NCBI GenBank assembly: GCA_951217055.1
Contig: OX578282.1
Location: 69,531,092 to 69,595,091 of the forward strand
Source of the DNA: Gerris lacustris
Lineage: Eukaryota > Arthropoda > Insecta > Hemiptera > Gerridae
Length of the DNA stretch: 64,000 bases
Direction: 5' to 3'
Part shown: piece after piece, positions 1 to 64,000 of the stretch
Position numbering within the stretch: position 1 is the stretch's first letter
How the letters are laid out: each line of letters begins with the position of its first letter
Made by a program: the position numbers and the translations under genes
The notes under the pieces: model-generated
Database searches by the model: none
What the model saw: the letters and a program-made list of their open reading frames with translations, nothing else
What the model was told of the DNA's origin: nothing

Positions 1-164
1 TTACTTGTGCTTTATCTAGGGCAACACTGGAGGGAATCAAGAGAGTTCATGATTCCCTTATTTTTCATTACTCCCTGTTTAACCCGACCGGGTGCAATGA
101 GTAACTTCCCTCCCTGTAAACTAGGGAGGAAAGTTCACTTTTTCTCCCCGTTGGAGGTAAAATA

Positions 165-2235
165 AATGTTTGCATAGATCTTCGTTTTGGTGTTGTAATG
201 AAGCACCAAAAATTCTAATATGCTCACCCTTGTGCGTCTCGAGATATCGAAGGTCAACAAAGGTTTGGAAAATCAGTTTTTTGAGAAAATCTCGCTCCCG
301 GTTAGTTTGTGGTCTTAAGAAGATAGATCAAAACTTTCGTAAAACAGTATTCCCAACAAGTTTGGATATATACATGTTTTTCGTGCGATCAACATGATCG
401 TGCGATATAGCATGAAGAAACGGGAGCGCGCATGTTTACTTCCTCATAGAAAGAGAAAGTATTGTGATGGCACAAAGATATGATTTTGTGATTTTATGAA
501 TTTACAACGTTTAGAGGTCCACTGAATCCAAAAAAGAGGTTTTTAAAAAATGTCTGTATGTCGTCAGTCTGTCGTTTGTCTGGCGTCTGTACAGACGCAT
601 GGAGCCTAAACTACTGGGCCGATATTAACGAAATTTGGCAAACATGTTCAGAAAAATCATATCCCGAGGTGAAATCAAGAAATTAATTTTAGCTCCAAAT
701 TTGGGGTCGCTTAAAAACTCTGAAAAAACGTAAAAAAATATTATTTTTCGAAAACGGTTCTGACGTTTTTGATTAAAAAATTCTAAATTGTAGTTTATTT
801 TATTACGAAACTAAGATAACTTATTATCTTGATACGAAACTAACTAACTCATTTTCATGGTAAAAATCTAGTTCCTGAGAAAATAGCTTTAAAAGTGGAT
901 ACGGAGAGAGGCCGGGTTCGATTCCCCGCCGAGGAGAAGTTGATTTTATGTGATAAAATTTGAACAAATATTAAATAATAGTTAAATGTACCTATGAATA
1001 CATGAAAACTAATAAATTATGGAAAACCCTGGTTGACGTAATTATGAACTCGTCTTTGAGAAAGACATAATATATATATATATGTCGTTTTCCCGGTAAA
1101 AATCTAGTTCTTGAGAAAATAGCATTTGATATCAGTTTCCTCAAGTAGTTCTTCCAAAATATTGATGTCGACGAAGACATAAACCACACCGGTAATTCCG
1201 AAAGGCGTGTAACTGTTTTATAATTGAACAAACTTTTAACCGAAATAATAATGGGAATTCAATCTTGTGTAACTACATACTAAGAAAAATGAATTATAGT
1301 AATAGTACTTCAGTATAAACAGAAAAAAAAAATAATAATAAAAAACGGTCCGAGACAACTCAGACAAACTTTCTCAAAGACGAGTCCATAATTACGTAAC
1401 CCAGTCTTTTCCATAATTTATTAGTTTTCATGTTTTCATAGGAAAATTTAACTATTATTTAATATTTGTTCAAATTTTATCACATAAAATCAACTTCTCC
1501 TCGGCGGGGAATCGAACCCGGCCTCTCTCCGTATCCACGTTTAAAGCTATTTTCTCAGGAACTAGATTTTTACCGGGAAAATGACATTATATCCTTAGTT
1601 TCGTAATAAAATAAACTACAATTTAGAATTTTTTAATCAAAAACGTCAGAACCGGTTTCGAAAAAAAAAAAATTTTTTTCAGAGTTTTTAAGCGACACCA
1701 AATTTGGAGCTAAAATTAATTTCTTGATTTCACCTCGGGATATGATTTTTCTGAACATGTTTGCCAAATTTCGTTAATATCGGCCCAGTAGTTTAGGCTT
1801 CATGCGTCTGTACAGACGCCAGACAAACGACGTACTGACGACGTACAGACATTTTTTAAAAACCTCTTTTTTGGATTCAGTGGACCTCTAAACGTTGTAA
1901 ATTCATAAAATCACAAAATCAAATTTTTGTGCCATCACAATACTTTCTCTTTCTATGAGGAAATAAATATGCGTGCTCCCGTTTCTTCATGCTATATCTC
2001 GCAAACGGTTGATCGCACGAAAAACATGTATATATCCAAACTTGTTGGGAATAAGTTTTACGTAAGTTTTAATATATATTCTTAAGACGTCAGACTAACC
2101 GGGAGCAAGAGTTTCTCATTAAACTGATTTTCCTGACCTTTGACCTTCGATATCTTGAGACGCACAAGGGTGAGCATATTAGAATTTTTGGTGCTTCATT
2201 ACAACACCAAAACGAAGATCTATGCAAAAATGCAG
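165..2235. mobile_element. Foldback element with inverted arms of about 0.9 kb
   Basis: The sequence from about 165 to 1060 returns in reverse complement from about 1335 to 2235. Matching landmarks are the motif with ATCTTCGTTTTGG (left outer end, about 177) and CCAAAACGAAGAT (right outer end, about 2210), and the GGTTCGATTCCC-like box near 912 mirrored near 1508. The centre holds an AT microsatellite. The arms contain a tRNA B-box-like segment, so a tRNA-related sequence is part of the arm. No transposase is visible, so the element is non-autonomous. A piece of the arm core recurs at 6840-6905. Confidence 0.8.
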
Positions 2236-2779
2236 CTTGTTTTCTCTCATTCCGCAGAGGAAGTCTTATTTCCCTGGACTAAAATGAAAAGTTTATTTAT
2301 TAAAGATTAGTTATTAAACTACAGTGTATATTGTTTAAGATAAAGATAATATAAACTATTATTGCCAACATAATAACAATAAAAATTTTGCTGCCTAGGC
2401 ATCAAAATATTCTGTAACATTTTTCGTGATCTCACTGCCTAGGCAGTAAAATTACATTTTGCAGCCCCAAATCAGTTCAAATCAGTTCAACAATGTCTAT
2501 TTTGCTGCCTGTAGTAGATAAAATATTCTTGTTACGAAAATCTTAAGTTATTTTCTTTGCTTGTTATTTGAGCTTGGTATCTTTTGTTAATTATAGTGAA
2601 CATAATGTAGAGATTTCTGAGCCCAGGTAAATCTGTATATTTTATATATATTTATATTTTTTTTAAATAAATGCCTATATACTGTGCCTATATGTGAGAT
2701 TATAGGCCACCACCGAGTATCTATGTCATCGTATGATAACATTCTAATTTATTCTATATATTTATATATTCTGTATATC
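2236..2779. other. Non-coding stretch with TGCCTAGGCA palindromes
   Basis: No gene is seen. Near 2390-2450 are short copies of a palindromic motif built on TGCCTAGGCA inside TTTTGCTG...CAGCAAAA contexts. The same motif reappears at 26630-26650 inside the MULE. The rest is AT-rich low-complexity DNA. Confidence 0.5.
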
Positions 2780-3174
2780 GGAGGTAAAGGGCACTATGTA
2801 CCAAATTGTAATTCAGGAAAGCTATTTTAATGATTTTTTTACTTATTTTTTGTAATATTAACAAGGGAAGGTGCAAGGCCATACTGATAAGACTAGTAGC
2901 TCTCTCACTCTACTAAGTGGAGTGGGTATAGGGCACTATCTGGACATAGTGCTAACTTATTCTCAATTCTCTGGAGGTAAATAGCTACGTGTCCAAATAG
3001 TGCTCTTTACCTCCCCAGCATGTTGGTTCATAGTGCTTTCTCCAACTGGCTAAATCAGTGAGTTTTAGTTTTAGCACATACTGCCTTGTACCTCTAAAAA
3101 AAAGGGGGACAAATAAATAGGAAACTGTTAAAACCTCGATTTCGTAAAAAATGGAGATAGTGCCCTTTACCTCC
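2780..3174. mobile_element. MITE-like element, TIR GGAGGTAAAGGGCACTAT
   Basis: An 18-bp terminal motif at 2780-2797 is repeated in perfect reverse complement at 3157-3174. Related internal copies (GGAGGTAAA and CTCTTTACCTCC near 2970-3015) suggest internal duplication. There is no coding capacity and no clear target duplication, so the superfamily is undetermined. Confidence 0.6.
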
Positions 3175-3270
3175 CATACACAGATATATACATGCATAAC
3201 ATTATCTTCGGTATGTGTGGGTCGTGTTTAATTATATATTATTATTAAAGTTATACATTTAAATGACTAT

Positions 3271-4445
3271 TTATCCACAGGCCGGGTCTATCAGACCCAT
3301 AATGCCTGATACTAATACCAACCTCATAATAATAAAGAACAAGATAACACTTACATATTGGCTGGGATATGTGGTGGCACCAAGTTTCCTCAAGTATTCC
3401 TCCACCTTATGGAAGCCTCTCTGTTTGGCGTAGTCTAGAGCAGTGAGACCATTCACGTCTCGATCATTGACGTCAGCACCTCTATCCAGGAGAAGTTTTA
3501 CTATCGCTAGAGCGTCCTCCTCCTTGTTGTAACTCTCCAGTGTGGTGTGTAACACAGTTTTATTCATACAGTCCTTCGTATTAACATCTGCCCCTTGCTT
3601 TAAGAGAAACTCGATCGTGTCGTAGTTTATTTTCCGTTCAAGAAGGTACATCAGTACGGTTTTGCTACATTTGCTATACCACGTGGTCTGTACATTAACT
3701 TTACCGCTTTTTTCCACTAAATATATTACTATATCAATATTATCACCATAGATATTGTTCAAAATGGATTTATCCGTAATATTAGATCCGGCATCGACAA
3801 GTACCTTGACTACTTCCATGTTAGAAATGATATTGATAGGTAGATCGTCCATTCCATCTGGAGTATTAATCAGTTGTTTGTATCGAGTCAGTTCTCTCAC
3901 TACATCTGCCTGCCTGGAGATGACAGCAGCGTGCATCAAGGTTCTCTTATTAGTGGCTCTTGCATGAGGATCAGCTCCGTTCTCTAAGAGAAATCGCAAA
4001 GCTTCAAGTTTACCATTCCCAGCACCGAGATAAGCAGGAGTTTCACCGAATTCATTTCTTACATCGACATGGAATGTCTGTAACAAGAACTTACAGACTT
4101 CAATATTGCCTCCAACAGCTGCAATATGTAGCAATGTATAGCCGCTGAAGTATGGTTTTATGTTTTTGTCCGCTCCCAGTTCTAGTAGAAGTTTAACTGC
4201 TTCTACTTTTCCTGCCTTGGCTGCTTCGCCCAACGGTGTTAATCCAAAATAATTATTTGGCATTAAATTAATATTGTAATTTTGCTCTCTTACTAAATAC
4301 TCGATAACATTTAAGCTTCCAGCAGTAGCAGCAATATGAAGCACAGTCCATTTGTTTCTCACTCGTTTTGAGAAACTTTTATTAGATTCCAGAATTTCTT
4401 TCACTTTTTCCAAGTCATCGAATTCAGCCGCTTTAAACAGTGAAT
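3271..4445 (-). CDS. Secreted ankyrin-repeat protein A, exon 2
   Basis: A long exon with about ten consecutive ankyrin repeats, recognisable by TVLHIAA, GLTPLGEAAKAG, GYTLLHIAAVGG, GADVNDRDVNGLTALDYAK and similar helix-turn-helix units. It does not start with its own methionine: TTCAATTGCAG ends at 4446 and the exon opens with AT, completing a codon left as G by the signal exon at 7288-7207. The predicted product is an extracellular ankyrin scaffold of roughly 415 residues that could bind proteins; its target is unknown. The last residues extend into a hydrophobic tail. A possible splice donor (ATGTAAGT near 3348), shared with gene B, could remove that tail. Gene B, the inverted paralogue, lies at 10487-20140. 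Confidence 0.8.
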
Positions 4446-4849
4446 CTGCAATTGAACAATTATAATTAGCACCTATTCTTTTTAATTAAAATAAAATTAA
4501 TAATGCATTTAGAGTGTGTCCACGGGTTGAGTGAACGTGGGGTGTAAATGACAAAATAGTTTTGAGTTCAAACTTGAGCTTCTGAGCATCGTCCTTCTTG
4601 CTCTTAAACTAACAAGTTGGAAAAATTAGTCCAATTAATTAATGTTCAGGGTGTTGTTACGGTGAGTATGAATAAAGTATCTTTGTTTATAAAAATATCC
4701 AAAATAGTTAATTAAAAAAGTTGTTTAGGAATTAAAAGTTATGACAGATTGTAAATTTCCAATTTGATCGCATTTGATTTTTTTTTTTTTTTTTTTGTTT
4801 TTTGTTTTTTTCAAAAACCACGAAGATCAAATTCCAAATTATCTATAAG

Positions 4850-5193
4850 TTCTCAGTAGGTGAAGAAGTTGGTATTGTGTATTCCAATACTTTTGGCGAT
4901 TGTGAGCCAATTTTAATAGGAGAATCAAGGCAAACTTTCAATAATAGATTAAAACAGTACAAATATGATGTCAACAAGAAAAATTGAAATACCGCATTAT
5001 CGGTTCACGTTAGAAATACTGACCACTCAATTAATTTTGCAAATGCCAAAATTATAGACAGAGAAATTGATAATGAAAAAAAAAGAAAGTACCTAGAAGC
5101 TTACCATATAACTAAAAAAAAAGATACCATAAATTATAAGACTGATAAAAAACGTTTTAACAAATTATATCAAAGCATAATTAATAAATTATA
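4850..5193 (+). pseudogene. Penelope-like element remnant, GIY-YIG endonuclease part
   Basis: Conceptual translation gives GIVYSNTFGDCEPILIGES, then RQTFNNRLKQYKYDV, a stop, NTALSVHVRNTDHSINF, KRKYLEAYHI and a YQSIINKL end. This pattern (GIY-YIG-like core, R..F..R..+H, alternating N/H motifs, KR..LE..HI) is the C-terminal endonuclease of Penelope-like retroelements. The reverse transcriptase is absent and one in-frame stop near 4985 breaks it. It lies in the gene A intron, on the strand opposite to that gene. Confidence 0.65.
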
Positions 5194-5349
5194 ATGTTTT
5201 TTTGTTTTCTTTGTTTTACTACAATTATTGTTACTATGTGTTTTTTTGTTTTTATCCTGTCAAAAATTATCTTTGCTATGCTAAAATTTTTTAGATGATT
5301 AAATGGATATTGTTATTTCAAAATTATTGTTACATGTACTGTGTTTTTT

Positions 5350-6800
5350 TAAAACATGTGAGAAAAGATAAGTAGGCCCCAAAGATATCAGTTAGAAGAT
5401 AAATAATGTCGGTAAAGCTTACTTAAACATGTGAGAAGAGAAAAGTAGGGCCCAAAGATATCAGTTAGAAGATAAATAATGTCGGTAAAGCTTACTTAAA
5501 CATGTGAGAAGAGAAAAGTAGGGCCCAAAGATATCAGTTAGAAGATAAATAATGTAGGTAAAGCTTACTTAAAACATGTGAGAAAAGAAAAGTAGGGCCC
5601 AAAGATATCAGTTAGAAGATAAATAATGTAGGTAAAGCTTACTTAAAACATGTGAGAAAAGAAAAGTAGGGCCCAAAGATATCAGTTAGAAGATAAATAA
5701 TGTCGGTAAAGCTTACTTAAACATGTGAGAAGAGAAAAGTAGGGCCCAAAGATATCAGTTAGAAGATAAATAATGTAGGTAAAGCTTACTTAAAACATGT
5801 GAGAAAAGAAAAGTAGGGCCCAAAGATATCAGTTAGAAGATAAATAATGTAGGTAAAGCTTACTTAAAACATGTGAGAAAAGAAAAGTAGGGCCCAAAGA
5901 TATCAGTTAGAAGATAAATAATGTAGGTAAAGCTTACTTAAACATGTGAGAAAAGGAAAGTAGGCCCCAAAGATATCAGTTAGAAGATAAATAATTAGGT
6001 AAAGCTTACTTAAATCATGTGAGATAAGAAAAGTAGGGCCCAAAGATATCAAATAGAAGATAAATAATGTAGGTAAAGCTTACTTAAACATGTGAGAAAA
6101 GAAAAGTAGGGCCCAAAGATATCAGTTAGAAGATAAATAATGTCGGTAAAGCTTACTTAAAACATGTGAGAAGAGAAAAGTAGGGCCCAAAGATATCAGT
6201 TAGAAGATAAATAATGTAGGTAAAGCTTACTTAAACATGTGAGAAAAGGAAAGTAGGCCCCAAAGATATCAGTTAGAAGATAAATAATTAGGTAAAGCTT
6301 ACTTAAATCATGTGAGATAAGAAAAGTAGGGCCCAAAGATATCAAATAGAAGATAAATAATGTAGGTAAAGCTTACTTAAACATGTGAGAAAAGAAAAGT
6401 AGGCCCCAAAGATATCAGTTAGAAGATAAATAATTAGGTAAAGCTTACTTAAATCATGTGAGATAAGAAAAGTAGGGCCCAAAGATATCAAATAGAAGAT
6501 AAATAATTAGGTAAAGCTTACTTAAACATGTGAGAAAAGAAAAGTAGGGCCCAAAGATATCAAATAGAAGATAAATAATTAGGTAAAGCATACTTAAAAC
6601 ATGTGAGAAAAGAAAAGTAGGCCCCAAAGATATCAGTTAGAAGATAAATAATGTTAAATAATAATGTTAGATAAATAATGATAAATAATGTTAGAAGATA
6701 AATAATGTAGGTAAAACTTACTTAAACATGTGAGATAAAAAAAGTAGGCCCCAAAGATATCAGTTAGAAGATAAATAATGTAGGTAAAGCTTACTTAAAT
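5350..6800. repeat. Minisatellite, unit about 73 bp, about 20 copies
   Basis: Tandem units each carry AACATGTGAG, GTAGGGCCCAAAGATATCAG, AGAAGATAAATAATG and GTAAAGCTTACTTAA in order. Variants (GTAGGCCCC against GTAGGGCCC; CAGTTAG against CAAATAG; missing GT after AATAAT) alternate in blocks, suggesting higher-order amplification. The array starts close to the Penelope remnant, within the gene A intron. Confidence 0.95.
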
Positions 6801-7206
6801 CATATGAGAAAAGAAATGTACATTTTAAAACTAATAAATGGAAACACTGGGCTAAGTAATTATAAACTCGTATATGAGAAAGTTTGTCTGAGTTGTCTCG
6901 GACCGATTTTTTTTTATTTATTGTTTGTAAAAAAGTTGTCTTGGAAAATTTTGCGCCCCCCAAAATCTGGCGCTCTGGGCTGTAGCCCAGTGAGCCTATT
7001 TATAAATTGGGGCCCGTATGTAGTTTGTTTATAAATTATGGCAAAGGCGACCACAATTATTCCAATAAAGATAAATGTTTGTTTTGATTCGTAGATCTTC
7101 AATTAAATACAATAACATCAAAATAAAGACAGAACATTTTATCAAAACTAAACTCTGGATATGTTCAACAGCATTCAAATTAACTAAATATTGAATATAT
7201 ATTTAC

Positions 7207-7288
7207 CCTTAAGTTGTTGTTTTTGTGTACTTGCCTCACAACTGTTGTTAATAAACAGAAGCACAAATAAACAGTAAGCCGACTTCAT
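7207..7288 (-). CDS. Secreted ankyrin-repeat protein A, exon 1 (signal peptide)
   Basis: An ATG at 7288-7286 opens 27 codons beginning MKSAYCLFVLLFINNSCEAS, a typical secretory signal with a hydrophobic core and an Ala-Ser cleavage context. It ends in a single G before a GTAAAT donor (phase 1). That phase matches the AT-starting ankyrin exon at 4445. The paralogous exon at 10487-10568 is nearly identical, including the donor, which supports it as a real exon. The intron is about 2.8 kb. Confidence 0.75.
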
Positions 7289-7385
7289 CCTGGTAATTAA
7301 ACTAACTTAGTTTCTTATGATTAGTAAGTATACTTAATTACTGCTCTAGAGTAGTGTTTCGTGTTGTTTCAATATCTTAACTCAC

Positions 7386-7425
7386 TCACTGAGTCTCCCA
7401 AAACCAAAACACCCGGCTATATGCA
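7386..7425 (-). promoter_or_regulatory. Core promoter of ankyrin gene A
   Basis: On the minus strand a weak TATA element (GCATATAG, about 7425-7417) precedes a GACTCAGTGAG initiator at about 7395-7386. The spacing and flanks (CGGGTGTTTTGG, CTCAGTGAG) match the promoter of gene B, where the TATA box is intact. The A copy looks weaker. Confidence 0.6.
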
Positions 7426-10350
7426 GATCGTTAGACGTCATACATATATTTATAATAAGGAAAATATTCACCGATATAGTTATATATATGTTTGATATAA
7501 ATTTCAGATTATGACTCAATTTTAGTTTTAGTTTTTATTAGAAGTTAAATGATTAATGTATATTATATGATTAATCTTTTACTGAAATCTTGATGTTTTG
7601 ACCTTTTGATAAGATTTAAATTTATAATATAATAAGGAAAAGAATGGAGGATAAATAAAATACAAAACTTGTATAACATTATTTCCTTAACGGGCGCGCG
7701 GGCGGCATTTACACCGTCATTTCGGAAGAACTCACCCCCTGTGATTTTACAGTATTCCAGTTTATCAGCTCTTTTATAGGTACTAAAAAAAGGTCGAGTA
7801 CTATTCCCGAGGCGAAGCCGAGGGAGATAATTATCGCAAGGGGAATAATGGCACTTTACTAACGAGGTACATACAATATTTTATCTCCAGTAGGAAGAAA
7901 ATACACATTTTCGTCCGTAGCACAGTTTTTATTTATTATTTTAATAAATAACAATAATTATTAGAACTTTTAATAGCAGATATAAGAGATTCAATATTAA
8001 AAACAAATAAGAATTGGAATTAAACTCAAATAGAAGGTTATTTAGATGCAGGTTATAAACAATGAATCAATGATAAACATGGTCAAAAAAAGCGCAGTGC
8101 CGCCAACCTGATTTCAACAACTTCATTACATTTGCCATTCATTTTCTACTATTTATAAAATAATTAAGTTGCAATCTTTACTTTTTGCCCTACTTTACTT
8201 TTTCACCCTACTTTTACTTTTTCTCCCTACTTTTTGAGTTCAGGGATGAAAAGACCTATTTTAGTCCCTCTAAACTAATTCAAAATCATAACTTTTTTCC
8301 CCTACTGGAGATAAAACTTTTTTTAATTTGAAATGAATGATTTATTATTATTACCTATTAAGAAAGCTAATTTCCACAAAAACAAGGACCTACGAGCTTC
8401 AAATATGGAAGGAAACAAAAGCGGTGTAAATGCCACCGCGCGCCCACTGCTGCTAACTAATATTACGCGCCCACCCGAAGGTTAACTCTTAGACGATCTA
8501 CAAGCTATACAATGTGTCAGCTTTAGAAGCGACCAAAGACGTTCGATTCGTGTAAATAAAATATTGTCATGACAAATATCACAAACATTTCTTATATTAC
8601 ATTGTTTTACTGAACTTAAAGCCAAAAATATATATATTTTTTTACCTATAAACCAATTTTAAAAGTTTCGACGTGGGATTCCTTAAACTTGATTTTCTAT
8701 CATTAGCCAAATATTCACGATTTTGATGGATTTAAACGTTTCAAAAAATTCAGTCCGTAGTTTTTTGGAGATGCGAGGAACCTAGACTAGCTGGACGAAA
8801 TGTCGAGTACTATAAAAATTGCCCCAAAAACTAAAAAAAAAGTGAAAGAAATATAAACAGTAGTTTTTGTTGGACCAAAAGAAACGGTGACCAAATCTTG
8901 AAGAGACTCAGACTTTGAAGGATTTACAAGATATTGCCAACAAAAATATTCCACGGCTATCTAAAGGTAAGTTTAAAGAATTAATAGAATCGGTTACACC
9001 TTCTATTGATAAAAAATATACACTGATACTGATAAGAGGTGTGAGAGACACTGTGTAGCTGTGACTAGGTCACGTGACCTAGTAGTAGGTCAGTGGAGTA
9101 TTCAAGCGAGCTTCTTACATTTAACAAAATATTCATCCTGTCTGTCTGTGTGTGTGTAACGTTTACGTATCCGACGATAATTTGAGTAAAAGTGGAACGA
9201 TTTGGATGAAATTTGGTAATCGTGTTACTTTCACTGATCCTCGACGCCACTGTTGTAGGTTCCATTTTAATAATAAAACACACATTTAGTGTGTATATTT
9301 TGAAGGGCCACAAAGGAAGGGTGGAAAGAGAGGAAACTGGGGAACAGGGAAGACCAGTAGAGAAAGGGAAATAAACAGCACCAGACGAAATAACTTGTGA
9401 CAACACAGAAATGACATCCTGTGGCCAGAAAGTTAAATTTGTAAAAGATTGCAAGTAGGTACCAAAGTAAAACTCTAATTTAGAAAATGAAAGGTATATT
9501 AAAAGAATATAATATATGCTTATAAGGTAAGTATTGACAAATGACCAGCGGTATGCTGATCGGCCAAAACAAAATTCTCACCAGCACAAAATAAAGATGA
9601 TAAAAGTTGTATATAATTAATAAAGCATATAAGTTGGATACTGGTAATTATGTACATCATTCTAAGGTACCTTGAGGCCCCATCACATTTTATCCTAAGA
9701 ATGGTCGTCCACTCGACTGATTTTAAAGCTTGGCCCAAAAGAAAATGATTACAGAAAATAATAATTACTTTTAAAAAACAATGTATACATGAATGAAAAA
9801 AAAATATGTAACTATTGTGTGTCCAGGAGGGGAGAAGTCTTGAGGGGGGGAGGTCAGATCCAGCCCTTCGTGAATTTCACCCATCTATACTATCTTTTGG
9901 GGGTGTTGGGTGAGGAATTGGCCAACTTTGTCTGATGAAGTGCGCAGGTCTGGTGGTGATGATTTATATGAGATACTTCCTTAAAATGAAGGTTCAGTGG
10001 CGTGCGCCTGTACGTGGACGCCGATCTAGATTACTTTAAAATCACAGGGGGTGAGTTCTTCCGAAATGACGGTGTAAATGCCGCCCGCGCGCCCGTTAAG
10101 GAAATAATGTTATACAAGTTTTGTATTTTATTTATCCTCCATTCTTTTCCTTATTATTTTATAAATTTAAATCTTATCAAAAGGTCAAAACATCAAGATA
10201 TCAGTAAAAATGTAATAATATAATATGAATTAATGATTCAACTTCTAATGATACTAAAACTAAAACTGAGTCATAATCTGAAGTTTATATCAAACATATA
10301 TAACTATCGGTGAATATTTTCCTTATAATGAATATATGTATGACGTCTAC
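7426..10350. other. Intergenic region between the divergent ankyrin genes
   Basis: Both edges are inverted copies of each other (about 7426-7760 and 10010-10350, sharing the GGGCGCGCGGGCGGC segment next to AATGACGGTGTAAATG), so the inverted duplication reaches beyond the promoters. The middle holds a GCCGAGGCGAAGCCGAGG-like palindrome at 7808-7825 and TCTCCAGTAGG repeats. A short coding-looking stretch sits near 8925-9015 (translation includes LQDIANKNIPRLSKGKFKEL, not recognised). A copy of the TCTGTCTGTCTG/TAACGTTTACG repeat family is at about 9105-9260. No complete gene is seen. Confidence 0.55.
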
Positions 10351-10356
10351 TGATCT

Positions 10357-10388
10357 GTATATAAACGGGTGTTTTGGGAGACTCAGTG
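10357..10388 (+). promoter_or_regulatory. Core promoter of ankyrin gene B
   Basis: TATATAAA at 10358-10365 is followed about 25 nt later by the arthropod initiator TCAGT (10383-10387). The start codon at 10487 is about 100 nt downstream. The same layout is conserved in gene A. Confidence 0.75.
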
Positions 10389-10486
10389 AGTTAGTTAAGA
10401 TATAGACACAACACGAAGCACTACTCTAGAGCAGTAATTAAGTATACTTACTAATCATAAGAAACTAAGTTAGTTTAATTACCAGG

Positions 10487-10568
10487 ATGAAGTCGGCTTA
10501 CTGTATATTTATGCTTCTGTTTATTAACAACAATTGTGAGGCAAGAACAGGAACACAACAACTTGAGG
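10487..10568 (+). CDS. Secreted ankyrin-repeat protein B, exon 1 (signal peptide)
   Basis: 27 codons starting MKSAYCIFMLLFINNNCEAR, a signal peptide, end in G before GTAAAT (phase 1). The next compatible acceptor on this strand that opens a long coding exon is at 19043/19044, where AT completes the codon. The implied intron is about 8.5 kb and has been expanded by transposons. The gene A exon differs by only a few substitutions. Confidence 0.75.
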
Positions 10569-10979
10569 GTAAATATTCAATATTTAGTTAATTTGAATGC
10601 TGTTGAACTCTATAGTTTAGTTTTGATGAAATGTTCTCCCTTTATTTTGATGTTATTGTATTTAATTGAAGATCTACGAATCAAAACAAACATTTATCTT
10701 TATTGGAATTAATGTGGTTGCCTGCCATAATTTATAAACAAACTATATAGTCATACTTGAGAATCATAGAGAACTTGTGATACAAACTAGTTTTATTATA
10801 AATCTATCTTACAAGTGATGCGGTGCATAAAGAACTTTTGTAGAATTTTGGTCATATATCAGCCGTACTACTATACTAATCTCAATACGTGAAAACCTGA
10901 TAAATTCAACCAGAAAAGAACGTTAAAATTAATTTACGTAACACACAATATAAGTATCAATTTACTTTTTAACACCCTC

Positions 10980-11724
10980 ATCTTGGTCACAATTGTTACT
11001 AAACTTTTGTAACAATAGTTACATATTCATTTGCTACTTATCAAGCCCTTTAAAACAAAGTATGGCAAGTAATGCAGATTAAAATCTTCCTCTTTAGCTG
11101 TCTTTAATATTGGCCCCAATCTTAAATTTAATGTCAAAAGTCGCCGAGATGCTGTGAGCTCAATTACGTATAAAAAATCCTTATTTAATAAAATTATTGC
11201 AGTGTATTATAAGCAGGATCGCTACGCTCGCCTGTTTGTGCTGCATTTGAAGTAAATATTATCTTTTACAAAATGATTGCAGGATCGCTACGCTCGCCTG
11301 TTCCTACAGCATTCGTATTATGATTGCAGGCTCGCCACGCTCGCCTATTGTAAAAGCATTTGTCCACAATCTTTGATTAATAATATTATTACAGTAGCGC
11401 TACGCTCGATGTTTCTACAGCATTTGTAGTAACTATTTTTTGTTTTAATAAAATAATTGCAGGCTCGCTACGCAAAGCCTGTTTCTGCGGCATTTGTAGT
11501 ATATATATTTCCTTTAATTAAATGATTACGGGAGCGCTACGCTCGATGTTTCTACAGCAATAAAATAATTGCAGGCTCCCTACGCTCGCCTGTTTCTACT
11601 GCATTTGTACTAAATATTTTCTTCAATATAATGACACTCGCCTATTGTAAAAGCATTTGTCCACAATCTTTTATTAATTGAAGCGAGCGTAGCGAGCTTC
11701 CTACATTCAATGAAATATGCTCCG

Positions 11725-11756
<32 letters not shown>

Positions 11757-12600
11757 AGTAACGTTCACGCGTGTGACGATAACTTGAGTAAAAGATGACC
11801 GATTTAGTTGAAATTTGGTATACATGATCCTCTTACTAATACTCAGGCTAAGTTCGTTGGACAGCGTGATCCGTCCAAGAGTTCGCGCGCAACGCTCGCG
11901 TAAACGAGAGGTACAAAAATTAAATTGGAATTTCAGGACGGGAAAAGATTCTATCATCATCTATTCGATGAGACTAACATTTTTTACAAATAACATTTTT
12001 TACTAAAACCAACAGCGACACCGCTATGACTTAATAAAGATCGCTAAAACTATTAAAGCGGACCTAAACGTTTATAATAGAGAAAACAACCTTTTTACCG
12101 ATATCTTACGTTCTAACGTAACGATTTTAATAAAACTTCATATACACCATCTAATGCACAATTGAAACAGGTATGCAAAATGTCAACTTGATAGAAGCAA
12201 AATTCTTTGCGTAGTGACGAGATACATTTATAATAATTGTTTTAAAGCTACCGCGGGTGGTGAAGATTGTTATAGTCGTATAGTTTATAGGTTTGTTTAG
12301 GAAGTAAAGCTTTGTACCGAGTACCCCCACTCTTCCCCACACTACCCTCTTCCACTTATCTTCAACTATGACATTCATCATGATTAATAAATTTCAACAT
12401 TCAGTATTTCATTGCAATACGCTCGCTTCAATGATAGAGCCACGCGATGCCTAGTAATATTATTACTGTAGCGCTATGCTCGGTAACAGTACAAATACTG
12501 TTTCTACAGCATTTGTAGTGAATATTTTCTTTAATTAAATGATTGCAGGCTCGCTACGCTCGCCTAATGCAAAAGCATTTGTCCACAACCTTTGATTAAC
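10980..12600. repeat. Satellite-like cluster built on the GCGAGCGTAGCGAGC palindrome
   Basis: The core GGCTCGCTACGCTCGCC and variants recur at about 11217, 11281, 11327, 11395, 11461, 11528, 11574, 11684, 12470 and 12546. Most are followed by TGTTTCTACAGCATTTGTAGT and an AT-rich spacer. The leading section (10985-11160) matches 43262-43440, where a second cluster sits. Nested at 11680-12433 is an element bounded by GAAGCGAGCGTAGCGAGCTTC and ACGCTCGCTTC, related to copies at 9105 and 21503. No open reading frame of interest. Confidence 0.8.
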
Positions 12601-13059
12601 ACGTTCAGGACGGAGTACCGCTGTAGCGGCACTACTAGACTAGTCTGAGTGCCAGGGTGCCTATTCAGCGGCACTGAGACCCTAATCGAGAAACCGGAGT
12701 GTCGCTATGGTGGCACTAGACTCTCTCTCTCTTAAATTGGGCAAGAGTGGTGTTTGGGGTTATTCCTTGGTCTTGTGCCTTTCTACCCGGGTTAGTCCAA
12801 GTCTAAACCCTATCCAGTTCTTATCGGATCGTTTCAACACCTCCTACTCCTACCACCCCAATTTTTTTCTTCTATTTTAGCTCCTATTACACCTGTTTAA
12901 TATACGTTTTTTTCGATCTTTAAACTGAGAATGATAGAAAAGAAGCGTAAGAACATTATTAGAACAAAAATTATTAAAATAACGGCAACAAAATCTCAAT
13001 TTTGTACGAATTTACCCGACCCGTATCCAAGCGTTTCACAGCAGGAATGCTCTGAAATT
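12601..13059. other. Non-coding stretch in the ankyrin B intron
   Basis: Mixed-composition unique DNA with two related GCGGCACT segments (about 12625 and 12668). No ORF, RNA gene or clear repeat boundary is visible. Confidence 0.4.
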
Positions 13060-13205
13060 CCACTATTTTACGTTCTGTGAATTTATTTTTTTTAGCAAAT
13101 TTGTTACTATTGTTATTATTATTACTATTTACAAAGGGAGACAGACAGAGAAAAATAGACTTTAGCGCCGAGACTCGAACCACGGACCTCCCCCTCATTT
13201 CCAGT
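13060..13205 (-). mobile_element. Degenerate tRNA-derived SINE
   Basis: Minus-strand sequence contains CTGGAAATGAGGGGGAGG, the B box GTGGTTCGAGTCTCGGCGCT, then the tail TATTTTTCTCTGTCTGTCTC and a TAATAATAA-rich end. This is the same organisation as the better copies at 20606 and 62121. The 5' half of the tRNA head is lost. Confidence 0.6.
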
Positions 13206-13228
13206 GTGCGGGAGATGTTGGTAGAGTA

Positions 13229-13281
13229 GGGGTAGACCGTGAGTGTCTCTGCCGTGGGCCCACGGCAAAGACACTCACGCC
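13229..13281. repeat. Hairpin-forming inverted repeat
   Basis: GTGAGTGTCTCTGCCGTGGG is followed directly by CCCACGGCAAAGACACTCAC, giving about 20-bp arms with almost no loop. It lies between a SINE and a GC-rich element and could be the trace of a small foldback insertion. Confidence 0.6.
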
Positions 13282-13302
13282 GGCCGGCACAACCCATTTA
13301 AA

Positions 13303-13762
13303 AGGATGATTCACGCTACACCGAGCCGGGGCCGTGCCGTGCCGGGCACGAGCCCTCCCACCGTGCCCCGTCCGAGCCTTCACATACATGCTACAACGAG
13401 CCGGGGACGAGGCGGGCACGGGCCGGGCTGTCCTCTACTAGGCGACCCGTGTTTATTTCATATCTAGTGCTTGTGCCTTATGTTTAATAACGAGGGTGGG
13501 AGGGCTCGGTCCCGGCACGGCCCGGGCTCGTTGTAGCGTGGATCATCTCAACGAGGCGGGGCCGAGGCGGGGACGGGCCGGGCGCGTGAAAACAATGTAT
13601 CCCAACGTTTTGCCACCGAGCCTCGGACGAGGCTCGGTCATGACTCGTGTCGTGCCCGGTGTACTGTGCATTGCTTCATTTAAAATCTATACAACATTTT
13701 TTCAGCGAGCCTCGGGCCCGGCACGGCACGGCCCCGGCTCGGTGTAGCGTGAATCATCCTTA
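13303..13762. mobile_element. GC-rich MITE with about 45-bp TIRs
   Basis: The left end AAGGATGATTCACGCTACAC continues into GAGCCGGGGCCGTGCCGTGC. The right end is its reverse complement, finishing CGTGAATCATCCTT at about 13762. The interior is rich in CCGGGC/GCCCGG blocks, strikingly GC-rich against an AT-rich background, and apparently internally duplicated (sub-copies near 13395, 13530 and 13560). Flanks are A/T only, so the target duplication is ambiguous. The large open frames across it reflect composition, not genes. Confidence 0.7.
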
Positions 13763-14654
13763 ATGCGGGTGGATCCACTGTGGATCCATGCCTTGCTAAC
13801 GCGCCTGGCGGGTGGATCCACAGTGGATCACTAAGGTAGGTTCATAAATTGGATTAGGCATTCAATGGGTTGATAACACTCGCCGGCTGAAACCCTTAAA
13901 CGCTAACTGTACGCACAATTTACGTACTATTTTAGTCAAATGTGAATCACAGAAAAACTGTAAACCACACAATCTCCACTCTTTAGCAGTGCTTCGTCTA
14001 GACTCTAGACCTTCCCGTTGTAGTACACACTCACTTCAGTCTCACCCGACGCGTTAGTGAGGATTGACAATTATTTTTCATTAAGTCACCACGTAAATAT
14101 TACGTATAGGTAGTTAGTCTTGAAGAGATATAAATTTCTACTAATAAATATAATAAATAAATGCAAAAAGTAATAAATAAACACAAAAAAATAATAAATA
14201 AACAAAAAATAATAAATAAACACATAATCAATAAAAATAAATAAATAATAACAAAATAAAAATAATAATAATAATAAAAAATATTAACAATGATTAATAA
14301 ATATGTAATATTGATACAGTAGATCGGCACTAAAACGCAAAAGAAAAAAAACAAAAAAACATTGAATGACAGCAAAACAGGAAATATCGATTATATTATT
14401 TCAAATATATCGATGGCACGCTTTAGATTTGGTTTGGGGAGATCCTTTGTACAAAGATTTGTCCTTTTATAGGTTTAAAATTAACAAATGAACACGATAA
14501 ACACATAAGTAATAAATAAACACCAAACAAATATAAATAATAAATAAATATTTTTGCTAAATATTAACTTAGATTCGTGATAACTACTGCGTGTAAGTAA
14601 AAAATACGTAGGTTAGTGTTAAGCGCCGAAAAAATAAGGTTAGTGTTTAAGGGT
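13763..14654. other. Low-complexity and repeat-derived DNA
   Basis: It begins with two mirrored GGTGGATCCAC(A/T)GTGGATC palindromes (13768-13830). Then come AATAAATA-rich simple sequence (14140-14290) and a segment at 14340-14480 that recurs inverted at 22560-22700, where the MULE later inserted. No coding evidence. Confidence 0.5.
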
Positions 14655-15294
14655 TAAAGGAAATACCTCAGCTCACACCCAGGTTAGTGGGTTACAGGTT
14701 TTCACTCCGGCCCCACCCCCGCTTTTCATACGTAACAAAAATACGTTTTATCTCTGGTTCTACTGAACCTATTTTCCTCAAATAACTTTTATTATAATTA
14801 TATTATACGTCTCTTTAGGACTTCGCCGCAACTATTTTAGCCTCATACTTATTATATGATATAACCGGCCTCAGAAAGGGCGCCTTTTTTTTTTTGTTTA
14901 TTTCACTTGTTAAATTCTTGCTAAGGCCCGAGAATTTTAAATAGATAAGATCTTTATAGTGATCCCACACATCTGATTTCAAAGTATTAATATTATTTGT
15001 ATTATTGATAAGCACCAATGTTTTTATAATCTTTAAGCTGAGTGAATATCTTTACTATAAAATTAGTAGAAATCTGTCAAGTTCTTAATAAAGCAAATAT
15101 ATATTTAATTTATTAATTACCTTAAATAATTCGCAATCTCCAACGACCTTTTTTGTTTTTTCTTGCTCATCAAGACTCGGCCCGGAATGGCGAGAACCTA
15201 TTACCTAAATAACCTATTAAAGAAACCTGTTACCGTTTGAGAGCGGGAACGTAATAACCAGTTACCGACAAATAACAGTAATTACCCACCTCTA
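14655..15294. mobile_element. hAT-like element, 5'-truncated copy
   Basis: The sequence from AATACCTCAGCTCACACCCAGG to the right end TTACCCACCTCTA matches the complete copy at 42119-43123. The left terminus is not preserved. It lies in the ankyrin B intron. Confidence 0.65.
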
Positions 15295-15373
15295 GTTAGT
15301 ACTATCTCTATATAATTTGTTTATTTAGGTTTACTATAGTAAACACATTATACTTTTTAACTCTGACAGCTTA

Positions 15374-15510
15374 GGAAAATCGAGAAAAAAATGGGAGGAG
15401 AGTGTATGAGAGCTTGAGATTTTGGCGGGTAATAGGTCGGGCAATGACCTATTACCCGCCAAAATCTCAAGCTCTCATTCACTCTCCTCCCATTTTTTTT
15501 CTCGATTTTC
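15374..15510. repeat. Near-perfect hairpin, arms about 65 bp
   Basis: GAAAATCGAG...GGCGGGTAATAGGTC is mirrored by GACCTATTACCCGCC...CTCGATTTTC around a loop of a few bases at about 15440. It interrupts the left arm of the surrounding long-TIR element, whose right arm has no equivalent, so it is a later insertion. Confidence 0.85.
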
Positions 15511-17306
15511 CCAAGTAGTCCAGGAGCCAGGTAGATTTACCTGGAAAGTATTTTGAACTTAATGGAATTTTTACAGGTAACTCAGAGGTCCTCTGGGATG
15601 CCAATGCTGAGTTTTCGACCTCGTGGCCCTTGTGCTAACTCGGGGAGAGGGGAAAAACCCCATTTTTTCCGCCAATTTTTCGGTTTTTCGCCTCTAGCTG
15701 GAAAACTACGCGTCAAACAAAAAAACTTTACCAGTACAATGTTAAAGAGCATCAAATTTCCTATAAATATCACTGGTCATACGACTGTATTCACCCATTA
15801 GGTACTGAGATACAGCATTTTAAAAAAGGTGCCAAATTTTAAAAAAGGTGGATTTTAGCGGAAAAAAGCGTGTTTTTGGGCTTATAAAATAGATTTATCA
15901 TCATAAATTGAGTATTTAACATTTCTATGTATACCATTATAATATGTAACCCCCTGTACACCCCTCCTCCCTCACTGCCCTCTCCCTCCCCCCTCCCCCC
16001 AGTAACAAATTTGATGACGAATAATGTGCGTGACTTATTGATTACGTAGGTAAAGAAGTTCTATCCTTTCCTTAATTTTAACTTCTTATCTTTTAATAAA
16101 TTAAAAATATCAATAGTCCAGGAAATGAAGCACTTTGGCTCGCAATTCTTTCGTCATACATCGATTTACTTGAAAATTTGACATTAGGTAGAGAATAGTC
16201 CAAGCATCAAAATCTATATCATCTAAATCATCATTGCTATTACCCTGGGGGTGGTTGCCACCCCATCTCGGGGGTTGAAATTTTTATTTTTATTTTAACT
16301 ACAGGAATTGATGGAAAAGCTAATTCTAAGTCAAAAATGATCTATACATTTTTTCTTTTAAATTAATATTTTTCGAGTTATTCGCGATTGAAAGTAAAAG
16401 TTGTTCGACCTTTTTGATCGGTTTTTCGCAAATAACTCAAAAAATATGCATTTTATCAAACTAAGTGTAAGATGAAAATAGTAGCCTATAAAAAAAGAAA
16501 GAAAATCCTTATTTTAAAAATCATGTACGACCAATACGGACCGACCTACGGCTTGTTAATTGTTGGCTTTTGTTCGTCAAATGCTAAATTTGAGAGATTC
16601 AGAGTCAAATAGCGATAAAACTGGGCATTTTACGAGGAAAACTTATAGATGTTTTTTTAAAGTAGACAAAAAGAGCTTTCATTTTTTTAAAAATAGAAGT
16701 CGATAGCATCAAAATTAAGCGAGTTACGATGAAAATAAAGTTAGTCCCTACATTTTTCTACGAAAAAATAAGTGAAAACTACCCCCTAATTACCACCCTA
16801 ATTCAAATTGATCGTCGCCATTCTACGGTTTTGCGTGGATCATATGGGACACATGAGAACAGCTTAACTCCAACTTTTCGGGAATATCCAGAAGTATGGG
16901 GTACACAGTACAAAAGTCAAAATAGTATAAATCCTTTATGATGAATGTCGTTGGATAGCTCTTTGAGAGAGCAGTAATTGTTGTTGTAATCACTTGTCAT
17001 ATTTTCATTTAAATGGAAAAACAGGAATAAAAAATGGTTTTAGCTAAAAATTAGAAATATTATTATTTTTGAACCGATATGAATGAAAATTGGTATAGGT
17101 GCTTAATTTGATGTCAGAAAAAAGAATATGAAATAATTTGTGTGCATTTAGTACTTTGAGTACAAATCGATGTAAGGGGTGGTTTTTAAGGGTTAAAAAA
17201 TTGCAAAATAATGAAATTGGTGATATTTTAGGCAACAAAATTCTTAAATTAAGTCGATATGATAAAGTAATCATTTATTTAAGGATAAATATTTTTTTGT
17301 ACATTA

Positions 17307-17501
17307 AGGCCGCTCCCTGACTTGTCGGTACGGTATCGGTGCGGTATCGGTAAGCTAGTATGCCGATGCGGTAAGATTCTTTACCGAGCGCCTATATGTT
17401 TTACCGATTCGGTACAGATTCTTTACCGCGCGGTAAAAAATCTGTACCGAATCGGCATACTAGCTTACCGATACCGTACCGACAGTCAGGGAGCGGCCTA
17501 A
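17307..17501. mobile_element. MITE, Harbinger-like (TIR GGCCGCTCCCTGAC)
   Basis: Terminal GGCCGCTCCCTGAC and GTCAGGGAGCGGCC are perfect inverted termini. Almost the whole 190 bp is a foldback built on GTCGGTACGGTATCGGT and TTACCGATTCGGTA. TAA on both sides is a plausible 3-bp target duplication, as used by PIF/Harbinger. Superfamily assignment is tentative. Confidence 0.6.
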
Positions 17502-17507
17502 GTTGCA

Positions 17508-17756
17508 AGTGTGCAACTGGATGTATCTCAGCAGGGTGCAGTGTGCAGTTGCAAAAAGGCAGGGCTAAAATGCTCTGCCTTGTGTAAGTACTGTGTGGGC
17601 ACCGGGTGCGAAAATTCCGCCGAGCCCAACGTCAACGAGGATGACACTGATGACGACGGTACCGACGACCTGCTCGACAACCTATACCAGGAAGGCATGG
17701 ACCAAGAAGGGGCTGACGAGTCGCTTATCCAACAGACTCACCAAGATTTAATTTAA
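17508..17756 (+). pseudogene. Cys-rich CXC-type domain remnant
   Basis: Two overlapping frames together give CKCATGCISAGC and then CSCKKAGLKCSALCKYCVGT, followed by an Asp/Glu-rich tail to a stop at 17754-17756. The cysteine spacing resembles the CRC/CXC (tesmin-type) zinc-binding motif often seen at the C-terminus of transposon proteins. A frameshift between the two cysteine clusters and the MITE insertion just upstream leave a broken gene, probably the remains of a protein of the surrounding long-TIR element. Confidence 0.45.
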
Positions 17757-19043
17757 TGTTCATTTTTTGTTTATTATTTTCATATAATTTTTATTATTTT
17801 GTTTATTATTATACATACATAATTATAGATAACTTGTTTACCTACGTAATCAATAAGTTACGCACATTATTATCGCTTCTCAACATTGCTTTGGTTTTTC
17901 AATTTAAAAATAAAATTAAGGCCTCCGTTTGAACGGGGCCTGAGGTAGACCGCCCTCAGCCCCCCTATTTAATAGCGTGCCTTCGGTACGCTACTGATCA
18001 GTGGATCCTTTCCCCCTCCCCTCCACCCTAAAGTAAGATTGATGGTAGAACCATGTTGAATGTTTCAGGGAAGAAGAGGTTTTATTTAACTTTTTTTTCA
18101 AATTTGGTCCGGGGGGGGGGGCGAGGGCAGTAAGGGGGGGGGAGGAGGTTACATATTATTATGGTATACATAGAAATGTTGAATATTCAATTTATGATGT
18201 TAAATCTATTTTATAAGCCCAAAAACACGCTTTTTTCCGCTAAAATCCACCTTTTTTAAAATTTGGCATTTTTTCAAAATGCTGTATCATAGTACCTAAT
18301 GGGTGAAAACAGTCGTATGACCAGTGATATTTATAGGAAATTTGATGCTCTTTAACATTGTACTGGTAAAGTTTTTTTGTTTGACGCGTAGTTTTCCAGC
18401 TAGAGGCGAAAAACCGAAAAATTGGCGGAAAAAATGGGGTTTTTCCCCTCTCTCCAAGTTAGCACAAGGGCCACGAGGTCGAAACCTCAGCATTTGCATC
18501 CCAGAGGACCTCTGAGTTACCTGTAAAAATTCCATTAAGTTCAAAATACTTTCCAGCTCGACCTGGTTTTTTCGACCTGGCTCCTGGACTAAAGCTGTCA
18601 GAGTTAAAAAGTATAATGTGTTTACTATATTAGTTACCTTTTTTTCAAACAGATAATTTGGAATTTGATCTTCATGGTTTTTGAAAAATAAAAAATCAAA
18701 GGCGATCAAATTGAAAATTAACAATCAGTCATAACTTTTAATTTCGAACAACTTTTATAAGTAACTATTTTTGATATTTTTATAAACAAAGGTACTTTAC
18801 TCTTGACAACTTTTCAATTTTCACCGTAACAACACTCTGAACATTAATTAATTGGACTCATTTTTCCAACTTGTTAGTTTAAGAGCAAGAAGGACTGATG
18901 CTCAGAGGCTCAAATTTCAACTCAAAACTATTTTGTCATTTACACCCCACGTGCACTCAATCCGTGGACACACTGCATATTATGCATTTTAATTTTATTT
19001 TAATTAAAAAGAATAGGTGCTAATTATAATTGTTCAATTGCAG

Positions 19044-20140
19044 ATTCGTTCTTTAAAGCGGCTGAATTCGATGACTTGGAAACAGTGAAAAAGATTCTGG
19101 AATCTAAAAAAGGTTTCTTAAAACGAGTGAGAAACGAACTGACTGTGCTTCATATTGCTGCTACTGCTGGAAGCTTAAATGTTATCCAGTATTTAGTAAG
19201 AGAGCAAAATTTCAATATTAACGTAATAACAAATAGTGTTATTGGATTAACACCGTTGGGTGAAGCAGCCAAGGCAGGGAAAGTAGAAGCAGTTAAACTT
19301 CTACTAGAACTGGGAGCGGACAAAAACATAAAACCATTCTTCGGCGGCTATACATTGCTACATATAGCAGCTGTTGGAGGCAATATTGAAGTCTGTAAGT
19401 TCTTGTTACAAACATTCCATGTCGATGTAAGAAATGAATTCGGTGAAACTCCTGCATATGTCGCTGCTGGGAATGGTAAACTTGATGCTTTACGATTTCT
19501 CTTAATGAACGGAGCAGATCCTTACACGAAATCCATTTTTAATTTTACCTTGATGCACGCTGCAGTCACCTTCGGGCAGGCAGATGTGGTGAGAGAACTG
19601 ACTCGATACAAACAACTGATTAATACTCCAGATGGATGGGACGATGATCTTCCTATCGACATCGTGTCTAACATGGAAGTAGTCAAGGTACTTGTCGATG
19701 CCGGATCTAATATTACGGATAAATCCATTTTGAACAATATCTATGATGACAATATTGATATAGTAATATATTTAGTGGAAAAAAGCGGTAAAGTTAATAT
19801 ACAGAACACGTGGTATAGCAAATGTAGCAAAACCGTACTGGTGTACCTTCTTAAACGGAAAATAAACTACGACACGATCGAGTTTCTCTTAAAGCAAGGG
19901 GCAGATGTTAATACGAAGGACTGCAAGAAAAAAACTGTGTTACACACCACACTGGAGAGTTACAACAAAGAGGAGGACGCTCTAGCGATAGTAAAACTTC
20001 TCCTGGATAGAGGTGCTGACGTCAATGATCGAGACGTGAATGGTCTCACTGCTCTAGACTACGCCAAACAGAGAGGCTTCCATAAGGCGGAGGAATACTT
20101 GAGGAAATTTAGTGCCACCGCGCATCCAGACAACATGTAA
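19044..20140 (+). CDS. Secreted ankyrin-repeat protein B, exon 2
   Basis: TTCAATTGCAG ends at 19043. The exon opens with AT, completing a codon from the signal exon at 10487-10568, and reads SFFKAAEFDDLETVKKILES into about ten ankyrin repeats (TVLHIAATAG, GLTPLGEAAKAG, GYTLLHIAAVGG, GADVNDRDVNGLTALDYAK). Frame and splice site are conserved with gene A, about 85-90 percent similar by eye. The stop codon falls inside ATGTAAGT. If that is used as a splice donor, as may happen in gene A, there is a further exon that I cannot see. Substitutions between the paralogues cluster in particular repeats, as expected for a binding surface under change. Secreted effector or scavenger roles are possible but unproven. 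Confidence 0.8.
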
Positions 20141-20400
20141 GTGTTATATTTATTTCAGCAATGTAATACCGTCATTTTGCACACTGCAATAGGCTACACA
20201 ATTTGAGAGAGACACCAAGGGATGTGCCACGCAAGCGTGACCCATAGGAGTCGGGCCCCTGATGAGTCGGGCCCGACGAAGCGACGCAGGACATGGCGTA
20301 ATGCCGAGCCAACATCTTAATGACGCAATGTCTGATGTTAGAAAAGTTCCTATGGGCCACGCTTGCGTGGCATTATTGCGTGGTATTATTATCAGATACT
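20141..20400. mobile_element. Small insertion with CCACGCAAGCGTG ends, hammerhead-like core
   Basis: Gene A 3' sequence (GGGTCTGATAGACCC, GATAAATAGTCATTTAAAT) resumes at about 20400 in gene B, so the 260 bp between is largely an insertion. Its ends include GCCACGCAAGCGTGACCCATAGGA and a reverse-complement partner at about 20346-20373. The middle (20259-20280) reads CTGATGA, a GTCGG/CCGAC stem, then GAAG, resembling the hammerhead catalytic core (CUGAUGA-stem II-GAAA), but with a mismatch in GAAA and no convincing cleavage triplet. Confidence 0.4.
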
Positions 20401-20459
20401 ATGTGTCTGATAGACCCGCCCCGTGCACTCCAGGGATAAATAGTCATTTAAATTTATAA

Positions 20460-20606
20460 CATTAATAATAAAATATAATTTAAATCAAATTATAATTATT
20501 ATTAACTACGGGAAACAGACAGAGAAAAATACACTCCAGCGCCGGGATTTGAACCACGGGCCTCTATATTTCCAGTATAGCGCTCTACCAACTAAGCTAC
20601 GCAGGA
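20460..20606 (-). mobile_element. tRNA-derived SINE
   Basis: The minus-strand head (20606-20535) folds as a tRNA: acceptor TCCTGCG pairs with CGCTGGA with one mismatch, A box TAGCTTAGTTGGTAGAGC, anticodon stem CTATA/TATAG with loop CTGGAAA, B box GTGGTTCAAATCCCG. It is followed by TATTTTTCTCTGTCTGTTTC and a TAATAATAATTATAA end, which recurs after the other copies, marking a SINE and not a tRNA gene. A short variable arm together with a Ser-type anticodon position also argues against function. Confidence 0.75.
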
Positions 20607-20674
20607 GAATGAGTTTCTCTGACGTTAATGATACCTTGTCCCGAATTTAAGCATTCAATTTTCCACATAAGTCT

Positions 20675-20775
20675 TAGATGGCCCGTGGTTCAAATCCCGG
20701 CGCTGGAGTGTATTTTTCTCTGTCTGTTCCCCGTAGTTAATAATAATTATAATTTGATTTAAATTAAAATTTAAT
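20675..20775 (+). mobile_element. Partial tRNA-derived SINE, inverted to its neighbour
   Basis: It starts within the T arm (GGCCCGTGGTTCAAATCCCG) and continues GGCGCTGGAGTGTATTTTTC with the same tail as the copy at 20606-20460. The two copies face each other, forming an inverted pair. Confidence 0.65.
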
Positions 20776-20845
20776 CTTTCTGTAGTATGAATACTACCAA
20801 AATGGTAAAATATGAATTGATAAAATATAATTAAACACGACCCAC

Positions 20846-20849
<4 letters not shown>

Positions 20850-20897
<48 letters not shown>
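20850..20897. repeat. AT dinucleotide microsatellite
   Basis: An uninterrupted run of alternating AT ending in ACACATATAG. Confidence 0.95.
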
Positions 20898-20905
<8 letters not shown>

Positions 20906-21139
20906 GATAACCACGAACTAAGATCTATTTATAGGTAAGAAGGTTTTCAATTAGTAATTGTTGTTTTAATGACAATGTAGTTAAAGTGACGAAGGAAGCT
21001 AGGTGTTTGATCAGTTTGTTATTATTTGTTGTAGATGCTTGAGAATGACTCAAATAGGGAGTAGAAATATAGCAAAAACTTTTTAACAACATGAGATAGA
21101 GATTTTTCTTTTCATCCCTTAAGACCCACAGCTCCGAAC

Positions 21140-21260
<121 letters not shown>

Positions 21261-21273
21261 ATTGATTTTAAAA

Positions 21274-21309
21274 TATATAAGGTGTAACCGACGAAAACAA
21301 GAAATCAGT
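21274..21309 (+). promoter_or_regulatory. Core promoter of small secreted-peptide gene
   Basis: TATATAAGG (21274-21282) is followed by a TCAGT initiator (21305-21309) at the canonical distance. The ATG is at 21338. Confidence 0.7.
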
Positions 21310-21337
21310 TGTCAAGTTAAACACAGCTTGTATCAAC

Positions 21338-21433
21338 ATGAAGTTTACTTGTTTTGTTTTATTTCTAGTTGTGAGTCTTATGACTCTCTTACAGGTACAA
21401 TATGTAGCTGATGGTTGCTTTCAAGGAGAAAAA
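21338..21433 (+). CDS. Small secreted peptide, exon 1
   Basis: 32 codons beginning MKFTCFVLFLVVSLMTLLQV, a strong signal peptide followed by a short mature stretch with one cysteine. The exon ends in GAAAAA before a consensus GTAAGT donor (phase 0). It has its own TATA/initiator promoter. The intron (21434-22245) contains an inserted repeat copy. The family is not recognised; short secreted peptides with this layout are common among salivary, venom and immune peptides, so function is open. Confidence 0.65.
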
Positions 21434-21502
21434 GTAAGTTATACTAAGATTATATTTATCATTCAAAAAGTATTTAATGGAAAGCAGTTGTAAGTTTAAA
21501 TT

Positions 21503-22033
21503 GAAGCGAGGGTAAGCGAGCTTCTTACATTCAACAAATTATGCATCCTGCCTGTCTGTCTGTCTGTCGGTTGGTCTGTCTGTCTGTGTGTAACGTTTAC
21601 GTTTCCGACTATAACTTGAGTAAAAGTTGAACGTTTTTGTAGAAATTTGTATTCGTGTTCCTTTCACTCGGGTTAAGTTCGTTGGGCAGCGTGATTCGTC
21701 CAAGTGTTCGCACGCAACGCTCACGTAAACGTGAGCAGCATATTTAAAATTGGAATTTCACAATGGAAATATATTCTATCATCACCTATTCGATGAAACG
21801 AACATTTTTTATCAAAACCAACAGCGGCACCGCTATGAACTGATAAAGATCGTTAAAACAATCAAAGAGGACCTAAATAACGTAGAGAAAACAACGTTAC
21901 TGATATCTTACGTTCTAACATAACGATTTTAATAAAACTTAATGTACAATTGAAATAGGCATGTAAAATTTCAGTTTGATACAAACAGAAGTTCTTGTGT
22001 AGTAAAGTGATACACTTTATAATAGTGGAAGAT
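21503..22033. mobile_element. Repeat family with TCTGTCTG and TAACGTTTACG motifs
   Basis: It begins GAAGCGAGGGTAAGCGAGCTTC and contains TCTGTCTGTCTG then GTAACGTTTACGTTTCCGAC, AACTTGAGTAAAAGTTGA and ACGCAACGCTCACGTAAACG. All of these are shared with the copies at 11680-12433 and about 9105-9260. There is no transposase; it inserted into the intron of the small secreted-peptide gene. Confidence 0.6.
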
Positions 22034-22245
22034 AATATGTGTGTTTAGTGGAATAGTAAGAATGCAGGGTGTCTCCCCCACTACTATAGACTCTCTAGTT
22101 TCTTTAATTTAATTAATGGTACAGAATATTATTTTTATTATTTAAGTAATGTCTCACGATAGATCAGTACGCTGTTTGTTTAGCAGCCCATTCTATTTGG
22201 GCAGCATCACTGTTATTTTTGTAAATAAAGTGTTTCTCTCTACAG

Positions 22246-22293
22246 GGTAATCCTGATCCCGACCAACCTGGCCCTTCAGGTAACAGAGCTTAG
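22246..22293 (+). CDS. Small secreted peptide, exon 2
   Basis: A pyrimidine-rich acceptor TTTCTCTCTACAG ends at 22245. The exon reads GNPDPDQPGPSGNRA and stop, in phase 0 with exon 1. The mature C-terminus is therefore short, acidic and Pro/Gly-rich, giving a product of under 50 residues. The match of phase, acceptor quality and promoter is good, but the family is unknown. Confidence 0.6.
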   Translation, partial: GNPDPDQPGPSGNRA

Positions 22294-22700
22294 AACCTAC
22301 GGATACTTCATAGAACCACTATCTAATGCCCGCCTACTTGACCACTATCATATCTTCCAATACCATCTTAACGTAACTGATTACGAATTAAGTTATAATA
22401 ATTTCAAGATAAAAAGAACTTTTTATATACTACGTTTTTAAATTTTCTGTTGAATCGTATGTAATGTTGATAATATTATATATAATATATAATGTTAGTG
22501 AAAAAAAAAAAATAGTTCCGAATTTATTTACATACTTCACATAAATGACAACCATCTAGAGAGCTGATCTAAACCTATAAAAGGACAAATCTTTGTACAA
22601 CGGATCTCCCCAAACCAAATCTAAAGCATGCCATTGATATATTTGAAATAATATTAATAATATAATCGATATTTCCTGTTTTGCTGTCATTCAATGTTTA
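22294..22700. other. Non-coding, 3' flank plus an older repeat
   Basis: The first 250 bp are the probable 3' UTR and AT-rich flank. The segment 22560-22700 is an inverted copy of 14340-14480 and served as target for the MULE insertion. Confidence 0.45.
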
Positions 22701-23314
22701 TCTATTACAGCAACTATTGAATTTCCAAATAGGTTCGTCTGAAGCCACGCCCACCTTACCTCTCATTGGCCAGCTTTTCCTAGCTTGCCTTTTGCCGCCA
22801 ATATTTAAATGGAAATGTATCTTCTATGAGTTCTATGACGTAACAGTTGTTTTTGTGCCTGATCCGATTTTTTTTGTTGAATTATACATTATACACCTTT
22901 ATAATCCTCAAAAATGAATAACAAATTTGAAGTAAGTACTTATAACTATGGTATTAAACAAATTACATATTATCTTTTTGTCAATCTTCAGTAACTGTTG
23001 AACACTAGTGATATAAATCTTTTCAATTGTTATTCCTCTAAATTGCTTTGAAAAAATGTTTATACTAAAGTATTGACTACAGAAATAGGCCTGATAATGC
23101 CCAGGATATGGCGAAATATTGTAAAGCTAATAAATTATGTTAAATGTAATAAATTAATTTTTTTTTTTTTCTTACATCCCTAAAGACCTAAGAAAAAATA
23201 TATTATTATTATCATCTAATTAAACATATTAAGATAGTTTTAAGTTATTCAAAATGTATCTAACAGAGTTAATGACTAAAAGAATCGATGAGGTAAATGC
23301 CTATTTACTATTTA

Positions 23315-23324
<10 letters not shown>

Positions 23325-23395
<71 letters not shown>
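23325..23395. repeat. TA dinucleotide microsatellite
   Basis: About 70 bp of alternating TA inside the MULE. Confidence 0.95.
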
Positions 23396-23397
<2 letters not shown>

Positions 23398-23619
23398 TAA
23401 CATATATATTTGGTTGTAACATTCACTGGTTTTAGTTTAAAATTTGTAATATAACATAAGTGATGCCTGAGAGCCAACCATTCCAACAAAAGCCTAGGTT
23501 TCCTCTATCCCTGAGATGTTGTCTTTACGCATTATGTTTGATGATATTAACAAATATTTCTTTGAGAAGTGTTTTTTGTCAATGCTTTTTATATAATTTA
23601 TTTATTTCATAAGTTGTAT

Positions 23620-23796
23620 CCAAGCGCCTTATTTCTTAAAACTAATGAAACCGAAGATGGTCATGTGGCAAATTTTAGATTAAAATGTGCGACTGTGGAC
23701 GAATTTAAGGAATGGTTGAAGCATCATCAGCAGTTATCAGGGGTTACATACAGAGTTCAGACTACGACTCCCTGTACTGGAAAAAAAGTCATTTAA
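23620..23796 (+). pseudogene. MULE transposase N-terminal fragment
   Basis: Translation contains FRLKCATVDEFKEWLKHHQQ, then SGVTYRVQTTTPCTGKKVI and a stop right before a GTAGGT donor-like site. This matches the pattern at the N-terminus of insect MULE-type proteins, where a basic-aromatic zinc-finger segment (GKK.(I/L)YK) follows. The stop indicates decay. Confidence 0.45.
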
Positions 23797-24599
23797 GGTA
23801 GGTTCATTTTTTTATCATTAAGATGTAATACAATGATTGATTGATTACCATTTATTGCAATTTCAAAAACAAATAAATGTACATTTTTTACAGAATAAAT
23901 AAATACTATACACTACTATAATTTTAATTTCTTTTCCTTCTTCCTGGCTACTCGGCTTACATAGTAGTTTGTTGAAGGCTCTGAGAAGACCAATTGAGTG
24001 GTTTATAAAACTTGTACATTACTTTTTTTTTATCATTAGATAAATCAATAAAACAAAAATATATACATCAAGTTATCAATAATCTAACAACAATGCAATT
24101 AAATCTATATATGTGTGTATAAATTATTCTATAACTAACAAAAATTATAAATAGAGGTAATGAAGAAACAACGTTACAACAAAAAATATATTGGCTACTA
24201 AATTCTTTAGATTTTACTCCCACTAGTGTTTACCAAACAAATTGATAAAATATTTTCTATTAAAATCATAATTATTTTAAAACATCTACTCTCAAGTATT
24301 TAAATAGTGACTAGTTATTTATTTAACTCATGTATTGTCAGTATATATATATATACACCATTTTGACAACTTTACTATTTTTATATACACTTACACACAC
24401 ATGCATACATTTATTTTATTATTTAATTTACTAAAAATAGTTAATTACTATAATAATAATTTGTTTTCTTATTGCTTCTAACACCTAATATTCTTATATA
24501 CATTTTTGATACATTGCCTACTCAGACTTGCCACACTCTGGCCAGTCTCTCGTGTCTCCTCCACAGCTCTTCCTCTCATGGAGCCGGTGGTTTGCCTCT

Positions 24600-25015
24600 T
24601 TTCCTCACTCTCTCCCAGGGATACCATCCTATTTGGGCTCAATGTAAAAGAACTTTAACTAGAGGGAATAACACAAATAATATGGTGGAGTCTGCAATAA
24701 ATGTTCTAAAAGAGCGCATCTTAAATACGACAAGAGCCTATAATATCAAACAGTTATTCCATTATTTGACTGTGGATATGGAAAATTACTATAAAAGAAA
24801 AATAATAGACATAATTAGTGGAAGGTATTCTAAATACAGGCACATGAGGTATCTTCCATGCACCAAAAAGATAAAAGATTTGCAACTAGTTGGTCAAGAG
24901 GATGAAGTGTTTGTTGTGTATAACAAAGCTTCACAAACAGAATATGAAGTAAATTTAATATTAGGAATTAGCCCACCCCTTCTCACTCCAACGTATTTTT
25001 TGACAATGGGATATC
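24600..25015 (+). pseudogene. MULE transposase C-terminal fragment
   Basis: Translation reads RGNNTNNMVESAINVLKERI, then LNTTRAYNIKQLFHYLTVDM, YYKRKIIDIISGR and VYNKASQTEYEVNL. The R-G-N-N-T-N-N-x-x-E-S motif, followed by helices and a SWIM-like region, is typical of the distal half of insect MULE transposases. The catalytic DDE segment upstream is missing or unrecognisable. Confidence 0.55.
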
Positions 25016-25254
25016 AACTCTCCTATGCGAACAAACCATACATATATAATTATTATATACAAATGGAAGGGATGAACTGATATGTCGAAGCCAACTGTAC
25101 GACTTCGAAAGACATCGATTGGTGTGGGCTATTGCCGAGTTTAGCCTTTTATTTCTTTTGAGCATACATGATTTTCATGTAACAAGTACCAAACATAAAG
25201 TAAAAATATAGTATAATATTAAAGATTCATTGTATTCGTTATAGCTAATTATTC

Positions 25255-25540
25255 TTTTAGCCATACATTTTGGTAAACATCCCATTTCTTTCCCCACAAT
25301 TCTGTTTCGAGCAACTCTCTGCCAATAAACCTCTTCACCGCACACCTTTTTCATCCAATTGTCGCAGAGGTCTTCCCTGGCTTCTCTTTTTCTCCCAAGG
25401 GAACCAATTCAAGTTTCTTGGACCATCTACCTTCGGTAGTTCTAAACCGAATATGGAAATATGTCCAGCCCATTTCCATTTCCTCCTCAGCATTAGTTCT
25501 CCTAATCATCCATTCCCGATTCTTTTCTAATCAAAAGATT
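25255..25540 (-). pseudogene. RTE LINE 3' fragment
   Basis: On the minus strand, alternating frames give KWKWAGHI, GRWSKKLE and RGLLAES-like pieces. These line up with the C-terminus of the RTE reverse transcriptase at 36226-37614 (KWNWAGHIVRTLDNRWTKEL ... GACWQRVA). Several frameshifts make it non-functional. It is nested in the MULE. Confidence 0.6.
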
Positions 25541-26099
25541 TGTTATTATGTTATCTCTTCTACTAACACCAACCATGCTTCTCTCCATCATTCTTAGGCA
25601 AATTCTTTGGTTTTACTGAAAAAAATTAATTGAAAATATGTCTGTCTCAAACAATAGATTAATTAACTTTCACCAACGAACAGTCTTAGCACTGATAAAA
25701 GGAATACGTCTTAATGTTTTTTTTTTTTTTTTAATTATAAAAATAAATACTTTTGCAATAACTAATAAAACATATTTTTGTAAATTCACAAATTCTATTA
25801 ACTGGTAAAATACAATACTTTAAAACACATTTGCTTCTCTCTGTCTCTACACAATAAACATAACAAATAACAAACAAAACAATAAAAAAGTTCTCTTCTC
25901 TCCTTCTCCTCATCTTTGCTTTTACCCAGTTTCAAGTTTCATCTCTTATGTAATGCGGGTCAAACTACCTTACATAATAACATCCATGTTCATTACAACG
26001 TATACCAAATTAAATCGGCCAATTTTTACTCTGAACTGAATCATCGTCGCGTAATAGTTATTTATGTAACTAGGCAGCAAAATGGAATTTTTCTGACGA

Positions 26100-26230
26100 A
26101 TGATTAAATTAGCCTCCGAGCCGGAGGCGAGGTCAGGCTATGGAAATTAACTGCCGAGGCGAAGCCGAGGCAGGTAATTCATTTGATTGACTGCCGAGGC
26201 GAAGCCGAGGCAGGCAATATATCAATATGA
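26100..26230. repeat. GCCGAGGCGAAGCCGAGGC palindrome cluster
   Basis: TGCCGAGGCGAAGCCGAGGC occurs at about 26143 and 26193, with a related GCCTCCGAGCCGGAGGC at 26111 and another copy at 7808. Each forms a short stable hairpin with a GAA/TTC loop. Confidence 0.8.
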
Positions 26231-27116
26231 GGCAGAAATGTTTCCTTTGCTGCCTTGTTGCATACAATATTTTTCCTACTGGCGGCAGAAAAATGTTTCC
26301 TATAAATAATGTTCATTTTATAATACTTACTTACTCATCATATACTATTATTGAACTATTCAAATTAAAAAAAAAACAAGCAACAATATCAAATGTTACA
26401 ATTATAATAAATGAATTGACAGAAATACAGTAAAAACAAAACAAAATTATGATAATTTATCTATAATAAGTATTTATAAACCTTTTTAAATAAATTCGTA
26501 ATATTTTTAAGGTAAATTGTTAAAATAATTTAGGTTAAAGATAATATAAAAGAATAGGTTGTTTGTTTATTTATTTGTAGCGGGGAATGTGGGCGTGGCT
26601 TAGCCTGGAAGAATCCTCAGCAAAATACGATTTTGCCGCCTAGGCAGCAAAATCGCATTTTGCTGCGTATTGTAAAGTTTTCTTGAAACCTCAGAGAAAT
26701 TAAACTTTCATGCCTAAAAACAGTTCAATAATGCGTAATTTTGCTGCCGCTAGTAGGAAAATATATTTATCTGTTCGCATAGCTCTTACAAACTTGGGTT
26801 CTTACTATTGGCTTAGGTCCTAGCAACAAATAAACAAATTAGAACGACTTGACCTTTTACAAAGTCGAGCCCTTTTTAGTGTTTAATTTGACTAGACTAC
26901 AAGGAATACGAAAGTATTTTTTGAAATATTGAAACTCTTTTAATTTATACGTAAAAAAGATTTAAATGGTTAGGTTAATTAGCTATAGAGACGATGTAAC
27001 ATTTTAATTTAAATACTGGCGGGAATAGGCAAGCTAGGAAAAGCTGGCCAATGAGAGGTATGGTGGGCGTGGCTTCAGACGAACCTATTTGGAAATTCAA
27101 TAGTTGCTCTATTACA

Positions 27117-28697
27117 AATTTGAGACCCGTCAAAATGAAGATTGCGTAAATATGAGATATGGCAAAACAAATAAAATAACTTGCGGATTTTTTCCGAACT
27201 AACTTTCCGTACTGCAAAATTTGCTGAAAACCAATTAAATTCTGCTGAAAGATGGCTAAACGTATTAAAATAATGCATTGTCATCGTATTCTGAGCTATG
27301 CTAAAAGTTTCAAATGTCTAGCTATTCGGGAAGTTAGTTAGAAATCGATTGCCAGATTTGTACCGGACAAACAAACAAGAACAAGCAAGAAAGCAAGCAA
27401 ATAAAAACGTAGTAAAAAATAGGACGCCAGGAAGCGACGTACCACTATAATTGGCAAACTATTTTTAAATGTTGTTAGTATTACATTATTATCTGAATGT
27501 TAAACTTCATTATTATCTTTAACATTTTTTTGATCTTGGAAGGGGGGGGGGGGCAGCTATCCCCTTACCCTCCTGGATACTCCCATACTCAAATGTTTTT
27601 ATCATGTTTCACTCTCATGTTGTATATCGTGTTTCACTCTCATGTTTTATATCGTGTTTCACTCCCATGTTTTATATCGTGTTTCACTCTCATTATTGCA
27701 AAATAATATAATTGTAAGTACAACCACCCACTAAAAATAAATCCCTACAAAGGAAATACTATTAGACTTATCTATTATAGTCAAATAAATACATTATAGT
27801 TAAATTAAAGAGAAATTAATGTAGAACTTCAATTAAAACTTAGAGATATTAATAGGGGGGAAAAAAACAAATAGTAGCAATAATATTTTAATTTCCTATT
27901 ATTTATTGACAAAGTAATGAACAAATGAATACATTTTTATTGGCTGTTGCATTATTATTAGGTCTTGTGTCGGCGTGATCCGTCAATACAAGCACCAACT
28001 CAAAGTACGGCTATATCGTAAATTTGATACATAACCCTTTCCCTAACAATAATTTTATGCGGATTTTGTATCATATTTGATACATTTCTGGAAAGTCACA
28101 AATGCTACTGGATATGAAAAAAAGCTTTTATTTAATATAAAATCGTGTTAAAATTGAAGAAAAATATTAATCATGTCAAATGTTATTTATTTAAAAATAA
28201 TAAACTATAAACTATTTATATTTTATATATAATACAATATATAAAATACAATACGGTGCAATGTAACATTTTGATACATTAAAATTAAATTTTTTTTACA
28301 AGACAAGGTAACTATTTAGCAAACAAATAATGAAACCATACATTAACCCATTTAAGTTTATGTTTTCTTCACAAATACATTCAATACTAACATAAAAATG
28401 GGTGTAAAAAATAAATAACTAACTTGGTATGCGTGGTCTATATTTCCCCTTCATTTCATGTTGACAACTAAAGGCTTATGTTTCTCTTAATGACCACTAG
28501 ATACCAGATAGAACTAGAATAACTTAGAATATGCATCATATTATATAAAGAACCTTGTTTCCACCAAAAAAATCCCTTTTTTTTATTTTTACAAATATAT
28601 TATATACATATAATGTATGATATTTGTTACACGGCCCTGTAAAGGGTTAATTGCTTGAAGCATTGCTTGTAATTATATTGGTGCTGATGTGTTATAG
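27117..28697. other. Mostly unique AT-rich DNA with a short minisatellite
   Basis: A G13 run lies at about 27541. About four units of a 26-bp tandem repeat (CATGTTTTATATCGTGTTTCACTCT-like) lie at 27590-27692. The remainder shows no long ORF. It may be an intron, since a candidate terminal exon follows at 28698. Confidence 0.45.
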
Positions 28698-28810
28698 GTG
28701 GGGCAGCTGTTTTGAGTGGAACTACTGACGATACTTATATGGAAGTGGAAGCTGCCGAAACTAACCATTTTAATAATTTCATTAAATTGCTACTAACAAA
28801 TATTCACTGA
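28698..28810 (+). CDS. Candidate terminal exon of an unknown gene
   Basis: GTGTTATAG provides an acceptor at 28697. The exon reads GAAVLSGTTDDTYMEVEAAE, then TNHFNNFIKLLLTNIH and stop at 28808-28810. An AATAAA signal follows at 28914-28919. Amino-acid composition is protein-like. The matching upstream exons are not identified; they could lie across the MULE or be absent, in which case this is an exon remnant. Confidence 0.35.
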
Positions 28811-28913
28811 CATAAATTTTTGTAAATAGATTTTCTTTTTTATGACAACAATATTTTTAATGCTTAACTATGCATTAAAACATTGTATTTAGCCTTATTG
28901 TACCTTTTATGTG

Positions 28914-28919
28914 AATAAA
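28914..28919 (+). terminator. Polyadenylation signal AATAAA
   Basis: A canonical hexamer about 105 nt after the stop of the candidate terminal exon, followed by a T-rich stretch. Confidence 0.4.
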
Positions 28920-30385
28920 GCAGGCTTTTTTTATTCTACTTCTTATTTTCTTTTATTTTTTTTTTAATATTTATTCTTCAACCCTTCCAAATATTTTTAA
29001 TATTTATTTTAGATGATGTTTATTTTTCATTTTAATACAAAGTGAATGTATTAACTCATTAAAATATATTCTTAAAATATGTTCTGATGTAATGAAATTT
29101 TCATTTTTGAGCAATATGAAAAATCAAGAAAATTTACACATGTTCAAAAATTCAATTTGCTTAATGAATTTTTATTTTTCTATAATTATCAAGGTTGATA
29201 ATTTAATATACTCAATATTTCAAGGCACTTAAATATTATGTGCATATGTACATTTAATTCCTTTAAAAGTAGTGGGTAAAAAAATGGATTAATATTTCAA
29301 ATATGAAAAGTAAGGAGGAAATAAAATACTTAATACTTTTGATTTGAAATTCCCGGTCTTTTTGCCGAGAATTAGTACTTCATTTTCCCGTCGGGTTCTT
29401 GGAGCGCTTCTGTCCGTTTATAAAAAGAAATAAAAAGCAGTTTTCAGCTTTAATTTTAGGTTACATGATTTGAATACTTATTTACAAGAGGGAGAGGTGC
29501 CCCCCCCCCCCCCCCCCCCTATTATTGGTCATACTCCAGGGTACTAAAAATAGTCAACAATAGTTATTTCATCACACATTTACTTTGAAAGTTATTAAGA
29601 TTAAGTCGAGTCAAATGATTATACCGTTCAAAAGAGGAGATATTAAATAAAAAGTAATTTTTTCTTATATTTACATCAGTTTTTTTCAATAAATGTGTTT
29701 ATAACGTAAAAAATTTCCTATTTAACATACAATAATATGGGTATCCATGAAAAGGTTATTAAATAAAGAAGTTTTTCCATTGCCTGGACAATTCAAGAAC
29801 TAACTAGTTTAAGCACTATGGGCCGTCAAAATTTTCTTTATTTTTTTGATTTTTAAAAAAAATACATTTGGAGCTAAATTTGAACTAGAAGGAATAAAAA
29901 TTAATGAAAATTGATAATAACATTTCCTTTAGCAAATGTTTGTAGGTTTCCAACGATACCTAAAATAATGAGCTATCCCGCTTAGTTCTCGAGATACAGT
30001 TGTTTAAGTGTAAAAAATTAAGCTTAGCTCAAAATTTTTAAAAATGGCGCTAGTCAGAAAACGAAGCCCGATAGGACATAGGTTAATATAACATTTTTGA
30101 CTCCTTTTAGGGTCCCCTATATGCCCCTTCTTTTTGGCAGACTTAAGTTGGGACACCCTGTATATATATATTTTTTTTTTTTAAAGCTCATTTATTTTTA
30201 TTATTCAAAATAATAAATCTGGTTGTTTCATTTTATTGATTTTTTTATTTTATTCCAAGATGAGATAAGACAGGGAAAGAGAAATTAACACTAAAATAAA
30301 ATATAAAAAAAATATATATAATAATTATTGTAATTAAAGTGAAGTGATAATTAACCAACTTTTCTTCTTTTTTTTTAGAATTAAT
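28920..30385. other. AT-rich DNA with transposon remnants
   Basis: A C20 run lies at 29499-29518. From about 29820 to 30165 is an element end of a type common in insects, closing with TTGGCAGACTTAAGTTGGGACACCCTGTATA. No transposase or other gene is seen. Confidence 0.45.
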
Positions 30386-30862
30386 TAATTGTTTTTTTTT
30401 TTTTTTGGTTTCTCCTGACACCGGTAAAGTGTGATAATTCAGGGAAATAGGAGAGAAAAAAAGGTATATTTGTGATTAGAAAAAGGGGAAAAAGGGATTT
30501 TTTTTTATTATTATTTATATATATATATTTATATTATGCATGAATCGTGAGGCGTGGTTTTGTGGGAGAGTGGGGGAGTGGGGGAGAATAGGGAGAGGGA
30601 GACTTGTCGATGGTCATGTGTTTTTGTTTAAAAAGGGGTCGATGGTTACTCGAGGTCAGGTAGTTCTTCATCGTCTGAATCAAGTGGTCCATCGTCAAGA
30701 TCGTCAAACGATGGTTTGCCACCATCACCACCTCCTAGTCCACCCATCGACCTCATGATCTCCTCAATGTCTTCTTTTCCACCGCCCTCTTCATCTGTTG
30801 ATTTCTCATCTTCCCATCTGTTCAAGTCCACCTTAAGCCCCATCTGTTGAAGTCCACCTTAA
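30386..30862 (-). pseudogene. 5'-truncated processed copy of the p23 co-chaperone
   Basis: The minus strand encodes LKVDLNRWEDEKSTDEE, then EEIMRSMGG, a Gly/Asp-rich linker and DSDDEELPDLE stop (30646). This is the diagnostic acidic C-terminus of the Hsp90 co-chaperone p23 (PTGES3/Sba1 family), whose end is usually ...DSDDEKMPDLE. The CS domain is absent. A 3' UTR of about 240 bp ends in an A-run (T-run at about 30390-30406 on the plus strand), with no intron, as expected of an LINE-mobilised, 5'-truncated retrocopy. A LINE fragment abuts its 5' end. A genuine last exon of the parental gene cannot be fully excluded. Confidence 0.6.
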
Positions 30863-30867
30863 ATTAC

Positions 30868-32690
30868 AACCATGGATAATATAGATATAAACCAACATAA
30901 CGAACTAACAAAAAATGAAGAATTTTACTTGGACATCATGACTGAAAATAAACTTTTAAGTCTAATAAACGATTATACTAGAGTCACCCAATATAGCAAA
31001 ACAACCATAGACCATTTATTTGTCACGGACAGACTGATAGAAAAGATTAAAGCGGTGGTTTTAAAAACGAGTATTACTGATCACTTTTCTATTATTTTTA
31101 GTATTAAAATAAATAATGAGAAATTAATAAATAATAATAAATTTAAACAACCGACTACTTATGAAACAATCAATTATGAGAATTTAAAGAAGTTACTTGC
31201 CTTGGAAAAATTGACTGATTGTACTATCGAAAATGACATTAATACCGCAACAAACAATTTTGTTTCTAAGCTAACAGAGAATATGCAAGTTGCCACTGAA
31301 ATAAAAAAAATCCACCCACCATCGCGTAAATTCAGAAAATTACAACCATGGATCACCCACGGCCTTGTGGTTTCCATAAGAAAAAAAGAAAAACTTAGTA
31401 AAAAAGCTTTAAGACAAGTAAACAATAAAAAATTACAAACTTATTTTAAAAAATATACACAAAAGTTGAATTCCTTGATAAAAAAAAAAACTAAAAAAGA
31501 CTACTACGGCCAGAAAATAGAGAAATGTGAAAATGACATGTCTAAAATATGGAAGGAAGTTAATCAATTAACATTCAGAAAACAAAAAGAGAAAGTGGTA
31601 TTCAAAGAAATAAAGGATATTGACGGTACAATAATCGACACCATACGTGACCCAATAAAAGGAGCCGATGCTATGTGTAAATATTTCACAACCATAGGGC
31701 GAGAAATGGCAAATTGTTTACCGAAAAAGACAAATGAAACGACAATAGGAGACAAAAAAAATTGATGAGAGATGGAATAAGATAGACTTTATCACTGAAA
31801 AAGATGTAATAGAGGCTGTCAACCAGCTAAGAGGTGGCTCTTCACCGGGACATGACGGAATCACGGTTCCCATTATTAAAGAGAATATTAACTCACTAAA
31901 AACGCCATTATTACACATCGCTAAATTGAGCTTTGAGCAGGGCCTCTTTCCTGACATATTAAAAATTGCTGTAATTTATCCTATTCACAAAAATGGACCC
32001 TCTAATGAACCTGCAAATTACAGACCCATCTCGCTAGTTTCAAACATTGCAAAAATTCTGGAAAAAATAGCGAAAAAGCATCTTAACAAATTCATACAGA
32101 CTTATAAAATATTATCCAATAACCAGTTCGGTTTTCAAAATGGTTTAAATACTCAAGACGCTATAAATAAAGTATCGACATTTATAACAGAAAGTTTGGA
32201 CAGAAACAAAAAACCTATTGCAGTGTACATAGACCTTACGAAAGCTTTCGACAGTGTTTCACATAGTAAACTAATTAAAGCATTGAAAGACATAGGAATA
32301 TATGGTACTATGCTAAGATGGTTCCCAAGTTATTTAAGTAACAGATTATACAGAGTTAAACTAAACAATACATTAGGAAATAGCTTTACATCCACTTATT
32401 CGATTCCACAAGGCACTGTCCTTGGTCCCTTATTGTTCATTATCTATATAAACTCCATTTTTAAAATAGTTACAAACTCTTCATTGATAGGATTTGCAGA
32501 TGATCTAGTTTTACTATGTGAGTCTGAACAATATATACAAACGGCAACACTTTTTCAAAATGACCTACAACGAATAATACAATGGTTTGAATTCAATGAA
32601 TTAACTATAAGTGTAAAAAAAACATGTGCAATGACTTACTCGTTGCATAGAAGTACATTACCTCAAATCCCAAAATTAATAGTACATAAC
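30868..32690 (+). pseudogene. LINE ORF2 fragment (CR1/Jockey-like), EN end plus RT
   Basis: The first part (30872-31765) reads LINDYTRVTQYSKTTIDHLF and TDHFSIIFSIKI, the end of an APE endonuclease, then the linker KLQPWITHGLVVSIRKKEKL. The reverse transcriptase continues at 31926 after a frameshift (NYRPISLVSNIAKILEKI, IDLTKAFDSVSH, IPQGTVLGPLL, catalytic FADD). It is the same family as the LINE at 51230-56138. The 5' end is truncated within the endonuclease, and the 3' end runs into copia sequence near 32690. Confidence 0.8.
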
Positions 32691-32694
32691 AAAA

Positions 32695-33160
32695 ATAATA
32701 AAAGTGATATAGATAAGAGTGAAAAAGAAAAAGATAAAAATAAAGAAAATGAAACTGATAAAGATAAAGATCAGGAATTAAGATGGAGAAAAAGAGAACG
32801 GAAACAGCCAGACTGGTATCAAAGTAGTTTTACTAGTTGCTCGGTGTATGCCTTATCCGCTGAAAGCTATGTAGAAGACCTTCCAAAATCTTTGGCAGAC
32901 ATAGATAATAGGGTTGACAAAGATATATGTGGCAAAAAGCAGTAGACAATGAGCTAAAATCGTTAGAGGAAAATAATACCTGGTTTTTAACTGACCTTCC
33001 TCCTGGTAGGAAAGCTATTGATTCAAAGTGGGTATTTAGAGTAAAACATGATGCTGATGGCAATGTCACTAAGTACAAAGCTAGGTTAGTTGCAAGAGGT
33101 TATTCTCAAAAAGAAGGGTTCGACTACAACGAAACTTATTCGCCAGTAGTTAAGTTAGAG
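32695..33160 (+). pseudogene. Ty1/copia retrotransposon, part 1 (integrase-RT linker and start of RT)
   Basis: A Lys/Glu/Asp-rich linker leads to RERKQPDWYQ and ALSAESYVEDLPKSL. After a frameshift comes WQKAVDNELKSLEENNTWFL, SKWVFRVKHDADGNVTKYKA and RLVARGYSQKEGFDYNETYS up to SPVVKLE. This is the copia reverse-transcriptase N-terminus. The element is interrupted at 33160 by an RTE LINE and resumes at 38304. Confidence 0.8.
33148..33160. repeat. 13-bp target site duplication, left copy
   Basis: AGTTAAGTTAGAG, repeated at 38304-38316, brackets the RTE LINE. Confidence 0.9.
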
Positions 33161-33713
33161 GAGTTGGTCGCGAGACCTGACAGAGTGCAGATCGAGTCCA
33201 CGAAAAATCGTTTTTTAACTAGTTTAATCTGTGAGTTTATTATTGAAAAGTGGCAGAAGTCTAGATAAAGGATTAATAAATAGTGTTGTGAAATTTCGGA
33301 AAAAAATATGCAGTAGAACGGAAGCTATTAGTAAATTTAAAAGTGGCCAGTTCGTGTGTTAAATAGTTCTTTTCTTTATACGGCAGTGTAAATCGGACGT
33401 ATACCAAGGACAAAGAAACGCGCAGGTCAGTGATAACGAGATTTTAATAAACAAAGAGGGGGCTATTAGTAAACACCCGTTAACTAAAGGTCCCGGTAAC
33501 CTTACCTTTTATAAACACTACCTACCTACAAACGTAAATAAACAAAGATCTCATATAATATAGTAAATTAATCCAACACATTTATTATTTGAAATAGCCT
33601 AATTTAACGTATAAATGAAATAATTTATCACCAGATTATTGAAACCAAAATTATTGGTCAACTATATTAATTGCAAACCTAATACCTGCACTCAACTAAA
33701 TTAAAATAGAGAG

Positions 33714-34535
33714 ATGGAGAACGAGGAACTGATCAAATTAATCAGAGCTGCGATTAAAGAAGAAATTCAAACTAGTGAAAACAAAATTATAGACAAACTT
33801 GCTACACTGGAAGAAAAAGTCGAGGGTTACAAAGATTTACGACAAGAAATTAAAGCTGTCAATGAGAGAGTTAAATATTTAGAAAACAAAGAAAGAAGGA
33901 AGAACATAGTAGTGCTAGGACTAGGTAATTTTAATACATACAATGAAAAAGAAACTGCTGTGTTTAAACTCCTAAATGAAACCTTGAATTCAAACTGCAT
34001 TTCCCAAGATATAGATTTTATTAGAGAATCACATAGCAATAGAGAAGAGCGAGGCTCGCTTCTCATAATCGGATTTACTACGCATAGGAAGAAAGTTGAA
34101 GTCCTAGCTGCAAGACGCAAGCTCAAAGGCACAGATGTTATACTATTTGAAGACTTCGACAAGGAAACTAGAGAAAAGCGCAAACAACTCATCCCTATAA
34201 TGTTAGACGCGAGACAAAAGGGAAGCTTTGCAGTGCTAAAACACAGTAAATTATTTATTGATGGAGAGGAATACACTTTAAAAAATACAGAGGAGGGGAC
34301 AAACCGAACTTCGGAGTCAAAGCAGCTGCAAGAAAGTACTGAGCAAAAAGTTCAAGATAAGGAAAGAGGCTACAAACAACACGGAAAAAGAAAAATAGAG
34401 GACAAAGAACGAATTACTGAAAGTATGGCAAAGAGGAAACAAAGTATACAGAAACCTATCACAAATTTCATCCAGGACAAAAAAACAGACAACCAGTCTA
34501 CATCGTCTACCCAAAACAGCACAAATATCTTGTAG
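33714..34535 (+). CDS. RTE LINE ORF1 protein
   Basis: 273 residues. The N-terminal third is a coiled coil (ENKIIDKLATLEEKVEGYKD, VNERVKYLENKE). A KERRKNIVVLGL core follows, of the type that starts the RNA-recognition-like fold of LINE ORF1 proteins, with GSLLIIGFTTHRKKVEVLAA and FEDFDKETREKRKQLIPIML. The C-terminus is basic and low-complexity. The predicted role is binding and chaperoning LINE RNA. A homologue begins at 63304. Confidence 0.8.
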   Translation: MENEELIKLIRAAIKEEIQTSENKIIDKLATLEEKVEGYKDLRQEIKAVNERVKYLENKERRKNIVVLGLGNFNTYNEKETAVFKLLNETLNSNCISQDIDFIRESHSNREERGSLLIIGFTTHRKKVEVLAARRKLKGTDVILFEDFDKETREKRKQLIPIMLDARQKGSFAVLKHSKLFIDGEEYTLKNTEEGTNRTSESKQLQESTEQKVQDKERGYKQHGKRKIEDKERITESMAKRKQSIQKPITNFIQDKKTDNQSTSSTQNSTNIL

Positions 34536-34769
34536 CAATTAGAGTACAATATACAGAAATGTATCAATAACAATAAAGAGAAAATTAACATTAAAAATAA
34601 TTTTACATATAGTAAAAAAACAGTAGGGAACCATAATAATAAGAATAAAAATATTTGTAAATGTAATAAGAATTTAATTAAGGATAATAATAACAAAGAA
34701 AATAAAAGTACAAATAAATATCAACCGAATAATATTAATAATGTTAAGTATAAAAACAAAATTGAAAAA

Positions 34770-36242
34770 TTGAATGATCTATCAAAAGAAAAACACCAAA
34801 AGAGAATAATAATATATACATATAACTGCAGAACTTTAAGAAGTGACCAAAAATTAAAAGAACTTCTTGAGGAAGTTGATAGCATTGAATGGGATGTTAT
34901 CGGCCTCAGTGAAACGAGAAGAGACGGGGAAAAAGTAATATCATTGCAAAATCAAATAGAACTCTATGTGAACGGACAGGGCCATACGGGTGGCACTGGT
35001 TTCCTAGTGAATCGAAAAACAGCTAAAAACATAACTTGCTACAAGCCATATTCACATAGAGTCTCTAAACTTATATGGAAACTGGGAAAAGAACAAGGTG
35101 GAGGACGGATGCAAATAATACAGGGTTACGCTCCTACTATAGACGCAGAAGATGACATCATAGAAAACTTCTATGCCTCACTTCAGGCTGCCGTAGATGA
35201 AGATCCGTGCAGGTACACCTATATTATAGGTGATTTTAATGCTAAAATAGGAAAAGACGTCAACTTTAATGCAATAGGTAAATTCGGTATCGGCTGCAGA
35301 AATGAGAGGGGTGTCAGGCTTTTAGAATTTGTTGAAGGTAACTCAATGTTTATTATGAATTCGTTTTTTAAGAAACCACCGGGAAAAAAGTGGACATGGG
35401 CCAGTCCTGATAAGCTGACGTTTAACGAAATCGATTTTGTCATCACGAATAAGATTTCAAGTGTTGTTGACGTAGAAACAGATGACAGACTTGATATTGA
35501 TAGCGATCATAGAGCGCTTAAAGCCACCCTGGACATAAAGAAAGTAAAAATAAAACGAACACCAAAAAACAATATAAATAGGATTAATTATATTGACACT
35601 GACCAATATGAGGATATACTGAAAAAGGAAATAAATCATTTTGAACTCATAGAGGATATAGATAAGAGTCAAGAAGTGTTAATAAGCGCCATAAAATCAA
35701 CTAATAATAAACTTTCAATAAAAAATAAAAAAGAAAACAAGGGCATTCCAAAACACATAAAGAAACTATTAGAAAAGAGAAGAAGAGAGAAGAAAAAAGG
35801 ATTAAATAGGGAAGAAATTAGCAAGATTTCGAAATCAATTAGAGAAAAACTAAAGGAATGGAGCAAGGAAAAGAAAATTAAGGAGTTGGAATTAGTAATA
35901 GAAAAAGGTGGAAGTATTAAAAACTATTGGAAATCACAAGCTATTGGAAAGGGAAAAATATTTGGAATGAAGGATAAAGATGGTAATATGAAAAGAGAAA
36001 ATAATGAAATAATTGATATAATTATGGAATACTACGGAAGTTTATATGAAAGTGAAAAGGTGAGGGAAAATCAGGATAAAGCAAAAGAAACAGTGACACA
36101 CTGCAGAGATAAAGCGCCAGCTATTACAAACGAAGAAGTGGAAAGGGCAATACATGGAATGAAAAATGGTAAAGCGGCTGGAGTCGACAGAATATTCGTG
36201 GAAGAACTAAAGGCTAGGCCCAACTATGGTCTCAGCCATTAA
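34770..36242 (+). CDS. RTE LINE ORF2, endonuclease and start of RT
   Basis: The APE endonuclease motifs are present: TYNCRTLRSDQ, DVIGLSETRRDG, GDFNAKIGK, NEIDFVITN and SDHRALKATL. A long Lys-rich spacer follows, then the RT-0 region EEVERAIHGMKNGKAAGVDR. The frame ends at 36240 because of a frameshift shortly after the A-G-V-D motif; the downstream frame picks up at about 36226. Confidence 0.85.
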   Translation: MNDLSKEKHQKRIIIYTYNCRTLRSDQKLKELLEEVDSIEWDVIGLSETRRDGEKVISLQNQIELYVNGQGHTGGTGFLVNRKTAKNITCYKPYSHRVSKLIWKLGKEQGGGRMQIIQGYAPTIDAEDDIIENFYASLQAAVDEDPCRYTYIIGDFNAKIGKDVNFNAIGKFGIGCRNERGVRLLEFVEGNSMFIMNSFFKKPPGKKWTWASPDKLTFNEIDFVITNKISSVVDVETDDRLDIDSDHRALKATLDIKKVKIKRTPKNNINRINYIDTDQYEDILKKEINHFELIEDIDKSQEVLISAIKSTNNKLSIKNKKENKGIPKHIKKLLEKRRREKKKGLNREEISKISKSIREKLKEWSKEKKIKELELVIEKGGSIKNYWKSQAIGKGKIFGMKDKDGNMKRENNEIIDIIMEYYGSLYESEKVRENQDKAKETVTHCRDKAPAITNEEVERAIHGMKNGKAAGVDRIFVEELKARPNYGLSH

Positions 36243-37614
36243 ACACATAGCAAATTTATGCCTGGAACAACAAAAAGTGCCCCAAGATTGGCTTATAGCA
36301 CAACTTGTCCTTATATTTAAAAAGGGAGATCGGCTTAACATCGAAAATTATAGACCTATTAGCCTTTTGTCAGTAAGTTACAAAATATTCATGAAAATAA
36401 TCGCGAAACGCATAGAAAACCTATTGGAATCCGATATCGATAGCTCGCAGACAGGGTTTAGGAAAAATATGTCTACTTTAGACCACGTTTTTGTTGTTAA
36501 ACAAATGATAAGAAGATGCCATGAATACAACTTTCCTTTAGTCCTCATATTCGTCGATTTCAAGAAAGCCTTCGACTCAATATACAGACATGAAATACTT
36601 AACGCAGTAATGGAGACCACAGCAGACAAAGAGATTATTGAAATAATAAAATATATTTACCACGGAGCCAAGTTAGAGATATCTCTCGATCAAACATGTA
36701 GAACAATCAATATAAATCGAGGAACTAGACAGGGCGATGTGCTATCAAGTAAAGTCTTCATTTGTGTACTTGAGAGAGTTTTTAACATGCTGGAATGGGA
36801 GAATAGGGGGATTAAAGTAAACGGTAGATGGTTGAATAGCCTAAAATTTGCAGATGATGTAGTTTTAATATGCAAGGATGTAAATGAAGCAAAAGAAATG
36901 TTGGAAAATCTAATTGATAAAGCTAAGCATATAGGACTAGAAATAAATAAGAATAAAACCAAAGCAATGAACGTAAATATAAACAACTCAGAAAATATTC
37001 AAATACTAGGCGATTCAATTGAATGTGTGAATGAGTATATATACCTAGGCTCTCTGATAAGTAACAAAATAGATGGTCAAGACAGAGAAATAAGCAGAAG
37101 AGTAACCCTCGGATGGGTTTCATTCAACAAATATCGTCATCTATTTAAATCAGATGTAGGAATGGACCTAAAAAAGAAGTTGTGGACATCATGCGTACTG
37201 CCAGTCATAACATACGGGTGTGAAACGTGGCAACTAACTGAAAGTGCATTAAACAGGCTTAGAACGACCCAAAGAGCCATGGAGAGAAGCATGCTCAGGA
37301 TAACCAGGAGAGACAGAAAGAGGAACGAATGGATAAGGAATAAGACCCAACTAGAAGATATAGGAAAGATTGTGGTGGAGCGTAAATGGAACTGGGCAGG
37401 GCATATTGTGCGGACTCTAGATAATAGATGGACCAAAGAACTTATCGACTGGTATCCTAGAGATAAGACACGAAAAAGAGGAAGACCTAGGCTAGCCTGG
37501 GACGAAGAAATGAAGAAGACTTGTGGAGGTGCCTGTTGGCAAAGAGTAGCTCTTCAGAGACCGGAATGGAAAAGAATGAAGTCAATATACTCTTCTGAAT
37601 GGCTTACAAAATAA
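36226..37614 (+). CDS. RTE LINE ORF2, reverse transcriptase part
   Basis: The RT domain has the usual blocks: KKGDRLNIENYRPISLLSV, VDFKKAFDSI, NRGTRQGDVLS and the catalytic LKFADDVVLIC. The C-terminal domain carries YGCETW, WAGHIVR and RKRGRPRLAW. Together with the upstream frame this is a complete RTE ORF2 except for one frameshift. It would nick target DNA and prime reverse transcription there. Confidence 0.85.
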   Translation: MVSAIKHIANLCLEQQKVPQDWLIAQLVLIFKKGDRLNIENYRPISLLSVSYKIFMKIIAKRIENLLESDIDSSQTGFRKNMSTLDHVFVVKQMIRRCHEYNFPLVLIFVDFKKAFDSIYRHEILNAVMETTADKEIIEIIKYIYHGAKLEISLDQTCRTININRGTRQGDVLSSKVFICVLERVFNMLEWENRGIKVNGRWLNSLKFADDVVLICKDVNEAKEMLENLIDKAKHIGLEINKNKTKAMNVNINNSENIQILGDSIECVNEYIYLGSLISNKIDGQDREISRRVTLGWVSFNKYRHLFKSDVGMDLKKKLWTSCVLPVITYGCETWQLTESALNRLRTTQRAMERSMLRITRRDRKRNEWIRNKTQLEDIGKIVVERKWNWAGHIVRTLDNRWTKELIDWYPRDKTRKRGRPRLAWDEEMKKTCGGACWQRVALQRPEWKRMKSIYSSEWLTK

Positions 37615-38303
37615 ATCTATACTAAATATAAAATGATATATATAAATAATAACATTAGCAAATTAGGTATTTACATATATTTGTAAATTTATATGTTAAT
37701 ATCAAAAAAAAAATATAAAATAAAATAAATAGGTTATATATGTAGTAAGTAAATATTTTAATTAACAAAGATATAATGAATTAGTAGCTAATAAGCAGAT
37801 CATTAATTAAACAATAAATATATACTTAGTGTATAATAAGAATTATAAAAGAATAAATAAATAAATAAAATTAATAATAATAATAAATAAATAAATAAAT
37901 AAATAAATAATAAATAAACAAATAATAAATTAAAAAAAAAATAAATAAATAAATAAAAAATTGCATGCTGAGTGAATAACTATTAATCAATTTAAATAGT
38001 AAATTTTTAAAACAGATTTAAAGTAGAGTTAAAATTTGTGTTAATGTTGTTATATTTGCTAATTGTTTATTTTTGTATATTGCTTCTATTGTATTTGTTA
38101 ATAAGTAATCAAACCTCGTTATGCTTTAAGATATTTATGGCGATGTTTCAAATTATTGTGATGCAACCAACCCAAATCCCATTAAGGGAACCACGGTTTC
38201 GACCGATTTGCATATATATAAATTAAAAATGTATATATTTGTATATGTATTGTAAATTTTCTAATGATGCAATAAATGGTATTATTATTATTATTATTAT
38301 TAT

Positions 38304-38316
38304 AGTTAAGTTAGAG
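38304..38316. repeat. 13-bp target site duplication, right copy
   Basis: AGTTAAGTTAGAG follows the (ATT)n tail of the RTE LINE. Confidence 0.9.
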
Positions 38317-39250
38317 ACAGTAAGAATGCTTCTAGCTTACGTCAATAGGTTTTATCTCGAAATTCATCAAATGGACTTTCAAACTGCCTTCTTTAATGGA
38401 GTACTTGAGGAAACAGTTTATATGAAAATTCCAGAAGGATTAAAACCTGGCATGAGTGAGAAGGGGAAAGTATGCAAGTTAGTTAGATCGTTGGACGGGT
38501 TAAAACAGGCTCCACGAGCTTGCAACATCAGATTTAATCATTTTGTTATTGTTGTTTTAAAGTTTAAAAGAACAGAATGTGATTATTGTTTATATGTTAA
38601 AAATTTCGCTCAATCGATATTTATAATTTTAGTGTTTGTTTATGACTTATTGTTAATTTGCGAGAGTGTAGATCTTATTAATAAAATAAAACAGGATTTT
38701 GCTAAAGAATTTAAAATGGCTGACATGGGTCAAGTGACAAGTTTTCTAGGTTTTAAAATTGACATACAGAAAGATTTAGGTACAATAAAAATTTCACAAA
38801 CGCACTACGTAAAGAAGGTGCTGGAAAGATTTGGCATGTCTGAATGCAGTTCGAAAAATATACCAGTTGAAGAAAAACTTGTAAACTATTTATCACAAGA
38901 ACATCAAGATGTTCACTGGAAGAAACAAGAAAGAAAGATAGAAGTTCACTGGAAGCACCTGAAGCATGTACTTAAATATATAAAAGAGCATCGTCGCATG
39001 AAACACTTAGACGTTAAGTATAATTTCATAAGGGAATCTGTACAAGATGGAAAAATCCAAATAAAGCATTTATCTACAGTTGACCAGCCGATATCCTTAC
39101 GAAGGCTCTGACCCCGGTCAAGTTCTTGAAGCATCGTGGAACAATTGGTGTACATGGTCGAGAAGGGGTGTTGGTATACTTGGCAACCATGTCATACCCT
39201 GACATTATTTATTGTTGATTTGTTTTATAAATTAAATTGTCATTCCCAAT
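38317..39250 (+). pseudogene. Ty1/copia retrotransposon, part 2 (rest of RT, RNase H remnant)
   Basis: It resumes with TVRMLLAYVN, MDFQTAFFNGVLEETVYMKI, VCKLVRSLDGLKQAPRACN and FLGFKIDIQKDLG. The active-site block, normally YVDD, reads VYDLLL, with an aspartate lost. RNase H is reduced to a short tail with a deletion (KIQIKHLSTVDQ is the usual pre-LTR end). TGTTGGTATACTTGG at about 39170 may be the start of the 3' LTR. Dead copy. Confidence 0.75.
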
Positions 39251-39370
39251 AAATACGTATTACAAGCAATAGCGTTGAAACTCAATAGTACCAATAACCG
39301 CCACCTGTCTGAATATTTATGAATTAGACTAGAGTTATTCGATAACAGGTATTTTTCAATATTAGGTTAT

Positions 39371-41449
39371 TTTAGACAGCTACTCGACGAACGAACTAAC
39401 TTAAGCATTTCACTTAAAACTCCTGAAGATATAGATTCTTGTGTGAAAAATTTTACCGAGATGATTCAGCGCTCAGTTTGGGACTCCACCTCATCAAAAC
39501 ACAGAAAAACACCCGAAAAACAATTCATCCCCATCTCACTTCGCCAACTCATTACGGAGAGACGTCACGCAAGAGCTTTATGGCAGAGATCTCGACTCCC
39601 ATCGGACAAACAAACTTACAACCGACTGACAAGACAACTAAAAACCGCATTTAGAGACCATAGATGTAAGACTTTCGAAGAATACACCAACCAACTAACG
39701 ACAAAGGACAAATCACTCTGGACAGCGACTAAACGGATCCTATCCTACAAAAATATTTCCTCTCCTCTCCTTAAAAGTGATAACTCCTGGGCCAAATCTC
39801 ACGAAGAAAGAGCCAATTATTTTTCCCTTCACCTTTCCGATCTTTTTAAACCACATCCAGATATAGTTGAACCCGAACACGTAAATTTCATCCTTAAAGA
39901 CCTTGATACTCCTTTACTACTCTCACCTCCTCCTAAATCATTTACCCCATCCGACGTTAAATACATAATTAACCATTTGTCAAAAAATAAAAGTCCCGGC
40001 TATGACCTTATCACCTCCTCTATAATTAAACAACTTCCTAAAAAATCTATTATATTCCTAACCTACATTTACAATGCTGTTCTCCGCACCACATACTTTC
40101 CTTACCTGTGGAAGTACAGTTCCATAAAGATGTTCCCTAAACCCAATAAACCTCAACACCTTGTCACATCCTATCGTCCTATTAGCCTGCTTCCTATCCT
40201 CGGTAAAATCCTAGAAAAACTGCTCTTCAAACGAATCTCCAAAATATTCCATGCATCCAACATCCTACCTAATCACCAGTTTGGCTTCCGATCCCAACAT
40301 TCCACCATCCAACAGTGTCACCGGATTGTCGACTCCGTCTCATCCTCCCTTGAGCGAAAACAGTATTGCACTGGTGTCTTCTTAGATGAGGCCCAGGCCT
40401 TTGATAGGATTTGGCACCAGGGCCTACTGTGGAAACTAAAGAGCATCCTCCCCTTTACCTATTACCTTATCCTCAAATCCTATCTCCATGATAGATACTT
40501 CCATGTAAGCAGTGGTCCTACCCGTTCACCTACATATCCTATTCTCGCAGGTGTTCCTCAAGGAAGTATTCTTGGTCCTTTACTATACTCCTTTTATACA
40601 TCCGATATCCCTCAACTTCCTACTACCCAATTAGCTACCTTCGCTGACGACAAGTGTATATTCTCCACATCCTCTGATCCGAATACAGCATCCACCAACA
40701 TCCAAAACCATCTTGATCTCCTTGAACCTTGGTTAAGGAAATGGAGGATAAAAATAAATGAGCAAAAAAGTGTTCACGTCACTTTTACCCTCAGGCATTC
40801 AACATGTCCTCCAGTCATCCTCAACCAAGGACTCATCCCTCAATCCTGTTCCGTAAGATACCTAGGTCTCCATCTTGACCGACGATTGACTTGGGCTTTG
40901 CACACCAAAACTAAACGTACGGACACTAACAGACGGTACAAACTCTTACTCCGACTCCTCGACCAAAGATCCCACCTATCCCTTTCTAATAAACTCCTTA
41001 TCTACAATTCCATACTCAAACCAATTTGGACCTATGGAATTGAGCTCTGGGGTAGCACCAAGCGCTCAAATTCTTATAGGATCCAATCCCTTCAATCAAA
41101 GATCCTTCGAAAAATCACTAACTCTCCTGCATACGTTTCTAATCTCACAATTCACAACGACCTCAAAATTCCCTTTGTACAAGACCTCGCTTCTTCCCGC
41201 TACACAAAATTCCATGAAAACCTACACCATCATCCTAATCCTTTAGTCGAATCCATGGCTTCCATTCATATCCCTCCCCGTCGGCTGAAGAGGAGTTGGC
41301 CAAGAGATTTATTGCAATAATTAAAATAATGTAAAATACCTGATAGGAGTACTACCACTGGGAAGCCTCTCCTCTCACGATCAACCACGCTAATTAACCT
41401 TTGTCATCTATGTTACTAATAGCAATCTTTTGCAAGTAGCTTAAAATAA

Positions 41450-41484
<35 letters not shown>
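39371..41484 (+). mobile_element. 5'-truncated Jockey-clade LINE
   Basis: An A-run of about 30 nt ends at 41484, and TAGGTTAT is duplicated at 39363-39370 and 41485-41492. The 5' end lies between the endonuclease and RT, so this is a typical truncated insertion. The target is the hAT remnant. Confidence 0.85.
39443..41320 (+). CDS. Jockey-like reverse transcriptase (partial ORF2)
   Basis: A 625-codon open frame without the endonuclease. Motifs: SLRQLITERRHARALWQRSR (pre-RT), KNKSPGYDLI, SYRPISLLPILGKILEKLL, NHQFGFRSQHSTIQQ, FLDEAQAFDRIWH, GVPQGSILGPLLYSFYTSDI, catalytic FADDK, and the thumb SVRYLGLHLDRRLTW and YGIELWGS. The frame is fully open, so the insertion is young, yet it cannot move by itself because the 5' half is missing. 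Confidence 0.85.
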   Translation: MKNFTEMIQRSVWDSTSSKHRKTPEKQFIPISLRQLITERRHARALWQRSRLPSDKQTYNRLTRQLKTAFRDHRCKTFEEYTNQLTTKDKSLWTATKRILSYKNISSPLLKSDNSWAKSHEERANYFSLHLSDLFKPHPDIVEPEHVNFILKDLDTPLLLSPPPKSFTPSDVKYIINHLSKNKSPGYDLITSSIIKQLPKKSIIFLTYIYNAVLRTTYFPYLWKYSSIKMFPKPNKPQHLVTSYRPISLLPILGKILEKLLFKRISKIFHASNILPNHQFGFRSQHSTIQQCHRIVDSVSSSLERKQYCTGVFLDEAQAFDRIWHQGLLWKLKSILPFTYYLILKSYLHDRYFHVSSGPTRSPTYPILAGVPQGSILGPLLYSFYTSDIPQLPTTQLATFADDKCIFSTSSDPNTASTNIQNHLDLLEPWLRKWRIKINEQKSVHVTFTLRHSTCPPVILNQGLIPQSCSVRYLGLHLDRRLTWALHTKTKRTDTNRRYKLLLRLLDQRSHLSLSNKLLIYNSILKPIWTYGIELWGSTKRSNSYRIQSLQSKILRKITNSPAYVSNLTIHNDLKIPFVQDLASSRYTKFHENLHHHPNPLVESMASIHIPPRRLKRSWPRDLLQ

Positions 41485-41486
<2 letters not shown>

Positions 41487-41558
41487 GGTTATCCGAGTAA
41501 CGATTACCATATCCTAACAGGTTATTTTTAACTGTTACTTTATTACGACCCACCTCTA

Positions 41559-41868
41559 AAAAGTACCCGAACATTTTGAATTGCGAGTCTCTGGGGTTTG
41601 GTTACGGTAGGTCAAAAATTTCAATTCAGACCAATGTGCAGACAAAATTTTTATTTTATATACATAGAAAATTAACTCGACAGCTAGTACTAAATATAAT
41701 TCAAATGATGAATGTTGATAATTTAGTTTTAATGTCAGACTGGTATGGACATCTATAGTTGTAGTGAGTTCTATGATACTTAACTTATATCTTACAAATA
41801 AGTAAGTTTTAATACTATTAATAAAATGATATGATACTTGTATTATATTAACAAAATGTTTAGCTTAC
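41559..41868. other. Intronic DNA of a tandem exon array
   Basis: Unique sequence, then GACTGGTATGGACATCTATAG onward, which recurs at 43784-43910 as part of the duplicated exon-intron unit. No separate gene. Confidence 0.45.
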
Positions 41869-41934
41869 CAACTCCAAGGGATCCTGGACTATCATCCTCA
41901 GTCCAAACTACACGAACATTATCAACAGCTGGGG
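41869..41934 (-). CDS. Symmetric phase 1-1 mini-exon, copy 1
   Basis: On the minus strand TTGTTACAG precedes the exon and GTAAGC follows it. The 66 nt read (x)PAVDNVRVVWTEDDSPGSLG and V, starting after one base of a codon and ending with one, so copies can be added without breaking frame. Two further copies (43243-43178 and 43979-43917) preserve splice sites and phase, evidence of constraint on coding. The host gene is unknown; the phase-1 signal exon at 62407-62344 on the same strand is a candidate first exon. Confidence 0.6.
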
Positions 41935-42118
41935 CTGTAACAATTAAATCAAATTTTAACCATAATATTTATTGATTAGATTTAGCACAAAACTTATTTT
42001 TTATTTTTTAATAAGTAATAAAATGCTTGTACTTATTTTACTTTCATTCGAAAAAAGTAGTGACTTCTATGATAATCAACTTATATCTTACAAATTAGTA
42101 AGTTTTAATGCTATTAAT

Positions 42119-43123
42119 TAGAGGTGGGTCGAAAATAACGTAACAGTTAAAAATAACCTATTTTTTTTAGGCAACCATTTCTCAGATAACCTAATATTGA
42201 AAAATACCTATTATTGAGTAACTCTAGTCTAATTCATAAATATTTCGACTAACGCGGTGGCGTTAGGTACTACAGTAGCTGCAGCTCGATAAAGCTCTTT
42301 GTATTAAAATGGCGCCTGTACTATTTATCATAGGAAGTTGAAATAGGGCTCAAATTGTGCAGAATTAAAATTAGGAATGAAGCCTGTGATTAGATTTTTG
42401 ATATCTTGCTTAGAACCAGTATAATTTTAATTTTACTGTTTTTCCTAACCTCAAAGGGCGGTAGAGCCTGACAACACACGCCGGGTGACTTAAGGCAATA
42501 CCTCAGCTCACACCCAGGTTAGTTGGTTCCAGGTTTTCACTCCGGCCCCACACACGCTTTTCATACATAACTAACATACGTTTTACCTCCGGTTCTACAG
42601 AACCGATTTTCTTCTAATTACTTTTATTATAATAAAATTATACGTCTCTTTAGGACTTCATCACCGCAACACTTTTAGACTCATGCTTATTATACAATTT
42701 TATCGGCCTCAGAAAGGACGCCTTTTTCAGTTTATTTTGCTTATTAAATTCTTGCTAAAGCCCGAGAATGTTAACAGATAAAATCTTTACAGTGATCCCT
42801 CACATCAGATTTCAAATTATTTATATTTGTATTATAGATAAGCGCCAATGTTTTTAGAATCTTCAAGCTGAGTGAATATCTTCACTATAAAATTAATATA
42901 AATTCTATCTGTGTAGTTCTTAATAAAGCAAATAAATATTTAATTAATTAATTACCTTAAATAATTCTTAAATTTAATTTCCCCTTATTTTTTGCTCATC
43001 AAGACTCGGGCTAGTATGGTGAGAACCTAATAGGCAAATAACCTATTCCAGGAACCTGTTACCGTTTAATAACGGTAACTTCATAACCAGTTACTGACAA
43101 ATAACACTAATTGCCCACCTCTA
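42119..43123. mobile_element. Complete non-autonomous hAT element, 8-bp target duplication
   Basis: TAGAGGTGGG at the left end and CCCACCTCTA at the right form the termini. CTATTAAT flanks it at 42111-42118 and 43124-43131. Eight-bp duplications and these termini are hAT hallmarks. It is 1,005 bp with no transposase, and sits in an intron of the mini-exon array. Confidence 0.85.
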
Positions 43124-43177
43124 CTATTAATAAAATGATATGATATTTGAATTATATTAAAAAAATTGTTAGCTTAC

Positions 43178-43243
43178 CAATTCCAAGGGATCCTGGACTA
43201 TCATCCTCAGTCCAAACTACACGAACATTATCAAACGCAGGGG
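43178..43243 (-). CDS. Symmetric phase 1-1 mini-exon, copy 2
   Basis: 66 nt with the same acceptor and donor as copy 1, reading (x)PAFDNVRVVWTEDDSPGSLG and I. It differs from copy 1 only by a few bases (AVD to AFD, V to I), so the duplication is recent or homogenised. Confidence 0.6.
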
Positions 43244-43261
43244 CTGTAACAAATAATTGTT

Positions 43262-43740
43262 AAAATCTTGCTGTAACAATAGTTACATATTCATTTGCTA
43301 CTCATCAAGCCCTTTATAACAATGTAGGCAAGTAATGCAGACTAAAATCTTCCTCTTTAGATTAAAGACTTGCCCCAATCTTAAATTTAAAGTTGTCAAA
43401 AGAAGGCGAGATGCTGTGAGCTCAATTTAGTGTAAAGTCGAACATTCTCGGTAGCTAAAACTGCTGTTATCCTTTTATCCGTGCATAATCCTTATTCAAT
43501 AAAATGATTACAGGCGAGCGTAGCGAGCTTGTTGTAAAAGCATTTGTCCACAATCTTTGTCTAATAATATTAATACAGGCTCGCAACGCTTGCCTGGTTC
43601 TACAGTATTTGTATAGTAAATATTTTCTTTAAAATAATTATTGCAGGCTCGCTATGCTCGCCTGTTGTAAAAGCATTTTTCCATAGTCAATATAATGAAG
43701 TTAATGTAGGCTCGCTGCGCTCGCCTGTTTATGCTCTAAT
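43262..43740. repeat. Second GCGAGCGTAGCGAGC repeat cluster
   Basis: It matches 10985-11160 at its start (AACAATAGTTACATATTCATTTG) and then carries palindromic cores at about 43513, 43579, 43645 and 43707. Same family as 10980-12600. Confidence 0.75.
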
Positions 43741-43916
43741 AATAATAATAAGATATTTTTATACATCAGACAAGTGAATATGTCAGACTGGTATGGACAT
43801 CTATAGTTGTAGTGAGTTCTATGATACTTAACTCATATCTTACACATTAGTAAGTTGTAATACTATTAATAAAATGATATGATACTTGTATTATATTAAC
43901 AAAATGTTTAGCTTAC

Positions 43917-43979
43917 CAACTCGAAGGGATCCTGGACTATCATCCGCAGCCCTATATACACGAACATTATCAAACCTGG
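43917..43979 (-). CDS. Symmetric phase 1-1 mini-exon, copy 3
   Basis: 63 nt, one codon shorter, reading (x)RFDNVRVYRAADDSPGSLR and V between TTGTTACAG and GTAAGC. The core (FDNVRV...DDSPGSL) is retained while the middle has changed (VWTE to YRAA). Loss of exactly one codon and preserved phase point to a translated exon. Confidence 0.6.
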
Positions 43980-44027
43980 CTGTAACAAATAAATCAAATT
44001 TTAACCATAATATTTATTCATTAGATT

Positions 44028-44384
44028 GGGAGCCAGGGTAGCCGAGCGTGTTAGGGCTGTTATCAATAAGTCGAGGCAACTCGAGGTCGTGGGTTCGATC
44101 CCGTGCCATGATACTCTGAATTGCATCAATGATTCGCGGACGGTGCAGGGCGAGGGACACCCTTTATGGGGACTCTTCCCCACGCTTTGACGCACGCTTA
44201 TATAGCTTACTAATGACCACACCATACTCGCTTCGGCGGTACAATGTACAAATGTATGATGTGTGAAGTAGCTGGAACTCTCCACCACGGGGCGTAAAAA
44301 GGGCCTAAGTTATGGCCTAATTGTAAGGTTCGAACAAGTGGTTCGTCCTACCCGTTCTAGTAGGAAGTACTAGACTACTACTAC
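44028..44384 (+). mobile_element. tRNA-derived SINE with 13-bp target duplication
   Basis: TATTCATTAGATT occurs at 44015-44027 and 44385-44397. The head has GGTAGCCGAGCGTGTTAGGG (A box) and GTGGGTTCGATCCC (B box) with a long class-II-type variable arm (GTCGAGGCAACTCGAG), so it derives from a Leu- or Ser-type tRNA. The end is a (CTA)n tail. A different family from the SINE at 20606 and 62121. Confidence 0.8.
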
Positions 44385-44470
44385 TATTCATTAGATTTAA
44401 CACTAAACTTATTTTTCTATTTTTAAATAAGTAATAAACAGGTCAAGTGTGTGCTAGTCAGCACACAGCG

Positions 44471-45161
44471 AGGGTCCGTAGGCCACACTATATAGTGTTT
44501 AACTATAAAGTGTATAGTGTTTTTTTTAAAATGCTAAAAAGCTTACTTTGAACAATTCTAAGGGTCTGATATTCTCAAAACACACTCTGATAAAGTATTT
44601 TTTTGCCACTGAACCGGACTACAACCATATAAATACATCGAAAAGACCATAATTATAAAAAAAACGTATTTTGTCAATAAAAAATAAAATAATATTTTTT
44701 TCGAAATTTCCAAAAAGTGGTATCTTTACTTTTGGTCAAAGAATGTTCAGGAATTTTTTCAGATTTTTTGCACTTCACATAAGCGAGATAGAGGGGGGGG
44801 GGGGGGGGGGGACACGTTTCACACCCACTTTAAACTTGCCTATGCTCGCCCTATCAAAGTTATAAAATAAGAATTATATATTTTTGTAATCAGCTCGACG
44901 TACCCTTTCATATGATACCCCTCACGGTGTCGAAAAAAAAAAAAAAAAATTTTACCCTTAAGATTTTTTACCCTAATTCTTTTTTAAAAATATTTTTTTG
45001 AAGTCGCTATATTTTTAATATATGTGGGCAGGTACAAGACACATACATGCTAAATTTCAAAGTGATCGGACGAAAGGTGTAGCCGTGAGAGCACGCGAGA
45101 GCACGGACGGACAGACACACGCAGGAAAATATAAGGGTCCTTGGTTTTGCCTACGGACCCT
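44471..45161. mobile_element. MITE-like element, TIR AGGGTCCGTAGGC
   Basis: AGGGTCCGTAGGC at 44471-44483 is mirrored by GCCTACGGACCCT at 45149-45161. It includes a G20 run at about 44793 and the ACGGACGGACAGACACACGCAGG segment common near ends of insect MITEs. No ORF. A splice-donor-like fragment at 44542-44590 (minus) faintly resembles the mini-exon and may be a relic. Confidence 0.6.
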
Positions 45162-45179
45162 AAAAATTCTTAGTTTTCA

Positions 45180-45472
45180 GTTCGTAGATAAAAATTCTTA
45201 GTTAGAGATATCAAGTTTCAACAACTTTGAAAGAATCATGTCCTCTGTTATGAAGATGTCCGAAAGGTTGAGATTACTGTCAACATGATACTCCTTGAGG
45301 CGTATAAACAGAGTGAAAGTACCTAGCAAACTCCTGAGCTATCTGCTCGGGATTATCAATTTGGTCATCATCAATCAGAAGCGAAAGGCAAGTAGATCCA
45401 GCAACCCGTGTCTCATTAACAAAATTCCTAAAAGAGAATCCTTCTTAGGAACCGTACAAAAAGTCATGAAAT
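45180..45472 (-). pseudogene. Jockey-like LINE fragment between endonuclease and RT
   Basis: Minus-strand frames give NETRVAGSTCLSLLIDDDQI, DNPEQIAQEFARYFHSVYT and, after a stop, DSNLNLSDIFITEDMIL. This F..YF.SVY pattern is typical of the segment preceding RT in Jockey-type ORF2. It abuts the left end of the large 15.4-kb element. Confidence 0.5.
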
Positions 45473-45796
45473 CCAAAAACCACTTGTGTGGTAAAAAAAA
45501 ACACCCCGCCAAGTCTGTGGTCCAAAAAAGTTGTGAAATAATAATAATATATAAAGATTTATATTTTAAATCAAATTATAAAACTTTCTGCCCCGCCAAG
45601 TGATGTTGGCACTTTCTTCTGACCCAACACTGTCAACTTAGATACTTATCAGCTTCTTCTCCTTGGCGGTGTGCCTGCAGTACTACTCGAAGTTAACTGG
45701 TTATATTCCACGCATCCTCTGCAAAGAAAGTAGTAGTTGCATGGGGTCATTCCTTGAAAGCTTAATTTGTATATTACTAGTAGTATGAATTTGCGG

Positions 45797-46712
45797 GTTC
45801 TGGACATAGGATATCGATTCGATAATATATTGATTTTGTATTGCATGTTTAGTCTAACCACCTATCGTCTACTTGTACGAGGCTGTGGAACCACCTCCCC
45901 CCACCCTTCCGATATGTTTTCGATACCCTCACCTGTACACCTGTACACGTGTATGTTGAAGAAGTCGAAGCTCGTTCTTGTGAAACGTTGTACGCGGGGC
46001 GTTTCGAGAGGAGCCTATAAAAAATCTCGTGTTCCGACTGGTATTCGAACCCCCAATGTCTCGAGCGTGAATACTTTGACTAAACGATCTCGGACACAGA
46101 GCCAATATGGAGGGGGAGGTCGAGAGTCGGTACATAAGCCTCGGTCATGACTAATATTTTTTAAATAATTCTAAAAATTTGTTTCGGCCCCCTTTGTCGG
46201 GGCTATTTTACCCCCCTCCCATCGGGGGGCTCTGTTTGTCGCCCCCCTCCCCTCGGGGGGCTCTGTTTGTTGTAAAAAAATATTTCGGGCCCCCTTTATA
46301 AAATAATATTCTCGAACTGTCAAAGACATTAATGTACGATTTTAATTACAACTAAATACTTACTTCTCCGGTATTCGCCTCCCGCCGCCCACATTATTAC
46401 GAAAAAATATTTCGCAGCCCCCCTTTGTCGAGAAAATTAAATCGGGGCTCGGGGGGGCCCTCTTGACTACGTCATCTGGATAATATTTTTGTGTGTCTCT
46501 ATGTTGGGAAATAATTACCTCTAAAAAATTTATTTCGGGGGCTGCCCCCTTTCTCGAAAAATTAAACTCCGATAACGCTGTCGGTTGCGTCATCGGGTAG
46601 GATAACATATGTCCGCCCCCTACCACCGGTACCTGGGGCCGCCTGACGCTGGGCGAAGTCATAGGCTGTCTGCGAAACGTTAGCGGTGACGCCCGGTGAT
46701 TCGGCCCCCGCC
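45797..46712. repeat. Left inner inverted arm of the 15.4-kb element
   Basis: Reverse complement of 59540-60443 from GTTCTGGACATAGGATATCG to GACGCCCGGTGATTCGGCCC. It contains GC-rich blocks of the CCCCCCTCCC/GGGGGGCTCTG type and a tRNA-like stretch (B box GGTTCGAATACCAG on the minus strand, about 46037-46052). Arms differ by small indels and substitutions, so they are not freshly copied. Confidence 0.85.
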
Positions 46713-47047
46713 GCCCAATTATTACGAAAAAATATTTCGCAGCCCGCCTTTGCGAAAAAATTTAATCCGGACTCGTTATCTGGGTCGATCCTCTCCCAGA
46801 CTTGTATTTAATATTATTATTTCTTTTAGCGTATTGTTTTGAAGGCTGATAACGAGAACAGGATGTTCTCTGCGGTCGCAGACTTCCCTCTAAAAAATGT
46901 AATCTATAATTATTTTTGTATACGGGTAGATTAAAAAAGAAATACAATTTATTTAAACATAATTTATTATAATAATATCAATACAATTATCACATCCGAT
47001 TGAAAAAAGGAATTTATGTTAACATATGTTTTAAATCAAAATAACAA
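46713..47047. other. Non-coding DNA between left arm and IAP gene
   Basis: AT-rich, with the segment around 46855-46890 (AACAGGATGTTCT, TGCGGTCGCAGACTTCC) that is repeated inverted near 58178-58205. It probably includes the 3' UTR of the IAP gene. Confidence 0.5.
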
Positions 47048-47524
47048 CTATGAAATAAATATTCTAACAACTTCTTCGATGTCTTGTCTACATATTCCAC
47101 ATTTGTTAAGTTTGACTAAACAGTCTATGCATGAAATAAGATGACCGCAAGGGAGGAAAGCTACTTCTAGAGGTTGTTCTAAACATATTTTACAGATCGA
47201 AGCTTCTGTTACAGCGGTAGATTGTAGTTCAGACGAGTTGTAATTTTTACACGTTCCATATCTGACTTTTTCGATGAAATAACATCCTTTCTTCATAAGA
47301 AGATAGTTACACCTTGAGAACCACTTTGCATGCTCCACCCAGGGATTGTCGTCTTTCTCCCAATCTTTGTGTCCACCGCCGCAGTAAAAACATATAGTTT
47401 TATCTTCTTTTCCGGTGTAATAAAATCCTGCTTCACTGAGAAGTTTCGGTTCGACTGAGCCAGTCCATGAGAAAAAAGAATTGATCCTATCGTCCACTGA
47501 AGCAAACTCGGGGAAACTAACCAT
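47048..47524 (-). CDS. Inhibitor-of-apoptosis protein, single BIR plus RING
   Basis: 158 residues. The BIR domain (about 8-80) is well formed: FASVDDRINSFFSW, LSEAGFYYTG, then the zinc ligands in CFYCGGG, W, EHAKW and C. The RING (about 108-152) reads CKICLEQPLEVAFLPCGHLI, SCIDCLVKLNKCGICRQD. This BIR-RING layout is that of IAPs, which bind caspases or IAP antagonists through BIR and ubiquitinate them through RING; single-BIR forms occur in insects and insect DNA viruses. It lies only 50 bp after the stop of the upstream gene on the same strand, tight spacing for a host genome. The start is the first methionine, just before the BIR. No intron. Confidence 0.9.
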   Translation of the reverse strand: MVSFPEFASVDDRINSFFSWTGSVEPKLLSEAGFYYTGKEDKTICFYCGGGHKDWEKDDNPWVEHAKWFSRCNYLLMKKGCYFIEKVRYGTCKNYNSSELQSTAVTEASICKICLEQPLEVAFLPCGHLISCIDCLVKLNKCGICRQDIEEVVRIFIS

Positions 47525-47574
47525 TCTAGATTTGCGTCTATATCATGACTTATTATATAAATTGAGCGGTATCA

Positions 47575-48273
47575 TTATTTTTTAATGTCTTGCATATAAT
47601 ATGAACACTTGTGATCGGGACAATGGTAAGGTTTTACTAATGTAAAACAGTATACACACATAAGGTTATGACGGCTATCGGTGGGTTTGAAGAAACCATT
47701 CAAGGCTAGTCCGGCGTTCTTTTGAGAGAATATATTCTTAAACGTGTGCAACCTAGGTATAGTGTCCATCAGGTTTATCCGACTTATGTTCAAAGTAGAC
47801 CACTGGAGGAGAGCGTAAAGTTTAACGTTTGAACATCTGTCTTTAAATCCATATTTATGATTGATACAACTGATATCCTTGTGTAACGGGTAGAATTCCT
47901 CCACCAATTTGTTTAATGTCGTATCGCATCCAAAATCTTCCAAGTTGAATATGGGTTTACCGATTAGGTCACTTATAAAAGAACATTTCGTCTTACCTTT
48001 GGCGAAGACCAATCTGCTGTCGCGAGTTTCTCTCTCGACGATGTCACCAAGTCGACTGTAGTCCACTTCGCCGCTTTTATACTTGAGACCATGTAATCGA
48101 TCGGTTAACCACCTGTTGGTGACAATGTCCAATTTGACATTTGACGACGGTGGTTTGAAGTAATAATAATGTATCGATGCCGTCGGCGAAGAATTACACA
48201 AGGATAACTCTTTCACAATAAAGTCGGTTGTACTCCTAAACGCCTCAAACTCAATCAGTGTAAATAGCACCAT
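47575..48273 (-). CDS. Exonuclease-fold-like protein with degenerate BIR-like C-terminus (copy 1)
   Basis: 232 residues. The N-terminus (FTLIEFEAF, FIVKELSLCN, YYYFKPPSS), a central VFAKGKTKCSFISDLIG, and NLEDFGCDTTLNKLVEEFYP with C-x2-H and C-S-N-V-K resemble the beta-alpha layout of DEDD exonucleases. The first acidic pair is altered, so catalysis is doubtful. The C-terminus (IFSQKNAGLALNGFF, CVYCFTLV, H, C) looks like a decayed BIR zinc site. The same architecture is found at 57374-58087. A TATAAAA at 48326-48320 and TCAGT at 48290-48286 lie upstream of the ATG. Role unknown; placement beside a BIR-RING gene suggests a joint function. Confidence 0.6.
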   Translation of the reverse strand: MVLFTLIEFEAFRSTTDFIVKELSLCNSSPTASIHYYYFKPPSSNVKLDIVTNRWLTDRLHGLKYKSGEVDYSRLGDIVERETRDSRLVFAKGKTKCSFISDLIGKPIFNLEDFGCDTTLNKLVEEFYPLHKDISCINHKYGFKDRCSNVKLYALLQWSTLNISRINLMDTIPRLHTFKNIFSQKNAGLALNGFFKPTDSRHNLMCVYCFTLVKPYHCPDHKCSYYMQDIKK

Positions 48274-48434
48274 GGTCCAAACATAACTGACCGTACACTC
48301 AAGGCGAACCGCATTGTACTTTTATATCTATTACCGACCAATAGAAACGTTTCTAACATCCGCATTGATTATATTGACACCGAGTTTAACGGAAATATCA
48401 GTCGCTTTCAGACCTTAGTGAGGTACGGATTGTT

Positions 48435-49034
48435 ATGGATTTGTTATATCAATCAGTCATTACACGTTTCAGTTCGAAGAAATGTATTATCGTCGGATTG
48501 AATGCTATCGACGGTGAACCTACATTGAGAATCCAACAAGGCAGAGTTAGTGTAGACGTCGGTGAATACATCTTGAAAGTAATAAAGATTAATCAACAGA
48601 CGATAAACAATTTTTTTATGGAAAAGAACAGTGAAGAGACGTTATACTTGGACAGGAAAACAACTAATGATGTGTACTTGGAGAAACAAAAAAAGAAGAA
48701 AACCGCTTTAATTTTCTCAGAATTGAATGCATGGCAGTTCGTAACAGATAACGTTTTACAAAGCATAAAACTACACAAGAAAGAGGTTATTCAACTTCTT
48801 TCAAACCTTCACAAGATCGAAGAATACATCGAAACTTTAAAGAAAATATGGAGTAAGTTTTTTCTTTTTTTTTTTAAATAATTTTATTTTATTATTCATC
48901 GTTCTTCTTATTAGTTAATTTCAATTATTTATTTTATAGACACCAACGAAGGAGCTGAACTTCCTGAAGTTTACTTTGACGTAGATGAGCGCCTCAAGGA
49001 AATACGAATGAACCAAACATTTTCCGAGGAATAA
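48435..49034 (+). CDS. Two-exon gene, possible PC4-like DNA-binding protein
   Basis: Exon 1 is 48435-48852 and exon 2 is 48940-49034. The 87-bp intron has GTAAGT and TTTTATAG borders, and splicing joins the frames to a stop at 49032. The product is about 170 residues. LRIQQGRVSVDVGEYIL followed later by TALIFSELNAWQFVTDNVLQ resembles the beta-sheet plus helix pattern of PC4/SUB1 (VDIREYY ... ISLS..W..L), a single-strand DNA-binding coactivator. The tail is acidic (LPEVYFDVDERLKEI). It is divergent from the exonuclease-like gene, with starts 161 bp apart. AATAAA follows the stop. The PC4 assignment is tentative. Confidence 0.5.
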
Positions 49035-49485
49035 AAATAAAAACACAGATTTGTAATTTTTTGTACAATTTTTATTTTACAAAATAAACAAATTTAAAAA
49101 AAAATTAAATGTCTTTTTGTTATTTATCCACTTGCTCTTTTCATTCAGCCCGAAATAATTTACATAGAATTTATTATTTTTTTCTCTGTAGAATGTTTAT
49201 TAACAAATAATACAAAGTTTTTTAGTTACGTTTATTTTGTACAAAAATGTCCACATTTTGACGCTTTAAGAACTAATAAAGTTAAAAGTACAAACATCTG
49301 CTTTACAAAAGAAATCTCTAAGATAATAAAAATAGAATACAAAAATCTTAGTTGTTTTGACTACTCACAATTCTATGACCACAACTATAACCTAGTATAT
49401 GGTTTATTAATTTACAATTGCCATTGCAGCAAACATATATAAAGGATTTTAATAATATATGACAGTTTCAAAGAAGTAATCATAT
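49035..49485. other. Convergent intergenic, 3' ends of two genes
   Basis: Contains AATAAA signals for the plus-strand gene and the 3' flank of the minus-strand MADF gene. AT-rich, nothing else seen. Confidence 0.5.
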
Positions 49486-50790
49486 TTATATCTTATGAAG
49501 TAATTTATTGTATCTGCTTTGTCTTTTAGTTTCCCAACTCCGTCTAAGCTTATTTAGCATGGCTATATAATTGATTGAGCATGGTTCGTTTTCTCTTAAC
49601 CCTGGAAGTCTATATTTGGTAACCTCAGAGGAGTCGTAACTCCCAATTGAATTAGGTGATTCATCAACGCTACATGTTTTATAGTTGTTTAAGTCATATT
49701 TCTTTTTGTGTAAATCTCGTGACTGTACTTTATCCATATCGGAATCATCAGAAATATATCTATTTAAAAATGTTAACTGGGCGTGACTATATTTCGGAGC
49801 CTTAGAGGATTCATAGCTCATAGGAGATTTATCAACGCTACATGTTTTATAGTTGTTAAAATCATATTTAGAATTAACAATTTTTTGACATTTATTTTGG
49901 TATATATCTCCTGACTCTACCTCATCCATGTCGGGGAGTGATGAATTATCAGAAATAACACTATTTAGAAATGTTAACTGTGGGTGATTATATTTCGGAG
50001 CCTTAGAGGAATCATAGCTCCTATTTGAATTAATTTTTGTATCAAAACTGCATGTTTTATTCAAGTCATAATTAGAATTATCAATTTTTAGATAATTCTT
50101 TGAGTGTGAATCTCCTAAATTTATCCCCTCAATTTCGGAGATTGATGAATCTTCAGAATCAACATCAATAGTTAGGTTTGTCTTTCCTGGACTGGTTTCT
50201 GTGTCTTTACAAGAACCCAGATCTGGCTCCTTATCCAACTCTTCTTGCTTGCTTTCTTCAACATGTTTATTAAATTTACCACCTGGTTGCTTAATTACTT
50301 CCAGTGGTTGCTGGAGATTAAAACATTTCGATACAGTTTCAGTTATAAAAGAATCCATTGGTTCTTTTATCGGTGGATTCTGGTTATCTATAGCTTCTTT
50401 TTGCTTAGTTAAAGTTTTAAATTCAACACCGTCTATTGCGGAAGCTTGCTGTGTTAGAACCTCTGGACCTCGCAGAAAATCTATATTGGTGAAATACCAC
50501 AAACTAGGAGTATGAAGATCTACAGTGTCTTTATACGTTTTTTCTTTGGTATTAATTTTCTTCAGTTGCCTACGGTACGCTGTACGCAGAATATTAATTT
50601 TTCTACGTACCAGACCCCTATCAGCTTTGGGTTCAATTTCTTTCATCTTTTCCACCAGTTTTTCGTACGCCATGTCCTTCTTATTCTTATTTTTATATGC
50701 TTTACTTTTTATGTCCCACAGTGCTGGTAAGTTGTGGTATAAAACTATAAACTCACGCCAGAATTTCTTATTACTCTTTGGTAATGTCAT
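49486..50790 (-). CDS. MADF (Myb/SANT-like) domain protein, full-length copy
   Basis: The best start is the ATG at 50790 (MTLPKSNKKFWREF); the frame stays open upstream but only into the leader. Residues 8-95 form a MADF domain: FWREFIVLYHNLPALWDI, DMAYEKLVEKMKEIEP, RRKINILRTAYRRQLKK, ending near SLWYFTNIDFL. MADF proteins are DNA-binding, often transposon-derived, transcription factors. The rest is low-complexity and holds about three imperfect repeats around SSKAPKYxHPQLTFLN and NYKTCSVD, and a basic tail (LRRSWETKRQSRYNKLLHKI). A TATAAAAG lies at 50897-50890. The first 115 codons and promoter are duplicated almost without change at 56139-56600. It could regulate through the adjacent palindrome arrays, which is inference. 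Confidence 0.75.
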   Translation of the reverse strand: MTLPKSNKKFWREFIVLYHNLPALWDIKSKAYKNKNKKDMAYEKLVEKMKEIEPKADRGLVRRKINILRTAYRRQLKKINTKEKTYKDTVDLHTPSLWYFTNIDFLRGPEVLTQQASAIDGVEFKTLTKQKEAIDNQNPPIKEPMDSFITETVSKCFNLQQPLEVIKQPGGKFNKHVEESKQEELDKEPDLGSCKDTETSPGKTNLTIDVDSEDSSISEIEGINLGDSHSKNYLKIDNSNYDLNKTCSFDTKINSNRSYDSSKAPKYNHPQLTFLNSVISDNSSLPDMDEVESGDIYQNKCQKIVNSKYDFNNYKTCSVDKSPMSYESSKAPKYSHAQLTFLNRYISDDSDMDKVQSRDLHKKKYDLNNYKTCSVDESPNSIGSYDSSEVTKYRLPGLRENEPCSINYIAMLNKLRRSWETKRQSRYNKLLHKI

Positions 50791-50986
50791 AATAATAAAA
50801 ATTAAAACACAGTGAGAGAATGAACAGGATAAGGTCTTTCCTCGATCAACTATCGTCAAACACTGTCATAAACAGATTGGGAAAAATCCCTTTTATACAA
50901 TTAGTTTGCACAAAACATGACACATATAATACTATTTGCTCGGAAATGTTAACTTAATTGACTATATGTGTAATATAAGGCTTTGA

Positions 50987-51208
50987 TGTTTGCGCAAACA
51001 TCAAACAGCCATATTCATAGTTAGGATAATTACCCATTTGTTTGCGCAAACATCAAACAGCCCTATTCATAGTTAGGATGATTGCCCATTTGTTTGCGCA
51101 AACATCAAACAGCCATATTCATAGTTAGGATGATTGCCCATTTGTTTGCGCAAACATCAAACAGCCATATTCATAGTTAGGATGATTGCCCATTTGTTTG
51201 CGCAAACA
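50987..51208. repeat. Palindrome array 1, TGTTTGCGCAAACA x5
   Basis: The 14-bp perfect palindrome starts at 50987, 51039, 51091, 51143 and 51195, a strict 52-bp period, within units carrying CATCAAACAGCC(A/C)TATTCATAG and TTAGGATGATTGCCC. The first copy extends to a 24-bp perfect palindrome TTTGATGTTTGCGCAAACATCAAA. The array lies upstream of the MADF gene and is cut at 51229 by the poly(A) end of a LINE. The layout resembles hr-type enhancer/origin repeats of insect DNA viruses, though the sequence is not one I recognise. Confidence 0.9.
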
Positions 51209-51589
51209 TCAAACACCCCCCATTTATAGTTTTTTTTTTTTTTTTTTTTATTAAATCGACAATCAAAAAAAATTAGTCCAAAAACAAAATAAAAATTACA
51301 CTTGTCTACTTCCCCAAAAAAGCAGAGCTGGAGCTTGGGGAAGGAGTTCAAATAGAAAAAAAGAAAGTTACAATCAAAATGAAAATTAGTTTTACAAAAT
51401 AATTCAACATCCGTGTAGACAATAATTAACGAAAAATAATCCATTCCTTTATAGGATAAGATTTTAATAATAATTTAAGATAAGATTCATTCTGAACTCA
51501 TTGATAAGGATGTTTATATATTTATGTAATTACTAAATGTTTAAAAGAAAGCCTAAATCAGTTTAAGTTCAAAGTTTAAGAGCATTATT

Positions 51590-51838
51590 ATCAAAGACAT
51601 ATATACATATACATCCACATACATATATACCCATTTACAAATATACATACACACACATACATACACATACATACATATATACATATACATACATATACAT
51701 ACATACATATACATATATACACATATACATATACATATATACATACACATACATACATATACACATACATACATACACATACACACACACACATACACAC
51801 ATATATACACACATATATACACCCATATATATACACAT
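51590..51838. repeat. TACATA/TACACA microsatellite
   Basis: About 250 bp of TACATA/TATACACA simple repeats in the LINE 3' UTR. The several overlapping open frames here are artefacts. Confidence 0.95.
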
Positions 51839-51840
51839 CA

Positions 51841-54285
51841 TTATTCTGATAGCTTATTGTAGAAATATCTTTTCAAGTTATATTTAAAATTAGATATTTC
51901 TTTGATAATTCTAATATCAGAAGGGAGAGAATTTATAGCATCTGTACCTCTATACAATACTGATTTCTGCGCAAAAGAAGTGGAAAAATTTGGTATAGCA
52001 TATTTAAGAACATTAACAGCTCTAGTACTGTAAACAACGTTTTCTGAGCTGGTAACTGGATTGAAATTCTTATAGACAAATATGATAGCTCTTTGGGTGG
52101 CTATTGTAGTAAGGGGTAAAACATTTAGTTCAATAAATGATAATTTGGAAGAATACATTATTTTCTTACTTAGAATTATTTTAATAATTTTCTTTTGGGT
52201 GTTTATTAGAGGAATAAGAGTAGAAGTACTAGAGCCTCCCCAACCAACTATACCATACTGTAATTTGGAGTCAACCAGGGCAAAATATAATGACCTTAAT
52301 ATTTGTTTTTTTAAAAATTTCCTGACATTGTGAAAAACATAATAAAATTTCCTTAGGTTGGCAACACAGTTATTTATGTGGTGATTCCATCTTAGGCACT
52401 GGTCTATGGTGATTCCAAGGTACGATGCTACATCTCTCCTTTCTAGTATCTCACAGTTCTGACATTGATGATTTTCTTTAGTGTTGTGAAATTTAATATT
52501 AATTTGTTGGAGGGAAGGAAGCGAGGATTCTTTAATAGAAAAAGCGATATAATAAGACTTTTTTTTGTTAATTGTTAATTTAAAATGATTTAGCCAGTTG
52601 TGGATTTGGAATAGATTTTCATTAGCCTTCTCAGAGACCTCAGTCCAACTGCTTCCCGTTAGAACCAGAGCCATATCATCAGCATAAGATATGATTTTAC
52701 ATCCTTTATATTTTAATAAATTATTCACATAGACTAAAAACAAAAGCGGACCAATTACTGTTCCTTGAGGTACTCCGTACTTAAAGGTACGGGACTCACT
52801 GAGATTATTTTTTATTTTAACAAATTGCTGTCTACTGTCGAGATAAGACAAAAACCACGATAACGTTTCACGGCAAAAACCTAGATTGACTAATGTGTTC
52901 AAAAGCATTTCGTGAGATATGCTGTCGAAAGCCTTAGTCAAATCGAGAAATATAACTAAACATTTTTTTGATTGATCAAGTTCACGATAAATCGTTTGGG
53001 TGAGCTGTGCTATGGCGTCCTCCGTTCCCAGACCCTCTCGAAATCCAAATTGATTACTTGAAATTAATTTGTTATCTTCTAAGTATGTGACCAGCTGTCT
53101 TTTCACAATCTTTTCAAATATTTTAGCTATATTAGATGTCAGAGAAATTGGTCTGTAATTAGTTACCGATTTTTTATTTCCGGATTTATATATAGGTGTT
53201 ATAATTGTAGTTTTATATATGTCTGGGAATACGCCAGTTCGTAAACTAAGGTTGATTAAGTGTGTTAATGGTTTTAAAATGTCCGTCTTTATTTCTTTAA
53301 TAGTCTCGGAACGGAGGTGGTCAAATCCGGGACCTGATCCACCTTTTAGTTGATTTATAGCATCGGAGATTTGAGATTCAGTAACCTCCTGAAAATTAAA
53401 CTCAATGCCATTAATTGAAAAATCCAAATTATCAGGAATCAGCTGTACATCTGGTATCTGAGAAGCCAAACATTCCCCAATTTTGGAAAAATAAGAGTTA
53501 AATATATTTGCCATTTCAGCAGGATTGTCCGCAGAAGCTACGGTTCTATCCTCGTGAGTTATAGTTTTGATATCATTTTTCGTATTATTATTTCCCATGG
53601 CTTCGTTTAGTACCTTCCACATTTGTTTTTGGTTTGAACCGGCTTGTTCGATTTTTCGGGAATAATATTTATTTTTCACTTCACGTATCAAAACATTCAG
53701 CTTATTTCTATATTTTTTAAAATAATTTAATAATTTTTTATTCATAGGATTTTTACCGACCTTTCTTGCTAGTTTTTCTTTTTTACGAATAGAGTTTATC
53801 AAGCCATGAGTAATCCAAGGTTTTATTTTTTTATACTTGGAATTTTCTTTTATGATTATAACTTTGGAGGATAGATCCGTCGTTTCATCCATTATCTTTT
53901 TAAAAATCAATGCGGCTCTATTAATATCAAAACAGTTTACTACTTGATCCCAACAAACATTATTTATGTTCTCTTTAAATTTTTCTATATCTAATAGTTT
54001 CATTTGCTCCATAGAAGCGGTTTGATTTTTACTAGATTTAACTATACCTTTATGACAGCAAATAATGGTATTATGATCTGTAATGTTTGATTTCCAGTTA
54101 ATGAAAGTATATTTATCTTTATTTTTATGAAAGTTGGAAAGAAAAAGATGATCTATACAGGAAATGTTATCGTTAAAAATTCTAGTAGGTGTATTTATAC
54201 AACTATAAAGGTTAAAACTAGCCATACAGTCTAAGTAAGTATTCTTATAAGGATCCTTGCTTCCTTCCAAAATGTTTATATTCAC
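51841..54285 (-). CDS. LINE ORF2, end of endonuclease and reverse transcriptase
   Basis: 814 codons. It begins at the endonuclease G-D-x-N block (DVNINILEGSKDPYKN), continues through the second catalytic block (CIDHLFLSNF, TDHNTIICCH) and a basic linker (PWITHGLINSIRKKEKLARK), then RT: GSGPGFDHLRSE, NYRPISLTSNIAKIFEKIV, LDLTKAFDSISHE, YGVPQGTVIGPLLFLVYVNN, catalytic SYADDM and SYLGITIDQCLRW. The frame is fully open, so it is young. It is cut off from the endonuclease N-terminus by the MITE at 54295-54850. Confidence 0.85.
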   Translation of the reverse strand: MNINILEGSKDPYKNTYLDCMASFNLYSCINTPTRIFNDNISCIDHLFLSNFHKNKDKYTFINWKSNITDHNTIICCHKGIVKSSKNQTASMEQMKLLDIEKFKENINNVCWDQVVNCFDINRAALIFKKIMDETTDLSSKVIIIKENSKYKKIKPWITHGLINSIRKKEKLARKVGKNPMNKKLLNYFKKYRNKLNVLIREVKNKYYSRKIEQAGSNQKQMWKVLNEAMGNNNTKNDIKTITHEDRTVASADNPAEMANIFNSYFSKIGECLASQIPDVQLIPDNLDFSINGIEFNFQEVTESQISDAINQLKGGSGPGFDHLRSETIKEIKTDILKPLTHLINLSLRTGVFPDIYKTTIITPIYKSGNKKSVTNYRPISLTSNIAKIFEKIVKRQLVTYLEDNKLISSNQFGFREGLGTEDAIAQLTQTIYRELDQSKKCLVIFLDLTKAFDSISHEMLLNTLVNLGFCRETLSWFLSYLDSRQQFVKIKNNLSESRTFKYGVPQGTVIGPLLFLVYVNNLLKYKGCKIISYADDMALVLTGSSWTEVSEKANENLFQIHNWLNHFKLTINKKKSYYIAFSIKESSLPSLQQINIKFHNTKENHQCQNCEILERRDVASYLGITIDQCLRWNHHINNCVANLRKFYYVFHNVRKFLKKQILRSLYFALVDSKLQYGIVGWGGSSTSTLIPLINTQKKIIKIILSKKIMYSSKLSFIELNVLPLTTIATQRAIIFVYKNFNPVTSSENVVYSTRAVNVLKYAIPNFSTSFAQKSVLYRGTDAINSLPSDIRIIKEISNFKYNLKRYFYNKLSE

Positions 54286-54290
54286 GTCTC

Positions 54291-54854
54291 CTAGAGGTCG
54301 ACCAAGAAGTCATGAACACGGGAGAAACGGAAAGCTTAACTTCGTTTAAAATCGGAACTTCCGAGTAGTGCCGAAGTCAGTACAGTCGGGTGCTAAGACA
54401 ATAACCATTCCTAGTTTGTTTGACATGCCCAGTTATGTCAAATATCACGAATAACAACAGGAAGGTTTCCAATCTGTTAGGTTTCCTGTTTTGTTTGTTT
54501 TTATACAGCACGAACTATAGACACAACTGTTCTAAATCCAAATCAAACTCAGAAATAAAGAGGAAGAAAAAAAATAGATTAAGGAAAAAGAATATCGATT
54601 TAGATTTAAAGAATATTATTATGAATAATCAATAAATAATAATATTAAGATATTATCGTATATTATTAGTGATTTTCTTAGGAGGTACAGTGTTGCCTGT
54701 TGCAAAAAATATAGAAGTTATCAAAAATAAAATTATTAATAACAGAAGAACAACACTGTGTTTTTTGACCGTGGTCTATTATATCAAAAACTGACTGTAC
54801 ATGACAACACTAGCGCACTCCTCTCATTTCCATGACTTCTTGGTCGACCTCTAG
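54291..54854. mobile_element. MITE in LINE endonuclease, TIR AGGTCGACCAAGAAGTCATG, 4-bp TSD
   Basis: The 20-bp terminus AGGTCGACCAAGAAGTCATG at 54295 is mirrored at 54831-54850. CTAG lies on both sides (54291-54294 and 54851-54854). Taking out the element and one CTAG brings the endonuclease frames together in phase at the G-D-x-N motif, which proves insertion. 556 bp with no transposase. The superfamily with a CTAG duplication is uncertain. Confidence 0.85.
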
Positions 54855-55385
54855 TATTTTTAAATTTATTAAGTGATTAGTACTTATAATATTGTTTAAT
54901 TCGAAAATGAAAAGTTGTTTATCAGCTGCAGGTGACCTATATAAAAAAATAATATCATGTTTTTCACCATTATTGAGTTGTAATCTCAATAGCAGGCAAT
55001 TACATTGAGTCATAAAAATCTCCCTGAATTCCAACACACTAATTTCCTTTTTTACATAAAGAACAATACCCGCACATTGATTGAAGTTATTTTTAGTAGA
55101 ACTATAAAAATCATAGCCATCTAATTCAAGAGATTTAGTGTGGTGATACTTAGGAAGGAGCCATGACTCGACAAACGCTAAAATATCAAATTTCTTTTTC
55201 ATCATATTTAAATGAAGTAAAAATTCATCAGAGTTTTTGTAAATACTCCTGATATTAGTAACAATAATAGACAGATCAGTTATATTATCATTTAACACCT
55301 TATTGAGTTCGTTAATAGATGAAACACTTATTTCATTATTATTCAAATCTTGGTAATCATCTTGTAGATGGTCAATTAAAACCAT
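54855..55385 (-). CDS. LINE ORF2, N-terminal endonuclease part
   Basis: Starts MVLIDHLQDDYQDLNNNE and carries LSIIVTNIRSIYKNSDEF, DILAFVESWLLPKY, AGIVLYVKKE and IIFLYRSP, the first half of an APE-type endonuclease. Reading continues beyond 54855 into the MITE only as far as a chance stop. The remainder is at 54285 and below. Confidence 0.75.
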
Positions 55386-55640
55386 TTAAAGAGAGAGAGA
55401 GAGAAATAAGATAAATAAATAAATAAATGAATAGAATAAAATTAAAAAAAAAGTAATTGATAAACCAAATTAAATTAAAAAGAAAAAAGAAAAAGAAAAA
55501 AAAAAAAAAAAAAATGGATAATAAAAGAATAATGGATATAAAATAAAAAAAAAAAATTAACTCATCTGGAGGGGTGTGTAGAGTTGATGTTTAAGATCAT
55601 TTTTTATTAAGTCCTTTTTTAAAAAAGTTTTAAAGTTGAA
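55386..55640. other. A-rich spacer between LINE ORF1 and ORF2
   Basis: Simple AAATAAAT and poly(A)-rich sequence (minus strand T-rich). No gene. Confidence 0.6.
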
Positions 55641-56477
55641 CTAGTTATGCAGTGACTTCGTCTGGTTGATTGGTGGTTCATCGTGAAGTTCCGGTAATTT
55701 CTTTAATTGATCCAGGGCTCGGAGTTGTTCTATGGTTTTGATGTTAATGGTTTCGCTATTAAAGTCTGATTTCCTTAAAAATATTTTTCCATCTTTAATC
55801 CAAATAAATCTATAAGAATATACCTGTGAAAATTTTCTTGCGAGCCAGTGTAATCTCTTATTTTCCACAGTAAGATGTTCGTTAATGTAAATTCTAGATC
55901 CTACCCAGATTTCGTTGATTTGACTGGCGTCTAATTTTAAATCTTTCGACTTTTTTATCCACAAGTTTTTGTAGTTTCTGTTTTTTAAGAGTACAATTAT
56001 AGGTTTGGGTTTGTTTTTGGCCATTGTACGAACCCTATGAGCCACATCTATGTGGTTCTCCGGCGTATCTATTCCAAGTAGAGTACCGATTTTCATCACT
56101 ACCGAGATGCAGTTCTCATTGTTCGAACACATGAACTGTGTTAGAACCTCTGGACCTCGCAGAAAATCTATATTGGTGAAATACCACAAACTAGGAGTAT
56201 GAAGATCTACAGTGTCTTTATACGTTTTTTCTTTGGTATTAATTTTCTTCAGTTGCCTACGGTACGCTGTACGCAGAATATTAATTTTTCTACGTACCAG
56301 ACCCCTATCAGCTTTGGGTTCAATTTCTTTCATCTTTTCCACCAGTTTTTCGTACGCCATGTCCTTCTTATTCTTATTTTTATATGCTTTACTTTTTATG
56401 TCCCACAGTGCTGGTAAGTTGTGGTATAAAACTATAAACTCACGCCAGAATTTCTTATTACTCTTTGGTAATGTCAT
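55641..56477 (-). CDS. Chimera: MADF domain fused in frame to LINE ORF1 C-terminus
   Basis: From the same ATG context as the full-length MADF gene (here 56477), about 115 codons encode the identical MADF domain up to GPEVLTQ. The frame then passes without interruption into FMCSNNENCISVVMKIGTLL, DVAHRVRTMAKNKPKPIIVL and KDLKLDASQINEIWVGSRIY, ending NQTKSLHN. The second half is the Baculo_FP-type C-terminal domain found in ORF1 of insect LINEs. The junction (56138/56139) is the 5' end of the LINE. The open frame of about 278 codons, with its own TATA box (TATAAAAG about 56584) and palindrome array, could be expressed. It may equally be an accident of a duplication breakpoint. Confidence 0.7.
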   Translation of the reverse strand: MTLPKSNKKFWREFIVLYHNLPALWDIKSKAYKNKNKKDMAYEKLVEKMKEIEPKADRGLVRRKINILRTAYRRQLKKINTKEKTYKDTVDLHTPSLWYFTNIDFLRGPEVLTQFMCSNNENCISVVMKIGTLLGIDTPENHIDVAHRVRTMAKNKPKPIIVLLKNRNYKNLWIKKSKDLKLDASQINEIWVGSRIYINEHLTVENKRLHWLARKFSQVYSYRFIWIKDGKIFLRKSDFNSETINIKTIEQLRALDQLKKLPELHDEPPINQTKSLHN

Positions 56478-56673
56478 AATAATAAAAATTAAAACACAGT
56501 GAGAGAATGAACAGGATAAGGTCTTTCCTCGATCAACTATCGTCAAACACTGTCATAAACAGATTGGGAAAAATCCCTTTTATACAATTAGTTTGCACAA
56601 AACATGACACATATAATACTATTTGCTCGGAAATGTTAACTTAATTGACTATATGTGTAATATAAGGCTTTGA

Positions 56674-57265
56674 TGTTTGCGCAAACATCAAACAGCCCCA
56701 TTCATAGTTAGGATAATTACCCATTTGTTTGCGCAAACATCAAACAGCCCTATTCATAGTTAGGATGATTGCCCATTTGTTTGCGCAAACATCAAACAGC
56801 TCCATTTAAAGTTAATATGTTTGCGCAAACAATCTTTGTTTAGGTGTTTGCGCAAACATCAAACAGCCCTATTCATAGTTAGGATGATTGCCCATTTGTT
56901 TGCGCAAACATCAAACAGCTCCATTTAAAGTTAATATGTTTGCGCAAACAATCTTTGTTTAGGTGTTTGCGCAAACATCAAACAGCCCTATTCATAGTTA
57001 GGATGATTGTCCATTTGTTTGCGCAAACATCAAACAGCCCTATTCATAGTTAGGATGATTGTCCATTTGTTTGCGCAAACATCAAACAGCCCTATTCATA
57101 GTTAGGATGATTGCCCATTTGTTTGCGCAAACATCAAACACCCCCATTTGTAGTTATTATGTTTGCGCAAACATCAAACAGCCCCAATCATAGTTAGGAT
57201 GATTGCCCATTTGTTTGCGCAAACATCAAACAGCCCCATTTAAAGTTAATATGTTTGCGCAAACA
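56674..57265. repeat. Palindrome array 2, TGTTTGCGCAAACA x14
   Basis: The palindrome starts at 56674, 56726, 56778, 56818, 56845, 56897, 56937, 56964, 57016, 57068, 57120, 57160, 57212 and 57252. Spacings are only 52, 40 or 27 bp, from two interleaved unit types (CATTCATAGTTAGGATGATTGCCC-like and CATTTAAAGTTAATA / AATCTTTGTTTAGG). It sits between the divergent MADF chimera and the exonuclease-like gene at 57374, the expected place for a shared enhancer or operator. Confidence 0.95.
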
Positions 57266-57334
57266 ATCTTTGTTTAGTTCTACACGACCGAATCATACTG
57301 TACACGTCCTCTGACGGAATGATCTATCAAGTGG

Positions 57335-57340
57335 TATAAA
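57335..57340 (+). promoter_or_regulatory. TATA box immediately before the first in-frame ATG
   Basis: TATAAA ends one base before ATG 57341. Transcription should start about 57362-57370, so that ATG is outside the transcript and the start at 57374 (MSRVYSSN) is preferred. Confidence 0.65.
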
Positions 57341-57373
57341 ATGGTCAGAGACGGAGGGGCGGGCAACCAGTTT

Positions 57374-58087
57374 ATGTCAAGAGTTTATTCAAGCAACATG
57401 TCGTCTTCATACACCGAAAATAATAACTGCACGAGAGAAAGTTGTGCCGCCGTATTAGATATTCAGTTTTATCATGACACCAAAAATGTACGTGAGATTG
57501 CCATAGTAGACGTAAATGAATTGAAAATCGTGTACCAAAATTCCTTTTCGAGTGCACAACAGATCCGGTTACCCGAAGTTCGTTCACGGTGGTCTCCTTG
57601 CACATATAATCAAGAATATATGAAGAATCTCCTCTATCAACTAGTGAATATTTTCCTTTCGCGATACGATTTCATTTTCATGAAAGGTTTCGGCAAAGGA
57701 TCATATATGAAACAACTGTATACATCGCATCAAATTTACCTGTTGGATGAGTTAAGATGTCCTCCTATCACCAGTTTGATCAAGAAATATAATATCGGTC
57801 AAAATAAATCTGCCGCGTCCAGAGCTATGGTACTCAGTTACTGGTGTAAAGACATTAGTTTAAGTCTATACGATTATAGCACTAGACTCTTGACTTTTAG
57901 GAATTGGACCATACAAAACATATCCCCAGAGAAAATGGCGGAATTCGGACTAACTCATTGGCATAGAGGATATACGAGGTGTATTTATTGTAAAACCCTC
58001 ATCAATGACTGGGAAAATTGTGATAACATTTCATCTCATCACTCGTGGTCTTCTTCGAGCTGCCCCTTAAATAAGTTTGAAAATTAG
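57374..58087 (+). CDS. Exonuclease-fold-like protein with BIR-like C-terminus (copy 2)
   Basis: About 237 residues. The N-terminal half has AAVLDIQFYHD, VREIAIVDVNELKIVYQNSF, a central DFIFMKGFGKGSYMKQL and LLDELRCPPITSLIKKY, giving the strand-helix order of DnaQ-like folds; one aspartate of the first acidic motif is present but the partner is Gln. The C-terminus has GLTHWHRGYTRCIYCKTLI, NDWENCDN, HH-W and C-P-L, closely following the BIR pattern G-Y-...-C-x2-C-...-W-...-H-x6-C. It shares layout with 47575-48273 but is diverged. Its promoter is adjacent to the 14-copy palindrome array. Enzyme activity is unproven. Confidence 0.6.
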   Translation: MSRVYSSNMSSSYTENNNCTRESCAAVLDIQFYHDTKNVREIAIVDVNELKIVYQNSFSSAQQIRLPEVRSRWSPCTYNQEYMKNLLYQLVNIFLSRYDFIFMKGFGKGSYMKQLYTSHQIYLLDELRCPPITSLIKKYNIGQNKSAASRAMVLSYWCKDISLSLYDYSTRLLTFRNWTIQNISPEKMAEFGLTHWHRGYTRCIYCKTLINDWENCDNISSHHSWSSSSCPLNKFEN

Positions 58088-58369
58088 TATATAAATAGAT
58101 AAATATCTTGTATTTCGAATATTTCATAGTTTTAAAAAATAAATGTTTGCATAAATTCCTTTTTCATTTATCAAAGGAAGTCTGCGACCGCAGAACATCC
58201 TGTTGTTGAAGCCATTCGTCCTCTTTCACCTCAGTCTACAGTCCTTGATCAACCTTCGACTAAGTTAGAGGTTCTGTTAGGTGACTTTACCCTCAGCATA
58301 TTTGAGTCTATCGCTACTGTTGTATAAGTTCAAAGTAGAAGATCATTTATTAAATTAAAAAATTGTAAC

Positions 58370-58906
58370 ATGATATCAAAGACTGTTACTTCAGAGGATC
58401 AATGCAAAAGAAATATTGAAAACGATTGTCCTGTTTGTCTTCATCCATGTGATCATCCAGCTAAGTTACCATGCTGTCATGTATTTTGCTACTTGTGCAT
58501 CAAGGGAATAACACGCATTGGTCAACCTTGTCCTATGTGTAGGTCTCCAATACCTCATAACTATGCTGAGCGTCCGCAACTTGTGACTTCTAATACACCT
58601 TGTACCGATGTTAGTGAAGAAAATGAAGATAAAAATACGCACTGTTGGTTCTACCAGGGAAAGAATGGCGGTTGGTGGCAGTTTCAGCAGAGGATGTCTG
58701 ATGAAATCGAAGCGAATCGCATCTTAGGTATTTCTTGCTTTGACATGATGATTTGTGGATCGCTTTATGTCATAGATATAATAGGAAGCGTACAATATCC
58801 TAAAAACTGTCCTACGAGACGTAGGCGCTTATTGCGTGATTTACCTTCTCATATTACCAGGATAGGTATTGCAGGTATACCTAGTGTACCAGTTAATTTA
58901 AACTAA
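58370..58906 (+). CDS. RING-WWE protein, RNF146 (Iduna)-like E3 ligase
   Basis: 178 residues. The RING (about 21-62) reads CPVCLHPCDHPAKLPCCHVF, CYLCIKGITRIGQPCPMCRS. A WWE domain (about 88-150) follows: THCWFYQGKNGGWWQFQQRM, SDEIEAN. This order is diagnostic of RNF146, where WWE binds iso-ADP-ribose in poly(ADP-ribose) chains and RING ubiquitinates PARylated targets. Here the C-terminus ends shortly after WWE (RRRRLLRDLPSHITRIGIAG), as in short RNF146 forms. It is a compact intronless frame inside the inverted-repeat element, unlike a host multi-exon gene, which suggests capture as cargo. Confidence 0.85.
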   Translation: MISKTVTSEDQCKRNIENDCPVCLHPCDHPAKLPCCHVFCYLCIKGITRIGQPCPMCRSPIPHNYAERPQLVTSNTPCTDVSEENEDKNTHCWFYQGKNGGWWQFQQRMSDEIEANRILGISCFDMMICGSLYVIDIIGSVQYPKNCPTRRRRLLRDLPSHITRIGIAGIPSVPVNLN

Positions 58907-59539
58907 CTTGTTAATTGAAAGAAATTTCTATAATAATATAATTATATGTATTTAGTATTTCTTATTCGATTAAAATAAGTATATATGATTGTATACTTTT
59001 AATCGTGATGATAATCATTTCAAATTGCCAACTATACATGTTTATAAAATTAAATATTAAATTTTGTTTATATTTGATTCATTTTTAATAATGATTAAAA
59101 TCATAGTACTATATTATTGTAATAATATGTTAAAAATGCATTTAAAAATAATTATATATATATTATATATAAACTATTCGTATTATATTTTGTTCTTTTT
59201 ATCGCTTATCAATTTCCTTTTTCCTGTAACACTAACAGAATATTACAGAGTTGTAAGCTTTTACAAATGAAAAGAATGTTTTACTATAATGAACTACAAC
59301 TCGTAGGAATTTTATGTGGGCACCGCCAGAGGAGATTACGAGTTCGAATACCAGAAGGGTAAGGGATTATTTTTATAAACATAAGCTCATATACGACATT
59401 AGTTATAATATAATTTACATGTGGAATTCAAAATAGCGTGGATGGGTCTATAATATAAGCGGGGAACTTTGAAAATAACAGATACTGCTCCCGACAAAGG
59501 GGGGCTATTTTAATTCGGGGTTACGCTTTTCGAAGAAGG
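58907..59539. other. AT-rich 3' flank before the right arm
   Basis: ATTAT-rich sequence including a probable 3' UTR of the RING-WWE gene. A tRNA B-box-like AGTTCGAATACCAG lies at about 59340. No coding gene is supported. Confidence 0.5.
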
Positions 59540-60443
59540 GGGGCCGAATCACCGGGCGTCACCGCTAACGTTTCGCAGACAGCCTATGACTTCGCCCAGC
59601 GTCAGGCGGCCCCAGGTACCGGTGGTAGGGGGCGGACATATGTTATCCTACCCGATGACGCAACCGATAGCGTTATCGGAGTTTAATTTTTCGAGATAGG
59701 GGGCAGCCCCCGAAATAAATTTTTTAGAGGTAATTATTTCCCAACATAGAGACACACAAAAATATTATCCAGATGACGTAGTCAAGAGGGCCCCCCGAGC
59801 CCCATTTTAATTTTCTCGACAAAGGGGGGCTGCGAAATATTTTTTCGTAATAATGTGGGCGGCGGGAGGCGAATTCCGGAGAAGTAAGTATTTAGAGAAT
59901 ATTATTTTATAAAGGGGGCCCGAAATATTTTTTTACAACAAACAGAGCCCACCGAGGGGAGGGGGGCGACAAACAGAGCCCCCCGATGGGAGGGGGGTGA
60001 AATAGCCCCGACAAAGGGGGCCGAAACAAATTTTTAGAATTATTTAAAAAATTATTATTCATGACCGAGGCTTATGTACCGACTCTCGACCTCCCCCTCC
60101 ATATTGGCTCTGTGTCCGAGATCGTTTAGTCAAAGTATTCACGCTCGAGACAATGGGGGTTCGATTACCAGTCGGAACACGAGATTTTTTATAGGCTCCT
60201 CTCCCAGACATCGACGTTTCGCAGCATGCTATCGGCTTCTTCCACATGTCGACGTTTCACAAGAACGAGCTTCGACTTCTTCAACATACACGTGTACAGG
60301 TGTACAGGTGAGGGTATCGAAAACATATCGGAAGGGTGGGGGGAGGTGGTTCCACAGCCTCGTACAAGTAGACGACAGGTGGTTAGACTAAACATGCAAT
60401 ACAAAATCAATATATTATCGAATCGATATCCTATGTCCAGAAC
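59540..60443. repeat. Right inner inverted arm of the 15.4-kb element
   Basis: Mirror of 45797-46712, from GGGCCGAATCACCGGGCGTC to CGATATCCTATGTCCAGAAC. It includes a tRNA-like segment (TGTCCGAGATCGTTTAGTCA ... GGGGGTTCGATTACCAG) at about 60112-60170. Large overlapping open frames here come from GC-rich composition. Confidence 0.85.
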
Positions 60444-60719
60444 GCACTAATTATACTTACTTTTTTCTATTTTATTTGCTTTATGATAATGGGAAAAGAT
60501 TTACAGCAATGATCATTGTGGCATCGAGAAGAAGGCTCTTCTCAATCCCACTTTTAACAACACTGTTTAAAGGCTTTCCTCTCCAATATGCACCTGCATA
60601 TATTAGATCTAGTTGTCTATAACTAAGACTATGAGGTGAACAACTATCTTTCCACACAAACCTCATGTGGCAAACGTGAAGGTGAAACAAGAAATTATAT
60701 TGGTGTTTGAAGAATATTA
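60444..60719. other. Asymmetric insert between inner and outer right arms
   Basis: 276 bp without counterpart on the left side, where a different segment of about 115 bp lies at 45681-45796. The minus frame (CHMRFVWKDSCSP, LDLIYAGAYWRGKPL) looks protein-like but is not recognised. Confidence 0.4.
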
Positions 60720-60905
60720 AAATTCCAGTTTCTGGAAATGGCAAGGCACACCACCAAGGAGAAGAAGCTGATAAGTATCTAAGTTGACAGTATTGGGTCA
60801 GGAGAAAGTGCCAACGTCACTTGGCGGGACAGAAAGTTGATTTCACAACTTTTTTGGACCACAGACTTGGCTGGGTGTTTTTTTTACCACACAATTGGTT
60901 TTTGG

Positions 60906-62044
60906 TCAGATTTATTTAAATAAAGAGATTGAAAGAGGCATAAAGAGTTATTGGACATCTTTAGTTGCTCAAATTTTAAAACAAATGTTTTAAAACAAAA
61001 TTATTTAAAACAAAAATTCTGTATACACAAATGTTCACATAATTTGTGTGAATTGTGGCTAGGGTGCCCTCTCAAGTTACTAGTGGCACCCCGGAAGATG
61101 GCTGCTCCCCCAAGCGAATTCACTGCATGGGCGCCCTCGCCGTCACATGGCAGTCCTATGTGGAGGCTTAGGACTTTATATTGAGCTTATAATTACTAGA
61201 AAATACTCATGTATCGTTGAATGGATACATTACCGTTTAAATTTATAAATAGAAAAGTACGTCAACCCTACCTACATTAACTCTCATCCACAATATTTGG
61301 TGTTACGACTTAATCACCATGTTTTCGCTTCCCTTGGAAAGCGACTTTTCACGCCACAATTAATTAATATTTTTTAAGGAAACGTTTTATAAATTAATTT
61401 TGTGCTTTGCGAACATTCCTTTGATTTACATTTTATTTTTCCATTTCCTTTTTTTTTAAAAAAATAATTTTTACTTAAACAGATATAAACGAAACTAATT
61501 GTACCTATAGAAATTATTTTTTACAATTAAGAAAAAAAAGGAAACAAATGAAGTATTTTTGTCAAAAATATAGTTTTAGATGGGATTCTATAAAAAAATA
61601 ATACAAAGTTTATCTTAAATTTAGGTTGAATATTCCTGTGTTCGAAAATACATAATATGTCAAGGAAATATGAAACATATACTCCACTAGGCTATGAGAT
61701 GTGAATGTGAAATGTTTTATAGAAGAATTAGTTTGTGGGTCGTAGAGAGAGAGTGCAGTGCGAGGTATCGTCTTTCCTTTTCAACTTAAAGGAGGGGGAT
61801 ATCTCTATCTCCTACAACTTCTAAGTTTAGTCTACCCTTCTCTTTCTTATTCATTTGACTCAAGTTATCAAGCAAATATTTTTAATAATATTTAAATATT
61901 TATATTTTAAATAAAATTATAATTATTATTATTATTTATAATTATTATAAATGAATTTCTAATTGATTGTACTAGGTACAGGTGAAAATTGGGTACTTTA
62001 TAATTATTATAAGCGTTATTTCTTGGTCTAGTTCTATGTCATTA
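60906..62044. other. Flanking DNA right of the element, no gene found
   Basis: Contains the phrase CACCCCGGAAGATGGCTGC near 61088 within a short GC-richer patch, and AT-rich simple sequence. It would be intronic if the signal exon at 62407 belongs with the mini-exons at 41.9-44.0 kb. Confidence 0.4.
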
Positions 62045-62300
62045 ATGTTGACTTCTAAGACTTGTGGAAAATTGAAAGCTTAAATTCGGGACAAGGTATC
62101 ATTAACGTCAGAGAAAATCATTCTCCTGCGTAGCTTAGTTGGTAGAGCACTATACTGGAAATATAGAGGCCCGTGGTTATAATCCCAGCGCTGGAGTGTA
62201 TTTTTCTCTGTCTGTTTCCCGTAGTTAATAATAATTATAATTTGATTTAAATTAAAATTTAATCGTTTGGTAGTATGAATACTACCAAAATCGTAAAATA
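62045..62300 (+). mobile_element. tRNA-derived SINE with flanking repeat
   Basis: The tRNA-like head is at 62121-62192 (TCCTGCGTAGCTTAGTTGGT ... CCAGCGCTGGA), then TATTTTTCTCTGTCTGTTTC and TAATAATAATTATAATTTG. The upstream 75 bp (GGACAAGGTATCATTAACGT) is also shared with the 20606-20680 locus, so the mobile unit is larger than the tRNA-plus-tail. The B box carries GTTATAATCC in place of GTTCAAATCC, so this copy is weakened. Confidence 0.7.
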
Positions 62301-62343
62301 TGAATTTAAAGATTTCTAGTTTATAAAATGATTTGTCTCTTAC

Positions 62344-62407
62344 CTAGAGCAGCTTTTCCCTGGACGATGAGTCCAACACAGCAGAGGTAAATAACTAGCA
62401 TGTTCAT
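62344..62407 (-). CDS. Signal-peptide exon of an unidentified secreted protein
   Basis: ATG at 62407 reads MNMLVIYLCCVGLIVQGKAA and L, then G before GTAAGA (phase 1). The phase suits the mini-exons at 43979, 43243 and 41934 on the same strand (they open with CC). Upstream are TATAAATA (62470-62463) and an initiator-like TTCAGC about 30 nt later, so this is a true first exon. The joining intron would be about 18 kb and enclose the entire 15.4-kb element, so the link is only a hypothesis. Confidence 0.55.
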
Positions 62408-62462
62408 CTTGCTTGTCACCTGTTGCTTCAGCTGAATGATGACGGTTTGTTCTACTGCTTCG

Positions 62463-62470
62463 TATTTATA
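62463..62470 (-). promoter_or_regulatory. TATA box of the secreted-protein first exon
   Basis: TATAAATA on the minus strand, about 56 nt upstream of the ATG at 62407. Confidence 0.55.
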
Positions 62471-62499
62471 CTTAGGATTTGGTTCATTGTTTATAAATC

Positions 62500-63303
62500 T
62501 GTACTAATTGACTGGCTCTTTCTAATCACTCTTTCTAATGCCTAATTAATTATACAACTCGTCTAACTCTAAAACGTAAACAACCAAGGAATCTAGATTT
62601 CGTTTGATATTACTGATAAACTATCTTTTGTTTCTAGCTAATTAGTCTAACTGGTTACAATCACAACATATTCTGCTATTTAATATACAAAGACAAGTAC
62701 TTTATAGAGAATCAAGACAGTGTAGAGATCTCTATATTAGCTTATTATCTACATCTTATGAAATAATTATGACAAAATAATAGAAGAAAGATTAGACCAA
62801 GATTTAAATATGAATTAACTCTTGTAGGGAGGTTCATTTGGACAGGAATGATGTACCTTGGACATTTGTGCCCCCCCCCCCCCAGTATAATTCCAGGAAC
62901 AGAATAATTAATTCTGTGATACTACTTGTCAGCGGAGCATGACTTGACAGTTTTAGCAACCTTGCTGTCTTCTATATTAGTGTTAGCAGCATTGGTTGAG
63001 TTTAAACCAAGAGGTGATTACAGAAAAAACAACTAACAACTGCTAACAACTGCTATCAACACATTAAAAATAACACAAGATTTGTATTTACATATTAAAA
63101 CCCAACTTCTTTATTTGTCAATTAGTTAGATCTCCACACAGGCTCTGTTTATTGATTTAAGAGATACAAAACAATTCTCCTTAACTTTAAAATTTTTCAC
63201 TTCAATTTAGCTTTTATATCTAATTAATTATTTTAAATAATAGAATACTATACTACATATTATACAAATTAAAAATAATAGGTCCTTAAGAATTATTAGA
63301 AAA
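62500..63303. other. Promoter flank and 5' region of an RTE LINE
   Basis: AT-rich sequence with a C13 run at about 62871. The repeated CTAACAACTGCTAACAACTGCT near 63030 and the following 270 bp are probably the 5' UTR of the LINE whose ORF1 starts at 63304. Confidence 0.4.
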
Positions 63304-64000
63304 ATGGCAAGTAAAGAGGAAATAAGGCAAATAATGAGAGAAGAATTCAAAGAAATTGCCAAAGAGATAACACAAAATCTTGACGATTTCGAGAGAAGAA
63401 TCAACCTTAACTCACTACGAAATGAAGTTGATGACATAAAAGAAGATGTCTCGCATATTAAAAAATCTGAGAAAAGAAGAAATATAGTTATTAAAGGCCT
63501 TGGGCAATGGGACAAAAGCATTGAACCACGAGTATTCGATTTTATCAATCACACGTTACAAGTCAAATGCGAAGACCACGAAATAGACTTCATAACTAAC
63601 CTAAGAAAGAATAAACTGAATGACCACAATAATGTTAACGAGCAGAGAGAACAAGATGAAGCGACTAATCGTCACGTTGATAACGGACTTATACTTGTAG
63701 GATTTACAACCTATAGAAAGAAAACTGAAATTCTGAAAGCAAGGAATAAACTTGAAAACACTGAAATATCAATGTTTGAAGACTTAGATAAGCAAACGAG
63801 AGAAAAAAGAAAACATCTTGTACCGATTATGAAACAAGCCAGATTAGAAGGTAAGTACGCAATACTAGTTAATGATAAACTTATAATTAATGGTGAACCG
63901 TGGGCCCCATCACATAAAGAAACGCAGAAAATAAATCAAAGCGATAGTAGCTCAGCAGGTACAAGTGGAAACAAGGATAGTGACAACAGAAACAAAAGAG
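63304..64000 (+). CDS. RTE LINE ORF1 protein, incomplete at window end
   Basis: An open frame of 232 codons running off the window. It starts MASKEEIRQIMREEFKEIAK, a coiled-coil region (FERRINLNSLRNEVDDIKED), then SEKRRNIVIKGLGQWD, ILVGFTTYRKKTEILKARNK and FEDLDKQTREKRKHLVPIMK, parallel to the ORF1 at 33714-34535. An acidic/Asn-rich insertion (NVNEQREQDEATNRHVDN) is specific to this copy. ORF2 should follow beyond 64000. Confidence 0.8.
   Translation, partial: MASKEEIRQIMREEFKEIAKEITQNLDDFERRINLNSLRNEVDDIKEDVSHIKKSEKRRNIVIKGLGQWDKSIEPRVFDFINHTLQVKCEDHEIDFITNLRKNKLNDHNNVNEQREQDEATNRHVDNGLILVGFTTYRKKTEILKARNKLENTEISMFEDLDKQTREKRKHLVPIMKQARLEGKYAILVNDKLIINGEPWAPSHKETQKINQSDSSSAGTSGNKDSDNRNKR

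What the first reader, a model, noticed from the sequence alone, without database searches (positions are those of the whole stretch)
45473..60905. 15.4-kb inverted-repeat element carrying an apoptosis/ubiquitin gene set
Inverted arms (outer about 200 bp, inner about 900 bp) enclose a BIR-RING IAP, two exonuclease-like/BIR-like proteins, RING-WWE, MADF and a PC4-like gene. Size and termini recall Maverick/Polinton elements or integrated insect DNA viruses, but no polymerase B, integrase, protease or capsid is visible, and no known element I can name has this gene set. Three zinc-BIR-like and two RING proteins in one mobile-looking unit would be a new kind of cargo element.
Basis: partly seen in the sequence, partly recalled or inferred. 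Interest (0 to 1): 0.9.

Follow-up and report, generated by a model that had tools for sequence, protein, structure and literature searches.

The report
Maverick satellite carrying anti-cell-death genes
A repeated piece of animal DNA looks like a parasite of a resident virus-like jumping element: it keeps that element's ends and a few of its side genes, has lost the machinery for copying and packaging, and carries its own genes that resemble blockers of cell death.

Summary
The inverted-repeat unit is real and mobile, but its limits and reading need correcting. The outer 200-bp arms belong to an abundant dispersed repeat. The element runs about 45779-60461, with TIRs of about 930 bp; this copy is swollen by a LINE (51232-56135) and a 783-bp duplication. 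The host assembly holds 39 IAP-gene matches, 18 full-length at 98-100%. All 7 other copies I opened share the left gene order, AGTAGT/ACTACT ends and perfect 6-bp target duplications, the published Maverick signature; no core Maverick gene was seen, though only one was opened throughout. Three of 8 IAP copies at 95-97% were opened: all are Mavericks sharing the outer TIR (about 0.5 kb) and the left module (IAP, exo-BIR, ORF148), with integrase, ATPase, PLA2-like and capsid genes; the one opened throughout has PolB. Best reading: a non-autonomous, probably helper-dependent Maverick satellite whose core was replaced by MADF, a second exo-BIR, an RNF146-like gene and a palindrome array. Exo-BIR and ORF148 differ from the Maverick versions by dS about 0.9 at dN/dS 0.18-0.23, so the lineage is old. 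Helper dependence is inferred.

The parts
45473..45676 (.). outer left arm: copy of an abundant dispersed short repeat, NOT part of the element
   Evidence: 1614 candidates, 40 scored, 48 rows; not found beside the 7 other copies
60744..60905 (.). outer right arm: second copy of the same dispersed repeat, NOT part of the element
45779..46709 (+). left terminal inverted repeat, starts AGTAGTATGAATT; its outer 0.5 kb is shared with the Mavericks, its inner part mostly not
59539..60461 (-). right terminal inverted repeat; terminus reads AGTAAGTATAATT, no matching target duplication in this copy
47048..47524 (-). IAP gene: one BIR and one RING, 158 aa; shared with the Mavericks (96-97% nt)
47575..48273 (-). 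exo-BIR protein exoL, 232 aa; shared with the Mavericks (77-78% nt)
48435..48852 (+). ORF148 exon 1, unknown function; shared with the Mavericks (74-75% nt)
48940..49034 (+). ORF148 probable exon 2 (splice sites read from the sequence, not tested)
   Evidence: inference
49036..49210 (.). last stretch on the left homologous to the Mavericks (beside the 3' end of their integrase); left breakpoint of the replaced core
   Evidence: 80-82%
49486..50790 (-). MADF-domain gene, satellite-specific; intact here
50449..51231 (.). first copy of the duplication flanking the LINE
50987..51208 (.). tandem array of the palindrome TGTTTGCGCAAACA (5 copies)
51232..56135 (-). non-LTR retrotransposon, not seen in the 7 other copies as far as fetched; poly(A) end at 51232; its ORF1 is fused in frame to a partial MADF copy
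56136..56932 (.). second copy of the duplication flanking the LINE
56674..57265 (.). palindrome array continued (14 copies)
57341..58087 (+). second exo-BIR protein exoR, 248 aa, satellite-specific; RNase H-like fold (weak) plus BIR 2e-9
58370..58906 (+). RNF146/Iduna-like RING-WWE gene, 178 aa, satellite-specific
59161..59391 (.). two short blocks homologous to the right end of the Maverick (83% and 87%); right breakpoint of the replaced core

Best explanation
The unit is a non-autonomous Maverick/Polinton element, best described as a satellite of Mavericks in the same genome. Shown: it has Maverick ends, 6-bp target duplications, many near-identical copies, and an outer TIR and left gene module homologous to Mavericks that encode integrase, ATPase, capsid and, in the copy opened throughout, PolB. 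Shown: the two copies read throughout (window and C3) lack these core genes and carry MADF, a second exo-BIR, an RNF146-like RING-WWE gene and a palindrome array instead. Inferred: a Maverick's integrase and protein-primed polymerase act in trans on the shared ends, so that the satellite is copied and inserted, and perhaps packaged. Inferred: its proteins keep the cell alive during Maverick activity (IAP against caspases, RNF146-like against PAR-driven death). Inferred: MADF binds the palindrome array or another element sequence to control expression or replication.
For: IAP gene 39 matches, 18 full-length at 98-100%. Of those 18, 8 (window and 7 others) were opened: 8 of 8 have IAP-exoL-ORF148-MADF-array in the same order. 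The one other copy opened throughout (L021+L022) also has exoR, RNF146-like and the right TIR. The right ends of the other six lie where the 10-kb form predicts, with TIR in six, postR in five and RNF146-like sequence in two. 7 of 7 other copies have perfect 6-bp duplications, and 14 of 14 of their ends start AGTAGT (read by eye). Vertebrate Mavericks: (AGT)2//(ACT)2 ends, 6-bp duplications, TIRs 46-1447 bp (PMC8097293, passages). Of the 8 IAP copies at 95-97%, 3 were opened and 3 of 3 are Maverick-type. One of them (L042, L043) gave rve 4e-13, Pox_A32 ATPase 1e-5, PLA2-like 2e-13, double jelly roll 4e-101, PolB 2e-22, M10 peptidase 9e-25, with duplication ACTGTC (read). Main homology of satellite and Maverick stops at 49210 and resumes at 59161; MADF and RNF146-like have no tblastn match in the 8 loci searched, exoR only a 31-33% BIR-region match to the IAP. 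A decayed relative (C61) also joins IAP-exoL-ORF148 to an integrase (rve 1.6e-9). dN/dS: exoL 0.18-0.19, ORF148 0.23 at dS about 0.9. TIRs within copies 98.0-99.9% identical where ungapped.
Against: No transposition, excision, packaging or expression was observed. The TIR is shared with the Mavericks only in part: outer 0.5 kb at 84-87%, with the inner 0.4 kb (46377-46776) aligning at about 62% with many gaps. A Maverick that also carries MADF/exoR/RNF146-like could exist unseen. L044 and L045 were seen only in their left 8.6 kb and judged by ORF translations, not by a profile scan. exoL is broken in 3 of 7 other copies and ORF148 exon 1 in 1 of 7. The window copy has no target duplication. 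TIR arms within a copy also differ by 14-246 gap columns. The anti-death role is by homology only.
Confidence: 0.75

Rival explanations
1. A simple internal-deletion derivative (a MITE-like non-autonomous Polinton) whose leftover genes are passengers without function.
For: Shares both ends and the left module with the Maverick and lacks the core; some gene copies are broken.
Against: Carries three genes and an array not found in the Maverick loci searched. exoL and ORF148 differ from the Maverick versions by dS about 0.9 with dN/dS 0.18-0.23, so they stayed under selection on at least one side for long. IAP is open in 7 of 7 other copies, and MADF is open in the 5 ungapped full-length copies of 7.
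Confidence: 0.12
2. The unit is the stable accessory half of a larger autonomous Maverick type not yet seen, which itself carries MADF, exoR and the RNF146-like gene.
For: 10 of 18 near-identical copies were not opened; accessory genes do occur at Maverick ends (IAP-exoL-ORF148 in L042, L044, L045).
Against: All 7 other opened copies have their right end where the 10-kb form predicts, and L021+L022 is complete, with a 6-bp duplication and no core gene among its ORFs of 120 aa or more.
Confidence: 0.1
3. A locally rearranged host region with two unrelated inverted repeats.
For: The outer arms are indeed an unrelated dispersed repeat; the window copy lacks a target duplication.
Against: Same unit with different 6-bp duplications at 7 other places on six contigs.
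Confidence: 0.01
4. A fragment of an integrated large insect DNA virus (nudivirus or baculovirus-like; IAP plus hr-like palindrome arrays).
For: IAP genes and palindromic tandem arrays also occur in baculoviruses (recalled).
Against: No large-virus core gene seen in the copies opened; Maverick ends, and homologous Mavericks in the same genome. The IMG/VR scans with exoR, RNF146-like and ORF148 found no relative.
Confidence: 0.02

Closest known systems
Maverick/Polinton elements (adintovirus-like)
   Same: AGTAGT ends, 6-bp target duplication, long TIRs (against PMC8097293 passages); outer TIR and left module homologous to core-gene-bearing Mavericks in the same genome.
   Different: No PolB, integrase, ATPase, protease or capsid seen; carries MADF, exoR, RNF146-like and a palindrome array; inner TIR mostly its own.
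Phage satellites (PICIs) and virus satellites such as transpovirons and virophages
   Same: Smaller than the presumed helper, shares cis ends, lacks the helper's core, carries its own genes (analogy; PICI description seen in PMC6431247 passages; transpovirons recalled).
   Different: Lives as chromosomal insertions in an animal genome; helper dependence and packaging not shown; virophages encode their own capsid (recalled).
Non-autonomous DNA transposons / MITEs
   Same: Ends kept, mobility genes lost.
   Different: Long and gene-rich; the genes shared with the Maverick show purifying selection at high dS.
Viral and cellular IAPs; RNF146/Iduna
   Same: BIR and RING; RING-WWE aligns over 152 residues with human RNF146 (4qpl, 8.5e-37).
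   Different: Carried together on a mobile element; the exo-BIR architecture had only 2 relatives in the 5.8-billion-protein search.

Membership tests
Maverick/Polinton | 6-bp target site duplication | tested here: met
   7 of 7 other copies; 0 of 1 for the window copy
Maverick/Polinton | AG/AGTAGT 5' end with matching 3' end | tested here: met
   14 of 14 ends of the 7 other copies; in the window left end yes, right end altered
Maverick/Polinton | long terminal inverted repeats | tested here: met
   about 930 bp; 98.0-99.9% identity where ungapped, 14-246 gap columns, within 8 copies over 900 bp
Maverick/Polinton | protein-primed PolB and retroviral-type integrase | tested here: not met
   none among the element's ORFs in the window (ORFs of 80 aa or more) or in the C3 copy (120 aa or more); present in L042/L043
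Maverick/Polinton | packaging ATPase, protease, capsid proteins | tested here: not met
   none in the window element or the C3 copy; ATPase and double-jelly-roll MCP in L042; no protease family was hit in L042's ORFs by Pfam
Satellite (helper-dependent element) | shares cis ends with a core-gene-bearing element in the same genome | tested here: met
   main outer TIR pieces 85-96% in L042-L045; inner TIR mostly not shared; right-end blocks in L043
Satellite (helper-dependent element) | own gene set not found in the helper | tested here: met
   MADF, exoR, RNF146-like: no full match in L042-L045; palindrome array 0 in L042-L045, at least 13 in each satellite copy (several arrays cut by locus ends)
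Satellite (helper-dependent element) | mobilised by the helper's proteins | not testable with these tools
   inference only
Satellite (helper-dependent element) | packaged in the helper's particles | not testable with these tools
   no data
IAP family | BIR and C-terminal RING | tested here: met
   Pfam BIR 2.1e-20 and RING 2.2e-13; BIRC2 match 2.3e-36
RNF146/Iduna | RING followed by a WWE domain | tested here: met
   alignment to 4qpl_A over 152 residues; PAR binding itself not tested
DEDDh exonuclease | RNase H-like fold with D-E-D-D residues | tested here: inconclusive
   0 fold matches at E<=0.001, best 3.6e-3 (SPT6), then 3'hExo and ExoX; first motif reads DIQ in exoR and EFE in exoL, so activity is doubtful

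The most novel reading that the evidence does not exclude
An animal genome hosts a long-lived, gene-bearing satellite that parasitises (or restrains) a resident virus-like Maverick, as PICIs and transpovirons do with their helpers. It exchanges its end region and IAP gene with the helper by recombination and carries its own proteins against caspase-driven and PAR-driven cell death.
Probability: 0.5. Interest if true: 0.88.

Novelty: new variant of a known kind. Interest (0 to 1): 0.73.

Why it matters
Mavericks are thought to be virus-like, yet I know of no dedicated satellite with its own conserved genes for animal Mavericks. A search for six exact phrases combining nonautonomous, satellite, Maverick and Polinton found 0 papers; the library holds only open-licence papers and the wording may differ elsewhere. 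If real, it gives animals a helper/satellite pair inside one assembled genome. Recent insertions and near-identical TIRs make it testable whether Mavericks still move and whether a satellite modulates them, and it links a mobile element to two cell-death pathways.

Tried and rejected
Outer arms as element ends: rejected. PC4-like gene: rejected as unsupported. Viral relatives in IMG/VR of exoR, RNF146-like and ORF148: none confirmed. PHROGs at E<=0.1: nothing for 5 of 6 proteins, one chance-level row for ORF148 (E 0.081). Homologue search for exo-BIR: 2 proteins, from short Logan contigs, 46-48% identity; for ORF148: 0. Exo-BIR model: pLDDT 62, weak RNase H-like matches. Literature: nine searches; the listings, most of them capped at 12-20 papers, showed no paper on such an element. 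Papers seen: passages of PMC6431247 (and one section), PMC8504770, PMC8097293, PMC2836005, PMC8363768; PMC11071296 gave one irrelevant passage from its reference list and PMC11071308 no passage for the terms; the others only as listings. L038 and L039: IAP relatives without a recognised core gene (one unidentified ORF of L038 gave no Pfam match). L014, L016, L018, L020, L024, L026: mostly the wrong side of the copies; no element pieces other than short LINE-like matches in L014, L024 and L026. The host species was not identified.


Full report
Observation. The window lies in an unnamed animal assembly (arthropod-like by its genes, not identified) of 937 Mb in 69 contigs, at C7:69531092-69595091. 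The inverted arms are present. Pfam confirms the BIR-RING IAP, the MADF and RING-WWE genes and a clear BIR in one exo-BIR protein; the other has only a marginal BIR (E 0.057). RING-WWE is an RNF146/Iduna relative (PDB 4qpl, E 8.5e-37 over 152 residues). The 'PC4-like' reading of ORF148 is unsupported.

Limits. The outer arms are copies of an abundant dispersed repeat (1614 first-look candidates, of which only 40 were scored, giving 48 rows) and were not found beside the other copies. The element starts at 45779 with AGTAGTATGAATT and ends near 60461. Inside it a non-LTR retrotransposon (51232-56135) is flanked by a direct repeat of about 783 bp, so this copy is larger than the complete copy on C3 (about 10.07 kb, L021+L022).

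Copies. The IAP gene has 39 matches: 18 full-length at 98-100%, 8 at 95-97%, 1 partial at 99% and 12 others, more diverged or short. I opened 8 of the 18 (window and 7 others). All 8 have the order TIR, IAP, exoL, ORF148, MADF, palindrome array. L021+L022, the one other copy opened throughout, continues with exoR, RNF146-like and the right TIR. The other six have an unread gap of 2.2-2.4 kb before their right end; that end lies where the 10-kb form predicts, with the TIR in all six, postR in five and the RNF146-like 3' end in two; L015 also shows the start of the exoR segment. Reading by eye the flanks printed, the 7 other copies have perfect 6-bp duplications: ATTGAT, TATAGA, GTTATT, CATATA, TATATA, TCCGTC, CATGTG. 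Their 14 ends all start AGTAGT. The window copy has none (ATTACT against TTTTTC or TACTTT). Arms within a copy are 98.0-99.9% identical where ungapped, with 14-246 gap columns, so at least some insertions are young. Vertebrate Mavericks are described with (AGT)2//(ACT)2 ends, 6-bp duplications and TIRs of 46-1447 bp (PMC8097293, passages seen).

The Maverick relatives. Of the 8 copies at 95-97% I opened 3 (L042/L043, L044, L045). All 3 carry the main outer TIR pieces (85-96%; shorter pieces 77-100%), IAP (96-97%), exoL (77-78%, truncated in L042), ORF148 (74-75%) and, next to it, an integrase ORF, a conserved DPNELVDRLRLL ORF (no Pfam match; Polinton-typical by recall), an ATPase, a PLA2-like ORF and capsid ORFs. 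L044 and L045 were seen only in their left 8.6 kb and judged by the likeness of their translations to L042. For L042 and L043, Pfam gives rve 4e-13, Pox_A32 1e-5, PLA2-like 2e-13, double jelly roll 4.3e-101, Peptidase_M10 9e-25 and DNA_pol_B_2 1.9e-22; its duplication is ACTGTC (read). A decayed relative on contig C61 also joins IAP-exoL-ORF148 to an integrase (rve 1.6e-9). A second family (C1:93205608-93219746) has 5.9-kb TIRs at 99.8% identity, AGTAGA ends, duplication CTCAGC, an open IAP and a broken exoL, and lies in what reads as a Copia element; among its ORFs of 110 aa or more I saw no core gene, but ran no profile search on them.

What was replaced. The main homology between satellite and Maverick ends at 49210, beside the integrase 3' end, and resumes at 59161 near the right TIR; a few hits under 60 bp lie elsewhere. 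Against this reading, the TIR is shared only in part: its outer 0.5 kb matches at 84-87%, but bins 46377-46776 align at only about 62% with many gaps. MADF and RNF146-like give no tblastn hit in L042-L045 and exoR only a 31% BIR-region hit to the IAP. The palindrome array is in every satellite copy (at least 13 palindromes each; several arrays are cut by locus ends) and absent from L042-L045.

Age and exchange. Against L044 and L045, exoL and ORF148 have dS 0.87-0.90 with dN/dS 0.18-0.23, while IAP has dS 0.08-0.09 with dN/dS 0.43-0.49 (simple pairwise NG86-type counts). Along the left module, identity to L045 is 95-98% in the three bins from 46777 to 47376 and 70-84% in the bins from 47577 to 49176. 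So the satellite is not a fresh deletion derivative of the Mavericks seen: the two lineages have been apart for long, with a recent recombination or conversion tract over the IAP region. IAP between satellite and the second family: dN/dS 0.30. Gene integrity in the 7 other satellite copies: IAP open in 7; exoL open in 4, broken in 3; ORF148 exon 1 open in 6; MADF open in the 5 ungapped full-length copies, with internal repeat changes in the other 2. exoR and RNF146-like could be checked whole in one other copy only (L022, open).

Mechanism. Shown: Maverick-type insertion signature, shared outer ends, lost core, own genes. Inferred: a Maverick's integrase and PolB act in trans on the shared ends. 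Inferred: IAP and the RNF146-like protein keep the infected or activated cell alive by blocking caspase-driven and PAR-driven death (functions recalled from the named families). Inferred: MADF acts on the array. The exo-BIR proteins have an RNase H-like fold (weak) with altered first-motif residues, so they are more likely binding proteins than nucleases.

No movement or expression data were available.

Noticed in passing
50449-51231 and 56136-56932: The LINE is flanked by a direct repeat of about 783 bp (2 mismatches in the first 665 bases, then array differences): an extraordinarily long target duplication, or a duplication linked to the insertion.
   Followed up: partly
L042 1-1150 and L043 after 7830: The Maverick copy seems to sit inside the capsid gene of another Maverick: the flanks printed read, by eye, like the capsid ORF.
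   Followed up: partly
L036, L033, L034, L037 (C1:93205608-93219746): A 14.1-kb relative with 5.9-kb inverted repeats, each arm carrying IAP, a broken exoL and part of ORF148, inserted in what reads as a Copia element, with a 6-bp duplication CTCAGC.
   Followed up: yes
L043:79-1803: The Maverick carries a matrixin (M10) metallopeptidase gene, E 9e-25.
   Followed up: no
L021:7480-9297: The MADF gene of one copy contains a 105-bp in-frame repeat expanded to about seven units.
   Followed up: no
50987-51208, 56674-57265: Palindrome TGTTTGCGCAAACA in 19 copies in tandem arrays, reminiscent of baculovirus hr repeats (recalled); not found in the Maverick loci L042-L045.
   Followed up: partly
window 20533-20607 (-) and 62123-62197 (+): Two tRNA-Ser(GGA) genes or tRNA-derived repeats.
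   Followed up: no
window 3271-4413 (-) and 19076-20140 (+): Two similar ankyrin-repeat-like ORFs in opposite orientation (no profile search run).
   Followed up: no
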